The notes beneath the pieces were generated by a model. The model was not told the DNA's origin. It saw nothing but the letters and a program-made list of their open reading frames with translations, and searched no databases. A program made the translations under genes and the position numbers. 64,000 nucleotides of DNA from Tessaracoccus aquimaris (GTDB lineage: Bacteria; Actinomycetota; Actinomycetes; Propionibacteriales; Propionibacteriaceae): assembly GCF_001997345.1 (NCBI RefSeq), contig NZ_CP019606.1, forward strand, positions 3,534,001 through 3,598,000. The letters run 5' to 3'. Below, one piece after another: positions 1-64,000 of this stretch (its first letter is position 1; each line of letters starts with the position of its first letter).

Positions 1-338
1 AGGACAACGCCGCGTTCCTGTCGGCGAACCTCGAGGGCGTCACCGTCCCGCACGTCGCCGACGGCGCCGTCCACGTGTACCACCAGTACACGGTTCGAGT
101 CTCCGAGGACCGTGACGGCCTCGCCAAGGCGCTCAAGGACGAGTACAACGTCGGATCCGGCATGTTCTACCCCGTGCCCAACCATCGCCTGAAGCCGTTC
201 CAGCGCGATATTCACCTGGCAAACACGGAGCAGGCGGCGCTCGAGTGCCTGTCGCTTCCGGTGCACCCGTCGCTGTCCCAGGGCGACCTGGAGCGCATCG
301 TCGCGGCCGTCAACGCCCTCGCGAAGGCTGGTGCGTGA
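1..338 (+). CDS. DegT/DnrJ/EryC1-family sugar aminotransferase, C-terminal part
   Basis: The window opens inside this gene. Only about 111 final codons are present, open from base 3. What remains matches the C-terminal small domain of DegT/DnrJ/EryC1/StrS pyridoxal-phosphate sugar aminotransferases: the boxes GMFYPVPNHRLKPF and LSLPVHPSLSQGDLERI are closing motifs of the family. These enzymes aminate keto-sugar nucleotides. The PLP-binding lysine lies before the window, so activity cannot be judged. Its stop overlaps the next start as TGATG, so it is coupled to a Gfo/Idh dehydrogenase. That is the usual dehydrogenase/aminotransferase pair for amino-sugar nucleotides destined for envelope glycans. 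Confidence 0.8.
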   Translation, partial: DNAAFLSANLEGVTVPHVADGAVHVYHQYTVRVSEDRDGLAKALKDEYNVGSGMFYPVPNHRLKPFQRDIHLANTEQAALECLSLPVHPSLSQGDLERIVAAVNALAKAGA

Positions 339-1327
339 TGGCGAACCTGCGCGCCGGCCTGATCGGCCTCGGCATGATGGGGCGCCACCACGCCCGGAAC
401 CTGCGCGCCATCGACGGTGTCGACCTGGTGGCGGTGGCAGACGCGATGGGCGATCCCCATGGCGTTGCCGGCTCCTTGGACGTGCTCCCCAACGTCGAGG
501 CCCTGATCGAGGCGGGGATCGACTACGCGGTGGTCGCGCTGCCCACCGAGTTCCACGAGGAGGCGGGGCTCAAGCTGGCCGCTGCGGGCGTCAACGCCCT
601 GATCGAGAAGCCGCTGGCTAAGACGACCGAGGCCGCCCGAGCACTCGCCAAGGCCTTCGACGAGGCGGGCGTGATCGGAGCGGTCGGCCACATCGAGCGC
701 TACAACCCCGCACTGCAGAGCCTGCGGTCGCGGCTGGAGGCCGGCGACCTCGGCGACCTCTACCAGATCTCCACCCGCAGGCAGGGTCCCTTCCCCAACC
801 GCATCGCCGATGTGGGCGTCGTGAAGGACCTGGCGAGCCACGACATCGATCTGACGGCTTGGGTGACGCAGCGCCAGTACGAGTGGGTCGGCGCACGGAC
901 CATGTACAAGTCCGGACGCGAGCACGAGGACATGGTCTCGGCGACCTGCACCCTGAGCGGGTCGCTGATGAGCAACCACCTCGTCAACTGGCTCACCCCC
1001 ACCAAGGAGCGGTTGACCATCGTCACCGGCGAGAAGGGCATGTTCGTCGCAGACACCCTGACGGCGGACCTGACGTTCTACGCCAACGGGCAGAGCCTGC
1101 ACGTGTGGGACGACCTGGCCCAGTTCCAGGGCGTCACCGAAGGTGACGTGACGAAGTTCGCGATCGCCAAGCCGGAGCCCCTGCGCGTGGAGCACGAGAA
1201 CTTCCGCGACGCGGTGCTCGGCAAAGAGACCGACATCGTCACCCTCGAGCAGGGGGCACGGGTCGTGGAGGTCTGCGAGGCCATGATCGCCTCGGCGAAG
1301 ACCAACGAGTTCATCCGGGTCAGCTGA
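338..1327 (+). CDS. Gfo/Idh/MocA-family NAD(P)-dependent sugar-nucleotide dehydrogenase
   Basis: 329 residues, starting at the ATG that overlaps the preceding stop. A longer in-frame extension from an upstream ATG would run inside the aminotransferase and is rejected. The Rossmann motif GLIGLGMMGRHHARN lies at about residues 7-21, the EKP signature (IEKPLAKT) at 89-96 and GHIERYNP near 117-124. SHDIDL supplies the catalytic-region histidine of the C-terminal sheet domain. Coupling to a DegT aminotransferase, with a nucleotide-sugar 6-dehydrogenase downstream, suggests it oxidises C3 of a UDP-N-acetylhexosamine or its uronate before amination (WbpB- or GnnA-like logic). The exact substrate is inferred from neighbours only. 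Confidence 0.85.
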   Translation: MANLRAGLIGLGMMGRHHARNLRAIDGVDLVAVADAMGDPHGVAGSLDVLPNVEALIEAGIDYAVVALPTEFHEEAGLKLAAAGVNALIEKPLAKTTEAARALAKAFDEAGVIGAVGHIERYNPALQSLRSRLEAGDLGDLYQISTRRQGPFPNRIADVGVVKDLASHDIDLTAWVTQRQYEWVGARTMYKSGREHEDMVSATCTLSGSLMSNHLVNWLTPTKERLTIVTGEKGMFVADTLTADLTFYANGQSLHVWDDLAQFQGVTEGDVTKFAIAKPEPLRVEHENFRDAVLGKETDIVTLEQGARVVEVCEAMIASAKTNEFIRVS

Positions 1328-1345
1328 GACTGACGATGACAGGAG

Positions 1346-1392
1346 GCGGTGTGTGTGGGTGTCTACTCGCACACACCGCTTCTTTGTTGTGT
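1346..1392 (+). terminator. Rho-independent terminator after the Gfo/Idh gene
   Basis: A perfect 10-bp stem GCGGTGTGTG / CACACACCGC (1346-1355 with 1370-1379) around a 14-nt loop is followed by a T-rich tract (TTCTTTGTTGTGTT). It lies 19 bases after the Gfo/Idh stop. It separates that transcript from the nucleotide-sugar dehydrogenase, which therefore probably has its own promoter between 1393 and 1480. Confidence 0.85.
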
Positions 1393-1496
1393 TCTAGATG
1401 ATGTGGGTCGTGGAGGCCGTCGCGAGCAGCGCGGAAACCGCCTGACCCCTGAGTAAGCTGAAACAGGGTGCATGGAGCACCACGAGGAGGAGACAC

Positions 1497-2786
1497 GTGA
1501 AGATCGCCGTCGTTGCTCTCGGCAAGATTGGTCTGCCGTTGGCCGTACAGTTCGCAGACTCCGGCCACGAGGTCATCGGGGCCGATGTCAACCAGGCGGT
1601 CGTTGACCTGGTCAACGCCGCCAAGGAGCCGTTCCCAGGCGAAGCCCACCTTCAGGAGAAGCTGAGCGAGCTCGTCCCGAGCGGTCGACTCCGCGCCACC
1701 ACCGACACCTCCGCGGCGGTCGCGGAGTCGGACGCGGTCGTCGTGGTCGTGCCGCTCTTCGTCAACGAGGAGGGCGTTCCCGACTTCGGATGGATGGACG
1801 AGGCGACCCGCAACATCGCAGCCGGGCTCAAGCCCGGGACTCTCGTCAGCTACGAGACCACGCTGCCCGTCGGCACGACCCGCAACCGTTGGAAGCCGAT
1901 GCTCGAAGAGGGGTCCGGCCTCACCGAGGGCCAGGACTTCCACCTGGTCTTCTCCCCGGAACGGGTCCTCACGGGGCGCGTGTTCGAGGATCTGCGGAAG
2001 TACCCGAAACTGATCGGTGGGCTCTCCGAGGCGGGCGCCGAGCGGGCTCGCGCGTTCTACGAGGCAGTCCTCAGTTTCGACGAGCGTCCCGACCTGCAAC
2101 GCGGAAACGGCGTGTGGGACCTGGGTTCCGCGGAGGCGGCCGAGATGGCCAAGCTCGCCGAGACGACGTACCGTGACGTGAACATCGGGTTGGCCAACGA
2201 GTTCGCGAAGTTCGCGGGCAAGTCCGGCATCGACGTCTACCAGGTCATCGAGGCCTCCAACTCGCAGCCGTACAGCCACATCCACCGCCCGGGCATCGCC
2301 GTCGGCGGACACTGCATCCCCATCTATCCCCGCCTCTATCTCTGGACCGACCCCGACGCCACCGTCGTCGAGACGGCGCGCCGAGCTAACGCAGGGATGC
2401 CCGCGTATGCGGTCGACATGGCGGCGCGGGTCGTCGGCGACCTGGCAGGCAAGCGCGTCGCGGTGCTGGGCGCCGCCTACCGCGGCGGCGTCAAGGAGAC
2501 CGCCTTCTCGGGCGTGTTCCCCGTGGTGGCGGAGTTGCGTGCGCGGGGGGCCGAGGTCGCCGTCAACGATCCGATGTATTCGGACGAGGAGATCGCGCGA
2601 TTCGGCTGGGCCCCGTACCACTTCGGTGAGGAGGCCGATCTGGCGATCCTGCAGACCGATCACGCCGAGTACCGCGCGCTGGCCGCGTCGGACCTTCCTG
2701 GGGTGACGACAATCGTCGACGGTCGCCGCAGCCTCGACCCCGCCAACTTCCCTGGCGTGGAGATCGCGGTGATCGGCCTCGGCTGA
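1497..2786 (+). CDS. Nucleotide-sugar 6-dehydrogenase (UDP-ManNAc/UDP-GlcNAc dehydrogenase family)
   Basis: 429 residues from a GTG start, with a GAGGAGG ribosome binding site just upstream. The protein begins MKIAVVALGKIGLPLAVQFA, a Rossmann NAD site, and carries the family signature VGGHCIPIYP near residue 270, whose cysteine is the catalytic nucleophile in the two-step oxidation of a UDP-hexose to a UDP-uronate. KLAETTYRDVNIGLANEFA and the C-terminal UDP-binding domain (VLGAAYRGGVKETAFS) are also typical. It acts in the cytoplasm to make uronic-acid precursors for cell-surface polysaccharide. The preceding aminotransferase and Gfo/Idh pair supports UDP-GlcNAcA or UDP-ManNAcA chemistry, but the epimer cannot be told from sequence. 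Confidence 0.9.
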   Translation: MKIAVVALGKIGLPLAVQFADSGHEVIGADVNQAVVDLVNAAKEPFPGEAHLQEKLSELVPSGRLRATTDTSAAVAESDAVVVVVPLFVNEEGVPDFGWMDEATRNIAAGLKPGTLVSYETTLPVGTTRNRWKPMLEEGSGLTEGQDFHLVFSPERVLTGRVFEDLRKYPKLIGGLSEAGAERARAFYEAVLSFDERPDLQRGNGVWDLGSAEAAEMAKLAETTYRDVNIGLANEFAKFAGKSGIDVYQVIEASNSQPYSHIHRPGIAVGGHCIPIYPRLYLWTDPDATVVETARRANAGMPAYAVDMAARVVGDLAGKRVAVLGAAYRGGVKETAFSGVFPVVAELRARGAEVAVNDPMYSDEEIARFGWAPYHFGEEADLAILQTDHAEYRALAASDLPGVTTIVDGRRSLDPANFPGVEIAVIGLG

Positions 2787-2798
2787 GCGGACCGGAAT

Positions 2799-2826
2799 GC
2801 GCCTCGCCCCGTTCGGGGTGGGGCGC
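2799..2826. terminator. Hairpin terminator between convergent genes
   Basis: Imperfect stem GCGCCtcgCCCC / GGGGtggGGCGC around a TTCG-containing loop, followed by CTTTCG on the plus strand. It sits in the 47-base gap between the dehydrogenase and the convergent quinone oxidoreductase, so it could serve both strands. Confidence 0.6.
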
Positions 2827-2833
2827 TTTCGCG

Positions 2834-3798
2834 TCAGTGGACCAGGACGATCTTGCCGATGTTGGTCCCCGAGACCAGTTGCTGGTGGGCGGCGCGCACG
2901 TCGTCGAAGGGGATGCGCGTCTCGGGGGACGGCTTGATGCGGCCGTCGGCCAGCATCGGCCAGATCTCTTGCTCGACCGCCTGGCAGATCGCGGCCTTCT
3001 CCTCGTCGGGGCGGAACCGCAGCGACGTCGCCGCGACAGTCGCACCCTTGTTGAGCAACAACCCCAGGTTGAGGGTGCCCTTGATGCCGCCCTGCAGGCC
3101 GATCACGACGAGGTGACCGCCCTTCTTCAAGGCCTTGACGTTCAGTTCGAGGTATTTGGCGCCGATGATGTCGAGGATCATGTCCGCCCCACCGGTGGCC
3201 TCGCGCAGCGCGTCGACCCAGTCGCCGTGATAGTCGAAGGCGAAGTCGGCGCCGAACTCGCGGCAGTGCTCCAGGTTGCGTTCGCTGCCTGCGGTGGCGG
3301 CCACGATCGCGCCGAGGGCCTTCGCGTACTGCGTCGCAAAGGTGCCGATGCCGCCTGCGCCGCCGTGCACCAGGAACACCTGACCCGCCCGGAGCCTGCC
3401 GACCCGCACGTTCGACAACACGGTCGCGGCGACCTCGAGGACGCCCGCGGCCGAGACCAGGTCCACGCCCGGGGAGGCGCGATCGCCTGACCCTCCTTCA
3501 CGACGAAGAACTCGGCGTATCCGCCGCCCGCGAGCAGCGCCACGACCTCGTCGCCGACCCGCCAGCGGGTCACGCCCTCCCCGACCGCCGCGACGATGCC
3601 GGAAGCCTCAAGGCCGATGGTGGCGGTCACGCCCGGGGGAGGCGGGTAGTGCCCCTGGCGCTGCAGAACGTCGGCACGGTTGACGCCGCTTCCCACCGTC
3701 CGCACCAGGATCTCTCCCACGCCGGGCGTCGGGGTCTCGACCTCACCGATCCTCAGGACGCTCTCATCACCTGGCTCATCGACGATCACTGCTCGCAT
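2834..3798 (-). CDS. Zinc-independent NAD(P)H:quinone oxidoreductase (MDR family), frameshifted
   Basis: Minus-strand medium-chain dehydrogenase of the quinone oxidoreductase subgroup. The N-terminal GroES-like part (MRAVIVDEPGDESVLRIGEV, NRADVLQRQGHYPPPPG) and the C-terminal Rossmann part (VHGGAGGIGTFATQYAKALG) are in different frames. The break is at a CCCC run (3471-3474 as GGGG on the plus strand). Adding one C joins them as ...GQAIAPPPGVDLVSAAG... and gives 321 residues, the normal family length. It lacks the structural and catalytic zinc cysteines, as zeta-crystallin types do. Most likely a sequencing error in an intact gene; true disruption cannot be excluded. It stands alone between convergent and same-strand neighbours. 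Confidence 0.8.
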
Positions 3799-3910
3799 GG
3801 TTCCACCCTAGTGTGGCGGTCGGCACCTCGCTGGGGGCGGGCAGCCGCAGAGGGACGGCAGGTTCGAGTCCTGTGGCCCCGGCGATCCGCCTGGGGCGGC
3901 GCGTTCCGGC

Positions 3911-4825
3911 TCAGAGCCAGTCGAGCGACCTGCCGGAGGTGAACGATCGCGGCGTCCCGTCGACCGGGTCGTCGAACTCCAGGCCGTAGGCCAGCAGGCG
4001 AAGCGGCGTCGAGAAGTCGTCGATGGCCGTGTCGAGCACCCGCGGGTAGAGCGGATCGCCCACCAATGGGATGCCCAACTGCTGGAAGTGCGCCCTGATC
4101 TGGTGCGTCTTCCCGGTCAGCGGCCGCACGTCGTACAGCGCGTGGTCGCCACGCACCTCCAGCAGGTCGACGTCGGTGAACGCGTTGGGCGGCGCGTCGA
4201 GGGTGTCGGCCTGCATCGTCCCGACCCGCTTGACCAGGTGCGACTCGACGCGCAGCGGGAACGTCAGCGCGGGGTCGAACGAGGCGATGGCCCGGTAGGT
4301 CTTCCGCGCGGTGCGGCGCGAGAACAGTTCGTGGTAGGGCGCGCGCCACCGCTTCTCGGTGGTCATCAGCAGGATGCCTGCGGTGCCCCTGTCGAGGCGA
4401 TGGGCGGCCGAGAGTTCCGGCAGGCCGAGCATCTGCCTTGCCTTGACGACGGCGCTCTGGACTACGTGCCTGCCGCGCGGGATGGTGGACAGGAAATGGG
4501 GCTTGTCGAGGATCACTACGCGCTCGTCGCGGTGGATCACCAGCAGGTCCCCCGGCACCTCCGCCTCGTCGCGCAGGCTGCGGTGAAACCAGACGAAGGT
4601 GTGCGGCCGGTAAATCTCGTCGCCGCGCCAGGGCCGACCGTCCCCGTCGACGAAGGCACCCTCTGCGAGCAGTGCGTCGACGTCCTCGGGGGAGGGCGCC
4701 AGTTTGTGGACGAGCCAGTCCCGCATCGTCGGCCAGGGGAGCGGAACGTCGGGGTCGCGGTCCGGGGTGCGCACCCACGCGGCCTGCAGGCCGTGACGCG
4801 GCGGGAGCGGAGACTTGGGTGGCAC
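3911..4825 (-). CDS. RluA-family RNA pseudouridine synthase
   Basis: 304 residues. The catalytic box AAHRLDRGTAGILLMT (near residue 145) contains the invariant aspartate of HRLDxxTxG, preceded by the family's VILDKPHFLSTIP and followed by RKTYRAI and PLTGKTHQIRAHFQQLG. These enzymes isomerise specific uridines in rRNA or tRNA to pseudouridine in the cytoplasm. A partial S4-like region precedes the catalytic domain (residues 35-70: LVHKLAP...VDALLAEGAFVDG). The target uridine cannot be inferred. It is probably transcribed with the small membrane-protein gene upstream at 4848. Confidence 0.88.
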   Translation of the reverse strand: MPPKSPLPPRHGLQAAWVRTPDRDPDVPLPWPTMRDWLVHKLAPSPEDVDALLAEGAFVDGDGRPWRGDEIYRPHTFVWFHRSLRDEAEVPGDLLVIHRDERVVILDKPHFLSTIPRGRHVVQSAVVKARQMLGLPELSAAHRLDRGTAGILLMTTEKRWRAPYHELFSRRTARKTYRAIASFDPALTFPLRVESHLVKRVGTMQADTLDAPPNAFTDVDLLEVRGDHALYDVRPLTGKTHQIRAHFQQLGIPLVGDPLYPRVLDTAIDDFSTPLRLLAYGLEFDDPVDGTPRSFTSGRSLDWL

Positions 4826-4847
4826 CGGCCCAGGCTACCGGGCGGCG

Positions 4848-5294
4848 TCAGGCTGGTCGGCGACGCGAGGCCTTCAGGCGGTCGCGGAGGTCGTCCAGGA
4901 CGGCGTCGATCTGGTCGGGATCCGTGGTGGAGAAGTAGAGGTGGGTCCGCCGCTCGGGGCCGTGGTAGATGATCACGTGCCCTCCCTCGCCGGAGCGGGT
5001 GACCTGGTTGACGTCGAGCCAGTCGCCGACGTGTTCCTGGCCGTGGCCGACGAGGCTGTAGCCGTCCTCGTCCATGGTGAGGTAGACACGGAGCCTGCGC
5101 ATCGCGGCGACCGCGACGGCGGCGAGCAGGACCCCGCAGGCGAGCAGGATCGCCCCGACGATCGTGACGGCGAGGTGCCAGCCCTGCGAGACGGCCAGCA
5201 CCAGCAGGCCTGCCCCGACCAGGGCGCACAGCGCCGCGATGACGAAGGCCCGCACCGGGGGGCGGGACTGGATCAGGTAGGTCGTCTCGGCCAT
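4848..5294 (-). CDS. Small two-helix membrane protein with PH-like tail, function unknown
   Basis: 148 residues, not recognised as a named family. Two hydrophobic helices (about residues 15-36 and 40-64) are followed by a soluble part, LRVYLTMDEDGYSLVGHGQE to the end, that alternates like the bacterial PH-type domains found after a helical hairpin in many actinobacterial membrane proteins. The terminal DAVLDDLRDRLKASRRR segment is a basic amphipathic helix. It lies 22 bases upstream of the pseudouridine synthase start and reads in the same direction, so the two may share a message. No functional assignment is justified. Confidence 0.7.
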   Translation of the reverse strand: MAETTYLIQSRPPVRAFVIAALCALVGAGLLVLAVSQGWHLAVTIVGAILLACGVLLAAVAVAAMRRLRVYLTMDEDGYSLVGHGQEHVGDWLDVNQVTRSGEGGHVIIYHGPERRTHLYFSTTDPDQIDAVLDDLRDRLKASRRRPA

Positions 5295-5358
5295 GGGCTG
5301 AGCCTACCTGTCCGGGTCCGGCGGCCGGATGCCGCACGCGCTAGCATGGTGCAGCACT

Positions 5359-5443
5359 GGCGAGGTCGCATAGTGGACTAGTGCAGCCGCCTTGAAAGCG
5401 GCCGAGGGGCAACTCTCCGTGGGTTCGAATCCCACCCTCGCCG
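5359..5443 (+). tRNA. tRNA-Ser (anticodon TGA)
   Basis: 85-nt class II cloverleaf. The acceptor stem GGCGAGG pairs with CCTCGCC and ends in discriminator G. The anticodon stem GCCGC/GCGGC holds loop CTTGAAA with TGA at 5393-5395, a long variable arm follows, and the T loop is GGTTCGAATCC. CCA is not encoded. It is convergent with the LCP gene at 5454. Confidence 0.95.
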
Positions 5444-5453
5444 CCAGTGGAGG

Positions 5454-7208
5454 TCAGTCACCCTGCCAGGCGCAGGCGTCGCCCACGTTCTGGCTCCCGT
5501 CCTGCAGCAGTTGCTCGTCGCGCGTCGGGGTCGACCCAGGCTCGGTCGGCGACGGCGACTCCTCCTGACCATCCTGCACCGTCGGGCTCGGGCGGGGAAC
5601 GACCGGCGTCGAGGTCGGGGCGTTGGTGGTCGGCTTCGCGGTCGGCGCAGCAGGCTCGGCGATCGCCGTCTGCACAGCGGCGTGCATCTCGTCGAAGTCG
5701 GGGCGGTTGGGCGAGTAGCCGTTCTTGCCCGGCGCGAACACCAGGCGGGTGACCTTGCCCTTGTCCTTGACCCGGAAGGCCAGGTCGATGAAGGCGCCGA
5801 ACTCGTCGCGCGTGACGTCGGTGGTCAGGATCTGCGCGGAGGCCGCGGCGATCGGCTCGAACGAGGTGAGCAGAGTCTCGGGATTGGCCTGGTCGATGAT
5901 GGCGTCGACGAGGCACGACTGTCGCGCCATCCGGTCGTAGTCGGAGGAGTCGTAGCGGCTGCGGGCGTACCACATGGCGTTGTAGCCGTCGAGCTTGCGC
6001 GCCTCGCCGCGCTCGACCGTCCCGTGCGGCCGGATGCCCGCGTCACGGCTCCCGCCGATCGGGAGGTCCCGGTTGACGTTGATGGTCACCCCGCCCATCG
6101 CGTCGATCAGTGCCTGCAGGCCGTCGATGTCCAGCATCACGAAGCGGGAGATCTCGAGGCCCGTGATGCCCTGCACGCCCTCCTTGAGCGCCTCGGCACC
6201 TGGGAAGGTGCTGCCTGCGAAAAGGTCCTCGTAGTCGCCGCCCTCCTCGGTCTTCTCCCAGATTCCGTTGACGTACCAGTTGCCCGGGTCGCCCTCGCCT
6301 CGGAACCCGTCGGGGAACGTCTCCGCCATCACGGAGCCCTCCGGGAAGGGCGTCCTTGGCAGGTTGCGGGGAATCTGGATCAGGGTCGTGTTGCCGGTCC
6401 TGGTGTCGATCGAGGCGACCATGATCGTGTCGGTCCGCACCCCGAACTGCTTGATCCGCTCCGCACGGTCGGCGTTCCCGTCGGCGCCCAGCAGCAGGAC
6501 GTTGACCCGCGGCGTTCCCGCCCACGGGTCGGGCGCGTTGCTGGCGATGGTCTCACGGCTGCTTGCCTTGATCTCGGACGCCTGCGGCAGGACGGTGTCG
6601 AGCAGGCGATCGGCGTCGCGCGAGTACTGCGCCGCGACTGCCGTTGGGGCGGCGACGCCGAAGGCGAGGGCGGCGACGAGGACGGCTCCGACCGCCCGCT
6701 TGTTGCCGTCGACCCGCGGTGGGCGGGTGGCGATCTGGGTGAGCGCGATCAGCATCACCCAGGCGACGGTGATCGCACCAAGCACGAATCGGGCTGACGA
6801 GAGGGTCGCCTCGGCCTGGGCGAACCGCGCGAGCGACGGGAGGTCCGTCAGGGCCCAGATGCCGAGCCAGAGAATAGCCACGAGGCTGACGACGGAGGTG
6901 ATCAGGCCGAGCAGCCTGAGGCGCGGCACGCGTGCCCCCAGCAGCCCTGATCCGGGCAGCACCGTCGACGCAACTGTCAGCAGCAGGGAGCGACGCAGCA
7001 GCGGCCAATCACGGCCGGAATCTCGTGACCTTGCGGGCTTGGGCATCTGCGCTGAGGCGGTGGGAAGGTCACCCCACTCCCGCGACCGTTCGGTCGCGCC
7101 TTCCGGGTCGAAGGCACCCTTGCGCACGACGGTCGGTTCGGAACCGTCGGCGTCAAGCCGCGGATCCGCAGCGTCCCGGCCCCCGTTGGGCATCGCCTCG
7201 TCATTCAT
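5454..7208 (-). CDS. LytR-CpsA-Psr (LCP) family cell-wall glycopolymer ligase, copy 1
   Basis: 584 residues; the ATG at 7208 is chosen because the upstream in-frame extension is low-complexity shadow sequence. An N-terminal charged cytoplasmic region is followed by about four membrane helices (the first around SLLLTVASTVLPGSGLLGA) and an extracellular LCP domain: VNVLLLGADG, RTDTIMVASIDTRTG, TTLIQIPRNLPR, and GYNAMWYARSRYDSSDYDRM with the arginines that bind the lipid pyrophosphate. LCP enzymes attach teichoic-acid-like polymers or capsule to peptidoglycan. A Pro/Thr/Ser-rich linker leads to a conserved tail, VGDACAWQGD, shared with the next gene. The paralogue at 7273 lies 64 bases upstream, so this is a tandem duplication and probable operon. 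Confidence 0.92.
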   Translation of the reverse strand: MNDEAMPNGGRDAADPRLDADGSEPTVVRKGAFDPEGATERSREWGDLPTASAQMPKPARSRDSGRDWPLLRRSLLLTVASTVLPGSGLLGARVPRLRLLGLITSVVSLVAILWLGIWALTDLPSLARFAQAEATLSSARFVLGAITVAWVMLIALTQIATRPPRVDGNKRAVGAVLVAALAFGVAAPTAVAAQYSRDADRLLDTVLPQASEIKASSRETIASNAPDPWAGTPRVNVLLLGADGNADRAERIKQFGVRTDTIMVASIDTRTGNTTLIQIPRNLPRTPFPEGSVMAETFPDGFRGEGDPGNWYVNGIWEKTEEGGDYEDLFAGSTFPGAEALKEGVQGITGLEISRFVMLDIDGLQALIDAMGGVTINVNRDLPIGGSRDAGIRPHGTVERGEARKLDGYNAMWYARSRYDSSDYDRMARQSCLVDAIIDQANPETLLTSFEPIAAASAQILTTDVTRDEFGAFIDLAFRVKDKGKVTRLVFAPGKNGYSPNRPDFDEMHAAVQTAIAEPAAPTAKPTTNAPTSTPVVPRPSPTVQDGQEESPSPTEPGSTPTRDEQLLQDGSQNVGDACAWQGD

Positions 7209-7272
7209 TCGCGCCTCCGGGCGCAAGCTTATCCGGGCGTCGCGAGCGGCCGGCGCGATGGGGCGGGAACGA

Positions 7273-9177
7273 TCAGCCCTCACCCTGCCAGGCGCAGGCA
7301 TCGCCGACGTCCTGGACGCCCTCGGGGGATTCGCTCGGCTTGGTCGACTTGGGCGAGGAAGGGGTGCCGCCCTCCGAGGCCTCGGTGGTCGCCTTGGCGG
7401 TCGGGCTCGCGGGAGCCTCGCCGGTGGACGTCGGCTTGGGCTTCGCGGTGGTCGGCTTGGCCGTGGGAGCCGTCGCGATGGCATCGGTCACCACCGCGCG
7501 CATCTTCGCGAAGTCCGGATCGTTGTAGCTGTACCCGTTCTTGCCGTTGGAGAACACCAGGCGCTTGATGGTGCCCTTGTCCTTCACCCGGAACGCGAGG
7601 TCGATGTAGGCGCCCAACTGGTCGTCGGTGATGTCGGTGGCGAGCATGTCGGCTGAGGCCTTGATGATCGGCTCGAAGTTCGTCAGCAGTGTCTGCGGGT
7701 TGGCCTGGTCGACGATCGCGTCGATCAGGCACGACTGTCGCGCCATCCGGTTGTAGTCGTTGGTGTTGTAGCGGCTGCGGGCGTACCACATGGCGTTGTA
7801 GCCGTTGAGGTGCTGGTCGGGGCCGGGCTCGAGGTAGCTCTTCGGCTTCACGTTCTTTGCGGTGTCGCCGCCGATCGCGAGTTTCTCGTTGATGTTGACG
7901 GTGACGCCGCCCATCGCGTCGATCAGTGCAGAAAGGCCGTCGATGTTGAGGAGCACGAACTGGTTGATCTCCAGACCGGTGACGCCCTCGACGCCCTGCT
8001 TGAGGGCGTCCGCACCGCGGTAGGTGCTGCCAGCCATCAGGTCGGGGTAGTCGAGTTCGACGTGCTGCCAGATGGTGTTGATGTACCACTCGCCCGGATC
8101 GCCGTCGCCGCGGAAGCCGTCGGGGAAGGCGGCAGCCATCTCGGAGCCCTTCGGGAACGGCGTGTACTGCACGTTGCGCGGGATCTGGATGAGCGTGGTG
8201 TCGCCGGTCTTGGTGTCGATGGAGGCGACCATGATGGTGTCGGTCCGGATCGAGTACTTGGCGACCTGCGCGGCGCGGGCCGCGTCGCCGTCACCGCCGA
8301 GGAGGAGGATGTTGACGCGTGCCTGGTCGGCCCACGGGTCGGCCCCGGTGCCGATGGTCGGCTTGCTGTTGGACTTGATGTCGTCCTTGTTCTTCAGGAT
8401 CGCGTCCAGCGCGAGGGACGTGTCGCGCGAGTACCTGGCCGCCACGGCGGTCGGCGCGGCGACCCCGAACGCGAGAGCGGTGACGACGACGGCGCCGAGG
8501 ATTCGCCTGCCCCGGCGCAGCCCCTCGGGCCGGGTGGCGATCTGGGTCAGAGCGATGAGCCCCACCCATACGGCGGCGACCAGGACCAGCGCCCAGGTCG
8601 CCCGGTTCAGGAAGCCCTCGTTGCCCGCCACCCGCGCCACGCGCGGCAGGTCGGTGAGCGCAAAGTAGCCGACGAACGCGGCGGCGGCGACGCTCGCGAG
8701 CGCGGTGACGCCACCGAGGATCTTCAGGCCGCGTTGCGGGGCCCCCAGCAACCCGGATCCTGGCAGCACGGCGGACGCGACAGTAAGCAGCAGCGAACTG
8801 CGCAGGTGCCTACGGGAGTGCCCGTCATCGGCGTCGGGTTCTGCGGCGCGTGCCGCTGCCCCGGGGGCGGTGGTCGTCGCGGTGGCCACGGCCTCGCGCG
8901 GGGTGGAGTCGTCGGGTGCGGAGTCGTCGGAGGCGCCGGGTTGGCTCGGCGCCGCGGGGCGGAACCATGAATCCGTCGGGGCGGTGGTGCGTGCCGACGG
9001 CTGGGGCTTGGGCGCGCCCGATCCGCTCGGCGCTCGGAAGGTGTCCTCGGGGAAGCTGAACGGTTCGTTGCGGATGACGGTGCGGTCGACGTCCTCAGCG
9101 GCGCGAGACGGGTCGACGGGGCTATCTGGCACGTCGTCCGGCTCAAGGGCGCGGCGTGGTCTTCCGGCGTCGTTCAT
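7273..9177 (-). CDS. LytR-CpsA-Psr (LCP) family cell-wall glycopolymer ligase, copy 2
   Basis: 634 residues. Same architecture as its neighbour: proline-rich cytoplasmic N-terminus of about 125 residues, several membrane helices (SLLLTVASAVLPGSGLLGA; YFALTDLPRVARVAG), then an extracellular LCP domain with VNILLLGGDG, RTDTIMVASIDTKTG, TTLIQIPRNVQ and GYNAMWYARSRYNTNDYNRM. The low-complexity Thr/Pro/Ser/Lys linker ends in VGDACAWQGEG. The shared cysteine-containing tail and internal helices mark it as a paralogue of the 5454 gene. Being upstream, it is likely first in the pair's transcript. Predicted role: transfer of a secondary wall polymer from undecaprenyl pyrophosphate to peptidoglycan. 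Confidence 0.92.
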   Translation of the reverse strand: MNDAGRPRRALEPDDVPDSPVDPSRAAEDVDRTVIRNEPFSFPEDTFRAPSGSGAPKPQPSARTTAPTDSWFRPAAPSQPGASDDSAPDDSTPREAVATATTTAPGAAARAAEPDADDGHSRRHLRSSLLLTVASAVLPGSGLLGAPQRGLKILGGVTALASVAAAAFVGYFALTDLPRVARVAGNEGFLNRATWALVLVAAVWVGLIALTQIATRPEGLRRGRRILGAVVVTALAFGVAAPTAVAARYSRDTSLALDAILKNKDDIKSNSKPTIGTGADPWADQARVNILLLGGDGDAARAAQVAKYSIRTDTIMVASIDTKTGDTTLIQIPRNVQYTPFPKGSEMAAAFPDGFRGDGDPGEWYINTIWQHVELDYPDLMAGSTYRGADALKQGVEGVTGLEINQFVLLNIDGLSALIDAMGGVTVNINEKLAIGGDTAKNVKPKSYLEPGPDQHLNGYNAMWYARSRYNTNDYNRMARQSCLIDAIVDQANPQTLLTNFEPIIKASADMLATDITDDQLGAYIDLAFRVKDKGTIKRLVFSNGKNGYSYNDPDFAKMRAVVTDAIATAPTAKPTTAKPKPTSTGEAPASPTAKATTEASEGGTPSSPKSTKPSESPEGVQDVGDACAWQGEG

Positions 9178-9252
9178 GTAACCTCCTGCGCTCCAGAGTA
9201 ACCCGACCCGTTTGCTGACGCGTAGCCCGCTCGGCTAGTCTGGACCGGCACT

Positions 9253-9343
9253 GGAGGTGTCGCCTAGTACGGTCTATGGCGCCCGCCTGCTAAGCGGGTT
9301 TGGGGCTTCAACCCCATCGCGGGTTCAAATCCCGCCACCTCCG
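9253..9343 (+). tRNA. tRNA-Ser (anticodon GCT)
   Basis: 91-nt class II tRNA. Acceptor GGAGGTG pairs with CACCTCC, with discriminator G. The anticodon stem CCCGC/GCGGG holds loop CTGCTAA with GCT at 9289-9291. A long variable arm (TTGGGGCTTCAACCCCA region) precedes the T arm GCGGGTTCAAATCCCGC. Confidence 0.95.
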
Positions 9344-9353
9344 CCAGTCGTGA

Positions 9354-9390
9354 CAACGCCCCGGATTCGTTCGGGGCGTTGCGCGTTTGC
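9354..9390 (+). terminator. Terminator downstream of tRNA-Ser(GCT)
   Basis: Perfect 10-bp stem CAACGCCCCG / CGGGGCGTTG (9354-9363 with 9372-9381), 8-nt loop GATTCGTT, then CGCGTTTGC. It begins 11 bases after the tRNA end, and the ACT-domain gene starts 29 bases beyond the stem. Confidence 0.75.
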
Positions 9391-9409
9391 GGGTGGATAG
9401 GATGCCGCC

Positions 9410-9805
9410 ATGGCTGGCCAGACCGATCTCGACACCCTCCTGAGCGACCTGCGTCCGACCCGACGCCCGGGGGAGTTCGTCTACGTGACGACCTCTCGCC
9501 CCATCGACGCGGAGGCCCGGATCGTCGAGCGGGAGGCCGTCACGCTGATCCTCGAACGCGCGGTCGCCGATCGCGAGGGCCTCGAGTACGAGGGCAGCTA
9601 CGCGTGGCTGACGCTCGAGGTGCACTCCTCGCTGGAGGCGGTCGGCCTCACGGCCGCCGTCTCCCGAACGCTCGCCGACGCAGGCGTCCCGTGCAACATG
9701 CTCGCCGGCTACTACCACGACCACGCGCTGGTTCCCTCCGACCGAGCCGACGAGGCGCTTGCGGCCCTGCGCCGGCTGTCCGAGCTCCCTCGGGGCGGCA
9801 GGTAA
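9410..9805 (+). CDS. ACT-domain protein (COG3602 type)
   Basis: 131 residues. The pattern fits the tandem-ACT proteins of the COG3602/DUF2241 group: LDTLLSDLRPTRRPGEFVYV at the N-terminus, then AWLTLEVHSSLEAVGLTAAV, and the closing PCNMLAGYYHDHALVP. ACT domains bind amino acids or other small ligands and regulate metabolism, but this stand-alone group has no assigned ligand. Start ATG at 9410. It is convergent with ogt (stop-to-stop gap of 23 bases) and has no operon partner. Confidence 0.8.
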   Translation: MAGQTDLDTLLSDLRPTRRPGEFVYVTTSRPIDAEARIVEREAVTLILERAVADREGLEYEGSYAWLTLEVHSSLEAVGLTAAVSRTLADAGVPCNMLAGYYHDHALVPSDRADEALAALRRLSELPRGGR

Positions 9806-9828
9806 GCCCTGCTCCACTGGCTCGGGCT

Positions 9829-10329
9829 CTACCGCTGAACCACGAGCGCCGGCTGCTCTGCGCTGCCGCGTTCCAGATCGAGCAGGAACGCCTTGCGCTC
9901 GACGCCGCCTGCATAGCCGGTGAGTTTCCCCGATGAGCCGACCACCCGGTGGCACGGGACCACGATGCTGATCGGGTTGCGACCATTGGCAAGGCCGACC
10001 GCGCGGGCGGCGCCCGGCTGTCCGATCGCCTCCGCGAGCCGCCCGTAGCTCCACGTGTCGCCATAGGGGATCGTCCGCAGCGCGGCCCACACCCTCTGCT
10101 GGAAGTCGCTGCCCGTCGGGGCAAGGGGTAGGTCGAAGGACGTCCGCTCGCCCGCGAAGTACTCGACGAGCTGGGCGTCGAGTTGGGGCAACGTGTCGTC
10201 CTCGCGCTCGCCGAAGGTCTCGGACCGAGGCGCGGGCTTGTGGTCGGTCATGTACAGCCCGACGAGGGCGCCGTCGCGTTCGACGACGGTCAGTTCGCCG
10301 ATCGGCGACGAGATGGTGCGATAGCTCAT
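9829..10329 (-). CDS. ogt: Methylated-DNA-[protein]-cysteine S-methyltransferase
   Basis: 166 residues. The active-site box [10 protein letters not shown] (near residue 127) holds the acceptor cysteine of Ogt/MGMT proteins. It is preceded by the DNA-binding [21 protein letters not shown] wing and the arginine-finger segment [12 protein letters not shown]. It removes O6-alkyl groups from guanine by suicide transfer to the cysteine. The ATG at 10329 overlaps the stop of the upstream Ada-AlkA gene as ATGA, so the two alkylation-repair proteins are translationally coupled, the arrangement expected of an adaptive-response unit. Confidence 0.93.
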
Positions 10330-11816
10330 GCTTCCTCCTGGGAGCAGCCCGGGTGACCGGGGATCGAGTTGACGGCATGCGGGGTCATCGCCCACAGGTG
10401 CTGGGTGGCGTACGACCGCCAGGGCCGCCACGCCTGGGAGTGACCCGCGAGATTCTCGAGGCCGAGTTCGGCCGCGGCGCGGATCAGCCCGAGGTCGCTC
10501 GCGGGGAACGCGTCCGGGTCTCCGAGGCCGCGCATGGCGATCATCTCCACGGTCCACGGCCCGACCCCCTTCAGCGCGAGCAGCCCGGAGCGGGCGGCGT
10601 CGCGGTCGGCCCCGACGCCGAGGTCGAGCGAGCCGTCGGCGAGCGCCGTGGCGACCCGTGCGATCGTGTCGCGCCGCGACTGTGGGAAGGCCATCGCCTC
10701 GGGGGGCGCCTTGAGGACCCGCTGCGGGGTGGGGAAAAGGTGTGTCAGGCCGGGCACGGGCGTCTCGACGGGGTCGCCGACGGCCTGCACCAGGCGGGCG
10801 CCGTGCGTGCGCGCCGCCGCGGTCGAGACCTGCTGGCCGAGCAGGATCCGAAACGCCATCTCGTCGCCGTCGACCCCGCGCGGGATGCGCCTTCCCCGAT
10901 GCGCGGCCACGAGCGGCGCGAAGTGGGGATCCTCTGAAAGGAATGCGTCGACGGCGACCGGGTCGGCGTCCAGGTCGAGGAGTCGCCGGATCCGCGCGAC
11001 CGCCGTCGGTAGCTGCGCGAGATCCGTCAGCCCGATCCTGGCGCTGACCCCGGACGACGTGGGCGCGAGGGAGGCGACGCCGTAGCCGACCGGGAGCCGG
11101 AGCGTCCGGTGATAGACGCCGTCGGCGAAGGACTCGACGCCGTCGATCGCGGTGGCGATCAGGTGCCCGAACACGTTGCACGGGCAGAACGGCTGGCGGA
11201 CGGCCAGGTCGAGGTCGACGAACGTCAGCCCTCCCAGGTCGGTGCCGCGTCTCCTCGTGGAACGGTTCCGCAGTTCTCTGGGGGTGGTGTCGTAGACCTC
11301 CAGCATGGTGGCGTTGAAGGACCGCACGCTCGCGAAGCCCGCGGCGAAGGCGATGTCGGCGTGGGACAGTTCAGTCGCCTCAAGCAGGGTCCTTGCCGTC
11401 TGCGCGCGGCGGGCCCGGGCCAGCGCGAGCGGGCCGGCCCCGGCTCCGTCGGCGAGCAGTCGCTGCACCTGCCTCGTCGAGTAGCCGAGGTGCGCCGCCA
11501 GCCCAGGCACCCCCTCGCGGTCGACCACGCCGTCGTCGATGAGGCGCACAGCCCTGGCGAGTGCGTCGCCCCGCACGTCCCAGTCGGGAGAGCCGGGGGT
11601 CGCGCCCGGCAGGCACCGCTTGCACGCCCGGAACCCGGCCTGCTGCGCCGCCGCGGCGGTCGGGAAGAACTGGACGTTGCGGGGCTGCGGCGTGCGCGCC
11701 GGGCAGGAGGGTCGGCAGTAGATGCCGGTCGTCAGGACGCCGGTGTAGAAGCGCCCGTCGAACCTGGCGTCCTTGGCCTGGATGGCCCTCTCGCAGGCGT
11801 CCCGATCGGTGAACAT
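10326..11816 (-). CDS. Fused Ada-type regulator and AlkA-type 3-methyladenine DNA glycosylase
   Basis: 496 residues; ATG at 11816 ([20 protein letters not shown] is the normal N-Ada opening). Residues 1-75 form the Ada zinc domain with Cys34, Cys38, Cys65 and Cys68, where Cys34 is the expected methylphosphotriester acceptor. Residues about 80-190 are an AraC-type HTH ([36 protein letters not shown]). The rest is an AlkA glycosylase with helix-hairpin-helix [18 protein letters not shown] and catalytic aspartate in FPASDLGL. It should sense alkylation damage, activate its own operon and excise alkylated bases. The second methyltransferase domain of E. coli Ada is supplied separately by the coupled ogt gene. 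Confidence 0.92.
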
Positions 11817-11901
11817 GCCCCTAGTCTCCACCAGGAAGCGGCCCATTTCTAGCAGGAATGCGACACGACGGCCCGGCTTCGACATCCGGCCGAACGAACA
11901 A

Positions 11902-11932
11902 CGGCGCCCCGCGGGATGAACGCGGGGCGCCG
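11902..11932 (-). terminator. Terminator at the end of the mannosidase/PHP operon
   Basis: Perfect 12-bp GC-rich stem CGGCGCCCCGCG / CGCGGGGCGCCG with a 7-nt loop. On the minus strand it is followed by TTGTTCGTTCGG. It lies 63 bases past the stop of the PHP hydrolase gene and before the promoter region of the Ada-AlkA gene. Confidence 0.8.
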
Positions 11933-11995
11933 CCTCTTCTAGCAGGCCGCCGGAGGTGGTTTGTGCCCCCAACCGCCGGCGGCGGCTTGTGAGGG

Positions 11996-13255
11996 TCAGG
12001 CCGACAGGGCCAGGACCGCTCGTTGCGAGTCCTCGAGACGGTAGGGCCCGTCCTCGAGGGGTGCCGCGACGCTCTGGGCGTCGGAGTCGAGCACGAGACG
12101 GCGACCCGATCCGGAGACCAGGATCAGGTCCTTCGCCGCGAGGGCCAGCAGGTCGCCACCCTGTCGGATCAGGATCGGCGCGGTGTCGAGCGAGGGTCGC
12201 GCCTCGTCGGGGCTGACGAAGTGCGCGCCAGCCGTGACGGTGGTGCGACCTGCGCGCATCGCGTCCAGGATCGCCTCGTCGCTGTCCTCCTCGGCCGCAA
12301 CCCAGGTCGTCGGCATGCCGGGCCTGAGCGGCGAGTCCCGCTTGTGGAAGTCGCCGCCGCCGAGCAGGACGACGTCGCGCCGCCAGCGGCGGAACCAGGC
12401 GAGCGCCGATGTGGAGATCGGCTCCTCGTACCAGGTCGAGTGGTACAACTCGACGCCGCCTGGCTCGCGTTGCATCTCGTGCAGCCACGAGCAGTCGCCC
12501 GAGACGGGGTGGTTGATCGACATCAGCCCGCCCCGCTCCGCGACCACGTCGGCCCACTCCTGGGCGGGGAGTCGGAAGTCGACGAACCCGATGTCGCCGA
12601 ACGCGTTGGAGTGCCCCCGTGCGGTGGTCACCTCCTGGCCGGGCACCAGCGTGATGCCGTGACGGTTTCCGACCGGCCCGAGGTGCGCGTGGTGGCTGGT
12701 GGTGTTGTGGTCGGTGACGCACAGGAAGTCCAGGCCGGAGCGCACCCCTTCGTTTGCCAACTCCCAGAGGCTGAGCGCCCCGTCGGAGTGCAGCGTGTGC
12801 GCGTGGGTGTCGCCCGCGTACCACCGCATGCCGGCGGGCGCTGGCAGGTCGCGGTCGCTGCCGCGGGCCTCCCTGCGCACCGGTTCCTCGACGGGCCCGT
12901 GATCGGGCCGGTTGATCGCAGGCATCTCGACGGTGACCGTCACGTCAGCCCCGGCCGCGGGCAGCGTGTGCAGGCCGAGGATGACGTCCCAACGACCGGG
13001 GACGACGTCGCCGGGCAGATAGCCGGGGGTCGCGTCGTCCTCCGCGACCACGAACGTGCGCCTGGCGCCGCCCGACCAACCTCGCCAGGCCTTCGGGCCC
13101 TCGCAGCCGAGGTCGATCCTGGCGTCCGGGCCTCCCTCGACCTCGAGCGTCACCTCGAAGCTGGTCACGCCCTCGGGCAGGTCGAACCCGAACCGTGGGT
13201 AGCGGTCGGCAGCCTGGTCCGCGAGCGTGACGTGGCGCGACTCGGTGTGTCGCAT
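11996..13255 (-). CDS. CehA/McbA-family PHP-domain metallohydrolase
   Basis: 419 residues. The first 130 residues form a beta-rich accessory domain (FEVTLEVEGGPDARIDLGCE), then a PHP-type metal site: YAGDTHAHTLHSDG, FLCVTDHNTTSHH, VPGQEVTTARGHSN, MSINHPVSGD and GGGDFHKRDSP supply the His/Asp/Glu ligands for a polynuclear metal centre. Relatives include CehA/McbA carbaryl hydrolases and phosphoesterases. Here the genetic context argues for a phosphoester or ester bond in an imported glycan. The ATG overlaps the alpha-mannosidase stop (TGATG), making it the last gene of the eight-gene operon. The substrate is unknown. Confidence 0.85.
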   Translation of the reverse strand: MRHTESRHVTLADQAADRYPRFGFDLPEGVTSFEVTLEVEGGPDARIDLGCEGPKAWRGWSGGARRTFVVAEDDATPGYLPGDVVPGRWDVILGLHTLPAAGADVTVTVEMPAINRPDHGPVEEPVRREARGSDRDLPAPAGMRWYAGDTHAHTLHSDGALSLWELANEGVRSGLDFLCVTDHNTTSHHAHLGPVGNRHGITLVPGQEVTTARGHSNAFGDIGFVDFRLPAQEWADVVAERGGLMSINHPVSGDCSWLHEMQREPGGVELYHSTWYEEPISTSALAWFRRWRRDVVLLGGGDFHKRDSPLRPGMPTTWVAAEEDSDEAILDAMRAGRTTVTAGAHFVSPDEARPSLDTAPILIRQGGDLLALAAKDLILVSGSGRRLVLDSDAQSVAAPLEDGPYRLEDSQRAVLALSA

Positions 13256-15909
13256 CAGGACTCCCTCCGTAGCGTGACGATCTGCCCCGCGCCGACCTCG
13301 AGCGTTGCCAGGTCGACCGGACCCGAGACGACCGCGCCCGTCAGGTCGGTGACGACCCAGGTGCCCTCGGCGGCGACGGCCAGCGGCCGGGCGACCGGGG
13401 AGTAGTTGACCAGCCGTGCCTCGACGCCCCCGCGGACCCGGCGCAGCGACTCGAGCGCGACCTGACCGGTCGTCTCGAACGCCACCGCCGGCTCGGTCGG
13501 CTCTCCGCCGCGGCCCGGAACGGTCACCGGATCCAAGCGGAAGACGTCGCTGTGCTCGACCAGGCGATCGGGATCGAGGTCGATCGCGAACGAGCACTCC
13601 ACGTGCCTACCCAGGTATTGCGCACCGGGGACGGGGAACTGCGAGCCTGCAGGCTCGTCGCGCAGCGGGTGCACGTTGACGCTCATCATCCCGACGCTGC
13701 GCAGCACCGTCAGAGCGATGTCGTCGGTGCCCTCACCGTCGACCACCTCGTACTCGACGAGCTTGTCGACGAGGACGCCGACCTCACCCGCGGTGACGAA
13801 CCGGGTCGCTGGGAAGGTCGGCAGCGGGAACTCGCCCCAGCCTCCCTCCGCGGTGCGGCCGCGCACCGTCAGCCCGTACTGGCCGGCCGACGCCGACTCG
13901 GTGACGCCCTGTCGCAGCGTCGGCACCATGACGCGCAGCCGGTGGTCGCCGACCTGGTTGGTGAGCGAGACGGTGACGCGCAGGAACGGCTCGCCCGCGC
14001 GCAGCTCGACGAGCGTGTCGACGACCTGCTCGCGGGTCACCGCGGAGCGGCGCGACCGGTCGGACGCGTCGACCTCCACGGGCAGCGGGTAGGTGCGCCG
14101 GATGACGATCCGTCCGCGCAGCGGCCCTTCCTCCGCGACGGTGATCTCGACCGAAGCGGGCGCGTCGACGGGGCCGTCGACCGGGCCGTAGTTGTACGAG
14201 TCGCCGCGGTCGCCGTCGTCGACGAGTCGGAGCGCGTCGGGGAGCGTGACCCCGGTGCGCAGATCCGTGACGGTGACGGTGCCCGCCTCTGCGACGACGG
14301 CCTCGACGAGGCCGTTGGACAGCCGGCCTGCCGAGACCACGACGGGCGCCTTGGGCGCGACCGCGGAGTCGGGGCCCAGCGCGACGGCGGACATGCCCGC
14401 AGCGGGCCGGGCGACCAGCACCCGGCTGGTCGCCGGAACCCGGGTCACGACGCGGAACGGGTGGTCCTCGTCGGAGGAGGACATCTTGTCGTTGAGCACC
14501 GCCACGAAATCGGCGAGGTCGAAGTCGCCGTCGGTGATGTCGGCCACCACAAACTCCAGGTCGTCGCCCTCCCAGGACCAGGAGCGGATGTGCTTGCCGA
14601 ACAGTTCCTGGCCGTGGATCCGGCGCACCACCTTCGGCAGGTCCCGCGACGCGATGGTCTCGTCGCCGATCACGGTCGGCAGTTCTTCGAGGAGCTGGAC
14701 GGACGGGGACGACGGGGCGCCCTCGACGACCAGTTCGGCCTGCACCTGGCGCGGGAAGCCGCTCTGGTTGAACGCCGCGACCGAGCCGACCGGGGCGTGG
14801 CTGGCCAGCCCCGGGGCGGTGATGTCGATGACGCCGTCGGCGGTCTGGGCCGCGACCCGGAGCCGCGACTCGACCTCGTCAGCGGTGGAGTCGACGCCGC
14901 AGCCCGTCACCGAGTCGTGCGCCGTCGATTCGACGATGAGGCCCCAGCCGCGCTCGAAGAAGGCGGTCCGGGACACCCCGCCGACCCATGCGTCGAGGCG
15001 TTCGGCCGTGGCCATGCCCCGCTCGGCGGCGGCCATCGCGGCCTTGAGGTTGGTGCGGATGGAGAAGATGCCGGGCAGCAGGTTGCCGCGGGCGTGCGAG
15101 CGCAGTTCGCCGCGCACCACCGGAAGCTTGGCGAGGGCCTCGGGGGAGTGGTCCCGCGAGGCGATCACCTCGTCGACGGTGCCGATCCTCAGTTCGACGT
15201 CGCCCCCGTAGCCGCGCAGGATCTGCACCAGGTCGGCCCGTGGCGCCATGTGATCGGTGCCGTACCAGCCTGCGACGGCCTCACCGTCGAACCAGGACGC
15301 GTTCTCGTCGAGGTAGGCGTCGATCAACTCCGGGAGCTTCTCGAGGGGCTCGAACAGCTTCAGCGCGCTGCCGTAGCCGTCCCACAGGTACTCGACCCGC
15401 ACGGCGCTGCCGTCCAGGCCCTCCCACGAGAAGGCGTGCTTGTCGACGGATGCGGGGACACCGCGCCAGAGCGACGCGTCGGCGATGCCGAAGCCGCGCA
15501 GGATCTGCGGGGTCTGGGCCGCGTGGCCGAACATGTCGGGCAGGTAGCCGACGCGCATCTCGCGGCCGAGCCGACGGGCCGAGGCGATCCCGTGTTCGAG
15601 GTTGCGGACGATGGCCTCGCCGTCGCAGCAGAACTCGTCGAGCAGGATCTGGAACGGGCCGAGGGCGAGCTGCCCGCGAGCGACGGCCGCGCGCACCCGG
15701 TCGGCCTCCTCAGGACGGATCTCCAGGTAGTCGTCGATGGCGGCGCTCTGCCCGTCGAGCGTGAACTTGTAGCCGGGTTCACGCTCGAGCAGGGACAGCA
15801 GGCCGTCGAGCATTGCGACGAGGCGGGCCCGGAAGACGTCGTGGGGTTCGTACCATTCACGGTCCCAGTGGGTGTGAGGGACGATCCACATCGTGGTGGG
15901 GGTACTCAC
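13255..15909 (-). CDS. Alpha-mannosidase, glycoside hydrolase family 38
   Basis: 884 residues from a GTG that overlaps the ATPase stop (GTGA). The opening WIVPHTHWDREWYEP is the GH38 zinc-binding signature, and GYLPDMFGHAAQTPQIL carries the catalytic nucleophile aspartate (PDMFGH). LLDEFCCDGEAIVRNLEHG and the C-terminal beta-sandwich match bacterial cytoplasmic GH38 enzymes. No signal peptide is visible, so it should act on oligosaccharides after import, releasing alpha-linked mannose with retention. The upstream importer genes and downstream PHP hydrolase in one overlapping operon indicate that its substrate enters as a small mannoside, possibly a phosphorylated one. Confidence 0.93.
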   Translation of the reverse strand: MSTPTTMWIVPHTHWDREWYEPHDVFRARLVAMLDGLLSLLEREPGYKFTLDGQSAAIDDYLEIRPEEADRVRAAVARGQLALGPFQILLDEFCCDGEAIVRNLEHGIASARRLGREMRVGYLPDMFGHAAQTPQILRGFGIADASLWRGVPASVDKHAFSWEGLDGSAVRVEYLWDGYGSALKLFEPLEKLPELIDAYLDENASWFDGEAVAGWYGTDHMAPRADLVQILRGYGGDVELRIGTVDEVIASRDHSPEALAKLPVVRGELRSHARGNLLPGIFSIRTNLKAAMAAAERGMATAERLDAWVGGVSRTAFFERGWGLIVESTAHDSVTGCGVDSTADEVESRLRVAAQTADGVIDITAPGLASHAPVGSVAAFNQSGFPRQVQAELVVEGAPSSPSVQLLEELPTVIGDETIASRDLPKVVRRIHGQELFGKHIRSWSWEGDDLEFVVADITDGDFDLADFVAVLNDKMSSSDEDHPFRVVTRVPATSRVLVARPAAGMSAVALGPDSAVAPKAPVVVSAGRLSNGLVEAVVAEAGTVTVTDLRTGVTLPDALRLVDDGDRGDSYNYGPVDGPVDAPASVEITVAEEGPLRGRIVIRRTYPLPVEVDASDRSRRSAVTREQVVDTLVELRAGEPFLRVTVSLTNQVGDHRLRVMVPTLRQGVTESASAGQYGLTVRGRTAEGGWGEFPLPTFPATRFVTAGEVGVLVDKLVEYEVVDGEGTDDIALTVLRSVGMMSVNVHPLRDEPAGSQFPVPGAQYLGRHVECSFAIDLDPDRLVEHSDVFRLDPVTVPGRGGEPTEPAVAFETTGQVALESLRRVRGGVEARLVNYSPVARPLAVAAEGTWVVTDLTGAVVSGPVDLATLEVGAGQIVTLRRES

Positions 15910-16994
15910 AGTTCGTCGCCGCCGATTCGCAGGCCGGACTCGGTGTCGAAGACCATCGTCTTGGAGACGGGGATCGAGAACCAGGCACGCTGTCCTGGCT
16001 CGGGCAGTGGCTCCTCATCGACGACTGCCTGCAGGCGGTCGTCTCCCACCCGGGCGGTCAGCAGGGCGGACGCGCCGAGGTTCTCGATCGTGCTGACCTC
16101 GGCCTCGACCGCGCCGTCGACCGGCGTCGGCGACCAGGAGATGTACTCGGGGCGTGCCCCGACGACGACCTTCTGGCCCTCGCGCAGTTGCGGGGCGGTG
16201 TCGGGCTGGACGTCGAGTTGGGTGCCGAGCACCCGGACCCTTCCGTTCTCCACCACACCGTCGAGGAGGTTCATGGGGTGCGACCCGATGAACGAGGCGA
16301 CGAAGGTGTTGGCCGGCGCGTGGAACACCTCGCGGGGCGTTCCGATCTGCTGGATCTTGCCCTCCTTCATGACCGCCATCCGGTCGGCGAGCGCGAGCGC
16401 CTCCGACTGGTCGTGGGTCACGAACACCGAGGTGACGCCCAGTTCGCGCTGCAGTTCCTTCAGGAACGAGCGGGCCTCGAGGCGAAGCCGCGCATCCAGG
16501 TTGGACAGCGGCTCGTCGAGCAGCAGCACCTGGGGGCGCGTTGCGATGGCACGGGCGAGCGCAACGCGCTGCTGCTGACCGCCGGAGAGCTGGCCGGGGC
16601 GGCGCTCGAGCAGGTGCTCGAGCGAGAGTTTGCCCGCGGTGTCCGCCGCGATGGCCTTGCGCTCATCCTTGGCGACCTTGCGGATCCGCAGCGGGTAGGC
16701 GATGTTGTCCGAGACGTCCATGTGTGGGAACAGGGCGTAGTCCTGGAACACCATGGCGACGCCACGCTCGCCCGGTTCGCGGTGGGTCATCTCCTCACCG
16801 CCGATCTGCAGCGTGCCCTCGGTGATGGTCTCGAGGCCGGCGATGGAACGCAGCAGGGTGGTCTTGCCGCAGCCGGAGGGGCCGAGCAGCGCGAAGAACT
16901 CACCCTCCCCGATCTCGATGTCGACACCGTCGACGCCGCGCACCCCGTTGGGGTATTGCTTGACGAGCGCAGTGGTCGTGATGGTCGAGGTCAT
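15906..16994 (-). CDS. CUT1 sugar ABC transporter ATPase (MalK/UgpC/MsiK type)
   Basis: 362 residues. Walker A GPSGCGKTTLLRSIAG near residue 37, ABC signature LSGGQQQRVALARA, Walker B LLLDEPLSNLDARLR, H-loop SVFVTHDQSEALALADR, and a C-terminal regulatory/TOBE region (about 240-362) as in MalK. It energises import through the two permeases upstream. Overlaps both neighbours by four bases (ATGA upstream, GTGA downstream). It is the only CUT1-type ATPase in the window, while a second CUT1 system at 45-48 kb lacks one, so it might serve both, as MsiK does in Streptomyces. That sharing is inference. Confidence 0.93.
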   Translation of the reverse strand: MTSTITTTALVKQYPNGVRGVDGVDIEIGEGEFFALLGPSGCGKTTLLRSIAGLETITEGTLQIGGEEMTHREPGERGVAMVFQDYALFPHMDVSDNIAYPLRIRKVAKDERKAIAADTAGKLSLEHLLERRPGQLSGGQQQRVALARAIATRPQVLLLDEPLSNLDARLRLEARSFLKELQRELGVTSVFVTHDQSEALALADRMAVMKEGKIQQIGTPREVFHAPANTFVASFIGSHPMNLLDGVVENGRVRVLGTQLDVQPDTAPQLREGQKVVVGARPEYISWSPTPVDGAVEAEVSTIENLGASALLTARVGDDRLQAVVDEEPLPEPGQRAWFSIPVSKTMVFDTESGLRIGGDEL

Positions 16995-17839
16995 GACTTG
17001 ATACCTCCGTAGAAGCGGAATCCGAACTTACGGTTGACGAAGAAGTAGATGAGGATGACGGGTAGCGCGAAGATCAGCGAGAACGCGGAGATCAGTCGCA
17101 GGTCGGCTTGGCCGGACTCCGTGTAGAACGTGTACATCATGACCGCGGCAGGCTGCGTGGTCGGGTCGCGAAGCAGCAGGAAGGGCACCAGGAAGTTGCC
17201 CCACACCTGCACGATGGTCCAGATCGCCACGAAGGCGATGCCGGGCCGCGCGACGGGCACCACGACGTGGCTCAGGATCTGGTACGGCTTCGCGCCGTAG
17301 AGCCTTGCCGACTCCTCATAGGACTTCGGGACCGAGTCCATGAAGTCCTTCAGGATGAACACGACGGTCGGGAGCAGGCCGCCCGCCAGCACCAGCATGA
17401 CGCCCGTGTGGGTGTTGATGAGGTTGATGGCGTTCATCAACTGGAACGTCGGCACCATGGCCGCGGTGCCGGTCACGATGGAGCTGAGCAGCAGCATGCC
17501 GTAGAGCAGCCCGTCGCGGCCGGGGATCCGGACGCGGGACAGCGCGTAGCTGGCTATCGTCGCGAGGAGCACCGTGATCAGCATGGTGCCGATCGCGATG
17601 ATCAGCGAGTTGCCGATGGAGCCGAGCGCGTAGGGGTTCTCGGCGAGGCGCTGGAAGTTGCCGAGCGTCCACTCGGGCCACTTGACGGCCATCGTCGGGT
17701 TCGCGTCGAACGGGGCGACCACGAGCCAGGCCATCGGCAGCGCGAAGAAGATGCCGATCACGACAAGCAGGACGATGAAGAGGGTGCGGCCGAGCACCTT
17801 GCGCAGTTGGCGGCCGAAGCTCGGAGGGTTCGTGCTCAC
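16991..17839 (-). CDS. CUT1 sugar ABC transporter permease (MalG-like)
   Basis: 282 residues; GTG at 17839 overlaps the stop of the other permease (GTGA). Six predicted membrane helices, the first LFIVLLVVIGIFFALPMAWL and the last FSLIFALPVILIYFFVN. The cytoplasmic EAA loop, EESARLYGAKPYQILSHVVV, docks the ATPase and marks the MalG/UgpE family. Together with the 17836 permease it forms the membrane channel of a binding-protein-dependent oligosaccharide importer. Substrate is set by the lipoprotein upstream; the neighbouring GH38 enzyme suggests mannosides. Confidence 0.92.
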   Translation of the reverse strand: MSTNPPSFGRQLRKVLGRTLFIVLLVVIGIFFALPMAWLVVAPFDANPTMAVKWPEWTLGNFQRLAENPYALGSIGNSLIIAIGTMLITVLLATIASYALSRVRIPGRDGLLYGMLLLSSIVTGTAAMVPTFQLMNAINLINTHTGVMLVLAGGLLPTVVFILKDFMDSVPKSYEESARLYGAKPYQILSHVVVPVARPGIAFVAIWTIVQVWGNFLVPFLLLRDPTTQPAAVMMYTFYTESGQADLRLISAFSLIFALPVILIYFFVNRKFGFRFYGGIKS

Positions 17840-18756
17840 TTCTTGCTCCTTCCGATGCGCATGTACAGCAGGGCGATGCCCAGGTTGATCAGCAGCATGA
17901 TCATCGACAGGGCGGCGCCGAAGCCGAGCTGGCCACCCGGGATCGCCGTCTTGTAGATGTAGACCGACAGGATCTCGGTCTTGCCATTGGGGCCGCCCGC
18001 CGTGAGCAGGTAGGGCGTGAACGTGTTGAACGTCCACAGGGTGATCATCAGGGTGTTGGTCAGCACGTGGCCGCGGATGTTGGGCAGCACGACGTCACGC
18101 AACTGCTCCCATCCCGAGGCGCCTGCCATCCGGGCGCTCTCCATCTGCGACGGCGGGACCGCCGACAGCGCGGAGGAGAACAGTTGCATCGAGAAGGCGG
18201 TGCCTACCCAGATGTTGAAGATGACGATGATGGTCATCGGGTGTTCGATGAGCCACGCCTTGCCGTCGGTGCCGAGCAGGGCGTTGAGGGTGCCGCCGCG
18301 GCGGTCGAGCAGCGCGATCCAGAGGAACGCGTGCACTGAGCCGGGGATGACCCAGGCGGCGAGGACGACGGACTCCAGCAGCGTGCGGGCCCAACCGACG
18401 ATGCGGCGGGTGGACCAGGCAAGCGTGAAGCCGAGCAGCGTCTGGCCGAGGACGCCGGAGAATCCGACGAAGATCACGGTCAGCCAGAGCGAGTTCCAGA
18501 AGCTCTTGTCGCCGAGGGCCTGGGCGTAGTTGTCGAGGCCGACGAACTCGGTGTTCGCGGCGGCGAGGCCGGTCAACCGGAAGTTGGTCATCCCGAGGTA
18601 GATCGTCCAGAGCGCGGGGAAGAGCAGGAACAAGGCGATGACGAGGAGGGCCGGGGTCACGAAGACGAGCGCGCGCTTCGTGCCCAGGCCGGCCACGTCC
18701 TCCGCCCGACGCCGGGAACGCCTGGTTCCCGACGCCGGTGCGGTGGAGGTGCTCAC
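17836..18756 (-). CDS. CUT1 sugar ABC transporter permease (MalF/UgpA-like)
   Basis: 306 residues from GTG at 18756. A basic N-terminus (TRRSRRRAED) precedes six helices beginning ALVFVTPALLVIALFLLFPA. The EAA-type loop is SQMESARMAGASGWEQLRDV, and TFNTFTPYLLTAGGPNGKTE is typical of MalF-like proteins. Lies six bases after the solute-binding lipoprotein stop and overlaps the next permease. Inner-membrane half of the importer. Confidence 0.92.
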   Translation of the reverse strand: MSTSTAPASGTRRSRRRAEDVAGLGTKRALVFVTPALLVIALFLLFPALWTIYLGMTNFRLTGLAAANTEFVGLDNYAQALGDKSFWNSLWLTVIFVGFSGVLGQTLLGFTLAWSTRRIVGWARTLLESVVLAAWVIPGSVHAFLWIALLDRRGGTLNALLGTDGKAWLIEHPMTIIVIFNIWVGTAFSMQLFSSALSAVPPSQMESARMAGASGWEQLRDVVLPNIRGHVLTNTLMITLWTFNTFTPYLLTAGGPNGKTEILSVYIYKTAIPGGQLGFGAALSMIMLLINLGIALLYMRIGRSKK

Positions 18757-18762
18757 GGGTGA

Positions 18763-20174
18763 TCAGCCCTGAGCGATGTTGTCTTCGCCACCCACGATGC
18801 TCGGGAGCGCGTCGGCGAAGGACTTGGCGGCGTCTTCGGGGGAGGTGCCGGAGACGACGTCGAGGGTCGCCTGCTGCAGCTTCGCGGAGACCTCGGGGTA
18901 CTCGGCAAGGCCTGGACGGTATGCCGTGATCGGGAGGACCTCGGTGTTGACGAAGGTCAGCATCTTGTCGGAGGCGAGCAGCTTGTCGTTGACGTCCTTG
19001 CGGGGCGAGATCGACAGGGTGCCAGCCGCGCGAGCCTCGAAGGCCTCGGGCGAGTTCATGAACGCCAGGAGCTCCCACGCGAGGTCGGGGTTCTTGGAGT
19101 TCGGGTTCAGCACGCGGCCGGTGCCGCCGGACATCGAGACGAAGTCCTGGCCGTTGATGCCGGAGCCGGGCTTCATGGCGGGGATCTTGGCGTAGCCGAC
19201 GACGGTGTCGCGGTCGGCCATCGGCGCGGTGCCGACGCCCTCAGCGGGGTTGATCACGGAGCGCCAGAAGTAGTCGCCCTCGAACAGGATGCCGATCTTG
19301 CCTGCGGCGAACTCGGCGAACGAGGTGTCGCGGCCGGAGGCCTCCTGCTGGAGGATCGGGTCGCCGAGGCCCTCGTCGATGTAGATGGTCTTGTACAGGC
19401 CGAGCACGTCGCGCATGCCCTGCGTGTCGCCGTACCACTTGCCGTCGGCCCACAGCTTCTGGTTGGTGCCCATCAGCATCGGCAGGTAGCCCTGCATGCT
19501 GGTGGCCTCACCCATCGCGGTGCCAGCGTTGAGCTGGATCGGCGTGACGCCGTCGACCTTCTTCAGCGCGCGGCCGGCCTCGAGGATCTCGTCCCAGGAG
19601 GTGGGCTGCCAGTCGGTCGGCAGGCCGGCCTTCTCGAACAGCGTCTTGTTGTAGTAGATGACGCGGCCGTCGGAGCCCTGCGGGACGCCGTAGCGCTCGC
19701 CGTCGAAGGACAGCGCCTGCTGCACGGCGTCGGTCATCTGCTCCCAGCCGTCCCAGCTGTCGGCGTCCTTCGCCACCTGGTTCAGCGGCTTGATGTAGCC
19801 GGCCTGGGCGAACTCGCCCGTCCAGATGCCGTCGATGCCGAGCACGTCGGCGCCCTTCTTGGAGCTGAGGTCCAGGGCGATCTTGGTCTTGTAGTCCTCG
19901 TCGTCGACGCCCTGGGGCTCGAACTTGACGTCGACCTCGACGCCCTTGGCCTTCTGTGCCTCGACGAACTTGGGGATGACGTACGACTCGATCCATTCGG
20001 CCTCAGCCGCGTTCTTGCCGCCAGCGATGGCGTTGACCATGATCGACAGGGTCTTCTTGCCGCCGTCCGCGGCGGGGGACTCGCCCCGGACGATGGCGAA
20101 CAGGCCGTCACGGAGAGCGCGACGGCGCCAATGAGTGCGACGGTCTTGGTCGCCTTGGCGATGATCGACTTCAT
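18763..20174 (-). CDS. Sugar-binding lipoprotein of the CUT1 importer, frameshifted near the N-terminus
   Basis: The signal peptide and lipobox (MKSIIAKATKTVALIGAVAL, then SVTAC) are in one frame and the mature protein (KKTLSIMVNAIAGGKNAAEA onward) in another. The break is in a CCCCC run (20074-20078 as GGGGG on the plus strand). One added C gives 470 residues, a normal length for extracellular solute-binding family 1 proteins. The mature part has the bilobed binding-protein pattern (LFEKAGLPTDWQPTSWDEIL; FAAGKIGILFEGDYFW; LAWELLAFMNSPEAF). RBS GAAAGGA precedes the ATG. It should deliver an oligosaccharide to the permeases immediately downstream. Probably intact in the organism. Confidence 0.88.
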
Positions 20175-20216
20175 CGGATTCCTTTCAGGTGTGTTCCTGG
20201 GCCACTTCCGCCTGGG

Positions 20217-21369
20217 TTAGGCGTGTGTGGCCGCAGAGCCGGTCTCGGCATCGATTCCGGCGGAGGTCGCGCAGGCCCTCCACAAGGCCTGCGCGCTGGC
20301 CAGGTCCTGGCGGGCGGCGCGGATGCTCGATCCGTCCGGTGTCCCGCCGCTGGCCAAGGTGAGGAGGCTTCGGAGCTCACGCTCGAAGGCCTCTTCCTGG
20401 GGCCAGGTCTGCTCGGAGACCTGGCTGATCAACTGGTCGTCGCCCGTGCTGACCCGCAGCACGGTCGGGGCATTGAGGACGTAGGGGGTGGCGAAGCGAA
20501 GCTCGATCGTCCCCTTGTCGTGGTGGACGGTGATCGTCTCGCGGTACTCGGGGTAGTCGGCGATGAAGTGCCAGCCGAGGTTCCAGGCCACCCCGTTCCC
20601 GGTGGTGCCTGCCGCGAAGACCGATCCGGGGAACTCGTCGCCGACCCTGCGGGCGTGGATGACGTCCGCGAGGCCGAGGCCGAGGTGCCGTGTCAGCGCG
20701 ATGTCGTGCACGATCGAGCCGAGCAGCACATTGGTCCAGAGCTTGCGCAGAGTGTCGTCGCCGGTGGGGACGGACTCATCGATCGAGCGCTGCGAGCGGC
20801 CGGTGAGCGCCGCGAGGGTGGCCGCGTCGACGTCGTCGGAGGCGGCCTCGAGGTGCGCGAACTGCAGTTGCGCGCCGTCGGCCGGGTGCAGCACCTCGAC
20901 GCGCACCTCGCGGGGTGTGACGTCTGCCAGCAGTGTCTTGGCCGCGGCGACCGCAGGGTCGTGTTCCTTCATGTAGCCGATCCGCAGCCATTCCTCGGGG
21001 AGCGGCCGATCTCGGCGAGGCCCTCCTCCAGAGTGTCCAGGTCGTGCCCGCTCCAGCCGAGCGGCTTCTCGACGAGCACCTTGACCCCCGCGCGCACCAG
21101 GGCGAGCGCCTCGTCGGTGTGGCCGCCTCCGGTGGCGATGATGGCCGCGTCGACGGCGAGGTCGCCCCTGTCGATGGCCGCGACGAGGTCGTCGAGACTG
21201 GTGAACCGGCCGTCGGCAGGCACGCCGTGCCGCTCGGCGATGGTGTCGAGCCGCGCGCGGGACAGTTCGACGAGGGCCACCAGGTCGACGTCGGCGCGGT
21301 TGCGCTGGATGACGGGAAGGTGCACGGACTGGGAGATGCCCCGAGCCCTACGACGGCGAGGCGGGTCAC
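20217..21369 (-). CDS. Gfo/Idh/MocA-family oxidoreductase, two frameshifts
   Basis: Three frame segments join into one 384-residue protein when a G is restored to GGGG (CCCC at 21340-21343 on the plus strand) and a C to CCCC (GGGG at 20997-21000). The result has a Rossmann start VTRLAVVGLGG, DAAIIATGGGHTDEAL and the EKP box VLVEKPLGWSGHDL. The C-terminal domain includes NGVAWNLGWHFIADYPEYRE. GTG at 21369 is preferred because it overlaps the upstream stop as GTGA; an ATG nine bases earlier is possible. It likely oxidises a sugar or polyol inside the cell, working with the coupled TIM-barrel isomerase. Confidence 0.8.
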
Positions 21370-22274
21370 GCGAACCACCGCCGGATGGTCTCGCGGTTGG
21401 CGATCTGGTCGGCGACTGCGCGGTCCACGTCCGCCTGCTGCATCAGCACCACGTCCTGCTCGACGACCAGCCAGCCGTCGAAGCCGCTGTCGGTGATGTC
21501 GCCGACGATGCCGTCCAGATCGAGGTCGCCCTCGCCGAGCGCCACGAAGACGCGCTTCTCCCAGACATCGCGCACCGGGTCGTCGGAGCCCTTCGCCTGC
21601 TCGAGGACGGTGAGGTTGACGTCCTTGAGGTGCAGGTGGTTGATCCGCTCTGCCCAGCGCCTGAAGTCGGTGGCCGGGTCGCCGCCGCCGAGCAGCAGGT
21701 GGCCGGTGTCGAAGGTGAGGTCCATGGTGGTGTCGCGCAGGAAGGCGTCGATCTCGGCGGGGGTCTCGATGTAGGTCACCGCGTGGTGGTGGAAGGTGGG
21801 CTCGAGGCCGAGGGATCGGACGTGCGCGGCTACGCGCTCCAGGCGGGCGACGAACAGGTCCCAGGCCGCGCCCGAGAGTTGGAGTTCGGGGGCTCCCCCT
21901 GGCCGCGCCTTGCGGGCGGCGTCGCCTGCGTCGGCGATGGTGGGCAGCGGGCCGTGGCCCTGCTGCTGCGCGGCGACCAGCGCGAAGTCGTCGAGGACGG
22001 GCAGCGCCGCCTTGAAGGCAGCGTCGAACTCGGCGTCGGAGCCGGTGAACGGGTAGTCGACCCAGCCGCCAGCCAGGCCGAGGCCGTGGCGGTTCAGGTT
22101 CCCGATCAGCGCCTCGCCGGTGCCGAACAGGCCGTGCGCGCCCAGGTCGACGCCGTCGTAGCCGGCCTCGCTGACGAGCGCGAGCAGTTCGTCCCCGGTG
22201 GGGAGGGCGACCAGGTCAGGCCTGGACAGTCCGAAGACTCCGTACGAGACGGGTGCGTTGGCGATGGTGATCAT
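21366..22274 (-). CDS. Sugar phosphate isomerase/epimerase-like TIM barrel (xylose isomerase/IolE superfamily)
   Basis: 302 residues, ATG at 22274 with GGAGAG upstream; first gene of the operon. The opening ITIANAPVSYGVFG, then EAGYDGVDLGAHGLF, the metal-ligand strands LEPTFHHHAVTYIETPAEI and LTFDTGHLLLGGGD, INHLHLKDVN and GWLVVEQDV, are the AP-endonuclease-2/xylose-isomerase fold with His/Asp/Glu metal ligands. Relatives act as inosose dehydratases, keto-sugar epimerases or 3-keto-glycoside lyases. Coupling to a Gfo/Idh enzyme supports keto-sugar or inosose chemistry. The precise reaction is not determinable. Confidence 0.85.
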   Translation of the reverse strand: MITIANAPVSYGVFGLSRPDLVALPTGDELLALVSEAGYDGVDLGAHGLFGTGEALIGNLNRHGLGLAGGWVDYPFTGSDAEFDAAFKAALPVLDDFALVAAQQQGHGPLPTIADAGDAARKARPGGAPELQLSGAAWDLFVARLERVAAHVRSLGLEPTFHHHAVTYIETPAEIDAFLRDTTMDLTFDTGHLLLGGGDPATDFRRWAERINHLHLKDVNLTVLEQAKGSDDPVRDVWEKRVFVALGEGDLDLDGIVGDITDSGFDGWLVVEQDVVLMQQADVDRAVADQIANRETIRRWFA

Positions 22275-22317
22275 TTCTCTCCGCTGAGTTCGTTGGTGCA
22301 ACGTCGCAACAAACATT

Positions 22318-22376
22318 ATTCTGCGCTAAAGAAAAATTAGGTGTCAAGTCGTTACGAGACTGTGATCAAATCGTTA
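22318..22376 (-). promoter_or_regulatory. Promoter and tandem operator candidate of the mannoside operon
   Basis: AT-rich island in a GC-rich genome. On the minus strand a consensus -35 TTGACA (22347-22342) and a -10-like CAGAAT (22323-22318) are 18 bases apart, leading to the isomerase ATG at 22274. Two direct copies of TAACGAyTTGA (22354-22344 and 22376-22366) are spaced 22 bp start to start, about two helical turns. The proximal copy covers the -35 box. The adjacent ROK regulator is the obvious candidate to bind them. Confidence 0.6.
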
Positions 22377-22395
22377 TCTTTGTAAGAACAAGCGT

Positions 22396-23595
22396 TCAGC
22401 GACGGCTAGGAAGCCGAGGCACGAACCTCGCGTCCAGCACCGCGCAGGCGGCACCGATGGCACCGACCTCGGTGCCCATTGCCGTTGACAGCACCTCGAC
22501 GGGGTGCGGGCCGCGTGCCGAGGGGCGGGCGAGCGCCGCGATCGCAGCGTCCTCGTAGAAGGGCCGGACATGGACCCAGTTGGGGCCGCCGTAGACGACC
22601 GTGTCGGCGTCGAAGACCTCCGCAGTCATGACCACCATCTCGGCGATGCGCCTGCCCGCGTTGCGCAGGATCGCCTCGGCGGGCGTGTTGCCGTCGAGGG
22701 CGAGTCGGCACAGTTCGCGGAACTGTTCCTCGAGTTGGCGAAGCTCCCAGCGCGTCGGGGGAGGCGAGGCGAGGATGCCCTGTTCGTGGGCTTCCTGCAC
22801 GAGGATGAACGGGTCGTTGTCCATGCCGCGCAGTTCCTCGCGGCCGAGCGAGACGAGCATCCGGCCGATCTCGCCCGCGTTGCCGGAGGCGCCGCGCACG
22901 GGTTCGCCGTTGAGCGACAGCCCCAGGCCGGTGCCGGTGCCGAGGTAGACGAACACCACGGTCGAGTCGATCATCGACCCGCCACGCACCCACGCCTCAC
23001 CGGTGACCGCGGCGAAGGTGTCCTTGACGACGGGGACGGTGGTGCCGAGCCTGCGGGTGAGCGCCTCGCCGATCGCGATGCCCGCCCAGCCGGGCAGCCA
23101 GACGGTGTCGGTGATGGACCCCGTGCGGTCGTCGAGGGGACCGGGCACCGCAGCGCAGGCGCCCAGCAGTCTCGTCCGGTCGATGCCGGAAGCGTCGACC
23201 AGTTGGTTGATGAGGTTGGCCGCCTCGTCCAGCGAACTGCTCGGGTCGTTGGGGTCGATGGACTCGCTGGTGCCGTCGAGCACCACCTGGCCGCGTAGGT
23301 CGAGCACGACCGCCGACATGATGGCGGGGTCGATATGCAGGCCGACGGCGTAGTTGGCCGTCGGTTCCAGGTCGACGATGACACGGGGGCGGCCGCGGCC
23401 GACGGACTCGGTGCGCAGTTCGGTCAGGTAACCGAGGTGCCGGAGGTTGCGGACGATGGAGGAGACAGCTGGGATCGACAGGCCGGTCTGTGCGGCAATG
23501 TCGGTCTGGCTCGTCGGGCCGAGCACTCGGAGCGCGTGGATGACGGCGTTCTCGTTGTACTGGCTGACGTGCGAGAGGCTGGCGCCTGGTCGCAT
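22396..23595 (-). CDS. ROK-family transcriptional regulator
   Basis: 399 residues, ATG at 23595 with AGGGAGGA upstream. The N-terminal winged helix (residues about 10-70: GPTSQTDIAAQTGLSIPAV, VSSIVRNLRHLGYLTE) is fused to a ROK sugar-kinase-like domain (YAVGLHIDPAIMSAVVLDLR; VFVYLGTGTGLGLSLNGE). It probably binds a sugar and controls the eight-gene operon that begins 122 bases downstream on the same strand. The usual ROK zinc motif CxCGxxGC is absent, replaced by the segment RGASGNAGEIGRML and following, so effector binding may differ from NagC/Mlc. Confidence 0.88.
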   Translation of the reverse strand: MRPGASLSHVSQYNENAVIHALRVLGPTSQTDIAAQTGLSIPAVSSIVRNLRHLGYLTELRTESVGRGRPRVIVDLEPTANYAVGLHIDPAIMSAVVLDLRGQVVLDGTSESIDPNDPSSSLDEAANLINQLVDASGIDRTRLLGACAAVPGPLDDRTGSITDTVWLPGWAGIAIGEALTRRLGTTVPVVKDTFAAVTGEAWVRGGSMIDSTVVFVYLGTGTGLGLSLNGEPVRGASGNAGEIGRMLVSLGREELRGMDNDPFILVQEAHEQGILASPPPTRWELRQLEEQFRELCRLALDGNTPAEAILRNAGRRIAEMVVMTAEVFDADTVVYGGPNWVHVRPFYEDAAIAALARPSARGPHPVEVLSTAMGTEVGAIGAACAVLDARFVPRLPSRR

Positions 23596-23647
23596 GGGTC
23601 CTCCCTGGTGAACGCGACCATGGTAACCATCGCATCGGCGGGTGGAC

Positions 23648-24274
23648 TCATCGCTCCTCGTCAACCAGCGGCTCGGGGGACAGCGCGCTCGCCTGGCGCA
23701 GCATCGCGAACGCCGAAGGCCCGGCGGGGTTGATGGTGTCGACGAAGCGGAAGCCGTGGCGCTCGTACAGCCTGCGGCTCGCCTCGGTGGTCGCCTCCAG
23801 GTAGGCCGGCGACCTGCCCGCGTCGATCTTGGTGAGCCTGTCGCTCAGCAGGGCCGATCCGATGCCGAGCCCCTGATGGCCGGGGGCGACGGCGATATCG
23901 GTGAGGTACCAGTGAGGCTCCTCGGGACGGTGCGCGTCGAACTCGTGGTCGAGCGCCCTGACGTCGGCCAGGTGTCGCCAACCGACGGCCATCGCCTCGC
24001 GGAAGCGCTGGATGGGGTGGCTCTCGGGTGGGTGCGGCGCCTTCCAGATGGCGACCCCCGCGATGGCACCGCCGTCGACGCGCGCGATGTCGACCGTGCC
24101 GTGTTGGAGCGGCCCGGAGCGCAGCAGGGCCGAGTAGAACTCGATGAGGCGCGAGATGCGGTTCTCGCCGCGGATGATCGCCTTCAGCACGTCGTCCTCG
24201 CCGAGCGCCCGGCTGAGGAGTAGTGCGCACTCGTGCACGTCGCCGGAATAGGCCTGCGAGATGGATACGGTCAT
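23648..24274 (-). CDS. GNAT-family N-acetyltransferase
   Basis: 208 residues from ATG 24274, which has GGGGGG just upstream; an ATG at 24289 is an alternative. The acetyl-CoA-binding motif A is HWYLTDIAVAPGHQGLGIGS (Q/R-x-x-G-x-G/A), followed by AYLEATTEASRRLYERHGFR, the C-terminal motif B. These enzymes acetylate amines on small molecules or proteins; the substrate is unknown. The SigE-like HPPESHPIQRF region is typical of a group of actinobacterial GNATs with uncharacterised roles. Stands just upstream of the ROK gene on the same strand, separated by 52 bases. Confidence 0.85.
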   Translation of the reverse strand: MTVSISQAYSGDVHECALLLSRALGEDDVLKAIIRGENRISRLIEFYSALLRSGPLQHGTVDIARVDGGAIAGVAIWKAPHPPESHPIQRFREAMAVGWRHLADVRALDHEFDAHRPEEPHWYLTDIAVAPGHQGLGIGSALLSDRLTKIDAGRSPAYLEATTEASRRLYERHGFRFVDTINPAGPSAFAMLRQASALSPEPLVDEER

Positions 24275-24375
24275 CGTGGTGCCCCCCATGCGGGAAGGTT
24301 ACGGGAGCCTCGCCCGGCCGTGCGAGCCCTGGAGGGTCTCCGTGGCCCGCCGCGGGTCATGCCACCCGCTGCGGG

Positions 24376-24839
24376 TCATCCCTTCAGGTCGGACCAGAGC
24401 AGAAGTGGGTGCTCGACGAACCCGTTGCGAGCGTAGAGCTGGGCGCCGTCGTCGGTGGCGTGCACCGTGACGTGCTCAGCCCGACGGCGCGGGCGGTGTC
24501 GAGTACCGACCGCACCAGCGCGCCTCCGACGCCCTTCCCACGCCAGTGGGGGAGCACGTAACACGACTGCAGGTCGCCTGAGACGCGGGTCAGGCTGGTG
24601 GTGGTCGCGACCCGCGGCGTGAGCGCCAGCCATGCCATCCCGATGACGGTGTCGTCGGTGTCGACGGCGATGTGCGGTAGGTGGGTCTCGCGATGCTCAC
24701 GCGCCCAGGCGGCCGCCGCGCGCATGTGGCGCTGCTCGTCGCCCGCGTCCTGGCCGCGCTCGCGGGTCCAGAGCCAGCGCAGCCTCACGACCCGCTCAAG
24801 TTCATGGTCGGCGGCGCGTCTGATCTGGAACCCGGACAT
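24376..24839 (-). CDS. GNAT-family N-acetyltransferase, frameshifted
   Basis: The N-terminal frame (MSGFQIRRAADHELERVVRL ... SGDLQSCYVLPHWRGKGVGG) contains motif A for acetyl-CoA. The C-terminal end (EHVTVHATDDGAQLYARNGF) is one frame away. A missing G in the run at 24480-24482 (CCC on the plus strand) would join them as RAVGAEHVTVHA and give 154 residues, the usual GNAT length. I treat it as one intact gene with a read error. Substrate unknown. It reads in the same direction as the DUF3592 genes upstream. Confidence 0.75.
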
Positions 24840-24859
24840 GCAGGAAGTGTAGGTGCCGG

Positions 24860-25567
24860 TCAGGACGTGGTGGAGCGGTCGCGGGCCAGGTCGACGACGA
24901 TCCGGGCCGGGTCGTGCGGGCGCTCGGGGTCGAACCAGAGCCGGGTCTCCTGGCCCTCCTGGACGGCGGAGCGTGGACCCTGTCGGAGCGGCTTCTGCAC
25001 CCAGCGCTGGGTGCCGTGGTGGTCGCGGAAGGTGAAGGTGACCACCGTGATCGTCGTCCCTTCCAGAGACTCGTAGCCGCGGTTGCTGACGACCGCCGTC
25101 GTCTCGAACCCGTGCCTGACGATGTGGTCCCCGACGCGTTGCGCCCGCTCGCGCGCCCGGGCACCGACGATGCCGCCCACCGCGCACAGCGCGCCGAGGC
25201 CGGCCGAGACGGCGGCGAGCGTCAGGAGAACGGCGTTGCCCGGCGCGGTCCTCTCGATCGCCCAGAGGCCCGTCGCGCCGGCCATCAGGAACGCGGCGGC
25301 GCCGATCCCGAGGCCCATGTCGCGCCGCCTGATGATGCGGCCGAGCCAGACGAAGTTGCCGAGGAACCAGGCGATCATCCCGACCGCGACGCTTGCCTGG
25401 ACCAGGACGGACGGGTCGCGCACTCCGTCCAAGAGGCCGATGCCTCCCCACCCGTAGCCGCAGCCGAAGCCGCCGACGGCGAGCAGCAGGATCGCTGTCA
25501 CCACCGAACCGATGCCTGGCGGAGGCGCCTCAGCCTGGTCGACAGGGCTTGGATCGGTGAGGCTCAC
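24860..25567 (-). CDS. DUF3592-type membrane protein, copy 1
   Basis: 235 residues from GTG. Four hydrophobic segments (about 20-45, 55-75, 85-105, 112-135) are followed by a soluble domain, TVVTFTFRDHHGTQRWVQKP ... TRLWFDPERPHDPARIVVDL. That region matches the DUF3592 pattern of a small beta domain in which a value is passed through G-x-x-V and YDPxxP-like turns. Function is unknown for the family. The neighbour at 25706 is a clear paralogue starting with the same GTGAGCCTCACC sequence, so a local duplication is evident. Confidence 0.75.
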   Translation of the reverse strand: MSLTDPSPVDQAEAPPPGIGSVVTAILLLAVGGFGCGYGWGGIGLLDGVRDPSVLVQASVAVGMIAWFLGNFVWLGRIIRRRDMGLGIGAAAFLMAGATGLWAIERTAPGNAVLLTLAAVSAGLGALCAVGGIVGARARERAQRVGDHIVRHGFETTAVVSNRGYESLEGTTITVVTFTFRDHHGTQRWVQKPLRQGPRSAVQEGQETRLWFDPERPHDPARIVVDLARDRSTTS

Positions 25568-25705
25568 GCCTCCAGTGTCCCGGTGGGCGGCGCCGCGTGG
25601 AAAGGTCCTCGGCCGGCCGGCACCGAATGTTCAGCCAGGTGTCGCCGAACGTTCTCCGGGTGGCTCGACGCGCTCAGGGATTCGGCACGTCGTGGCCGCG
25701 TCGGC

Positions 25706-26405
25706 TCAGGAGCGGACCGACTTCTCCCTGGCCAGTTCGACGACGATCCTGCTTGCGTCTTCGGGCGGGAGGGGTCGAACCACAGCCGTGTGGCGTGACC
25801 CTCCTCGATGGCGTCGCGAGGGGTGACCCGCATGGGCTTCTGCACCCATCGCTGCGTTCCGAGGTGGTCGCGGTAGGTGAAGGTCACCATCGCCAAGGTC
25901 GGGCCCTCGATGGAGTCGAAGCCGCGGTTGCTGACGGTGGCAAGGGTCTCGAACCCGGTCTCCATCATCACCTTCTCGACGCGTTCCCGCCGCCTACGGG
26001 CCGACGCCCCGGCGAACCCCGCGAGCAGCATCAGCAGGCCGAAACCTGCGAGGCCGAGGACGATCGGGGTTGTGGGCGCGGCCGGGTACGCGGTGGACGA
26101 GAGCCAGACGCCGAGCGCCGCGGGCAGGAACGTCGACGCCGCGGCGTAGCCCAGGCCCATCTCCCGCCGTCGGATCACGCGGCTCCACCAGAACCCGTTG
26201 CCGACGATCAGGGCGAGTAGCCCGATCACCATGCACGCGATGATTTCCGGCGGTGTCAGACCGCGCCTCTCCTGAACGAGGTAGGTCATCGCGTAGCCGA
26301 GGCCGAAGCCGGCAACGGCGAGGAGGAGGATGCCGAAGACGACGGTGCCGGGGCCGGGCGTTGGGCGCGGTCCCCTCGCGATGGGGCGGGATCGGTGAGG
26401 CTCAC
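25706..26405 (-). CDS. DUF3592-type membrane protein, copy 2, two frameshifts
   Basis: Paralogue of the preceding entry. As read it starts at an internal ATG and runs past its proper end, but two one-base corrections give 233 residues aligned end to end with copy 1. One C restored at 26356-26358 connects an N-terminus starting GTGAGCCTCACCGATCC to the first helix. One C restored at 25761-25763 yields the expected ...EDASRIVVELAREKSVRS ending. Middle part: FGLLMLLAGFAGASARRRRE, SNRGFDSIEGPTLAMVTF, QRWVQKPMRV. Role unknown. Confidence 0.7.
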
Positions 26406-26525
26406 CGCATCAGTGTCGCAAGAGGAGGGTCCGACTGGGCAGGGGTTCGCGGTCGGAGATGGTGATCCCAGGTCAGGATTCGCGGCAACTCCGGGGTGGT
26501 CGCCGGGTGCGGTGCTGGTCTGGCG

Positions 26526-26605
26526 TTGAGCATGTTTGGTTGTTCGTTGGTGCTTGGAGCGGGTTTGAACGTTCGAACCGGGAACGAGTTACCAAACATG
26601 CTCAA
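26526..26605. repeat. Nested inverted-repeat element (about 80 bp)
   Basis: Perfect 15-bp arms TTGAGCATGTTTGGT (26526-26540) and ACCAAACATGCTCAA (26591-26605) flank a second near-palindrome centred on GAACGTTC (about 26563-26580, GGTT..AACC). The gap between the arms also contains TCGTT/AACGA. The whole lies in the 219-bp gap between a secreted-protein gene and the DUF3592 pair. No T-tract follows, so it is not an ordinary terminator. Confidence 0.7.
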
Positions 26606-26624
26606 GGATTCACGTGAGCGACCG

Positions 26625-27338
26625 CTACCAGTTCCACTCGCGGTCTTGATCCCAGCACTCGATGACTCCCGAGTTCTCCGGCACGCCCGCAAGGGAGAGG
26701 TCGCGGCAGCTCGGGTAGTCCTGAAGAACGAAGACGCTCTCCCAGGTCCCTCCCCTGTCGGCCCAGATCACGTCTGCGCCGCCGCCGCAGTCCTCGTAGC
26801 CTTCAGCCCCCGCAATCCACCCAGTGCGGTGCACAGCCGTGATCCAGACGGTAGGGCGGCATTCGTCGTCCTCGGTCAGGAACTCTGCGGTAATTGCCTT
26901 GAAGCCCTGAGGTACTTCGTCAAGCGAGTCCAGGTCCGATGGCTTGTGAACGACAGCATCGAGAATCGTCCACCCGTCGTCCAGGACCGGCCAAGCAGGA
27001 TTCTGGGTGGGGGACTCGACGGTGGGGGAAGGGGGTGCCGACTGGGCCGTTGGCGTCGGCGTGGAAGGCGGTGTCGGCTTCGCCGCTTCGGTCGGGGTCG
27101 GGTCGGGCGTCGGAGACGACACGCTGGAAGTCGATGGCGTCGGCGCGTGCGGTGACGGGATGTGCGAGGGCTCGGCGTCGTCGGAGTTGCCGGGGCGCAT
27201 TACGAGGTACATCGCCAGGGCGGCGGCGAACGCCGAGACCAAGGCAGTGACGATCAGGATGTACGGGCTCAACGAGCCCGAACGGGGGCGCACGCCGTCG
27301 TGCTCCCCACTCCCCGAGAACGGGGCGTGTTCATTCAT
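26625..27338 (-). CDS. Single-pass membrane-anchored secreted protein with Pro/Thr-rich stalk
   Basis: 237 residues, not recognised. A short cytoplasmic N-terminus (residues 1-24), one membrane helix (about 25-46: PYILIVTALVSAFAAALAMY), then about 65 residues of Ser/Thr/Pro-rich stalk (PTPDPTPTEAAKPTPPSTP). An extracellular globular domain of about 110 residues follows, containing several cysteines (DDECRPTVW, GYEDCGGG, YPSCRDLS, VIECWDQD) likely to form two disulfides. Aromatic- and acid-rich end. Topology suggests surface display; no enzymatic motif is visible. Confidence 0.75.
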   Translation of the reverse strand: MNEHAPFSGSGEHDGVRPRSGSLSPYILIVTALVSAFAAALAMYLVMRPGNSDDAEPSHIPSPHAPTPSTSSVSSPTPDPTPTEAAKPTPPSTPTPTAQSAPPSPTVESPTQNPAWPVLDDGWTILDAVVHKPSDLDSLDEVPQGFKAITAEFLTEDDECRPTVWITAVHRTGWIAGAEGYEDCGGGADVIWADRGGTWESVFVLQDYPSCRDLSLAGVPENSGVIECWDQDREWNW

Positions 27339-27423
27339 GGCGAGATGCTAGCGACGTCCTCCGCGCCGCCCGCGGCGACCCCCGTCAAGTCGATCTGACC
27401 GGTCGGAACCATGGTGAGGGCGC

Positions 27424-27452
27424 AAAAAAGGGGCTCCCGGACGGGAACCCCT
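27424..27452 (-). terminator. Terminator downstream of tRNA-Arg
   Basis: On the minus strand, stem AGGGGTTCCCG / CGGGAGCCCCT with one mismatch and a short loop, followed directly by TTTTTT. Classic intrinsic terminator 41 bases past the tRNA-Arg end. Confidence 0.92.
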
Positions 27453-27492
27453 GATTCAGTTCAACAGGGCTTTGACCTGCTGTGATGCTTGG

Positions 27493-27565
27493 CGCGCTCG
27501 GAGGGATTCGAACCCCCAACCTTCTGATCCGTAGTCAGATGCTCTATCCGTTGAGCCACGAGCGC
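27493..27565 (-). tRNA. tRNA-Arg (anticodon ACG)
   Basis: 73-nt cloverleaf on the minus strand. Acceptor GCGCTCG/CGAGCGC, D arm GGCTCAACGGATAGAGC, anticodon stem TCTGA/TCAGA with loop CTACGGA (ACG), T arm GGGGGTTCGAATCCCTC. The ACG anticodon is normally edited to ICG by TadA, which is encoded at 39044 in this window. Confidence 0.95.
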
Positions 27566-27676
27566 TTGGGCAGTCACCAACTATACGCAGGTGCGCGGCG
27601 ATCGGCAAAATGGGGGGTCCGGGTGCCCCCGACCAGGGCCGATGCGCCGACGGGGTAGTCGTGGAAGGATGGGGGT

Positions 27677-28411
27677 GTGACAGCTATCTGGGCCCACCGG
27701 GGCGCCTGCGCCTACGCACCGGAGAACACCCTCCCCGCACTTCAGGTCGCCCTCGAGATGGGCGCGGACGGCATCGAGGTCGACGTGCAGCGCTCGGCCG
27801 ACGGACACCTGGTGCTCATCCACGACGAGACCATCAATCGCACCTCCAACGGCGTCGGCCGCGTCGAGCACCTGACGATGGAGGAGTTGCGTCGCTGCGA
27901 CTTCACCAATGGCTTCGCTGGGCGTCGCAACGTCAAGATCCCGACGCTGCACGAGGCCCTCGAACTGCTCCGCCCGACGGGTGCCACGCTGAACATCGAG
28001 TTGAAGAACAACGTGGTGCTCTACCCGGGCCTGGAGAACGACGTGCTGCGCGTCGTCACGGAGATGGGGATGGCCGAGCGGGTCATCTACTCGTCCTTCA
28101 ACCACTTCTCGCTCGCCAACCTCCGCGGCTCGGTCGGCCCCGAACACCTGGCGCTGCTGCTCAGCGACGGGCTGTATGACCCGTGGAAGTACGCCAACTG
28201 GTTCGGCGCCGGCTGGATCAACCCCGACCACTTCGCACTGCAGCAGCCCAACTATGTGTGGCTGGCGCACGAGGCCGGGGTCAAGATCGCGACCTGGACG
28301 GTCAACAAGGACGAGGAGGCCGTGCACCTCGCGGGCCTCGGCGTCGACGCGCTGATCACGGACTTCCCCGACCGGGTCGGCGAGGCCGTCCGCCACCCCG
28401 GCTACTACTGA
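27677..28411 (+). CDS. Glycerophosphodiester phosphodiesterase family protein
   Basis: 244 residues from GTG with AAGGATGGGGG upstream. The opening IWAHRGACAYAPENTLPA carries the catalytic HRG and PENT motifs, and GIEVDVQRSADGHLVLIHDE supplies the metal-binding Glu/Asp and general-base His. A TIM barrel follows with LNIELKNN and VKIATWTVNKDEEAVHLAGL. It lacks a signal peptide and so is cytoplasmic. The reaction is hydrolysis of glycerophosphodiesters to sn-glycerol 3-phosphate and an alcohol. It stands 25 bases before menB but the two functions are unrelated. Confidence 0.92.
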   Translation: MTAIWAHRGACAYAPENTLPALQVALEMGADGIEVDVQRSADGHLVLIHDETINRTSNGVGRVEHLTMEELRRCDFTNGFAGRRNVKIPTLHEALELLRPTGATLNIELKNNVVLYPGLENDVLRVVTEMGMAERVIYSSFNHFSLANLRGSVGPEHLALLLSDGLYDPWKYANWFGAGWINPDHFALQQPNYVWLAHEAGVKIATWTVNKDEEAVHLAGLGVDALITDFPDRVGEAVRHPGYY

Positions 28412-28435
28412 CGCCCGGGCGATAGGCTCGCCCAC

Positions 28436-29335
28436 ATGACCAGCAACCCGTTCCGACCCGAACTCTGGACCCCGGTCGAAGGCTTCGACTTCACCGACAT
28501 CACCTACCACCGGGCCAACGACGTGCCTGCGGTCCGCATCGCGTTCGACCGGCCTGAGGTGCGCAACGCCTTCCGCCCGCACACCGTCGACGAGTTGTAC
28601 ACCGCCCTGGAGCACGCCCGCACGTCCTCCGACATCGGCTGCGTGCTGCTCACCGGCAACGGACCCTCTGAGAAGGACGGTGGCTGGGCGTTCTGCTCCG
28701 GCGGCGACCAGCGCATCCGCGGCCGTGCCGGGTACCAGTACGCCGAGGGTGAGACGTCCGAGTCGGTCGACGCCGCCAAGCTCGGTCGGCTCCACATCCT
28801 CGAGGTACAGCGCCTGATCCGCTTCATGCCGAAGGTCGTGATCGCGCTGGTCAACGGCTGGGCCGCGGGCGGCGGCCACTCGCTGCACGTCGTCGCCGAC
28901 CTCACCCTCGCCTCGCGCGAGCACGCCAAGTTCAAGCAGACCGATGCCGACGTCGGCTCCTTTGACGCGGGCTACGGATCGGCTTACCTGGCGCGCCAGG
29001 TGGGGCAGAAGTTCGCCCGGGAGATCTTCTTCCTCGGCGACGTCCACGACGCCGAGGACGCGCACCGGATGGGCATGGTCAACCGGGTCATCGATCACGA
29101 GCGCCTGGAGGACGTCGGCCTCGAGTGGGCCGCCAAGATCTGCGGCAAGTCCCCGACCGCTCAGCGGATGCTGAAGTACGCGTTCAACGCGATCGACGAC
29201 GGCCTGGTCGGCCAGCAGATCTTCGCGGGCGAGACCACCCGCCTTGCCTACATGACCGACGAGGCCGTCGAGGGTCGCGACTCGTTCCTGGAGAAGCGCA
29301 AGCCAGACTGGTCGCAGTTTCCCTACTACTACTGA
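28436..29335 (+). CDS. menB: 1,4-dihydroxy-2-naphthoyl-CoA synthase
   Basis: 299 residues. Crotonase fold with MenB-specific features: GWAFCSGGDQRIRGRAGYQY, the oxyanion-hole NGWAAGGGHSLHVVADLTLA, FKQTDADVGSFDAGYGSAYL and the C-terminal KPDWSQFPYYY tail that closes the neighbouring active site. It cyclises O-succinylbenzoyl-CoA in menaquinone synthesis, in the cytoplasm. The aspartate in VGSFDAG is characteristic of bicarbonate-independent or -dependent subclasses and is present as expected. No other men genes are in the window. The HIT gene follows after 12 bases and may be cotranscribed. Confidence 0.96.
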   Translation: MTSNPFRPELWTPVEGFDFTDITYHRANDVPAVRIAFDRPEVRNAFRPHTVDELYTALEHARTSSDIGCVLLTGNGPSEKDGGWAFCSGGDQRIRGRAGYQYAEGETSESVDAAKLGRLHILEVQRLIRFMPKVVIALVNGWAAGGGHSLHVVADLTLASREHAKFKQTDADVGSFDAGYGSAYLARQVGQKFAREIFFLGDVHDAEDAHRMGMVNRVIDHERLEDVGLEWAAKICGKSPTAQRMLKYAFNAIDDGLVGQQIFAGETTRLAYMTDEAVEGRDSFLEKRKPDWSQFPYYY

Positions 29336-29347
29336 CCGGGACGCGAC

Positions 29348-29758
29348 ATGACCGACATCATCTGCGACATCGTGGCGGGGCGGCTCGACGCGGAGGTGGT
29401 GTTCCGCGACGACACGGTGATCGCCTTCCTCGACCATCGGCCCGTGTTCAAGGGACACGTGCTGCTCGCCCCGGTCGCGCACGTTGAGACGCTCACCGAC
29501 GCCCCGGCCGAGCTGATCGGGCCGCTATTCCTCAGGGTGCAGCAGGTGGCCGACGCGATGGTCACGGCCCTTGAGGCCGACGGCAGCTTCACGGCTGTCA
29601 ACACCGTCGTCAGCCAGTCGGTGCCGCACCTGCACGTACACGTCGTGCCCCGGCGGAAGAAGGACGGCCTACGCGGCTTCTTCTGGCCGCGCGTGAAGTA
29701 CGCGGAGGGCGAGGCCGCCCAGTACGGCGACCTGCTGCGGGCAGCACTGGCGCGGTGA
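29348..29758 (+). CDS. HIT-family nucleotide-binding protein
   Basis: 136 residues. The histidine triad VPHLHVHVVPRRKKDG (near residue 95) is intact, and the N-terminal CDIVAGRLDAEVVFRDDTVI and KGHVLLAPVAHVETL match the HinT/Ap4A-hydrolase-like branch. HIT proteins hydrolyse nucleoside phosphoramidates or dinucleoside polyphosphates. The extended FFWPRVKYAEGEAAQYGDLL end is seen in actinobacterial HIT proteins. ATG 12 bases after menB. Confidence 0.9.
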   Translation: MTDIICDIVAGRLDAEVVFRDDTVIAFLDHRPVFKGHVLLAPVAHVETLTDAPAELIGPLFLRVQQVADAMVTALEADGSFTAVNTVVSQSVPHLHVHVVPRRKKDGLRGFFWPRVKYAEGEAAQYGDLLRAALAR

Positions 29759-29816
29759 TCCGAGGTTTCGACGCGGGCTGCGGCGCTTCGCGCCTTTGCC
29801 CGGCTCAACCAGCGAC

Positions 29817-29855
29817 GCGACGCGCGCCGAGGCGCAAGGCCCCGGCGCGCGTCGC
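29817..29855. terminator. GC-rich hairpin between convergent genes
   Basis: Perfect 13-bp stem GCGACGCGCGCCG / CGGCGCGCGTCGC (29817-29829 with 29843-29855), 13-nt loop, then CAAAAGACC. It sits between the HIT stop (29758) and the minus-strand isomerase stop (29868). The plus-strand side has no T-tract, so termination efficiency is uncertain. Confidence 0.55.
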
Positions 29856-29867
29856 CAAAAGACCTTG

Positions 29868-30872
29868 CTACTCCTTCGTCGAGAACGCCGCGTCGAAGGC
29901 CGCCTCCGGCGGGTCGAACGCGAAGCTTCTGACGAAGCCCAACGCCTCGGGGGCGCCGACGAGGCGATCCATGCCTGCGTCCTCCCACTCGACCGACAGC
30001 GGACCGTCGTAGCCGATCGCGTTGAGCATCCGGAACGCGTCCTCCCACGGCACGTCGCCGTGGCCGGTCGAGATGAAGTCCCAGCCGCGGCGCGGGTCGG
30101 CCCACGCCAGGTGCGACGATAGTCGGCCGTTGCGGCCGTTGTTCATCCGCTTCTTCGTGTCCTTGCAGTGCACGTGGTAGATCTTGTCCTTGAAGTCCCA
30201 CAGGAAGCCGACCGGATCGAGGTCCTGCCACACCATGTGGCTCGGGTCCCAGTTCAGGCCGAACGCCTCACGGTTGCCGATCGCCTCGAGCGCCCGGACG
30301 GTGGTCCAGTAGTCGTAGGCGATCTCGGACGGGTGCACCTCGTGCGCGAACCGGACGCCGACCTCGTCGAAGACGTCGAGGATCGGGTTCCAACGGTCCG
30401 CGAAGTCCTGGTAGCCCGCGTCAACCAGTTCCTGCGATGCTGGCGGGAACATCGCGACGTACTTCCAGATCGACGACCCCGTGAAGCCCGTCACGGTCTT
30501 CGCGCCAAGCTTCGCGGCGAGCCGCGCGGTGTGCTTCATCTCCTCGGCGGCGCGCTGCCGCACGCCCTCGGGATCACCGTCGCCCCAGACGACGTCGGGA
30601 AGCATGTCGCGGTGCCGCTGATCGATCGGATCGTCGCAGACCGCCTGGCCCTTGAGGTGGTTCGAGATCGTGAACACCTGCAGTCCGTTGCGTTCTAGCA
30701 CCTCCTTCTTGCCCGCGATGTAGTCGTCGTCCTCCCAGCGCCACGGGTCGAGGTGGTCGCCCCAGCACGCGATCTCGAGACCGTCGTAACCCCAGTCGCC
30801 GGCGAGCTTGGCCACCTCCTCGAACGGGAGATCAGCCCACTGGCCGGTGAACAAGGTGATGGGTCGAGGCAT
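29868..30872 (-). CDS. Sugar phosphate isomerase/epimerase-like TIM barrel
   Basis: 334 residues. Xylose-isomerase-like fold: [94 protein letters not shown] and [13 protein letters not shown] provide the Glu/Asp/His metal ligands. This subgroup is regularly found beside Gfo/Idh dehydrogenases and CUT2 importers, and some relatives act on 3-keto-glycosides or inososes. Here it is the last gene of the operon starting at 35821, 33 bases after the Gfo/Idh stop. The exact substrate is not known. Confidence 0.87.
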
Positions 30873-30905
30873 CTTTGGCTCCTTCTGTTGCTTGGATTTG
30901 GGGGA

Positions 30906-32069
30906 TCAGACCGAGGTCCAGGAACGGGACTCGGAACTGCGTTCGACGGCGTCGAGCACGCGCTGGACCTGTAGGCCGTCCGCGAACGTTGGCGACGGCT
31001 CCTTGCCTGCTGCGATGGCGTCCATCAGGTCGACGACCTGGTGCGAGAACGCGTGCTCGTAGCCGAGGCCGTGGCCTGCCGGCCACCAGTGCGAGATGTA
31101 GGCGTGCTCCGGTTCGGTCACGACGATCCGACGGAAGCCTGCGGTCTCCGCCGGCTCGGTCGCGTCGAAGAAGTGCAGGACGTTCATGTCCTCGAAGTCG
31201 TAGGCGAGCGATCCGAGCGAGCCGTTGATCTCGATGCGGATGGCGTTCTTGCGGCCGTAGGCGAAGCGGGTCGCCTCGTAGACGCCGATCGCGCCGCCCG
31301 ACAGGTTCGCGAGGAAGGTCGCGGCGTCGTCGACGGTGACGGGACCCATCTCGTCACTCGCCTCGCCGGAGAGTCCCGAGAAGCTGGCGGGCTTCGGGCG
31401 TTCGGTGACGAACGTCTTGAGCGATCCCGACACCTCGGTGATCTGCTGGCCGGTGATGAACTGCGTGAGGTCGACGATGTGGGCGCCGATGTCGCCGAGC
31501 GCGCCGGAGCCCGCCTTCTCCTTGTCGAGCCGCCACGACAGCGGGGCCATCGGGTCGGAGATCCAGTCCTGCAGGTACTGGGCCCGGACGTGGCGGATCT
31601 CGCCGATGCGTCCGTCGGCGATCAGCTTCCGCGCCAGTTGCATCGCGGGCAGCCGTCGGTACGTGAAGCCGACCATCGCGAGCGTGCCGTGCTCCTCGAA
31701 CGCCTTCGTGGCCGCCGCCGTCATCACCTCCGCCTCCTCGACGGAGTTGGCCAGCGGCTTCTCGCACAGCACGTGCTTGCCCGCAGCCAGCGCGGCGAGG
31801 GCGATCTCCTTGTGCGAATCACCCGGTGTGCAGATGTCGAACAGGCCGATGTCGTCGCGCTCGAGCAGGGAGCGCCAGTCGGTGCTCGCCTCCTCCCAGC
31901 CGAGCTTCGCAGCGGCGGCCTCGACGCCGTCCTTGTTGCGGCCTGCGACGACCCGCATCACGGGGGTGACCGGAAGGTCGAAGAAGTGGGGCGCGACGCG
32001 CCACGCTTGCGAATGGGCGGCTCCCATGAACGCGTAGCCGATCATCGCCACGCCGAGTTCCTGCGTCAT
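30906..32069 (-). CDS. Gfo/Idh/MocA-family oxidoreductase of the CUT2 operon
   Basis: 387 residues. Rossmann motif VAMIGYAFMGAAHSQAWRVA, DICTPGDSHKEIALAALAAG, EKP box VLCEKPLANSVEEAE and AMVGFTYRRLPAMQLARKLI. The catalytic-region GALGDIGAHIVDLTQFITG contains the conserved D-x-x-x-H. SHWWPAGHGLGYEHAFSHQV is a C-terminal mark of a large actinobacterial subgroup often found with sugar isomerases and ribose-type importers. It probably oxidises the imported sugar or polyol with NAD(P). Located downstream of the binding protein and upstream of the isomerase. Confidence 0.9.
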   Translation of the reverse strand: MTQELGVAMIGYAFMGAAHSQAWRVAPHFFDLPVTPVMRVVAGRNKDGVEAAAAKLGWEEASTDWRSLLERDDIGLFDICTPGDSHKEIALAALAAGKHVLCEKPLANSVEEAEVMTAAATKAFEEHGTLAMVGFTYRRLPAMQLARKLIADGRIGEIRHVRAQYLQDWISDPMAPLSWRLDKEKAGSGALGDIGAHIVDLTQFITGQQITEVSGSLKTFVTERPKPASFSGLSGEASDEMGPVTVDDAATFLANLSGGAIGVYEATRFAYGRKNAIRIEINGSLGSLAYDFEDMNVLHFFDATEPAETAGFRRIVVTEPEHAYISHWWPAGHGLGYEHAFSHQVVDLMDAIAAGKEPSPTFADGLQVQRVLDAVERSSESRSWTSV

Positions 32070-32121
32070 GTCTGGGTCTTCTCCTGGAGTTGTGGTTCAG
32101 ATGGTGGGGTTCGGGTGGTGT

Positions 32122-32152
32122 GCCGGGCCGACCTTGGTGAGGTCGGCCCGGC
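32122..32152 (-). promoter_or_regulatory. Strong intra-operon hairpin after the binding-protein gene
   Basis: Perfect 13-bp stem GCCGGGCCGACCT / AGGTCGGCCCGGC with a 5-nt loop, 12 bases past the solute-binding protein stop and before the Gfo/Idh gene. No T-tract follows. In transporter operons such hairpins often protect the binding-protein mRNA and lower expression of downstream genes. Confidence 0.6.
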
Positions 32153-32163
32153 GGGTCGATGGA

Positions 32164-33233
32164 TCAGGACTCGAACGCGTCGCCGATGTACTCGTCGACG
32201 TTGTCCTTGGTGACGGTGGGCGCGTAGAGCTGGACCTTGCGCGGCACCGTGTGGGACACGAGGTCGCCCATGGACTTGTTCTGCGCCACGAGGCGGGCGA
32301 GACGGATGCCGTCGGCTGCCTGCGTGGACGGGTAGATGACGGTGGCGCGCAGGACGGTGTCGCCGTCCTTGATGTGCTGCATCACGTTCTTGGAGCCTGC
32401 GCCGCCGACCATGAAGAACTCGTTGCGCCCGGCGGCGTCGATGGCCGCGAGAACGCCGACGCCCTGGTCGTCGTCATGGTTCCAGATGGCGTCGATCTTC
32501 GGCGCCGACTGCAGCAGGTTCGCCGTGGCGGACTCGCCGCCCGCGACGGTGAAGTCTGCGGCGACCCGGTTCGAGACCTTCAGCCCGCAGTCGCCGAGCG
32601 CGTCGGCGAAGCCCTTGGAGCGGTCCTGCGTCAGCGGCAGGTTGTCGATGCCCGCGATCTCGGCGACGATGGCGTCCTTCTTGCCGTCGAGCTGCTCGCA
32701 GATGTAGGTGCCCGCGCTGACGCCCATGCCGTAGTTGTCGCCCAGGATGGTGCTGCGCGCCGCGAAGGGGCTGGAGAACTCGCGGTCGACGTTGAGACGG
32801 GGATGCCCGCCTTCATGGCCTCGAGTGAGATCTCCGTCAGCGCGTCGCCGTCGAAGGGCAGCAGCACGATCGCGTCGACCTTGTCGTTGATGAAGCCCTC
32901 GATCTGGGAGATCTGCAGCGACACGTCGTTGGTGCCCTCTGCGAGCTTCAGTTCGATGTCGGGATGCGCCTTCGCCTCGGCGACGGCCGCCTTGGTGATG
33001 GCGCCCATCCAGCCGTGGTCGGCTGCGGGTGCGGAGAAGCCGATGACGACCTTCTCACCCTCGGCGTCGTTCGGGTTGCCGGTGGCGTTCTCGGCGGGCG
33101 CGTTGGTCTGGTTGGGGGCGGGCGTCTGTTCGGCGGGCTTCTCGTTCGAGGTGCAGGCCGTCAGCCCGATGCCGAGCGCCGCGGCGCTCAGCAAGGCAAG
33201 GGTGATGCGAGGCATCTTTGACTTCGTGGACAT
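32164..33233 (-). CDS. CUT2 sugar-binding lipoprotein (RbsB-like), frameshifted
   Basis: The signal peptide and lipobox (ALLSAAALGIGLTAC) plus the first lobe (VVIGFSAPAADHGWMGAITK; DAIVLLPFDGDALTEISLEA) are in one frame. The rest (GDNYGMGVSAGTYICEQLDG; AIWNHDDDQGVGVLAAIDAA) is in another. A single-base deletion near 32793-32798 explains it; restoring one base gives GIPVxNVDREF and 356 residues, a typical periplasmic-binding-protein family 4 length. It captures a monosaccharide or polyol for the RbsC/RbsA-type proteins encoded upstream. Unlike the other breaks this one is not in a long homopolymer. Confidence 0.85.
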
Positions 33234-33281
33234 CGATTCTCCTTTGAACGGGTCCGTCGGGTTGGTCGCCTGGCCGGGCGG

Positions 33282-34304
33282 CTAGGCGGTCTTCTCGCGC
33301 GCCGCGAACCGCTGTTGCAGAAGCACGGCGGCGACGATGATGGCGCCCTTGGCGATCGCCTGGGCGGAGATGGACATGTTGTTCTGCACGAACACGTTGG
33401 TGAGGGTGGTGAAGAGCAGGACCCCGAGGGTGGTGCCGACGATGGTGCCGCGGCCGCCTGCCAGCAGCGTTCCGCCGACGACGACCGCCGCGATGGCGTC
33501 GAGTTCGTAGAGGTAGCCGGTGGTCGAGGACCCGGAGTTGGTGCGGCCGACCATCATGAACGCGGCGATGCCCGCGGTCAGGCCGCACAGCGAGTAGACG
33601 TAGACGAGGTGACGCTTGACGTTGATGCCCGCCAGGCGCGCCGCCTCGGGGTTGCCGCCTACCGCGATGGTGCGTCGACCGAACGTCGTGCGGTTGAGCA
33701 GGAACCAGCCGATGACGGCGACCACCAGGAAGATCCAGACCAGGTTCGGCACGCCAAGGAAGGAGCCACGCATCACCGTCTTGAAGTCGGCGACGTCGAC
33801 GATCTGGGTCTGCCTGTTGGAGATGATCTCCGCGACGCCGCGCGCCGACACCATCATGGCGAGGGTCGCGATGAAGGCCACGATGCGCCCGTATGCGACC
33901 AGGATGCCGTTGACGACGCCGCAGCCGAGGCCCACCATCATGGCGGTGAAGGGGATGATCAGCCAGGTGGACGTCTCGGCCATCTGCTGCGTCGCGACGG
34001 TGGTCGACCAGATGGTCGCCAGCCCCAGCACGGCCCCGACTGACAGGTCGATGCCGCCGGTGGTGATCACGAAGGTCATGCCGATCGCCAGCACTCCCAT
34101 CGCGGAGGCGAGGCGGAGGATGGTCAGCACGTTGTCGATGTTGGCGAACCGCTCGCCGGAGGTGGCGATGCCGACGATGATCAGCAGGACGAGCGCCACA
34201 ACGAGGCCGATGTTGCGGAACCAGGAGCCCGACGTGAGGGGTTGTCTGGCGCGGGGAGGGGCTGAGGCCTGGTTGGCCTCGGCCGCCGACGGGGCGTCGC
34301 TCAT
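33282..34304 (-). CDS. CUT2 ABC transporter permease (RbsC/XylH-like)
   Basis: 340 residues; ATG at 34304 overlaps the ATPase stop (ATGA). About ten membrane helices: GLVVALVLLIIVGIATSGER, MGVLAIGMTFVITTGGIDLS, VAGIVG-type repeats. The family box FVITTGGIDLSVGAVLGLAT and GGNPEAARLAGINVKRHLVY (cytoplasmic coupling loop) are characteristic of ribose/galactose/inositol permeases. Forms a homodimeric channel with the double-domain ATPase upstream and binding lipoprotein downstream. Confidence 0.93.
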   Translation of the reverse strand: MSDAPSAAEANQASAPPRARQPLTSGSWFRNIGLVVALVLLIIVGIATSGERFANIDNVLTILRLASAMGVLAIGMTFVITTGGIDLSVGAVLGLATIWSTTVATQQMAETSTWLIIPFTAMMVGLGCGVVNGILVAYGRIVAFIATLAMMVSARGVAEIISNRQTQIVDVADFKTVMRGSFLGVPNLVWIFLVVAVIGWFLLNRTTFGRRTIAVGGNPEAARLAGINVKRHLVYVYSLCGLTAGIAAFMMVGRTNSGSSTTGYLYELDAIAAVVVGGTLLAGGRGTIVGTTLGVLLFTTLTNVFVQNNMSISAQAIAKGAIIVAAVLLQQRFAAREKTA

Positions 34305-35821
34305 GCCGCACTTCCTTCCATGACGAGGTCGAGGATGTCCTCTTCGGTGAGTTCGGTCGCGGGCTTCTCCGCGACGACCTTGCCGTCTGCGATGACGAGC
34401 AGTCGGTCGGACAGGCCGATGACCTCGGGCAGTTCGCTTGAGACCACGACGATGGCCGTGCCCGCGTCGGCCAGTCGGTTGATGAGTTGGTAGATCTCGG
34501 TGCGGGCGCCGACGTCGACGCCGCGGGTCGGCTCGTCGAGCAGCAGCACGCGGCAGCCGTGCTCCAGCCAGCGGGCGAGGATCAGCTTCTGCTGGTTGCC
34601 TCCGGAGAGGGTGCGCGCCCTGCGTCGGACGTTGACGGGGCGCAGGTCCAGCGTCTTTGCCTGCTCCTCGCTCGCTCGGCGCTCGGCAGGTTCGTTGAGC
34701 AGGCCGAGTCGCGCGAAGCGTTGGAACGTCGACAGGGTGATGTTTCGGAAGATGGCCTCGTCGAGGATCAGCCCCTGGCTCTTGCGTTCCTCGGGGCACA
34801 GGCCGACGTCCGATCGCACGACCGCGGGCACCGAGCCCGGCCGAACCGGCCGCCCCTCGACCCGGACCGTGCCGCTCGTCGCCTTGCGTGCCCCGTAGAT
34901 CGTCTCGAGGATCTCGGACCGGCCCGAGCCGACGAGGCCCGCCAGGCCGACGATCTCGCCCGGCCGCACGTCGAACGAGACGTCCTCGAAGACGCCGCGC
35001 AGCCCCAGGCCCTCGACGCTCAGTAGCGGGGCGCCCTCGTCGGGGACCGTCTCGCGGCGCGGGATGGCGTGCTCGACGTTGCGTCCGGTCATCAGACGGA
35101 TGACCTCGATCGACGGGGTCGACTCGACGGGCAGGTTCCGGCCGACGGTCCTGCCGTCCTTGAGGACGGTGATCCGGTCGCCGATCCTGCGGATCTCGTC
35201 GAGCCGGTGGGAGATGTAGACGATCGCGACGCCCTGGTCCTTCAGCGCGGCGACCACGCGGAACAGGTTGTCGACCTCCTCGGAGTCGAGGACTGCTGAG
35301 GGCTCGTCCATCACGATGATCTTGGCCTTGTGCGACAGGGCGCGGGCCATCGAGACGATCTGGCGGCCCGCGGCGGACAGCGTGCCGACCTCGCGGGTCG
35401 GGCGGATCTCGGGGTGGCCGAGCAGCGCGAGGATCTCACGGGTCCGGACGATGGCCTCGCGGCGCTTGGAGAAGCCGACGGTGGAGAGTTCGTGGCCGAG
35501 GAAGACGTTCTCGGCCACGGTGAGTCCGTCGACGACGTCGAGTTCCTGGTACATGGTGGCGATGCCGAGGCCGAGCGCCTTGACGGGGCTGGCGATCCGC
35601 ACCTCCACACCCTCGAGGGCGATGGTGCCCGCGTCGGGTTGGTGCGCACCGGAGAGCACCTTGATGAGCGTGGACTTGCCCGCGCCGTTCTGGCCGAGCA
35701 GGCAGTGCACCTCTCCGGAGCGGACCTCCAGATCCACGCCGTCAAGGGCCTTCGCCCCCGGGAAGTGCTTCACGATGCCGCTCATCTCGAGCAGCGTCGA
35801 TTTTGTGTCACCATCGACCAT
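34301..35821 (-). CDS. CUT2 ABC transporter ATPase with two nucleotide-binding domains (RbsA/MglA-like)
   Basis: 506 residues. First domain: Walker A GQNGAGKSTLIKVLSG, signature LSAAGRQIVSMARALS, Walker B KIIVMDEPSAVLD. Second domain: degenerate Walker A GLAGLVGSGRSEILETIYGA, signature LSGGNQQKLILARWLEHG, Walker B LLLDEPTRGVDVG. This tandem arrangement with a degenerate second P-loop is the hallmark of RbsA/MglA/XylG. It is the first gene of the operon. No convincing Shine-Dalgarno precedes the ATG at 35821, where a leader hairpin sits instead. Specific sugar unknown; the accompanying Gfo/Idh and isomerase favour an inositol-like or keto-convertible substrate. Confidence 0.94.
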   Translation of the reverse strand: MVDGDTKSTLLEMSGIVKHFPGAKALDGVDLEVRSGEVHCLLGQNGAGKSTLIKVLSGAHQPDAGTIALEGVEVRIASPVKALGLGIATMYQELDVVDGLTVAENVFLGHELSTVGFSKRREAIVRTREILALLGHPEIRPTREVGTLSAAGRQIVSMARALSHKAKIIVMDEPSAVLDSEEVDNLFRVVAALKDQGVAIVYISHRLDEIRRIGDRITVLKDGRTVGRNLPVESTPSIEVIRLMTGRNVEHAIPRRETVPDEGAPLLSVEGLGLRGVFEDVSFDVRPGEIVGLAGLVGSGRSEILETIYGARKATSGTVRVEGRPVRPGSVPAVVRSDVGLCPEERKSQGLILDEAIFRNITLSTFQRFARLGLLNEPAERRASEEQAKTLDLRPVNVRRRARTLSGGNQQKLILARWLEHGCRVLLLDEPTRGVDVGARTEIYQLINRLADAGTAIVVVSSELPEVIGLSDRLLVIADGKVVAEKPATELTEEDILDLVMEGSAA

Positions 35822-35840
35822 AAACGGAAACTACCACGCA

Positions 35841-35873
35841 CGATGCTCCATGCGAGCCGGTTCGCAAGCATCG
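35841..35873 (-). promoter_or_regulatory. Inverted repeat in the leader of the CUT2 operon
   Basis: CGATGCT-cca-TGCGA-gccggt-TCGCA-AGCATCG (plus-strand reading): outer 7-bp and inner 5-bp complementary arms with a 3-nt bulge on one side, 20 bases upstream of the ATPase start. Could be an operator or a 5'-leader hairpin. No regulator gene is adjacent. Confidence 0.5.
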
Positions 35874-35927
35874 TTATCCAGGCGCTATCTCGCCCCACCC
35901 GAAGGGCGGTCGGTCCGACTCCTGTGC

Positions 35928-36686
35928 TCAGGCGGTCAGCGCGAGGGCGAGCAGCGCTGCCGACATGACGATCTCCAGGATGCCGATCTGGGCGGGGGTT
36001 CGCTTGGCGCGTGGCATCCACCACGCCCGGGCGACCAGGGCGAGCGCCCACACGATCCACGGCCAGCCGAGCCAGCCCAGCACCACCGCGACGATCGTCG
36101 CCGCGGCGAGCACCGCGTGGTAGCCGACGGACCTGGCCGCCGAGGCGGGGTCGTTGCGTTCCCGGATCAGGGCCTTGACGTGCATCACCGTCCCCACGAA
36201 GTACAGCGTCACCGCGACCATCACGGAGGCCTCCGTCGCGGTCAGCGCGGGCGCGCCCGGCCACAGCCTCAGCACGCCCATCAAGCCGCACGACGCCACC
36301 ACGGTGAGGGCGCCCGAGGCGAGGCTGCGCTCCCGCTTACTTGCCGCCAGCCACAGCGAGGTGCCGAGCACCACCGCGTACGGCGGCACCCACCACAGCA
36401 GCGGCCAGCCCTTCACCACCAGCGTCGCGATCCCGAACACTGCCGCGCCCGCCGCGTAGGAGATCAGCGGAGGGTAGTAGCGGGAGCGTCGCTTCGCTGG
36501 GGACTTGAGCGTCAACGTCGCGGCGTTGAATGCGAAGTATCCGATCAGCCAGGTGAGGCCGAGGAACAGGTCGCCGAGGTCGAGGGGTCGGACGCGGTAC
36601 GCCATGGCAAGCCCGGCAAGGTACGGGACCACGATCATGGCCCACGCTCCGTGCTGCTGGGGCACCCACCCGGTCGACTTCGCCAC
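35928..36686 (-). CDS. YwiC-like family membrane protein
   Basis: 252 residues. The N-terminal signature WVPQQHGAWAMIVVPYLAGL is diagnostic of YwiC-like proteins. About eight hydrophobic segments follow (DLFLGLTWLIGYFAFNA; YPPLISYAAGAAVFGIAT; VMVAVTLYFVGTVMHVKAL). The family is widespread, sometimes near respiratory genes, with no proven function; its UbiA-like aspect has been suggested from topology only. Acts in the cytoplasmic membrane. Convergent with nothing; divergent from the plus-strand gene at 36751. Confidence 0.85.
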   Translation of the reverse strand: MAKSTGWVPQQHGAWAMIVVPYLAGLAMAYRVRPLDLGDLFLGLTWLIGYFAFNAATLTLKSPAKRRSRYYPPLISYAAGAAVFGIATLVVKGWPLLWWVPPYAVVLGTSLWLAASKRERSLASGALTVVASCGLMGVLRLWPGAPALTATEASVMVAVTLYFVGTVMHVKALIRERNDPASAARSVGYHAVLAAATIVAVVLGWLGWPWIVWALALVARAWWMPRAKRTPAQIGILEIVMSAALLALALTA

Positions 36687-36750
36687 ACGCCCACGCTATC
36701 TGATCGCCCGATGGGCTCCGACTGTCGGCCCCCGTGTTTAGGCTGTTGTC

Positions 36751-37701
36751 ATGAACGACATCCACGCCTGGCTGCTCGACTCCGACCCCGCACTCGCCTG
36801 GCAGGTCGAACGCGACCTGCTCGCTGCTGACCAGCAACGATGGCAGTCGACGCGCGACCGGGTCGCGACCGAGGGCTTCGGTGCGCGACTGCTCGCGCTG
36901 CAGGATGAGGACGGGCAGTGGGCTGGCGGCGCGTTCTTCCCCGCCGGGTTCGGCTTCGGTAACGACGAGGAGGGGCAGCCGTGGACGGCGACCACCTGGT
37001 CGCTGAACACGCTGCGCGAGTACGGCGTCGACGCCGAGCATCTCAAGGGAACCGCAGAACTGCTCGACGCCAACAGCCTGTGGGAGTACGACGACCTTCC
37101 CTACTGGGGAGGCGAGGTCGACGCGTGCATCAACGCGTTCACGCTGGCCAACGGCGCATGGCTCGGCGCAGACGTCACCGCGCTGCGCGACTGGTTCCCG
37201 GCACACCAGATGGACGACGGCGGCTGGAACTGCGAATGGGTCGACGGGTCGACGCGATCCTCTGTCCAGTCGACGCTCAACTCGTTGAAGGGGATGCTCG
37301 ACTACGAGCAGCGCACCGGCGACGAGACACTGCGGGCCTCACGGCTCCGTGGTCAGGAGTACCTGCTGGAGCGACGGCTGCTGTGGCGGCTCTCCGACGG
37401 GGAACTGATCGCCCCGTGGGTCGACAAGTTCGCCTACCCGTTCCGCGCCTTCTACAACGCGCTGACGGCGCTCGACTACTTCCGGGCCGCGTCGCTGCAC
37501 GACGATCTCGACCCGGACCCGCGGTTGGCGGACGCCGTCGAGGTGTTGCGTGCCGATCGGCAGCCAGACGGAACGTGGCTGCAGGCGCGCAGACACCCGG
37601 GAGACGTGTGGTTCGAGGTCGACGTCGAGGGCGGCGAGCCGTCGAAGTGGGTGACGTTCCACGCGATGCGCGTCCTCGACTGGTGGGACGCGGCGCGGTG
37701 A
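36751..37701 (+). CDS. Prenyltransferase/squalene-cyclase-like alpha-alpha barrel protein
   Basis: 316 residues. Repeated QW-type segments, [36 protein letters not shown] and [19 protein letters not shown], match the alpha/alpha-barrel repeats of squalene-cyclase and prenyltransferase-like folds. The cyclase catalytic DxDD motif and the prenyltransferase zinc ligands are not visible. Cytoplasmic, no signal peptide. The opening [20 protein letters not shown] is conserved in actinobacterial proteins of this kind, whose role is unknown. ATG 36751; convergent with upp (stops 4 bases apart). Confidence 0.75.
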
Positions 37702-37705
37702 GGCG

Positions 37706-38346
37706 CTACTCGGCCAGCCCGTAGAGGCGGTCGCCCGCGTCGCCGAGGCCGGGCACGATGTAGCCGTTCTCGTCGAGTCGCTCATCGACGGCCGCGACCA
37801 CCAGCGAGCAGGGCACCTGAAGGTCCGAGAGCAGCCCCTGCAACTTCTCGATGCCCTCAGGGGCGGCGAGCAGGCAGATGCAGGTGATGTCGTCGGCACC
37901 CCGGTCGACCAGGAACTGGACGGCACCCCGAGCGAGCCGCCGGTGGCGAGCATCGGATCGAGCACGTAGCACTGGCGACCCGACAGGTCGTTGGGGAGCC
38001 GCTCCGCGTAGGTCATCGGCTGCAGGGTCTCCTCGTCCCGGATCATGCCCAGGAAGCCGACCTCGGCCGTCGGGACGAGCCGCAGCATGCCGTCGAGCAT
38101 GCCGAGCCCCGCGCGCAGGATCGGCACCACGAGAGGTGCCGGCTGCGCCAGGCGGGTGCCGTTGGTCGTGGCGATGGGGGTCTCGATCTCCACGTCGTTG
38201 ACGCGGACGCCGAAGGTCGCCTCGTAGGCGAGCAGAGTGACGAGTTCGTCGACGAGCTTCCGGAAAACCGGCTGCGGTGTGCTCTTGCTGCGCAGCAGCG
38301 TGAGCTTGTGATCGACGAGGGGGTGCTGAACGACGCGTACTTCCAC
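37706..38346 (-). CDS. upp: Uracil phosphoribosyltransferase, frameshifted
   Basis: N-terminal frame: [39 protein letters not shown] and the PRPP-region [13 protein letters not shown]-terminal frame: [38 protein letters not shown] and [11 protein letters not shown], the uracil-binding end. The frames join after adding one G to GGGG (CCCC at 37926-37929 on the plus strand) as [16 protein letters not shown]. The product is then 213 residues, the normal UPRT length. GTG at 38346 gives the standard start; an ATG at 38364 is possible. It salvages uracil with PRPP to UMP. A read error is far more likely than loss. Confidence 0.92.
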
Positions 38347-38465
38347 GAGCCAACCTTCCCACATCCGGGCAAGTGCGCGAATGGTTGGGGGGTGGGAGGT
38401 GTGTCTTCGGGGGTGTCGTGCAAGGATGGAGCCTCACTGGAATTGTCGGGTGGAAGGAGCCAGCC

Positions 38466-39041
38466 GTGGACGTGTTCGATGACGACGCGGAGCCGTTCGA
38501 TCTGAAGGACGACGCGGACGCCGCCGACGACGACTACGACGACGATGACGACTTGGAGGACGCGTCTGAGGACGACGTCGACCTGGTCGTCGCGCTCTAC
38601 CGCGAGGACGGCAAGCCGACCGCCGTCCCCATGGACTTCGACCTGGCCAACGACCTCGAGGAACTGATCCGCCAGCTCACCCGACTGCCCGGCGACTCAG
38701 GCGCCGACGGGTGGGTGTCGATCAACGGCGAGTTCTTCGTGATCTGCCGCGTCCGGGGCCGCACCGTCGAGGTGCTGCTCTCCGACGTGACCGCCGCCAA
38801 CGACTGGCCCATCGCCCGCGATGTTGTCGACTACCTCGGCGTCGAACTCCCCGACGATGACGACGAGCCGACCCCGCTCGGCGACCTGGAGATGTACGCG
38901 GCAAGCGGCATCCGGGCCTTCGAACTCGAGGCGATCACCACCGACTACGACGAGGACTCCGACGAACTGCTGCACCGGATCGCCGAGCGGCTGAAGGTCG
39001 CAGACGAGTTCGAGCGGGCCGCCGAGGCCTTCGACGACTGA
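38466..39041 (+). CDS. tRNA adenosine deaminase-associated protein (acidic)
   Basis: 191 residues from GTG with an excellent GGAAGGAG site. The first 40 residues are extremely acidic (runs of Asp/Glu, e.g. [18 protein letters not shown]). The folded part, [60 protein letters not shown], is the conserved actinobacterial protein encoded immediately before tadA. It ends two bases before the TadA start. The constant pairing suggests a partner or regulator of TadA, but no activity is known. Confidence 0.88.
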
Positions 39042-39043
39042 CG

Positions 39044-39499
39044 TTGGGCACCCGCTGGCACGACCCGATGCGGCTCGCCCTCGGCGAGGCCGAGGCTGCC
39101 GCACGCCACGGGGACGTCCCCATCGGGGCGGTCATCCTCGGCCCGGACGGGACCGTCATCTCAGCCGCGGGGAACGAGCGTGAACTGCACGGCGACCCGA
39201 CGGCGCACGCCGAGGTCGTCGCGATCAGGCGCGCCGCGGAGGCACTCGGGGAGTGGCGCCTTAGCGGCTGCACCCTGGTCGTCACCCTCGAGCCATGCAC
39301 CATGTGCGCGGGGGCGATCGTGGCATCCCGGATCGAGCACCTCGTCTTCGGCGCGTTTGACGAGAAGGCGGGCGCGGTCGCGTCGCTGTGGGACGTCGTG
39401 CGCGACCCGCGGCTCAACCACCGCCCGACGGTGACCCCCGGCGTCCTTACCGCCGAGTGCTCGGCGCTGCTCGACGCCTTCTTCCGCGCCCGGCGCTGA
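39044..39499 (+). CDS. tadA: tRNA-specific adenosine deaminase
   Basis: 151 residues from TTG at 39044 (an ATG 24 bases later is an alternative start). Zinc site intact: HGDPTAHAEVVAIRRAAEAL with the catalytic HAE, and LEPCTMCAGAIVASRI with PCxxC. GDVPIGAVILGPDG at the N-terminus and VASLWDVVRDPRLNHRP at the end are typical. It deaminates A34 of tRNA-Arg(ACG) to inosine; that tRNA is encoded at 27493-27565. Coupled with the acidic associated protein. Confidence 0.94.
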   Translation: MGTRWHDPMRLALGEAEAAARHGDVPIGAVILGPDGTVISAAGNERELHGDPTAHAEVVAIRRAAEALGEWRLSGCTLVVTLEPCTMCAGAIVASRIEHLVFGAFDEKAGAVASLWDVVRDPRLNHRPTVTPGVLTAECSALLDAFFRARR

Positions 39500-39503
39500 C
39501 CTC

Positions 39504-39530
39504 ACCCCGACGGGCCTCGCCCATCGGGGT
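39504..39530 (+). terminator. Hairpin after tadA
   Basis: ACCCCGACGGGC / GCCCATCGGGGT, 12 pairs with one C-A mismatch and a 3-nt loop, 5 bases after the tadA stop. Followed by CTGCTGCC without a T-tract, so a weak or factor-assisted terminator. Confidence 0.5.
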
Positions 39531-39600
39531 CTGCTGCCGGCCGCCGCGCGACCTTAGTGTCCTTGGTGGAGCACGGAGTCGCTCGAACCCGGAGGCGGCC

Positions 39601-40182
39601 ATGACGAGTCGAGAGTCCCCCCTGCGTGAGGCGCTGCTGCGGCAGCGCGTCCTGGGGATCGTGCGCGAGGCGAGCGAGGACGCCGCGGTCGCGTCGGCGT
39701 CGCTCGCCCTGACGAAGGGCCTCTCCGTGATCGAGGTGTCGGCCACCACCCTGGGATGGGACGCGGCCATCAGACGACTCCGCGAGCGCTTCCCGGACCG
39801 CAGGCTCGGCGTCGGCACGGTGCTGGACGCGGCCATCGCGGAGCGCGCGCTGGAGGCGGGGGCCGACTTCCTCGTCACGCCGTCGATCCCCACCGACCTC
39901 CGAGCCATCCTCGGCCTGGGTGCCGAGGTGCTGCCCGGGGTGTTCAGCCCCACCGACGTCGGCCGCGCGCTGGAGTTCGGGCTGGGGATCGTCAAACTGT
40001 TCCCCGCCGCGGCCCTCGGGGTCGGCTATCTCGGGGCCCTGGCCGGGCCGTTCCCCGGCGTCGACGTCGTCGCGGTCGGAGGCATCGGAGCGGACACTGC
40101 CGGCGACTGGCTCGCCGCGGGCGCGCTCGCCGTCGGACTCGGATCCAACCTGGCTGACTGGACGCCGACGGGCCCGACATGA
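39601..40182 (+). CDS. eda: 2-dehydro-3-deoxy-phosphogluconate (KDPG-type) aldolase
   Basis: 193 residues from ATG 39601; the longer upstream extension overlaps non-coding sequence and is dropped. VLGIVREAS, KGLSVIEVSATTLGWDAAIR, RLGVGTVLDAAIAERALEAG, ADFLVTPSIPTDL and the Schiff-base lysine in GIVKLFPAAALG define the class I KDPG/KHG aldolase family; VAVGGIGADTAGDWLAAGAL closes the barrel. It cleaves KDPG to pyruvate and glyceraldehyde 3-phosphate. Four-base overlap (ATGA) with the sugar kinase. The dehydratase needed for a complete pathway is not in the window. Confidence 0.9.
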   Translation: MTSRESPLREALLRQRVLGIVREASEDAAVASASLALTKGLSVIEVSATTLGWDAAIRRLRERFPDRRLGVGTVLDAAIAERALEAGADFLVTPSIPTDLRAILGLGAEVLPGVFSPTDVGRALEFGLGIVKLFPAAALGVGYLGALAGPFPGVDVVAVGGIGADTAGDWLAAGALAVGLGSNLADWTPTGPT

Positions 40183-41111
40183 TCGACGTCGTGACGCTCG
40201 GCGAGGTGCTCGCCTCGTTCCGGATGGACGGCCCGCTGCGGGTCGGCACCGCCGCCGCGTTCTCGTTCGTGGGCGCGGAGAGCAACGTCGCCGTCGGCCT
40301 CACCCGGCTGGGACATCGCGCCGCCCTCGTCGGTGCGACCGGAGCGGACGCGCTCTCGCTGGCCGTCCGCCGCGGCCTGGCGGGGGAGGGCGTTGACTGT
40401 TCCCGGCTCCGCATCGACCCGGACCGTCCCGGCGCGGTGGTCGTGCTCGACGCGCCGCTGGCCGGGGTGCGGCGGGTCAGTTACCTGCGCACCGGGTCGG
40501 CCGGCTCAGCGCTGACCGACGAGGACGTCGCGTCGGTGGTGGAGTTACGGCCTCGGATCCTGCACGTGTCGGGCGTGACCTGCGCGCTGGGGGAGTCTGC
40601 GGCGCGGGTGGTTGAGCGCGCCGTCACCGCGGCGCGGGAACGTGGCGTGCTCGTCAGCCTGGACCTCAACTACCGCTCGTCACTCTGGGGGCCCGACGAC
40701 GCGGCGGCCGTCCTCGGCCCGCTTGCCCGGAGAGCGGACGTCCTGTTCGGGTCGGAGGACGAGTTGGCGCTGGTCCTCGGCTCCGCGGCCGACGGCGAGG
40801 CGCTGAGCCGCCTCGGCCCGAGCCAGGTGATCGTCAAGCGCGGCCCGGCGGGAGCGTCCTGCATCATCGACGGCGCGGCGCCCGTCGAGGCGCCGAGCGT
40901 GGCGTCATCCATCGTCGACCCGGTCGGGGCAGGCGACGCGTTCGCCGCCGGCTACCTGTCAGGGCTCTTGATCGATCTGGCCCCGGCGGAGCGGCTCGCG
41001 CGCGCCAATGCGGTGGCGGCGTTCGCGCTCGGCAACCAAGGCGACTGGGAGGGGCTCCCGCGCTTGGACGACCTGCGGTTCGCCGGGATCGTGGACGAGG
41101 CGGTCCGCTGA
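40179..41111 (+). CDS. PfkB-family sugar kinase, probable 2-keto-3-deoxygluconate kinase
   Basis: 310 residues. PfkB opening GEVLASFRMDGPLRVGTAAA, GAESNVAVGLTRLGHRAALV (substrate-binding G-x-x-x-N-x-A), VSYLRTGSAGSALTDEDV, and the catalytic anion hole DPVGAGDAFAAGYLSGLL with the base aspartate. Coupling to a KDPG aldolase makes KDG kinase (KDG to KDPG) the best assignment, as in hexuronate catabolism or a semi-phosphorylative Entner-Doudoroff branch. Enzymes of this family have varied sugars, so the call rests on context. Confidence 0.85.
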   Translation: MIDVVTLGEVLASFRMDGPLRVGTAAAFSFVGAESNVAVGLTRLGHRAALVGATGADALSLAVRRGLAGEGVDCSRLRIDPDRPGAVVVLDAPLAGVRRVSYLRTGSAGSALTDEDVASVVELRPRILHVSGVTCALGESAARVVERAVTAARERGVLVSLDLNYRSSLWGPDDAAAVLGPLARRADVLFGSEDELALVLGSAADGEALSRLGPSQVIVKRGPAGASCIIDGAAPVEAPSVASSIVDPVGAGDAFAAGYLSGLLIDLAPAERLARANAVAAFALGNQGDWEGLPRLDDLRFAGIVDEAVR

Positions 41112-41115
41112 ACCG

Positions 41116-42048
41116 TCAGGGGGCGAGGGAGCGGACGGTCCGGAAGCCTACGTTGCCGGAGGCCGAGTCGGCGGTGGTCGACGTGCGCGCCGAGTTGCGG
41201 TACCGGTTGCAGTACGAGATGTGGCAGAGGTAACTGCCGCCGCGCATCACCCGCAGCGCCTCCGGGTCGGCCTGATCGGCGTCGGGAAGCCACGTGTCGT
41301 GGCACCACTCCCACACGTTGCCGACGCTCTGCCACAGCCCGTAGCCGTTGGGCGCGAAGGTGTGCACCGGGGCGGTGGTGAGGTAGCCGTCCTCGCAGGT
41401 GTTGACGGTGGGGAAGCGGCCCTGCCAGATGTTGGCCCGCCAGCCGCCCTCGTCGACCTCAGCATCGCCCCACGGGTACTTGGCGCCGTCGAGGCCGCCC
41501 CGCGAGGCGTACTCCCATTCGGCCTCGGACGGTAGCCTGCGGCCGCACCAGGCGGCGTAGGCGGTGGCGTCACGCCAGGTGACCTGGACGACGGGGTGGT
41601 CGTCGAGGCCGTCCAACGATGACAGCGGACCGGCCGGGTGACGCCAGTCGGCGCCGCGCACGACGGCCCACCACGGCGTGCCGGACGCCGCTCCGAGCAC
41701 GTCGCGATCGTCGGCCCGGACGGCCAGGTGGAAGACGGGGGAGATGCCGAGGTCCTCGGCGTCCGTCACGTAGCCGGTGGCCGCGACGAACTCGGCGAAG
41801 GCGGCGTTGGTGACGGAGGTGGAGTCGATGCCGAAGGCCGCCACGTCGACTCGGCGGATCGGCAGTTCGGCGTCGCCGGGGTTGGCGTCCCCCGACGAGT
41901 CGCCCATCGCGAACTGCCCGGCCGCCACGAGCACCTCTGCGGGGTGGTGCTCTGCGCGACCGGTGGCCGCCATGGGCGTGCGAGGCTCCGCCGGTGAGGT
42001 GCGCGGGACGCCGCCCGCGCAGCACTGCGCGCCCGAACCGTCGTCCAT
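41116..42048 (-). CDS. Formylglycine-generating enzyme family protein
   Basis: 310 residues from ATG 42048, chosen for the GAGGCGGG site six bases upstream; ATGs at 42054 and 42066 are alternatives. FGE-sulfatase domain: LVAAGQFAMGDSSGDANPGD, RLPSEAEWEYASRGG, GNVWEWCHDTWLPDADQ. The active-site cysteine pair is present in RGGSYLCHISYCNRYRNSAR, as in human SUMF1 and the Streptomyces enzyme, so it should be a true copper-dependent FGE that converts Cys to formylglycine in CxPxR sulfatases. No sulfatase is in the window. Very close to Streptomyces-type FGE in layout. The N-terminus has an unusual CC pair (GSGAQCCAGG). Confidence 0.92.
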   Translation of the reverse strand: MDDGSGAQCCAGGVPRTSPAEPRTPMAATGRAEHHPAEVLVAAGQFAMGDSSGDANPGDAELPIRRVDVAAFGIDSTSVTNAAFAEFVAATGYVTDAEDLGISPVFHLAVRADDRDVLGAASGTPWWAVVRGADWRHPAGPLSSLDGLDDHPVVQVTWRDATAYAAWCGRRLPSEAEWEYASRGGLDGAKYPWGDAEVDEGGWRANIWQGRFPTVNTCEDGYLTTAPVHTFAPNGYGLWQSVGNVWEWCHDTWLPDADQADPEALRVMRGGSYLCHISYCNRYRNSARTSTTADSASGNVGFRTVRSLAP

Positions 42049-42089
42049 CGTCATCCCGCCTCTCATCCCGGCCAACCTATCCGGTTGGC

Positions 42090-43265
42090 TTACAGGTCGT
42101 CCTCGATCGGCAGACGCATGTCGGGCTGTGCCTTGCGGAACACGGCGGACACGATGACCGCGAGCGCGCAGATCGTGACGCTCACCAGGATGCCCCCGTG
42201 GCCGCCGCGGGCGTCGATCGCGATGCCGGCCAGCGCTGAGCCGATCGAGGTGCCGAGGAGTTGCCCGGTGCCGATCCAGCCGAAGGCCTCCGCGGTGTCG
42301 GAGAAGTCGACGGCCCGGGCGATCACGGACGACACGGCGGCCAGGGCCGGGGCGATGCCGAGCCCGGCCACGAAGAGGGCGATCGCCAGCCCGATGAAGC
42401 CCGACGTGGCCGTCGCGACCGCGAAGCCGCTGACGACGACGAGCAGTCGGAGAGTCAACGACCAGCGGGTGAGCTGGCGGTTCCCGGCAAGCAGTCCGCC
42501 GAGCAGCGACCCGATCGACGAGATGGCAAGCACGAGGCCCGCGTTGATGGAGCCCTCGCCGAACGTGGCGACCACCGCGGCCTCGATGGAGGCGAACGAG
42601 CCGATCATGAGCATCGAGGCGAACATCATCAGCACGACCGACGGGTTCTGCAGCACCCTGCCGAGCTTGCGGGTGGCCACGGGGATGTTGAGTCGACGCA
42701 CCCGCGGGGCGAGCGCGAACAGCAGGCCTCCCGCGACCTGAATGCCGACGACCACCAAGAGGGCCGTCGACGTCCCGAAGGCCGCGACGAGCAGGGTGAT
42801 CAGCACCGGCCCGAACACCCAGATCAGCTCCTGCAGGGCCGCGTCCAGGTTGAACAGGGCGGTGAGCATCCGCTGGGGCGCCAGGATCGGGTACAGGGTG
42901 CGGACGGCAGGGATGACGGGCGGCATCGCGGCCCCGCCCAAGGCAGCCAGCGCCGCGAGGCCCGCCAAGGGCAGGGGGAGAGCCGCAAGCAGGGCGAACG
43001 ACAGCGACGAGATGGTCAACGTGAACAGAAGCACCCGTGTCGTCCCGAACCGGCTGAGTTGACGCGACACGATGGGGCCGGCGATGGCCATGCCGATCGA
43101 GAAGGCGGCGAGCACGATTCCGGCAGCGGTGTAGTTTCCCTGGCTGTGCTCCACGTGCATCAGGAGGCCGAGCGAGTACATGCCTGCGGGGAAGCGCGCG
43201 GCGAGCTGGGTCCCAATGACGAGAGCGAGACCGGGAATCTTCATCAGGGCCACAAAGTCGCGCAC
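42090..43265 (-). CDS. Major facilitator superfamily transporter
   Basis: 391 residues, twelve hydrophobic segments: LGLLMHVEHSQGNYTAAGIV, VLAAFSIGMAIAGPIVSRQL, FALLAALPLPLAGLAALAAL, GGAAMPPVIPAVRTLYPILA, and a second half starting about residue 205. Loop 2-3 (SRQLSRFGTTR) resembles the MFS A motif. Probable drug or metabolite exporter; the group often contains such uncharacterised transporters. It precedes the FGE gene on the same strand by 41 bases. Confidence 0.88.
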   Translation of the reverse strand: MRDFVALMKIPGLALVIGTQLAARFPAGMYSLGLLMHVEHSQGNYTAAGIVLAAFSIGMAIAGPIVSRQLSRFGTTRVLLFTLTISSLSFALLAALPLPLAGLAALAALGGAAMPPVIPAVRTLYPILAPQRMLTALFNLDAALQELIWVFGPVLITLLVAAFGTSTALLVVVGIQVAGGLLFALAPRVRRLNIPVATRKLGRVLQNPSVVLMMFASMLMIGSFASIEAAVVATFGEGSINAGLVLAISSIGSLLGGLLAGNRQLTRWSLTLRLLVVVSGFAVATATSGFIGLAIALFVAGLGIAPALAAVSSVIARAVDFSDTAEAFGWIGTGQLLGTSIGSALAGIAIDARGGHGGILVSVTICALAVIVSAVFRKAQPDMRLPIEDDL

Positions 43266-43354
43266 CGGCCCACTCTAGTCGCGCCCCGTCTGGGCCCATA
43301 ACCGCGCTCGGGGCGAATTGGTCAAACCGGACACGACTCGGTAAAATCGCTCTC

Positions 43355-43439
43355 GGTGATGTGACTGAGCGGCCGAAAGTGCTCGCCTCGAAAGCGAGAG
43401 TAGGGAAACCTACCGGGGGTTCAAATCCCTCCATCACCG
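43355..43439 (+). tRNA. tRNA-Ser (anticodon CGA)
   Basis: 85-nt class II tRNA. Acceptor GGTGATG/CATCACC with discriminator G, anticodon stem CTCGC/GCGAG and loop CTCGAAA with CGA at 43389-43391, long variable arm, T arm GGGGTTCAAATCCCT. Confidence 0.95.
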
Positions 43440-43449
43440 CCGCGAGATG

Positions 43450-43483
43450 AACGAACCCCCGGTAGCGACACCGGGGGTTCGTT
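43450..43483. terminator. Bidirectional terminator after tRNA-Ser(CGA)
   Basis: Perfect 14-bp stem AACGAACCCCCGGT / ACCGGGGGTTCGTT around a 6-nt loop AGCGAC. T residues flank on the plus side (GTTTACG). It is 11 bases after the tRNA and 23 bases beyond the stop of the minus-strand ThuB-like gene, so it probably ends both transcripts. Confidence 0.88.
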
Positions 43484-43505
43484 TACGTCTAGCGCCCGTC
43501 GGGGC

Positions 43506-44593
43506 CTAACCGCCGTTGTCCCGCCACGTCGACAGGACCCTGAGCGTCGCAGGGTCGGTCTCCTGGGCAGTCGCCGACTCGAGCCCCTGCGCGAGAAGGT
43601 CGGCGATCGTGACCCGCTCCCGGGTCTCGGACGACAGGACGGCCGCCTCGACCATGGCGAGACTCCTCACATTGGATCTGGCGTCCGTGCTCGGCGGTTC
43701 ACCTGAGCGCAGGGCCGCGACGAACTCCGCGAGTGAGCCGTCGATCTGCTCCGGCGCTGAAATGAGGTCGATCGTCTGCGGCCCGTCGCCGACATCGATG
43801 GCAACGGCCGAATCGCCGTCCCAGGTCGCGGTGCCTTCGCTTCCGCTCAGGCGCCATGTGCCGTTCCAGGACGTCTCCAGTCCCGGGCTGCACCAGGACC
43901 CGGCGTAGGTGAACCGGACGCCTCCCTCGAACTCGAAGATGGCGGACGCGTTCGCGTCAGCCGCGAACCAACTCCACGCGGGGTTGTACTCCTCGGCGTA
44001 GACGGCGACCGGCTCACGACCGAGCAGCATTCGGGCCGCGTCGAACTGGTGGACCGCCATGTCGACGAGCAGCACGTGGGCCATCTCTTCGCGGAACCCG
44101 CCGAAGTGGGGGCCTTGAAGAACTCGATGCTCAGGCTGCCCACCTCGCCAAGCGAGGTCCTGGAACCCATCAGGGCCTCGAAGCCGTCGAAGTAGCGCCG
44201 CGACTGGCTGATCATCAGGAGTTGATCGTAGGCCTGCGCCGCTGCCGCCTGGCGAAGGGCGGAGGCGACATCGGGGGCGGCGGGCTTCTCGCAGAGCACG
44301 GGCACCCCGGCCGTGAGCGCCTGCACGTTCACGGGGAGGTGGGCGTTCGGGACGGTGACGTTGACGACGGCATCTGGGCGCAGTTCCTCCAGCAGCGCGC
44401 CCAGGTCGGCTCCGTGGCGAACATCGCCCATGCCCTCGTCGCGCAGCAGCGAGGCGGCGACCTCAGGGTCGAGGTCGACGAGGCCCACCAGTTCGGTGTC
44501 GGGGCTTCGTCTCAGTGCACCGACCCATGCGCGGCCCATCGCTCCCGCCCCGACCTGCACGATCCGGAGCGGCCGGTCCTGTGGCGCGTTCAA
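43506..44593 (-). CDS. ThuB-like Gfo/Idh/MocA dehydrogenase, frameshifted
   Basis: N-terminal frame: RIVQVGAGAMGRAWVGALRR, VVNVTVPNAHLPVNVQALTA, EKP box VLCEKPAAPDVASAL, LLMISQSRRYFDGFEAL. C-terminal frame: EEMAHVLLVDMAVHQFDAAR onward. They join when one C is added to the CCCCC run (GGGGG at 44108-44112 on the plus strand) as FFKAPHFGGFREEMAHV, giving 362 residues. The start is TTG 44593, four bases after the ThuA stop; no better start in frame exists. In rhizobial thuEFGKAB, ThuB oxidises the imported disaccharide to its 3-keto form, and order and neighbours here support that role. Confidence 0.82.
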
Positions 44594-44597
44594 TTGC

Positions 44598-45374
44598 TCA
44601 TCGCCCCTCGTAGCCGCGCCCGTTGTAGAAGTCCTCTTCCTCGTATCGGAGCAGCACCGGGATCTCCCGCTCGGGACGCAGGGTCCGGGCCCAGCGGACG
44701 CCGTTGGCGATGATGCGGCGCACCTCAGCCTGGTGGTAGACGGGGTAGTCCTGGTCGCCCGGGCTGAAGTAGAAGATCCGGCCGAACCCACGCCGGTAGG
44801 TCATGCCGCTGCGGAACACCTCGCCGCCGGTGAAGGTGGAGAGGAAGACCAACTCGTCCGGGATCGGCACGTCGAAGTACTCGCCGTACATCTCCTGCGC
44901 CGGGATGATGAACGGGTGGGGAACCCCCTGGGCGATCGGGTGGGTCGGATCGACCGTCCAGACGATCTCCCTGTCGTCCTTGGATCGCCACCGCAGCGTG
45001 CAGGTGGTGCCCATCAGCTTCCCGAAGATCTTCGACCAGTGACCCGAGTGCAGCACCAATAGGCCCATCCCTTCCAGGACGTGCCTGTGCACCCGCTCGA
45101 CGACCTCGTCGCTGACATCGCCGTGCGCGGCGTGGCCCCACCAGACGAGGACGTCGGTCTGCGCAAGCACCTCCTCTGTCAGGCCGTGCTCGGGGTCGTC
45201 GAGCGTCACCGTCGAGACTGAGGCGCCGTCACCGAGGTACTCCTCGATGCCCTCCTTGATGGTGGTGTGCATCCCGGTCGGATAGATCGCGCGGACCTTC
45301 TCCTCGACCTGCTCGTGACGGTTCTCGCCCCAGACGATCACTCGGATGGGGGCGGAGGCGGTTTCGGTGGTCAT
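44598..45374 (-). CDS. thuA: ThuA-like protein (trehalose utilisation family)
   Basis: 258 residues. The glutamine-amidotransferase-like ThuA fold: [100 protein letters not shown] and [20 protein letters not shown]. ThuA proteins act with ThuB in use of trehalose, maltitol and sucrose isomers through 3-keto intermediates. The catalytic step of ThuA itself is unsettled; the active nucleophile Cys of true amidotransferases is replaced by Ser in VLHSGH. Located between the importer permeases and the ThuB-like gene, as in Sinorhizobium. Confidence 0.88.
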
Positions 45375-45411
45375 TCGTCGACCTTTCTGTGGTTGTTGTG
45401 CGTGGTTCTTG

Positions 45412-46260
45412 TCACTTGACGGCCCCGCCCATGGCGCCCGCCGCGATGTAGCGCTGCGCGACGACCAGCAGGACGATGGCGGGGATGGAGGAGAGGACGG
45501 CGGTCGCCATCGTCGCGCTCCAGTTGGACACCTGCGTGCCGAGGTACTGGTAGATGCCGAGCGTCACCGGCCGGATTCCGCCGGTGGTCGTCAGCGTCAG
45601 GGCGAACAGGAAGTCGCTCCATGCGAAGAGGAAGGCGAACAGGCCCGCCGTGATGAGGGAGTTCTTCGAGACCGGAAGGACGATGGAGAAGAACGCGCGC
45701 AGGTGGCCCGCCCCGTCAACCCGCGCGGCCTCGATGATCGCGGGCTGGATGTTGATCATGAAGGCCCTAAGGATGAGGATCGCGAAGGGGACGGCCATGG
45801 TCGAGTCTGCCAGGATCAGCCCGATCAGAGTGTTGAGCAGGCCAAGGTCGTTGTATGCGGCATAGAGCGCGTTGGCGATCACGATGCCGGGGATCATCTG
45901 GGTGATGAGGATGACCAGCAGCGCCGCGTTTGCCCAGCGATACCTGAACTGAGCGAGCGCGTAGGCCGCCGGAGCGGCGATGGCGAGACTCAGCACGACG
46001 ACCCCCGCGGAGACGATCAGGCTGGTCACCAGGTTGCGGCCCTGGTCGTTGATGGCCTTCTCATACCCCGCGAAGCTCGGGTTCGTGGGGAAGAAGTCGG
46101 CGTTGAGGGTGTTGCCCGAGGGCTGGAGCGACGCGTTGATCATCCAGTAGACGGGAAACAGCATGATCCCGACGAGGATCAGGCCGATGGCTAGATCGAC
46201 CAGACGGCGCGGCTTGAGCCTTGGCTGGACAGCGACCGGTTCGGTGGGTGTTGATGTCAT
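45412..46260 (-). CDS. CUT1 ABC transporter permease, thu-like locus (MalG/ThuG-like)
   Basis: 282 residues. Six helices ([60 protein letters not shown]). The EAA loop is [20 protein letters not shown], and [20 protein letters not shown] is the typical periplasmic segment of MalG-like subunits. Ten bases after the other permease. Inner-membrane half of a disaccharide importer. Confidence 0.92.
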
Positions 46261-46269
46261 GGCGGCCTC

Positions 46270-47184
46270 CTACTCGTCGACGGCTTTGCGGTTGGTGCGC
46301 AGATAGATGGCGGCGAAGACAAGCGAGATGACGATCAGGATGTTGCTGTAGGCAGCGCCGATCCCGAAGTCGAAGTCGATGAACGACGTCTGATACGAGC
46401 GCACCGCGATCGTCTGGGTCGCATTGGCCGGCCCGCCGTCGGTCAGGCCGAGGATGATGTCGAGGACCTTCAGCGTGTAGACGACGCCCAGCACGAGGAC
46501 GACCGAGATCACGGGCCGCAGGTTCGGAACGGTGATGTGCCAGAACGCCTTCCAGCCCGTCGCGCCGTCCAGTGAGCCCGCCTCGTAGAGTTCCGTCGGG
46601 ATCTCCTGGAGGCCGCCGTACAGCAGCGTGACGTTGAACGGCACGCCGACCCAGATGTTGACCAGGATGACAGCGATCAGGGCAACGTCCGGGCTGGTCA
46701 GCCAGGGGACGCCGTCGAGCCCGAACGCGCGGAGCACCGTGTTGAGCACCCCGCCGTCCTGGTCGAGGATCGAGCGCCAACTCGCGCTGCCGACGATCAG
46801 CGGGAGGAGCCACGGCAGCAGCAGCATCGCCCTTAGGAACCCGCTGAGCGGGAACCGGCGCTGGAAGAACAGCGCCAGTCCCATGCCGATGATGAACTGC
46901 CCGACGATGGATCCGAGGGTGAAGAGGGCGGTGTTGCGCATGGCGGGCCAGAACAACTGGCTCTTCACCACCGTCGCGTAGTTGTCCAACGCGACCCACG
47001 GCGCCTCTCCGGTGAAGAACGTGCGGGTGTTGTACTCCTGGAAGCTCATCACCACGTTCTTGACGATGGGGTAGCCGAAGTACAGGGCGATGAAGATGGC
47101 CGCAGGGGCGAGGAACAGGGCCTTTGCCAGCTCCTCGCGCCGCTTGTGGCGGCGAGAGGAGGGCACAATCGTTGCGGAAGTCAT
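46270..47184 (-). CDS. CUT1 ABC transporter permease, thu-like locus (MalF/ThuF-like)
   Basis: 304 residues. Basic start (SRRHKRREELAKALF), helices LAPAAIFIALYFGYPIVKNV, MRNTALFTLGSIVGQFIIGM, GLALFFQRRF and ILVVISLVFAAIYLRTN. EAA loop TELYEAGSLDGATGWKAFWH. VYTLKVLDIILGLTDGGPAN is typical of MalF-like proteins. Lies 24 bases after the binding lipoprotein. Confidence 0.92.
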   Translation of the reverse strand: MTSATIVPSSRRHKRREELAKALFLAPAAIFIALYFGYPIVKNVVMSFQEYNTRTFFTGEAPWVALDNYATVVKSQLFWPAMRNTALFTLGSIVGQFIIGMGLALFFQRRFPLSGFLRAMLLLPWLLPLIVGSASWRSILDQDGGVLNTVLRAFGLDGVPWLTSPDVALIAVILVNIWVGVPFNVTLLYGGLQEIPTELYEAGSLDGATGWKAFWHITVPNLRPVISVVLVLGVVYTLKVLDIILGLTDGGPANATQTIAVRSYQTSFIDFDFGIGAAYSNILIVISLVFAAIYLRTNRKAVDE

Positions 47185-47208
47185 GGTGATCTCCGAGCGG
47201 CGACCCGC

Positions 47209-48426
47209 CTACTTCGCCTCGGCCTGGGCGAACGCCTCCTGCGGGGTCGCCTTGCCGGTGATGCCCAGTTGGATGGCGTTGTAGATGACGGTGGCTGCGG
47301 CGGGCCATTCGGTGCCGAGCTTTCCGGTCCGGGAGCGTGCGCTGACGACCTGGTCGGCGAAGGTCTTCATGCTCGGCACGTCCTGGACGTAGGTGTCGAG
47401 CAGGTCGGTGCGCGTCGGCACGGTGAAGCGCTCCTTGGCCAACTGGAGTTCGTTGTCCTTCTCCGAGAGGCAGCTGACCAGCTCGGCCGCCTTCTTCTGC
47501 TTGTCCTTGTTGCCGGTGGCGGGGACGGTCCACACCTCGCCGCCGAGCGGGGCGACCGGGGTCTGGCCCGCCTCGCGGACTGGGACGAGCACCGAGTCGT
47601 ACTTGATCCCCGACTCGTCGAGGGCCGGGATCTGCCACGGGCCGTTGATCATCATGGCCGTCTTTCCCGCGATGAACTGGTCGTTGACGTCGGCCTGGCT
47701 CCAGTTGATCACGCTGGAGGACGCCGAGCCCGACTTCACGAGGTCGACCCAGAGCTCAAGGGCCTGGGCGACCTCGGGGGAGGTGAGATCGGTCTCGTCG
47801 CCTCCGTTGGTCCACATGAAGGGCAGGAACTGCCACGAGCCCTCGTAGGTCGCGATGGCCGAGAACGCGATGCCGTACCGATCGCCCTGCTTGAGCTTCG
47901 CGGCGACCGTCTTCAGTTCATCCCACGTCTTGGGCGGCGTCACGCCAGCCTCCTCCAGCATGTCGACGTTGTAGAACAGACCGATCGTGTTGACGGTGGG
48001 AGCGAGGCCGTAGACCTCGCCCTCGTAGGTCGCGGCCTGGAGGATGCCCTCGGCGAACCCTGACGTGTCGACCCCGTAGTCGCTGAGCGGCGTGAGGCCG
48101 CCCGTCTTGGCGATCTCCTGCACGTCGGGGTTGTCGAGCATGAGGACGTCGGGCAGCGTCTTGGACGACGCCCGCTGCAGGACGCCCTGGATGAGGTCGG
48201 CTCCCGGCACCGTCTCGCGCTTGACGGTGACACCGATCTTCGTTGCACAGGCGTCGAGGGCCTTCTGGATGAACCCCTTGTCGGGCTCGTTGTTGTAGTA
48301 GTCGAGGACGGAGAGGGTCGACGAGTCGCCCGAGGACTGGTTACTGCCCCCTCCGCCGCAGGCGACGAGGGTGAGTGACATGGTTGCTGCGAGGCCGGCC
48401 GTGACGAGGTGTCGTGTTTTGGGCAT
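47209..48426 (-). CDS. Sugar-binding lipoprotein of the thu-like importer
   Basis: 405 residues. Signal peptide with lipobox LTLVACGGGGS; mature family 1 solute-binding protein: LSVLDYYNNEPDKGFIQKAL, LFYNVDMLEEAGVTPPKTWD, QFLPFMWTNGGDETDLTSPE, AGKTAMMINGPWQIPALDES. This is the ThuE position, first gene of the operon. Regulated from the divergent 198-bp region holding a LacI-type operator. Likely ligand: trehalose, maltitol or a sucrose isomer by analogy with ThuE; not proven. Confidence 0.92.
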   Translation of the reverse strand: MPKTRHLVTAGLAATMSLTLVACGGGGSNQSSGDSSTLSVLDYYNNEPDKGFIQKALDACATKIGVTVKRETVPGADLIQGVLQRASSKTLPDVLMLDNPDVQEIAKTGGLTPLSDYGVDTSGFAEGILQAATYEGEVYGLAPTVNTIGLFYNVDMLEEAGVTPPKTWDELKTVAAKLKQGDRYGIAFSAIATYEGSWQFLPFMWTNGGDETDLTSPEVAQALELWVDLVKSGSASSSVINWSQADVNDQFIAGKTAMMINGPWQIPALDESGIKYDSVLVPVREAGQTPVAPLGGEVWTVPATGNKDKQKKAAELVSCLSEKDNELQLAKERFTVPTRTDLLDTYVQDVPSMKTFADQVVSARSRTGKLGTEWPAAATVIYNAIQLGITGKATPQEAFAQAEAK

Positions 48427-48502
48427 GGCGAAGTCTCCTTGTGATCGGCGCGATGTGCGTGTTCGTGGGATCCGTCAGCTTTGACGGTCATGAAGAGGCG
48501 AT

Positions 48503-48522
48503 AGAGTTAAGCGCTTAACTCT
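48503..48522. promoter_or_regulatory. Perfect 20-bp palindromic LacI-type operator
   Basis: AGAGTTAAGC-GCTTAACTCT, a perfect palindrome with the central CG common in LacI/GalR operators. It lies just downstream of the minus-strand promoter (-10 at 48532-48537), where bound repressor would block the thu-like operon. It is 103 bases from the divergent LacI-family gene. Confidence 0.85.
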
Positions 48523-48531
48523 GTAGTCAGC

Positions 48532-48560
48532 AGTATTGGTTCGCCAAGAGACAAAGTCAA
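48532..48560 (-). promoter_or_regulatory. Promoter of the thu-like operon
   Basis: On the minus strand, -35 TTGACT (48560-48555) and -10 AATACT (48537-48532) separated by 17 bases. The transcript would start near the palindromic operator and run into the lipoprotein gene at 48426. Confidence 0.65.
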
Positions 48561-48624
48561 CCCCCTTCCCCGAAAAATGGGACAATCCACCTGATCAACC
48601 TCGAGAGCAGGGAAGTGACACAAG

Positions 48625-49644
48625 ATGGCGACGATGCAGGAGGTCGCGGAGCACGCCGGTGTGTCGATCGCCACCGTCTCGTTCGTTGTGAACGGAACCA
48701 AGCGGGTCTCACCGCAGACGCAGGCCAAGGTCGAGGCCGCCATGCGGGAACTTGGCTACGCCCGCAACCACGCGGCGAGCGCCCTTGCGAGGGGTCGCAC
48801 AGACATCCTGGCGCTGCTGTCGCCCGCGCTGGAGCGCAACCTGAGCGGGACGGGGATGGAGTTCATCACCCGCGCGGCCGAACGTGCGCTGCAACGCGGC
48901 TACAAGCTGGTCCTATGGCCCTTCGACAACCAGGCAAGCAGCGTCCAGTCGCTGATCGCGTCGCGGCTCGTCGCGGGAGCGGTGCTGATGGAGGTCGAGT
49001 TGCACGACGCCCGCGTTCCAGCACTCCGGGAGAGCGGGCTTCCGTTCTCCCTGATCGGTCGGACGCTCGACCCCACGGGGATGGCGTGGGTCGACGTCGA
49101 CTTCGATGCCTCCATCGTCGGAACGATGAAGGACCTGCTCGGACTGGGGCACCGTCGGATCGCCTACGTCGACTTCGTGCTGGGAGATGATCCGGAGGCA
49201 AGCGTCTTCGCCGGGGCGGTGCGCGCGCGCAACGCCTACATCGACACCATGAGGTCCGTCGGCGGATCACCGGTGCTCCTGCGCTGCCCCGAGACGCCGT
49301 GGGACGGGCGACACCTCGTGTCCCGGCTCCTCGCCGATCACCCGGACGTGACGGCACTGGTGGTGATGAACGAACATGCCGCCCCTGGCATCGTCCTCGG
49401 GCTCGCCGCCGCGGGGGTGCGGGTGCCGGAGGACATGTCGATCATCTCGGTCGGAACCACGTCGATGATGGCCGCATTCACGGATCCGGTCCTGACGCAC
49501 ACCGTCTCGCCCGCGCGCGAACTCAGCAGGCTGGGCGTCGACGCCGTCATCGATCGGATCAACGATCCTGAGCTGCCCCTGCCGCAGATCCTGCTTCCGT
49601 GCATGCGGGCCAGCGGGGAGTCGGTGGCTCCGCCGCGATCCTGA
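48625..49644 (+). CDS. LacI-family transcriptional regulator of the thu-like locus
   Basis: 339 residues. N-terminal HTH and hinge: TMQEVAEHAGVSIATVSFVV, AKVEAAMRELGYARNHAASA. The ligand-binding core is of periplasmic-binding-protein type (TDILALLSPALERNLSGTGM; FSLIGRTLDPTGMAWVDVDF; MSIISVGTTSMMAAFTDPVL). Divergent from the importer operon with a perfect operator between them, matching the ThuR position of rhizobial thu loci. Expected to repress until the imported sugar or its derivative binds. Confidence 0.93.
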   Translation: MATMQEVAEHAGVSIATVSFVVNGTKRVSPQTQAKVEAAMRELGYARNHAASALARGRTDILALLSPALERNLSGTGMEFITRAAERALQRGYKLVLWPFDNQASSVQSLIASRLVAGAVLMEVELHDARVPALRESGLPFSLIGRTLDPTGMAWVDVDFDASIVGTMKDLLGLGHRRIAYVDFVLGDDPEASVFAGAVRARNAYIDTMRSVGGSPVLLRCPETPWDGRHLVSRLLADHPDVTALVVMNEHAAPGIVLGLAAAGVRVPEDMSIISVGTTSMMAAFTDPVLTHTVSPARELSRLGVDAVIDRINDPELPLPQILLPCMRASGESVAPPRS

Positions 49645-49702
49645 CGACGGCCCTAACCTTCCCACCCGGCGGTAGCGTTGTCTGCAGACGACGGGAGACA
49701 CC

Positions 49703-51184
49703 ATGGTGAGGAAGCGCACGGCCAAGGACACCTGGCGGGCCACGATCACCGAACTCGACCAGGTCGACGATGCCGTCTACGACGCCATCGCCTCCTCGCG
49801 CGGGCCGATGCTGGACTCCTTCATGCCGAAGCTCACCAACATCGCCGACCACGGCGTGCTCTGGTGGGGCGTCGCCGGCCTCCTGGCGCTGACCGGCGGC
49901 GCAAAGGGACGCAGGGCGGCGTTGCGCGGCATGGCGACGCTCGGCGTCAGCAGCCTGCTTGCCAACCAGGTCTTCAAGCGCACGATCCATCGCGAACGCC
50001 CCGACCGATCGCTGCTCCCGTTCGGACGCAACGGGCGGCGTCGACCGACCTCTTCGTCGTTCCCGAGCGGGCACGCCGCATCTGCCGCAGCCTTCGCCGC
50101 GGGCGCCTCCTCTGAGTGGCCGAGCCTCGGGGTTCCGCTCAGCACCCTCGCGGGAGCGGTCGGGATCTCGCGGGTCGCCACCGGAGCTCACTACCCGTCC
50201 GACGTGCTCGCGGGCTTCCTGCTCGGCGGTTCCATCGCCGCGTGGGGGTCCAAGGTGGTGCCCGTCCCGGAGGACCCGATCGTCGACCGCACCGGCCTGG
50301 GCCAGGTCGACCTGGGTGCCCGTCCTGACGGCGCAGGCGTCGTCCTGTTCGTCAATCCCGAGTCGAACAGCGGCAAGGGGGAGCGCGTCCTGAGGGTGGT
50401 CCGGCGCAGGCTGCCAGCCACCCGGATCGTCGAGCTACGCAAGGGCGAGGAGTGGCTGGACGTGATGCGCCGCGAGTCCGACGGCGCGGAGATCATGGCG
50501 GTCGCGGGCGGCGACGGCACCGTCCGCACGGCTGCCGCCGTCGCGCTGGAGAGGGACCTGCCGCTCGCGGTGCTGCCTGCAGGCACCTTCAACCACTTCG
50601 CCAAGGACCTCGGCCAGTTCCCGCTCCGTGCGGCGATCCGGGCGATCCGGGAGGGAAGCGCCAACCGGGTCGACGTGGCGTACGTCAACGACGGGCTCTT
50701 CGTGAACACGGCGAGCGTCGGCGCCTACACCGATTTCGTCCGGATCCGCGAGAAGTACCAGCGCCGGATCGGCAAACCGGCGGCCGCCGTCCTCGCCTCG
50801 CTCCGAGTGCTGAGGAAGCGCGAGTCGATGCGGATCAGGGTCGACGGCTCAGAACTCGAGGTCAACCTTCTCTTCCTCGGCAACGGCCAGTACGAGCCGC
50901 AGGGCTTCGCGCCGTCGATGCGCTCCCAACTCGACGACGGCATCGTCGACCTGCGACTGCTGGATGTGCCGAGCGGCATCAAGCGGTGGGGCGCGATCTT
51001 CTCGCTGGTGGCGGGACGGCTGGCGGGGAGCCGGTACTACCGCGTCACCTCCGCGTCGCACCTCGACATCGAACTGTTGGACGGGCCGCGCAGGGTCGCC
51101 CGGGACGGTGAGGTGGGAGAGTCGGCCGATCGCCTCACGGTGAGGGTCAAGAGGCGCGCGTTGACCGTGCTCCGACCGCGCTGA
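49703..51184 (+). CDS. Bifunctional PAP2 phosphatase / diacylglycerol kinase-like lipid enzyme
   Basis: 493 residues. Residues about 60-185: PAP2 phosphatase with the three motifs KRTIHRERPDR, PSGHA and SRVATGAHYPSDVLAG; the catalytic histidines are present. Residues about 205-493: DAGK catalytic fold with VLFVNPESNSGKG, VAGGDGTVRTAAA and LPAGTFNHFAKDLG, and an SRYYRVTSASHLDIEL end. Membrane segments lie in the first half. A lipid phosphatase fused to a lipid kinase may remodel phosphatidic acid/diacylglycerol pools or recycle a polyprenyl or glycolipid; the architecture recurs in actinobacteria. ATG 49703 after GACGGGAGA. Confidence 0.88.
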   Translation: MVRKRTAKDTWRATITELDQVDDAVYDAIASSRGPMLDSFMPKLTNIADHGVLWWGVAGLLALTGGAKGRRAALRGMATLGVSSLLANQVFKRTIHRERPDRSLLPFGRNGRRRPTSSSFPSGHAASAAAFAAGASSEWPSLGVPLSTLAGAVGISRVATGAHYPSDVLAGFLLGGSIAAWGSKVVPVPEDPIVDRTGLGQVDLGARPDGAGVVLFVNPESNSGKGERVLRVVRRRLPATRIVELRKGEEWLDVMRRESDGAEIMAVAGGDGTVRTAAAVALERDLPLAVLPAGTFNHFAKDLGQFPLRAAIRAIREGSANRVDVAYVNDGLFVNTASVGAYTDFVRIREKYQRRIGKPAAAVLASLRVLRKRESMRIRVDGSELEVNLLFLGNGQYEPQGFAPSMRSQLDDGIVDLRLLDVPSGIKRWGAIFSLVAGRLAGSRYYRVTSASHLDIELLDGPRRVARDGEVGESADRLTVRVKRRALTVLRPR

Positions 51185-51202
51185 CGGTCACCGGTGTGAG
51201 GC

Positions 51203-51766
51203 TCAGGGCTTCGGGCTCGGCGTCGGGGTCGGGACCGGCGTCGGGGTCTTGCTCGGGACGATGCAGATCTGACCCTCCACGGAGCTGACCTGGTTCAGGG
51301 GCTTGTCGTTGTAGACCGGCTTGTCTGTGGCGAGCAGGATGTCCACCGTGCCGTCCACGCGGTCGTCGTACTCGATCTTCGGCTCGACGAACTGGGAGGC
51401 CACCAGCCGGACCTGGGCGTACTGGGACTTGCTGGTGCGGATGGTCAGGACCTTGATGCGTTCCTCGGTGTTGCCGGTTCGCACCACGTTGAAACCGGCA
51501 CTCTGGAGGTGCGACTGAACGCGGCTGGCCTGGCCAGAAGTGAACCCTCCGTTGAAGATCCGCACGCTCACCTGGGAGACGGTGACGCTGTCTGCGGACT
51601 GCGTGACGCATGGGGTGGGCGACGGCGACGGGAGCGGAGCGGTCAGCGAGTTCCAGCCCCAGAACGCTCCCCAGGCGAGCAGCCCAAGCAACCCCAGGAG
51701 GATCACGGGTGTCGCAATGAGCCTGAAGATTCGCACGCTTGTCTCTGCCTTCGCTGGTCGGACCAC
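51203..51766 (-). CDS. LytR C-terminal domain membrane protein
   Basis: 187 residues. Cytoplasmic tip, one helix (about 16-40: LIATPVILLGLLGLLAWGAF), short Pro/Ser linker, then an extracellular LytR_C domain: VTVSQVSVRIFNGGFTSGQA, SHLQSAGFNVVRTGNTEER, LVASQFVEPKIEYDDRVDGT and VDILLATDK. It lacks the LCP catalytic domain, so it is a stand-alone accessory with unknown wall-related role. Ends in a proline-rich tail. Follows the small ParB-like gene upstream (51785) by 19 bases. Confidence 0.85.
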   Translation of the reverse strand: MVRPAKAETSVRIFRLIATPVILLGLLGLLAWGAFWGWNSLTAPLPSPSPTPCVTQSADSVTVSQVSVRIFNGGFTSGQASRVQSHLQSAGFNVVRTGNTEERIKVLTIRTSKSQYAQVRLVASQFVEPKIEYDDRVDGTVDILLATDKPVYNDKPLNQVSSVEGQICIVPSKTPTPVPTPTPSPKP

Positions 51767-51784
51767 GTCGGTGTGGTGAGTACC

Positions 51785-52078
51785 TTAGTTCAACTCAAGC
51801 ACGCGGGCGTGCATTGTCTGGCGCTGTTGCAGCGCGGCGCGGAGTGCGCGGTGGAGGCCGTCCTCCAGGTAGAGCTCGCCCCGATACGAGACCACATGGG
51901 CGAACAGGTCGCCGTAGAAGGTCGAATCCTCCTCCAGCAGGGCCTCCAGATCGAGGGTGCGCTTCGTCGTGACGAGTTCATCCAGGCGCACCTGGTGCGG
52001 CGGGATGGCGATCCACTGCTTCTGGGTATAGCCGTGGTCCGGGTATGGGCGGGAATCGCCTACTCGCTTGAAGATCAC
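51785..52078 (-). CDS. Small ParB/Srx-like protein (annotated elsewhere as VapB-type antitoxin)
   Basis: 97 residues from GTG at 52078 (VIFKRVGDSRPYPDHGY). The segment VRLDELVTTKRTLDLEALLE and the closing ELYLEDGLHRALRAALQQR resemble the ParB/sulfiredoxin fold, whose DG-H-R box is here DGLHR. Databases usually label this conserved actinobacterial protein a VapB-like antitoxin, but no toxin gene is adjacent. It lies between the LytR_C gene and a divergent HerA-like ATPase. Function unknown; the ParB-like reading is my inference. Confidence 0.75.
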   Translation of the reverse strand: MIFKRVGDSRPYPDHGYTQKQWIAIPPHQVRLDELVTTKRTLDLEALLEEDSTFYGDLFAHVVSYRGELYLEDGLHRALRAALQQRQTMHARVLELN

Positions 52079-52177
52079 CTGGCCAGAGTACCCGCAACGG
52101 TTCCATGCCTGCCCCTCGGCCCGAGGAGTAGGCCGGTTCGTGGGCGCGGCCCTCGCCCGATATGGGAAGGTAGGCCC

Positions 52178-53829
52178 GTGAACGATGCACCCGATATCGA
52201 GCAGATCCGCGCCGGCTACACCTTCGACGTCGACTCCGCGACGCTGGGGGTCCTGATCGACGGCGGCACCCCCGTCACCGACGTGCCGATCCGCATCCCG
52301 CTGAGCATGTTCAACCGCCACGGCCTGGTCGCCGGTGCCACGGGAACCGGCAAGACCGTCACGCTCCAGGTGATGGCAGAGGCGCTCAGCAGCGCAGGGG
52401 TCCCGGTCTTTGCCGCCGACATCAAGGGCGACCTGAGCGGCATGGCGACGGCGCCGCAGCCGAGCGAGAAGCTGCTGGCCCGCACGCAGGCGCAGGGGCA
52501 GCCGTGGGAGGCCGCGGCATTCCCGACGGAGTTCTACGCCCTCGGCGGCGAGGGCGTCGGCATCCCCGTCCGGGCGACCGTGTCCGCATTCGGGCCGATC
52601 CTGCTGTCCAAGGTGCTCGGCCTGAACCAGGTGCAGGAGTCATCGCTCGGGCTGGTGTTCCACTACGCGGACAAGAACGGCCTCGCGCTGCTCGACCTCA
52701 AGGACCTGGTCGAGCTGCTCAAGTACCTCACCTCCGACGACGGGAAGGCCGAGCTGAAGGGCATCGGCGGCGTCAGCACCGCCACCGCTGGCGTGATCCT
52801 CCGCTCGCTCGTGACGATCGCCGACCAGGGGGCCGACGTGTTCTTCGGCGAGCCCGAGTTCGACCCGTCCGAACTGCTGCGGGTCGCCCCCGACGGCCGC
52901 GGCGTCGTCTCGCTGCTCGAGCTTCCCAAGCTCGCGTCCCGTCCGGCGCTGTTCTCCACCTTCCTGATGTGGCTGCTCGCCGACATGTACGCGGACCTCC
53001 CCGAGGTCGGCGACATCGACAAGCCCAAGCTGGTGTTCTTCTTCGATGAGGCCCACCTGCTGTTCAACGGCGCCTCGAAGGCCTTCCTCGACGCGATCAC
53101 GCAGACCGTTCGGCTGATCCGCTCCAAGGGCATCGGCGTCTTCTTCGTGACGCAGACCCCCAAGGACGTCCCCGACGACGTCCTCGCCCAACTCGGCTCC
53201 CGCGTTCAGCACCAGTTGCGGGCCCACACCCCAACGACGCGAAGGCGCTCAAGGCCACCGTCGCGACCTACCCCAACTCCGCCTACGACCTCGAGCAACT
53301 CCTGCAGCAGTTGGGTATCGGCGAGGCGATCGTCACGGTGATGAGCGAGAAGGGCGCCCCGACGCCTGTCGCGTGGACCAAGATCTGGGCACCTACGTCT
53401 CAGATGGGCGCCACTCCCGAGCCCCAGGTGCAGGCCATCGTCGATGCGTCGCCGCTCAAGGCTAAGTACGGCGAGGCGATCGACCGGGAGTCGGCCTACG
53501 AACTGCTCACCAAGCGCCTCGAGGAGGGCGCTCGGCAGGCTGAGGCGGAGCAGGCCGAGAAGGCCCGCGCCGAGCAGATGAAGGCCGCTCAGGCCGAGGT
53601 CGAGCGCCAGGAGAAGGAGTTTCAGCGCCAGCAGCGCGAGGCGGAGAAGGAGCGCGCCCGGATCGAGCGCGAGGCCCGCGCCGACGAGGCGGCTCGCCGA
53701 AAGTACGAGCGGGAGAACCCGTCTCTCGTGCAGCAGGTGACCAAGTCCACGGTCTTCAAGGACCTGGTCCGCACTGCGGGGCGCGAGATCATCCGCGGCA
53801 TCTTCGGAACGGGCCGCCGGAGCAGATGA
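52178..53829 (+). CDS. HerA-like ATPase (DUF853 type), frameshifted
   Basis: GTG at 52178 after GGGAAGG. Walker A in GLVAGATGTGKTVTLQVMA, then PVFAADIKGDLSGMATAPQP, FGPILLSKVLGLNQVQESSL, and Walker B KPKLVFFFDEAHLLFNGA with GIGVFFVTQTPKDVPDDVLA. The last 190 residues are in another frame; adding one C at the CCCC run 53230-53233 restores HTPNDAKALKATVATYPNSA and 550 residues. The tail is a charged coiled coil (residues about 440-520) followed by QQVTKSTVFKDLVRTAGREI. This family is widespread, hexameric and of unknown role; a DNA- or membrane-linked translocase is likely. Confidence 0.88.
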
Positions 53830-54428
53830 TGCGTCGGAGGGCGTTCGGCACGCTCGCGCTGATCGCCTTGGCGGGCTGCGCGCGCGACGGCGAGACGCCC
53901 TCCTCTTCCCGACCGGTGCCCGCCAGCGGCGCGCCCGAGACGGACTACAGCAGGCCGCTATCGGCCGTGATGGACATCCTGCGCACCGGCGGCGTCAGCC
54001 TCTATCTGGCGCACCCCGGCGTGATCGGTGACGCGCTGTCCGACCTTGGCCGCCAGGTGGCGACCGAGGTGGGCGAGGCCTTCGCGGCGCTCGACGTAGA
54101 GGTCACCGTCACGACCTCTCCCGCTCCGTACTGCCGCGAGACGGCCGACGTCGCGTTCGCCGGGTCGGAGGCGACCGTCGACGACCTGCTTGGCGACCTG
54201 AGCGACGCCGAGGGACGTGAGGACCAGGTCACGGCGCACGCAGCGAAGCGCCTCGCGAGCAGCGTCCCGTGGGGCGAGGTCGCCGTCCTGATCGGCCACC
54301 CTGGCAACATCACCGCCGTCACCGGGGTGCCGGTCAACGAGGGCGAGGGCCTGATCTGCGCGAGGGCAGGAGGCTCGTTCCAGGTACTGGCGGAGACCAT
54401 GCCCAACGACTGGGCGCGGATGAAGTAG
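53826..54428 (+). CDS. Putative lipoprotein with histidine-phosphatase-like fold
   Basis: 200 residues; ATG overlaps the HerA-like stop (ATGA). Signal peptide with lipobox LIALAGCARDGE. VSLYLAHPGVIGDALSDLGR, VTVTTSPAPYCRETADVAF and VAVLIGHPGNITAVTG follow the order of histidine-phosphatase motifs, but the first motif reads AHPG instead of RHG, losing the arginine next to the catalytic histidine. It may be a degenerate phosphatase or a binding protein on the outer face of the membrane. Translational coupling to the ATPase is notable. Not assigned to a named family. Confidence 0.7.
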   Translation: MMRRRAFGTLALIALAGCARDGETPSSSRPVPASGAPETDYSRPLSAVMDILRTGGVSLYLAHPGVIGDALSDLGRQVATEVGEAFAALDVEVTVTTSPAPYCRETADVAFAGSEATVDDLLGDLSDAEGREDQVTAHAAKRLASSVPWGEVAVLIGHPGNITAVTGVPVNEGEGLICARAGGSFQVLAETMPNDWARMK

Positions 54429-54436
54429 CGCCCGCC

Positions 54437-55804
54437 TCAGGACGCGGTGAACCGCTCGATGCTCGGGTCGTTGCGGACCCGGTCGCTGATCGCCTGCAAC
54501 TGCTCCGCGAGCGACTGGGCCGTCAACTGGGCCGACAGGAATTGGCTCCACAGCTTCCCCTGCTCCGGGGCGAGGCCGTAATAGTCGGCGAACCGCCACG
54601 AGAAGACATGCTCCCCTGCGTCGGCGAGCAGGCGGGTCTGCGACGTCAGCGCCGACGACTGCAGGTCGGTGGGGATCGAGTTGCGCACCACCGTCGGCAG
54701 CAGGTTCGTGCGGGTGAACTCCTGTGCCACCTCGGGGGCCAGCAGTGCGCGCAACAGCGCCTTGCCTCCCTCCGGGTTGGCGGCCTTCGCAGGCACGAGG
54801 AACGCCTCGGTCGGGGTCGAGTGGATCGCGGTCGCCGGGAAGGTGGGCGACGATGTCTGCGTCGGGACGGGTGCCGCCATCATCTCGAAGCCCTCGGCGG
54901 TCTCGGACGCCATCTCCTTCGCGATCCAGGAACCCGACGGGTACAGCAGGGCGCGCTTGTTCTTCGACCATTCGGCCTGGGCGTCGAGGAAGCTGCCGCC
55001 GTGCAGCACGAAGCCCTCCTTGACGCACGACTCGAGTTGGGTGAGTGCCCCGAGGACGGCGGGCTGTGCCCAGCCGTCCGGCTCCAGGTTGTCCAGCGCG
55101 ATCCGGACCTTGTCGCCGCCCTCCTTGATGGCCGAACTGATGGCCAACTCCTGGTAGTAGTGCGCGACCTCGTCGCCCCAGACGAACAGGAAGGTGTCGA
55201 GCGTGCGGGCCTCGTCGCCGAGCACCAGCATGTCGTCCCAGGTAGCGGGGACGGCCCAGCCCTCCGCGGCGAACCGAGATCCGGAGTACCAGAGCCCGTA
55301 GACGGAGAGGGCGTAGTGCAGCGCGATGAGCTTGTCGTTGACGATGCCCGGCGTCAGGGCGTTGGCGAACAGCGTGTCCTTGATCACATCGCCGTCGGCG
55401 TTCTTCGCGTCGATGACGTCGTCGAGGGTGAGGAAGGCCTCCACCATCTCCGCCACCGCGAGTTGGTCCGCGCCGGAGTTGTCGATCAGGTCGGGAGGGG
55501 TGGCGCCCTCGGCGAAGCGGGGGGTGAGGGCCTCCGAGACGTTGCTGACGACGCTGACGTCCGCCGTTACAGACGGGTAGGTCGCGTGCAGCACCTCGGC
55601 GGCCAACGTCACGTAGTCCGCCCCGAACGCTCCGTCGAAGATGACGGCGTCGACGATGGTCTTGTCGCCCGGACGCAGCGGCCAACTGGACGGGGTGGGG
55701 GTCGGCGAGGCGGACGTCTGCGGCGGCTGAGGCTCGCGGGTGCAGGCGGCCAACGGCGCGACGGCAAGCACCGACAGCAGGGTTCGGCGACTCAACGGTG
55801 GCAT
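54437..55804 (-). CDS. Orphan extracellular sugar-binding lipoprotein (NgcE-like)
   Basis: 455 residues. N-terminus MPPLSRRTLLSVLAVAPLAA followed by Cys combines a twin-arginine motif (SRRTLL) with a lipobox, so export is probably by Tat. The mature part is a solute-binding family 1 protein: AEVLHATYPSVTADVSVVSN, LIDNSGADQLAVAEMVEAFL, LSVYGLWYSGSRFAAEGWAV, FLDAQAEWSKNKRALLYPSG and SWIAKEMASETAEGFEMMAA. This resembles N-acetylglucosamine/diacetylchitobiose binding proteins (NgcE). No permeases or ATPase lie nearby, so it must work with a transporter elsewhere. Convergent with the 53826 gene, 8 bases apart. Confidence 0.82.
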   Translation of the reverse strand: MPPLSRRTLLSVLAVAPLAACTREPQPPQTSASPTPTPSSWPLRPGDKTIVDAVIFDGAFGADYVTLAAEVLHATYPSVTADVSVVSNVSEALTPRFAEGATPPDLIDNSGADQLAVAEMVEAFLTLDDVIDAKNADGDVIKDTLFANALTPGIVNDKLIALHYALSVYGLWYSGSRFAAEGWAVPATWDDMLVLGDEARTLDTFLFVWGDEVAHYYQELAISSAIKEGGDKVRIALDNLEPDGWAQPAVLGALTQLESCVKEGFVLHGGSFLDAQAEWSKNKRALLYPSGSWIAKEMASETAEGFEMMAAPVPTQTSSPTFPATAIHSTPTEAFLVPAKAANPEGGKALLRALLAPEVAQEFTRTNLLPTVVRNSIPTDLQSSALTSQTRLLADAGEHVFSWRFADYYGLAPEQGKLWSQFLSAQLTAQSLAEQLQAISDRVRNDPSIERFTAS

Positions 55805-55875
55805 GGGGCTCCTCAGCAGACGAGCCCACCCTACGGCAGCGTGGGGTGCGACGCCGTCACACCCAGGTCGTCAGG

Positions 55876-57149
55876 TCAGCGACCGGTTCCCGCGTAGACG
55901 GTGGCCTCCCGCTCGGCGTCGAGGCCGAACGCGGTGTGGGCGGCGCGCACTGCACGGTCGACGTCATCGGCGCCGACGATCACCGAGATCCGGATCTCCG
56001 AGGTGGAGATCATCTGCAGGTTCACGTCTGCCTTCGCCAGCGCGTCGAAGAACGTGGCGGAGACGCCAGGGTGCGAGCGCATGCCGACGCCGACGACGGA
56101 GATCTTGCCGACCTGGTCGTCGTAGAGCAGTTCATCGAAGCCCAACTCGGTCTGGATGGCCTCGAGGGCGCCGATCGCGCGGGCACCGTCTGCCATCGGG
56201 AGCGTGAAGGAGATGTCGGTCTTGGTGTCGCTGAGGCGCGACACGTTCTGGACGATCATGTCGATGTTGAGTTCCTCGTCGGCGATCGCCCGGAAGATGC
56301 GGGCCGCCTCGCCGACCTTGTCTGGAACGCCCGTGACGGTGATCTTGGCCTCGCCGCGATCGTGCGCGACGCCCGTGATGATGGCTTCTTCCATGGTGTC
56401 GTCCTTCGTGATCTCGTCCTGGTTCTTGACCCAGGTGCCCTGCTGGTCGCTGAAAGAGGAGCGCACGTGCACCGGCACGCCCTCGCGGCGGGCGTACTCG
56501 ACGCACCGCAGGTGGAGGATCTTGGCGCCCGAGGCGGCCATCTCCATCATGTCCTCGTAGCCGATCTCGCGGATGTGGCGGGCGGACGGCACGATGCGCG
56601 GGTCGGCGGTGTAGACGCCGTCGACATCGGAGTAGATCTCGCAGTAGTCGGCGCCAAGCGCCGCGGCGAGCGCGACGGCGGTGGTGTCGGAGGCGCCGCG
56701 GCCGAGCGTCGTGACGTCCTTCGTCGTCTGCGCGACGCCCTGGAAGCCGGCCACGATCGCGACGTTGCCCTCCGAGAGGGCCTTCTCGACGCGGCCGGGG
56801 TGATGTCGATGATGCGGGCGTTGCCGTGGATCGGGGTGGTGATCACGCCGGCCTGCGAGCCGGTGTAGGAGACGGCGTCGACTCCGAGGTCGGCGAGCGC
56901 CATGGCGAGCAGCGCGGCCGACTGGCGTTCTCCGGTGGTCAGCAGCATGTCCAGTTCGCGGGACTTCGGCCGTGGCGACACCTTGAGCGCCAGGTCCATC
57001 AGGTCGTCGGTGGTGTCGCCCATCGCGGAGATGACGATGATGACGTCATGCCCGTCGGCCCGCGACCGGGCGATCCTGCGCGCCACGCGCTTGATCGAAT
57101 CCGCGTCCGCAACCGACGATCCGCCGAACTTCTGAACGATGCGACCCAT
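55876..57149 (-). CDS. lysC: Aspartate kinase, frameshifted
   Basis: ATG at 57149 with AGGAGG six bases upstream. N-terminal frame: [61 protein letters not shown]-terminal frame: [38 protein letters not shown], and two ACT domains ([39 protein letters not shown]). The frames join as [20 protein letters not shown] after adding one C to CCCC (GGGG at 56797-56800 on the plus strand), giving 424 residues. It phosphorylates aspartate for lysine, threonine, methionine and DAP synthesis and is feedback-inhibited through the ACT pair. The gene is essential in most bacteria, so the break is almost surely a read error. asd is not adjacent. Confidence 0.94.
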
Positions 57150-57340
57150 CAACAACCTCCTGGGGAAACCTTGACGAGTCTAGTTCGTCCGGTCGTTGGC
57201 CGCCGACTCCGTCCAACGGGGTCCCACCGCGCAGTGCCTTGCGAGGCTGGTCGGGACTCTCGCGGGAGCGTGCGGAGCGCCTCCCTTGGCGTCGCTGATC
57301 ATCGGCTGCCTCGGCGACGCGGCGGTGTAGCGTCTGCACT

Positions 57341-58528
57341 GTGTCGACGCTGCCGAAACTGACCGCCGAAGAACAACGGGTGCTCGGGTGCCTCCTCGAG
57401 AAGGAGGTGACGGTCCCGGCCAGTTATCCGCTCACCATGAACGCGCTGAAGACGGCATGTAACCAGTCGAGCAGTCGTGAGCCGGTGGTCGACTACGACG
57501 ACCGCACCATCCAGGACGCGATGCGCGGGCTGAAGGACCACGGCCTTGCCGGTTCCACCTGGGCCGACCACGGTCGCCGGACCATCAAGTACGCGCAGGT
57601 CGCCGCAGAGGTGCTCGGGTTGGCCGACGACGAGCGCGCAGTGCTGACCGTCCTGCTGCTGCGTGGCCCGCAGGCACCGGGCGAGTTGAGGACGCGCACC
57701 GACCGGATGCACACGTTCGCCGACCGCGGCGCCGTCGAGGCGTGCCTCACGAGGATGGCCGGGCGGGAGGCACCACTGGTGGTCGAACTGCCCCGACGAC
57801 CGGGGCAGCAGGACGCGCGATGGGCACACCTGCTCGGCGAGCCGCCGACCGTCCCCGGACCGGTAGCGGAGGTCGACCGGGAGCAGATCCTCGCCGACGG
57901 CCCGGGGGAGCGCGACAACCAGATCCGTGCGACCTACGCCGCCGTCGCCGAGGACTACGCCGAGCAGTACGGCACCTGGCTGGACGAGCGACCGATCGAA
58001 CGCTGGCTGCTCGACAGGGTCGTCGACCTCGCCTACGAGCGCCCCATCGCCGACGTCGGCTCGGGTCCCGGCAACATCACCGCCTACCTGGCTCGGGCCG
58101 GGGGAGACGTCACGGGCTTCGACCTGTCGCCCGAGATGGTGGACGTGGCTCGGCGCGAGCATCCCGAGATCAGCTTCGAGGTGGCCGACCAACGCCGCCT
58201 CCTGCGCCCTCCCGCGGCCTCGGGGTGGGGCGCCATCACCGCCTGGTACTCGCTGATCCACTACACGCCGACCGAGTTGGTCGCACAGATCGGCTACCTG
58301 GCGAACCTGCTCGACGAGGAGGGCGTGCTGGCGATCGCGGTGCACGGCGGGGCCGAGGTGTCGACGACGGCGCAGTGGCTCGGCCACGACGTCACGACGC
58401 CCTGGGTCAGCCACGACCCGGCGCAGGTGCGGGCCGCCGTTGCCGCGGCGGGGCTGGTCGAGATCGAGGCCTACGTCGACCTCGGCGAGGACAGGGACCG
58501 GGTCTTCGTCCTTGCACAGCGGCCCTGA
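57341..58528 (+). CDS. Fusion of DUF480 (YceH-like) and SAM-dependent methyltransferase
   Basis: 395 residues from GTG. Residues 1-160 are a DUF480/YceH double winged helix: LTAEEQRVLGCLLEKEVTVP, SYPLTMNALKTACNQSSSRE, VLLLRGPQAPGELRTRTDRM, DRGAVEACLTRMA. After a linker of about 25 residues a class I methyltransferase follows: IADVGSGPGNITAYLARAGG (SAM motif I), VTGFDLSPEMVDVARREHP, ISFEVADQRRLLRPP, then WYSLIHYTPTELVAQIGYLA. Bacterial YceH proteins are normally stand-alone and about 215 residues. The fusion predicts that a DNA- or RNA-binding module directs methylation, but the target is unknown. Confidence 0.85.
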   Translation: MSTLPKLTAEEQRVLGCLLEKEVTVPASYPLTMNALKTACNQSSSREPVVDYDDRTIQDAMRGLKDHGLAGSTWADHGRRTIKYAQVAAEVLGLADDERAVLTVLLLRGPQAPGELRTRTDRMHTFADRGAVEACLTRMAGREAPLVVELPRRPGQQDARWAHLLGEPPTVPGPVAEVDREQILADGPGERDNQIRATYAAVAEDYAEQYGTWLDERPIERWLLDRVVDLAYERPIADVGSGPGNITAYLARAGGDVTGFDLSPEMVDVARREHPEISFEVADQRRLLRPPAASGWGAITAWYSLIHYTPTELVAQIGYLANLLDEEGVLAIAVHGGAEVSTTAQWLGHDVTTPWVSHDPAQVRAAVAAAGLVEIEAYVDLGEDRDRVFVLAQRP

Positions 58529-58531
58529 CCG

Positions 58532-59596
58532 TCAAGGGATGACGTAGGGCCTTCCGCCCTCCGAGTCGGACGTGAACAGGACGTCGCCCCGCGCGTCGAG
58601 GTACTCGACGACCAGTCGCCCGGAGGACTTGGGCTGCCTCGTCACGACGAAGGAGTAGGTGCCGTCAACGATGTCGACGGTGTACTGGCCGTCGACCCGC
58701 ATGCTCGTCGCGCCCTCGACGGGGACGAGCCCTGACCCGACCTCATACGGCTTGATGCTCGGGTCGTCGACCTTGCCGCCTCCTGGCAGGAAATAGCTCG
58801 CCGAGATGCCCCAGAACTCGTCGCCGGGCCGCAGCGTGGGGCTCTCCGTGGCCGCCTGCGCCATGCCGTAGGGGCGGAGTCCCGAGACGTCGCAGGCGTA
58901 GTAGGTCTCCTCGAGGAGGAGGAGGGCCGTGACGATGCCGTCCTTCTCCGCCGCGTTGACCAGCGTCGCCGCCCTGAGGTCGGGCGTTCTGAAGTCGTAG
59001 GAACGGCCGGCGCCCTCCTCGAACGGAGCGCCGTCGTATCGGCGCAACTGCTGGGAGCAGAGCGCGGCCAGGCGTTGCGGGTCGGCGATGCTCGGCGCGG
59101 GGTCGGGGATCGCCGACGTCGTGTCGCCGGGCTCCGGCACGATGCAGAGCCGCTCGCTTGACCGTCCTGCGGGGTCGACGAAGAGCACCGGGTCGCCCGT
59201 GGAGTAGCGCTGGTCTGAGTGCGCGATCGCCCACGCGATCGATTCCCCTGGGGGAGTCTCGTAGCCGGGCTTTCCGTCGTAGGCGTCGAGTTGCGGTCGG
59301 CAGCGCTGCGTCACCGCCTCGGGCGTCAACCGATTGGTCGCCTCGGACGGGGAGGTCTCCTGGGTGGGCGCGGGCGTCGCCGGGGCGGGGGAGGCGACCA
59401 TGGTGGCCGGACGCATGGAGCCGGCTCCGAAGGCCACGCCGCCGACGGTGAGGGCGGTCACGAGGGCGACGCCGCCGATGCGCCGTCGCGTCCGGGCCTT
59501 CGCGGCGAGCGGCAGCAGGTTCGGGGCGGTGATGCTGCGGTCGTCCGCAGCACGCCGCATGAGGGATCGCAGGGCGTCGGTCTCAGGGTCGTCCAT
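58532..59596 (-). CDS. Membrane-anchored secreted protein paired with the SigE-family sigma factor
   Basis: 354 residues. Cytoplasmic part (1-38: ETDALRSLMRRAADDRSITA), one helix (about 40-60: IGGVALVTALTVGGVAFGAG), then a Pro/Ala/Thr linker and a large extracellular region with two similar segments, each with a C-x-n-C pair and a TGDPVLFVDPAGRSSERLC-like stretch. It overlaps the sigma gene by 14 bases, so the two are coupled. An anti-sigma or sigma-linked sensor role is plausible, but the N-terminus has no zinc motif (HxxxCxxC). Convergent with the methyltransferase gene, 3 bases apart. Confidence 0.75.
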   Translation of the reverse strand: MDDPETDALRSLMRRAADDRSITAPNLLPLAAKARTRRRIGGVALVTALTVGGVAFGAGSMRPATMVASPAPATPAPTQETSPSEATNRLTPEAVTQRCRPQLDAYDGKPGYETPPGESIAWAIAHSDQRYSTGDPVLFVDPAGRSSERLCIVPEPGDTTSAIPDPAPSIADPQRLAALCSQQLRRYDGAPFEEGAGRSYDFRTPDLRAATLVNAAEKDGIVTALLLLEETYYACDVSGLRPYGMAQAATESPTLRPGDEFWGISASYFLPGGGKVDDPSIKPYEVGSGLVPVEGATSMRVDGQYTVDIVDGTYSFVVTRQPKSSGRLVVEYLDARGDVLFTSDSEGGRPYVIP

Positions 59597-60080
59597 GGCT
59601 GGCTCCTGTCGGGGTGAGGATGTGCCGGAGGGCGTGGAGCGCCTCCGAAGTCATGCGCTTGACGTTGCCCTCCGAGCAGCCGAGGGCCGCCGCGGTGTCG
59701 GCAACGGAGGCGTCGAGATAGAACCTGAGCACGACGCAGGCCCTCCGGCGCGGGGTGAGTTCCGCGAGTGCCCCGGCGAGGTGGACCCGCTCATCGACGG
59801 TTCCGGCCTCGTCTGCGACGGTGGTGTCGCGGATGTCGTCCTGCGGGGCCTCGCGCCGCCAGGGTCGGCGGGACTCGTCAATGAGGATGGTCACGAGAGC
59901 GCGCCTCGCGTAAGCCTCCTTCTGGGCCACCCGGTTCCAGCGCGGGTGGAGCCTCAGCAGAGCGGCTTGGGCCGCGTCCTCGGCCTTGTGCCAGTCGCCG
60001 CAGATGAGATAGCCGGTTCGGGTCAGCCGGCCGAACGAGGCGCGCACGAAGGCGTCAAACTCGTCGTCCGTCCTGGCCAT
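59583..60080 (-). CDS. ECF RNA polymerase sigma factor, SigE family
   Basis: 165 residues. FDAFVRASFGRLTRTGYLIC is region 2 with the typical start of the SigE-like actinobacterial ECF group, WHKAEDAAQAALLRLHPRWN completes region 2, and region 4 is RRRACVVLRFYLDASVADTA, ALGCSEGNVKRMTSEALHAL. It directs RNA polymerase to a small regulon. Translationally coupled to the membrane protein downstream. The regulon is probably short; a repeat array lies directly upstream. Confidence 0.9.
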   Translation of the reverse strand: MARTDDEFDAFVRASFGRLTRTGYLICGDWHKAEDAAQAALLRLHPRWNRVAQKEAYARRALVTILIDESRRPWRREAPQDDIRDTTVADEAGTVDERVHLAGALAELTPRRRACVVLRFYLDASVADTAAALGCSEGNVKRMTSEALHALRHILTPTGASHGRP

Positions 60081-60154
60081 CGGCGTTCCCCTTGTCTCTG
60101 CACGGTAGACGAGGCCAACCGGCTCCGGGGTTGCGTCGCTGCCTGAGTTGGTCG

Positions 60155-61034
60155 GTGGGCCGTTCCCTGAGCTTGTCGAAGGGTCCGTAACCCGGTCGGG
60201 TCTGGTGGGTCGTTCCCTGAGCTCGTCGAAGGGTCCGTAACCGAAGCGGGTCTGGTGGTTTCGGACGTCTCGACAGGCTCGACGATCGGTTCGTTCCCTG
60301 AGCTTGTCGAAGGGTCCGTAACCGAAGCGGGTCTGGTGGTTCGTTCCCTGAGCTTGTCGAAGGGTCCGTGACCGGAGCGGGTCTGGTGGGTCGTTCCCTG
60401 AGCTTGTCGAAGGGTCCGTTACCGGAGCGGGTCTGGTGGTTCGTTCCCTGAGCTTGTCGAAGGGTCCGTGACCGGAGCGGGTCTGGTGGGTCGTTCCCTG
60501 AGCTTGTCGAAGGGTCCGTTACCGAAGGGGGTCTGGTGGGTCGTTCCCTGAGCTTGTCGAAGGGTCGTTACCGGAGCGGGTCTGGTGGGTCGTTCCCTGA
60601 GCTTGTCGAAGGGTCCGTTACCGAAGGGGGTCTGGTGGGTCGTTCCCTGAGCTTGTCGAAGGGTCCGTTACCGGAGCGGGTCTGGCGGGTCGTTCCCTGA
60701 GCTTGTCGAAGGGTCCGTAAGTGAAGCGGGTCTGCTGGGTTTCGGACGTCTCGACAGGCTCGACGATCGGGTCGTTCCCTGAGCTTGTCGAAGGGTCCGT
60801 AACCGAAGCGGGTCTGGTGGTTCGTTCCCTGGGCTCGTCGAAGGGTCCGTAACCGAAGGGGGTCTGGTGGTTCGTTCCCTGAGCTTGTCGAAGGGTCCGG
60901 AACCGAAGCGGGTCTGGTGGTTTCGGACGTCTCGACAGGCTCGACGAACGGATCGTTCCCTGAGCTGGTCGAAGGGTCCCGTAACCCGGGTGGTCTGGTG
61001 GTTGGTTCCCTGAGCTCGTCGAAGGTCCGCGACC
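60155..61034. repeat. Array of about sixteen 50-bp repeats with three inverted spacers
   Basis: This 0.9 kb gene-free stretch has about 16 copies of a 50-bp unit with core GTTCCCTGAGCTTGTCGAAG, plus three interruptions with TTTCGGACGTCTCGACAGGC followed by TCGACGA, which is the approximate reverse complement of part of the core. Units differ at a few bases (CCGTAA, CCGTTA, CCGTGA before CCGGAGCGGG). Long open frames read on the minus strand (e.g. PSTSSGN) are repeat artefacts. It lies between the sigma factor and the 13E12 HNH gene. Such TTCGACAGGCTC-type repeats are dispersed in many actinobacteria. No CRISPR features. Confidence 0.9.
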
Positions 61035-61171
61035 CAAGCGGAACTCCGTGATGCAGAGCGTCAAGACGCGGACCACAGACACCCCAATCTGGCGAGGAAA
61101 TCTCAAAGAAATACCTTGCCAACGGCCTGTGGACGGGCGAAACTGTCAGTGGCGAGGCGAATAATGTAGGT

Positions 61172-62548
61172 ATGAGGCACGAAGCAGTAGACGAGCTGGA
61201 GCGGCACCTCGACGCCGCCCGCGAGTTGCTGCGCACGCTCTCGACGAGCCACCTCACCGCCGCCGACGCCGTCGCGCTGGTCACCCGGATAGACGTCGCG
61301 GCCGACCAACTGAGCGGGGCAAGGATGGTCCTGCTCGACGCCGCGGTGTCCGCGGCCGAGCCCGGCACCAACGTCACCGATCAACTCCACGCCACCAACC
61401 GCGTCACCCGCAGGAGGGCGCACTCCGATGTCCGCATGGCCACCGAGCTCACCGAGCGCTTCGAGATCGTCGCCGAGGCCTGGTGCTCAGGCCGGGTCAG
61501 CGAGGCCCAGGCGCGCGCCATCGTCGCCGGCCTCAAGCGGGCACCCGCCGTCCTGAGCGGTGCGGATCACGACCTCCGCCAAGCCGAGATGGTCGCCTAC
61601 GCCGCACACTTCGACCCCGACGACCTGCTCAAGCTCGCCACCCGGATGGCGGAACTCACCGACCCTGCGCACGCAGAGGCGCTCGAGGCGGAACGACTTG
61701 CCCGCGAGGCGCGCGTCGCCCGCGCCTCCCGGTTGCTGGCCGTGGTTCCCGACCACCACGGCTCGATGCTGATCCGCGGTCAACTTCCGCTCGCCGACGG
61801 CGAGGTGCTCCTGGCGCAACTCGAGTCGCTGATGCCGTCGTCCGCGTCCTACCAGCACACCGGCGAGGTCCCCAGCCGCGGAGCCCGCCGCGCCGATGCG
61901 CTGGTCAGGCTCTGCTCCGTCGCCGCGTCCGCGGAAAGGCTGCCGCTGCGCGGAGCCGACCGGCCGCACGCCGTCATCACCCTCGATTACGACACCCTCC
62001 TGACCGGCCGCGGGGCCGTCGGCTCGATCGCCAGCGGGGAACGGCTCTCGGCCGCCGACGCCCGCCACCTCGCATGCGACGCGAACATCATCCCCGTGGT
62101 GCTTGGTGCCCGCTCGGAGCCTCTCGACGTGGGTCGCACCAGTCGGCTGTTCACCGGCTCGCTGCGAGCCGCGCTGACGCTGCGCGACCAAGGCTGTTCG
62201 TTCCCCGGCTGCGACGCGGTGCCCGCCGCGTGCGATGCGCATCACATCACCCCCTGGTGGCAGGGCGGAAGCACATCCCTCTCGAACGGCGTACTGGTGT
62301 GCGCCTACCACCACCGGCTGATCGAACCCGATCCGCAGAAGCCGGCCGACCACCAGTGGCAGGTCGAACTGGACCCGGGCTCGGGTCTGCCCACCTTCAT
62401 TCCGCCCAGGCAGATCGACCCCAGCCGGCGCCGAAGGCAACACCGCCGCCACCGCATCAGGGGGAGAACTCTGCCCTCCGCCGAACCCTGCGAGCCACCA
62501 GCGGCGGCACCCCCTGTGCTGCAGACATCGGCCGCCTGGGTCGCCTGA
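61172..62548 (+). CDS. DUF222 / 13E12-family HNH endonuclease
   Basis: 458 residues. N-terminal DUF222 helical region (residues about 1-330: LSGARMVLLDAAVSAAEPGT, HSDVRMATELTERFEIVAEA), then an HNH site GCSFPGCDAVPAACDAHHIT with WWQGGSTSLSNGVLVCAYHH: two zinc cysteine pairs and the catalytic His, Asn, His. Members recur in actinobacteria as multi-copy 13E12 proteins, possibly mobile or recombination related; targets are unknown. A -10-like TAATGT 5 bases before the ATG suggests a leaderless message. Adjacent to the large repeat array. Confidence 0.9.
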   Translation: MRHEAVDELERHLDAARELLRTLSTSHLTAADAVALVTRIDVAADQLSGARMVLLDAAVSAAEPGTNVTDQLHATNRVTRRRAHSDVRMATELTERFEIVAEAWCSGRVSEAQARAIVAGLKRAPAVLSGADHDLRQAEMVAYAAHFDPDDLLKLATRMAELTDPAHAEALEAERLAREARVARASRLLAVVPDHHGSMLIRGQLPLADGEVLLAQLESLMPSSASYQHTGEVPSRGARRADALVRLCSVAASAERLPLRGADRPHAVITLDYDTLLTGRGAVGSIASGERLSAADARHLACDANIIPVVLGARSEPLDVGRTSRLFTGSLRAALTLRDQGCSFPGCDAVPAACDAHHITPWWQGGSTSLSNGVLVCAYHHRLIEPDPQKPADHQWQVELDPGSGLPTFIPPRQIDPSRRRRQHRRHRIRGRTLPSAEPCEPPAAAPPVLQTSAAWVA

Positions 62549-62589
62549 ACCCGGCTCGAATGGGTGCGGATCCCGATAGGCTCGACACC

Positions 62590-63587
62590 ATGAACGGGGT
62601 TCGCTGGGGAATTGTCGGAGCAGGTTCCATCGCGGGTTCGGTCGCGGGCGACTTCCAGTTCGTCCCCGGCGCTGAACTCGTGGCCATCGCGTCCCGCAAC
62701 CAGGAGAAGGCCGACGCCTTCGCGCTTCAGCAGGGCATCCCCAAGGCCTTCGGGTCCTACCGCGACCTGCTCGAGTCGCCCGAGGTCGACGCCGTCTACA
62801 TCGCCACCCCGCATCCCCAGCACCGCGACGTCGCGCTCGCCGCGATCGCCAACGGCAAGCACGTGCTTGTAGAGAAGGCGTTCACCGCCACACTCGCCGG
62901 GGCGCAGCAGGTCGTCGACGCGGCAAGAGTCAAGGGCGTGTTCGCGATGGAGGCGCTGTGGACCAGGTTCCTGCCCGTGGTCGCGGCGGCGCGAGAGGTG
63001 GTCGCCTGGGGGCGCATCGGTCACGTCGTAGCGGTGCAGGGCGACCTGTACGCCTACCGCGAGTTCGAGGCGGGCAACCGCCTGTTCGAGCCCGAACTGG
63101 GCGGCGGGGCGATCCTCGACCTCGGCGTCTACCTGGTGAACCTCGCCCAGATGTTCCTCGGTGACGTCAAGAGCATCGACTGCATGACGCGACTATTCTC
63201 CAACGGCGTCGAGAAGGCCGCCGCCATCACGCTCGCGCACACGGCGCACGGCCTGTCGTCGCTGACGTGCGGGTTCGACGGTCCCGGCCCTGGCCGGATG
63301 CTCGTGGTCGGCACCAAGGGTTGGATCGAGATCGAGCCGCGCTTCCACCACCCGTCGGTGATCACGATCCACCGCCCTGGTGTGCTTCCCCGCGTCATCG
63401 AGGCTCCCCCAGCGGGCGCGGCTACAGCCACGAGTTCGCGGAGGCGACCAAACGGATCTCCGAGGGCGCCACCGAGTCCCCGACGATGCCGCTCAGCGAC
63501 ACGCTCGAGGTGATGCGCGTCCTGGAGGCATGCCTGCGACAGGCCGGCATCTACCGCAAGGACGCCACCGTCGAGGGCCTCAGGTAA
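62590..63587 (+). CDS. Gfo/Idh/MocA-family oxidoreductase, frameshifted near the end
   Basis: Rossmann motif WGIVGAGSIAGSVAGDFQFV, DAVYIATPHPQHRDVALAAI, EKA box KHVLVEKAFTATLAGAQQ, FAMEALWTRFLPVVAAAREV, LGGGAILDLGVYLVNLAQMF. This is the dihydrodiol-dehydrogenase-like subgroup. The last 60 residues (RGYSHEFAEATKRISEGAT) are one frame away; adding a C to CCCCC at 63406-63410 gives 332 residues. Substrate unknown: sugars or trans-dihydrodiols in relatives. Fifth Gfo/Idh gene of the window. Confidence 0.87.
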
Positions 63588-63609
63588 CCGGCCGCGACTT
63601 CGCGGGCAC

Positions 63610-64000
63610 TCACTGGTGCGTCTTGTAGTACTCGAGCATGTCGTCGCTGCGGAGCGCCTTGCGGAGGTCGTCCAGGCCGACCCTGTCGACGAGCACGATC
63701 GACTGGCCGTCCGACGAGGTGCCGAAGCCGGCGGTGGGGAACTGGAACGAGCCGATGTTCGACGGCTTGAAGTCGCGCATCGACCACCCGAGCGACATGA
63801 TCGCGTCGTTGGTGAGGTCGGGGTCGACGGTGAAGTTGCCGCCCAGCTTGGTGATGGCGTCGCGGAACTTGCCGGGATCGGTGACAACCCCGGTGGAGGT
63901 GAGCTTGCTGAGTACGGCCTTGATCATCTCCCGCTGCCGTGTGGCCCGACCGAAGTCGCCGTCGGAGAGGTTCTTGCGCTCCCGGACGAAGCGCAGCGCC
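63610..64000 (-). CDS. LytR-CpsA-Psr (LCP) family protein, partial at the window edge
   Basis: The frame is open to the end of the window; only the C-terminal 130 codons or so are present. ALRFVRERKNLSDGDFGRAT followed by RQREMIKAVLSKLTS is the LCP box whose arginines bind the polyprenyl pyrophosphate. Then NDAIMSLGWSMRDF and the tail LRKALRSDDMLEYYKTHQ. Unlike the tandem copies at 5-9 kb it has no VGDACAWQG tail. Third LCP gene of the window. Confidence 0.9.
   Translation of the reverse strand, partial: ALRFVRERKNLSDGDFGRATRQREMIKAVLSKLTSTGVVTDPGKFRDAITKLGGNFTVDPDLTNDAIMSLGWSMRDFKPSNIGSFQFPTAGFGTSSDGQSIVLVDRVGLDDLRKALRSDDMLEYYKTHQ

Follow-up and report, generated by a model that had tools for sequence, protein, structure and literature searches.

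The locus raises the question of which compound a bacterium would import through a dedicated ABC transporter and then break down with a GH38 alpha-mannosidase, a PHP-type metallohydrolase and an isomerase-dehydrogenase pair. The window analyzed is a stretch of 64,000 nucleotides, positions 3534001-3598000 of the Tessaracoccus aquimaris genome, which is a single contig of 3.93 Mb. A preliminary description of this DNA had named eight linked genes with a ROK regulator upstream, and we confirmed all of them, with the families as named, on the minus strand at 11996-23595 of the window. The ROK-family transcription regulator (22396..23595; PF00480 at 85 bits, with a winged-helix N-terminus) is followed by an IolE-like sugar isomerase/dehydratase with a xylose-isomerase-like TIM barrel (21366..22274), a Gfo/Idh/MocA dehydrogenase (about 20217..21369), a solute-binding lipoprotein of the SBP_bac_1 family (18763..20174), two ABC permeases with BPD_transp_1 domains (17836..18756 and 16991..17839), a MalK/UgpC-type ATPase (15906..16994), the GH38 alpha-mannosidase (13255..15909) and a CehA/McbA-type PHP metallohydrolase (11996..13255). 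The eight genes had been described as joined throughout by overlaps of four bases or one base. This holds for five of the seven junctions: four-base overlaps join the isomerase to the Gfo/Idh gene, permease 1 to permease 2, permease 2 to the ATPase and the ATPase to the GH38 gene, and a one-base overlap joins the GH38 and PHP genes, whereas the lipoprotein gene is separated from its two neighbours by about 42 and 6 bases.

The gap between the ROK and isomerase genes contains a promoter-like site on the minus strand (TTGACA-18-CAGAAT, 22347-22318), the one such site found in the region against 0.4 expected in shuffles. An imperfect palindromic box at about 22338-22315 overlaps this site, and a second lies at about 22378-22362 in the same gap. 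When the upstream regions of the window and seven relatives were aligned, the first box scored as a palindrome in three of the eight sequences, namely the window, L034 and L060, the last with perfect 10-base arms; in the remaining regions its likeness was judged by eye only. The boxes are possible ROK operators. A ROK gene also lies upstream of the isomerase in genomes G016, G008 and G032 and in several Actinomyces loci, and the regulator would probably control the operon. The terminator-like hairpin 3' of the PHP gene (11904..11923) is weak evidence for the end of the transcript, because the three such hairpins found in the region match the 3.3 expected by chance.

Three breaks in frame, overlooked in the preliminary description, interrupt the operon: two in the Gfo/Idh gene, near 21340 and 21000, and one near 20085 that places the signal region of the lipoprotein out of frame with its mature part. 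Each of the three falls at a G or C run of four or five bases, and the corresponding Gfo/Idh and lipoprotein genes are open in G016 (locus L114). In the same assembly rpoB, the one housekeeping gene checked for frame breaks, is broken as well: its end, model positions 1117-1238, is read in another frame. Sequencing error, leaving indels in the assembly, is therefore likelier than recent decay of the operon to a pseudogene.

A search for relatives of the PHP protein that scored 8,000 candidates gave 3,520 at E up to 1e-3, representing more than one subfamily. To ask how widely these genes keep company, a genome collection was scanned with an alignment of the PHP protein; 413 relatives were confirmed, and the best 80 loci of these were analyzed. 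The ABC set was present in 59 of the 80, GH38 in 51 (a count that includes L094, whose GH38 is a distant, different one at 63 bits) and the isomerase together with Gfo/Idh in 37. ABC set and GH38 occurred together in 49 loci and all four components in 34; the ABC set had no GH38 in reach in 10 loci, one or more of which were ended by the end of a contig. The grouping is not due to chance. Gene order and strand differ between genera, so that the association is more than inherited synteny, and the combination of ABC transporter and PHP enzyme, often with GH38 and the isomerase-Gfo/Idh pair, recurs across actinobacteria. In a sample of 296 genomes of the class, 35 genomes from 14 genera carried the PHP protein at E up to 1e-60. 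The GH38 subfamily (same threshold) was found in 28 of the 296, that is in 25 of the 35 PHP carriers against 3 of the 261 other genomes, and lay within 10 kb of the PHP gene in 23 of the 25 genomes with both. A different setting was seen in 12 loci, where an MFS_2 carrier adjoins the PHP gene: 11 of these were without the ABC set, GH38 or isomerase, and no iol genes were in reach of any of the 12, some of which are short.

The GH38 protein scored 102.7 bits for the N-terminal Pfam domain of the family (cut-off 25), its middle domain remaining below the cut-off (25.1 of 31.1), and no signal peptide was visible by eye. The closest solved structure is SpGH38 (2wyh), and residues D125 (PDMFG) and D219 (GTDH) align with the SpGH38 motifs that hold the nucleophile and the acid/base, roles described in excerpts of PMC2815779. 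The equivalog cut-off for MngB was not reached (324 of 1138 bits). In two small genomes of about 47% GC (L164 and L165) that GH38 is absent and its place in the cluster is taken by a GH63 protein resembling mannosylglycerate hydrolases (PF22422, 259 and 263 bits). The GH63 of L164 is closest to Thermus TTHA0978 (2z07), which we take to be a mannosylglycerate hydrolase, as in the name of the Pfam domain, and a glucosylglycerate hydrolase is also among the closest matches of the substitute. In one of these two clusters iolD, iolB and iolA, together with an IolE-like gene, lie divergently next door. Finding the same setting occupied by two enzymes that are unrelated, yet whose known substrates are related, argues for an alpha-mannosyl or alpha-glucosyl bond in the substrate.

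The PHP protein (419 aa) consists of a beta-sandwich N-terminal domain (1-112) and a PHP domain, and reached 127 bits against NF038032 (CehA/McbA), above the cut-off of 80. Residues H151, H153, H183, E208, H215, H249, D302 and H304, presumably metal ligands, are invariant in 32 sequences, and the metal-site motifs align with structure 3e38. A relative in Tessaracoccus sp. HDW20 is 79% identical over 60% of the query. The folds closest to that of the PHP domain belong to predicted PHP phosphoesterases, but CehA and McbA, after which the group is named, are carbamate hydrolases; cleavage of a phosphoester by this enzyme is thus only plausible.

The isomerase fell below the TIGR04379 (IolE) cut-off, with 139 of 290 bits. 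However, the IolE of this genome's own iol cluster likewise fails (161 bits) and none of 36 genus genomes passes, so the cut-off does not separate the operon isomerase from IolE; we name the protein IolE-like rather than IolE for want of that score. Searched against solved structures, the family profile of the isomerase matched the IolE proteins 3cny (133.8 bits) and 9zmu (131.2 bits), and the next match, at 41 bits, was the 2-hydroxy-3-keto-glucal hydratase 8ro4. Across 24 sequences, residues D189, H215 and E272 never vary and E158 hardly does; we assume these to be the metal ligands of the TIM barrel. Of 12 genomes tested, eight had no IolE-like match above 100 bits other than the operon isomerase, and seven of those eight have IolD. 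The genome of the window also encodes an iol cluster elsewhere, at about 3,044,700-3,061,000 (IolA, E, D, B, aldolase, C); as this includes an IolE, the operon isomerase is a second copy and is not needed as IolE there. The Gfo/Idh protein, scored in three relatives where its gene is open, reached 38, 51 and 54 of the 355 bits set for IolG (TIGR04380).

We further analyzed the link to inositol catabolism, counting a locus as iol-linked when at least two of IolB, IolC, IolD, aldolase and IolA lay within about 10 kb. Nineteen of the best 80 loci were iol-linked: seven from Microbacterium, four each from Agromyces and Nonomuraea, two from Streptomyces and one each from Actinotalea and an Actinomycetales MAG. 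Across these six groups of organisms the genes show at least four different arrangements. The neighbours are well-scoring members of their families: in L041 the NCBIfam scores (cut-offs in brackets) were 373 (300) for IolC, 659 (448.5) for IolA and 832 (715) for IolD, and the IolB of L057 scored 263 (205); the aldolase beside the operon has no NCBIfam family of its own. In the class sample IolD was present in 121 genomes, comprising 33 of the 35 PHP carriers against 88 of the 261 others (Fisher p 2e-12, uncorrected for kinship). Within the genus, IolD is present in 32 of 36 genomes, so that co-occurrence at this level is uninformative. Within the 33 carriers in the class sample IolD lay at most 40 kb from the PHP gene in 19 (7 genera) and at most 20 kb in 11 (6 genera). 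The two PHP carriers without IolD are G298, which also lacks IolB, and G303, which has IolB. Among 42 genomes picked from the 80 loci IolD was found in 37, that is in 35 of 37 with the ABC set at the locus versus 2 of 5 without it. What speaks most strongly against a plain iol reading is that the two genomes in this set with the ABC set but no IolD, those of Actinomyces provencensis and A. dentalis, have the whole operon, including isomerase and Gfo/Idh, and lack IolB as well.

The signal peptide of the lipoprotein ends, by eye, in a lipobox-like motif. The window's lipoprotein is 57-90% identical to the 34 other aligned members, loci without GH38 included, and this identity across 35 members suggests one shared ligand. 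Against the UgpB model it scored 26 bits (cut-off 411), and the ATPase remained below the cut-off of the UgpC model NF008653 (408 of 432 bits). A glycerophosphodiesterase was considered as a regular partner of the operon but found no support, since two query sequences detected GDPD-like genes in only 3 of 100 loci. In L069 a fused GDPD-inositol monophosphatase lies less than 3 kb from the operon, and L050 has a close relative of this fusion (50%, 436 bits) in the same place; the fusion occurs in 6 of the 296 class genomes, two of them PHP carriers. Separately, the window contains a GDPD-like gene at 27677-28411, apart from the operon and next to menB.

The reading that we favour, at a probability of roughly 0.58, is that of an operon under ROK control for the catabolism of an inositol compound that is small, soluble and alpha-mannosylated. 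This compound would be taken up intact by way of the lipoprotein and ABC transporter, GH38 would cleave off alpha-mannose in the cytosol, and the PHP enzyme would hydrolyze another bond, the likeliest being a phosphodiester or phosphomonoester at the inositol. The freed inositol would then enter the iol pathway, where the IolE-like isomerase would act as a dehydratase and Gfo/Idh probably as a dehydrogenase. The preliminary description had proposed a substrate with an alpha-mannosyl and a phosphoester (or ester) bond, its inositol or keto-sugar part being handled by the IolE-like and Gfo/Idh enzymes. Its alpha-mannosyl part gains from the aligned catalytic aspartates of GH38 and from the two clusters in which a GH63 resembling mannosylglycerate hydrolase takes the place of GH38, and its inositol part is well supported by the iol neighbours, the IolD co-occurrence, the IolE profile match and the genomes where the isomerase is the sole IolE-like protein. 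The phosphoester part stays at plausible, and a role of Gfo/Idh on inositol, given its scores against IolG, is weak. The best single candidate for the substrate would be a glycerophospho-myo-inositol mannoside, the deacylated head of a phosphatidylinositol mannoside, and fungal mannosyl-inositol-phosphate heads would fit as well. In favour of glycerophospho-inositol mannosides, the parent phosphatidylinositol mannosides are envelope lipids of actinobacteria. Their place in the mycobacterial envelope is described in excerpts of PMC10634837. A more tentative extension, which we hold to be possible rather than probable, is that the operon represents a widely conserved actinobacterial system, including the GH63 genomes of about 47% GC, in which glycerophospho-inositol mannosides are imported, cut by GH38 and a new PHP phosphodiesterase and fed into inositol catabolism, so as to scavenge the envelope lipids of neighbours or of the cell itself.

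Other substrates have to be weighed against an inositol mannoside. The operon could serve the uptake of a mannosylglycerate-type solute, with GH38 or GH63 cutting an alpha-mannosyl (or glucosyl) glycerate and the iol genes being neighbours for other reasons. MngB is the sole NCBIfam match of the GH38 protein, and the nearest relatives of the GH63 substitute point the same way; yet the scores are far below the cut-offs (161 and 142 of 550 bits for GH63, with GH38 as given above), and such a solute would leave the IolE-like isomerase, the PHP enzyme and the 19 iol-linked loci without a role, so that we consider this unlikely. We give a similarly low weight to oxidative glycoside cleavage modelled on the keto-glycoside and levoglucosan pathways, where Gfo/Idh would form a 3-keto glycoside, the isomerase-like protein would eliminate or hydrate, and inositol would be uninvolved. 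This would account for a Gfo/Idh that is not IolG-like, for the hydratase 8ro4 as third-best solved match and for the two Actinomyces that keep both enzymes without IolD and IolB, but IolE matches the isomerase about 90 bits better than 8ro4 does, and the eight genomes with no other IolE-like match, seven of them with IolD, also argue against it.

Two further readings differ over the bond that the PHP enzyme cuts or over the size of the substrate. If the compound were a mannosyl-inositol with a carboxyl or other ester, the PHP protein would be an esterase like carbaryl hydrolase, in keeping with its NCBIfam domain, whose name-givers hydrolyze carbamates; on the other side stand the fold, nearest to predicted phosphoesterases, and the existence of a PHP-domain phosphodiesterase (excerpts of PMC5460133). 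Neither decides the matter, and we regard an ester as improbable. Uptake of phosphomannan or N-glycan fragments, in which GH38 would trim mannose, the PHP enzyme would remove phosphate and the isomerase pair would be incidental, draws on the closest solved GH38, since SpGH38, an alpha-1,3-mannosidase, acts on N-glycans according to excerpts of PMC2815779. Against this, the association of PHP with IolD holds where the GH38 subfamily is missing (8 of 10 class genomes), and a scan of 30 neighbours found only one other mannosidase, the different GH38 in L094; we judge such fragments to be very unlikely substrates.

If the favoured reading is true, the operon would assign roles to two subfamilies that are only generically annotated, one of CehA/McbA PHP proteins and one of GH38, and would point to a route by which bacteria could recycle the inositol-mannoside head groups of actinobacterial envelope lipids. 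In the literature searched, which comprised open-licence papers so that absence from it is weak evidence, we found neither an operon that combines GH38, PHP and inositol genes, nor a sugar-operon role for CehA/McbA hydrolases, nor a description of breakdown genes for inositol-mannoside head groups. Judged from sequence, each part of the operon is of a known kind and the combination appears to be new.

Compared to known iol operons, the present one shares an IolE-like protein and, in the 19 iol-linked loci, adjacent iol genes, but adds a front end for glycosides and esters as well as an ABC importer of its own, and its Gfo/Idh is divergent; in the genome of the window the iol cluster lies elsewhere. 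The Ugp importer for glycerol-3-phosphate and glycerophosphodiesters is of the same ABC type, with an ATPase close to the operon's; the operon lipoprotein is only weakly UgpB-like and the operon is without GDPD. Import in the E. coli mng system is by a phosphotransferase, whereas an ABC transporter would serve here, and the operon adds the PHP and inositol genes to a GH38 that is distant from MngB. MngB itself, also a GH38, releases mannose from a small mannoside after import (excerpts of PMC2815779), as proposed here for the operon enzyme. The PHP protein scores above the cut-off of the NCBIfam domain named after the CehA/McbA carbamate hydrolases, from which its length of 419 aa and its beta-sandwich N-terminal domain may set it apart. 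It also has the PHP domain in common with Sb-PDE, a PHP-domain protein shown to cut phosphodiesters, which the excerpts of PMC5460133 set apart as a protein with a signal peptide that acts on haloalkyl phosphates.

A carrier of the MFS_2 (sugar symporter) type adjoins the gene of a PHP relative in loci L059, L060, L062, L063, L068, L070, L071, L079, L081, L084, L087 and L092, as called by Pfam for L060 and L092 and by tblastn likeness for the others. With the exception of L060, these loci lack the ABC set of importer genes; possibly they serve a different substrate or have had their transporter swapped. The PHP clusters of two small genomes encode a GH63 enzyme resembling mannosylglycerate hydrolase (L164, 16402-17733; L165, 12603-13886), each preceded by a LacI-like regulator identified by eye.

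A fusion of glycerophosphodiester phosphodiesterase (GDPD) with inositol monophosphatase was found by domain scan in the PHP locus L069 (1129-2679), and a relative lies near 1238-2755 of L050, domains having been scanned in L069 only; in both, an ABC ATPase gene is adjacent. Two-domain relatives of this fusion occur in 6 of the 296 class genomes, five of which carry IolD of inositol catabolism. The window holds a GDPD-like gene at 27677-28411 (plus strand; 145 bits, cut-off 264), directly followed by menB (577 bits, cut-off 378).

Downstream of the window's PHP gene, at about 9829-11860 (minus strand), lie two genes identified by eye: the first encodes an AlkA-like glycosylase with a fused Ada-type N-terminus, and the second resembles a methylated-DNA methyltransferase. 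The pair is likewise 3' of the PHP gene in two other genomes (G016 and G020). Three tRNA-Ser genes (5359-5446, 9253-9346 and 43355-43441), clustered in 38 kb of the window, all differ in anticodon (tga, gct, cga).

In the source genome, rpoB is divided over two frames (C1, 1944397-1947689), which points to indel errors in the assembly. A second sugar cluster in the window (29868-35821, minus strand) comprises an isomerase, a Gfo/Idh gene and a ribose/arabinose-type ABC set, whose binding-protein frame of only 200 aa (32631-33233) is perhaps another frame break. Its isomerase scores 53 bits against IolE, and its Gfo/Idh protein is most like levoglucosan dehydrogenase, at 373 bits against a cut-off of 650.
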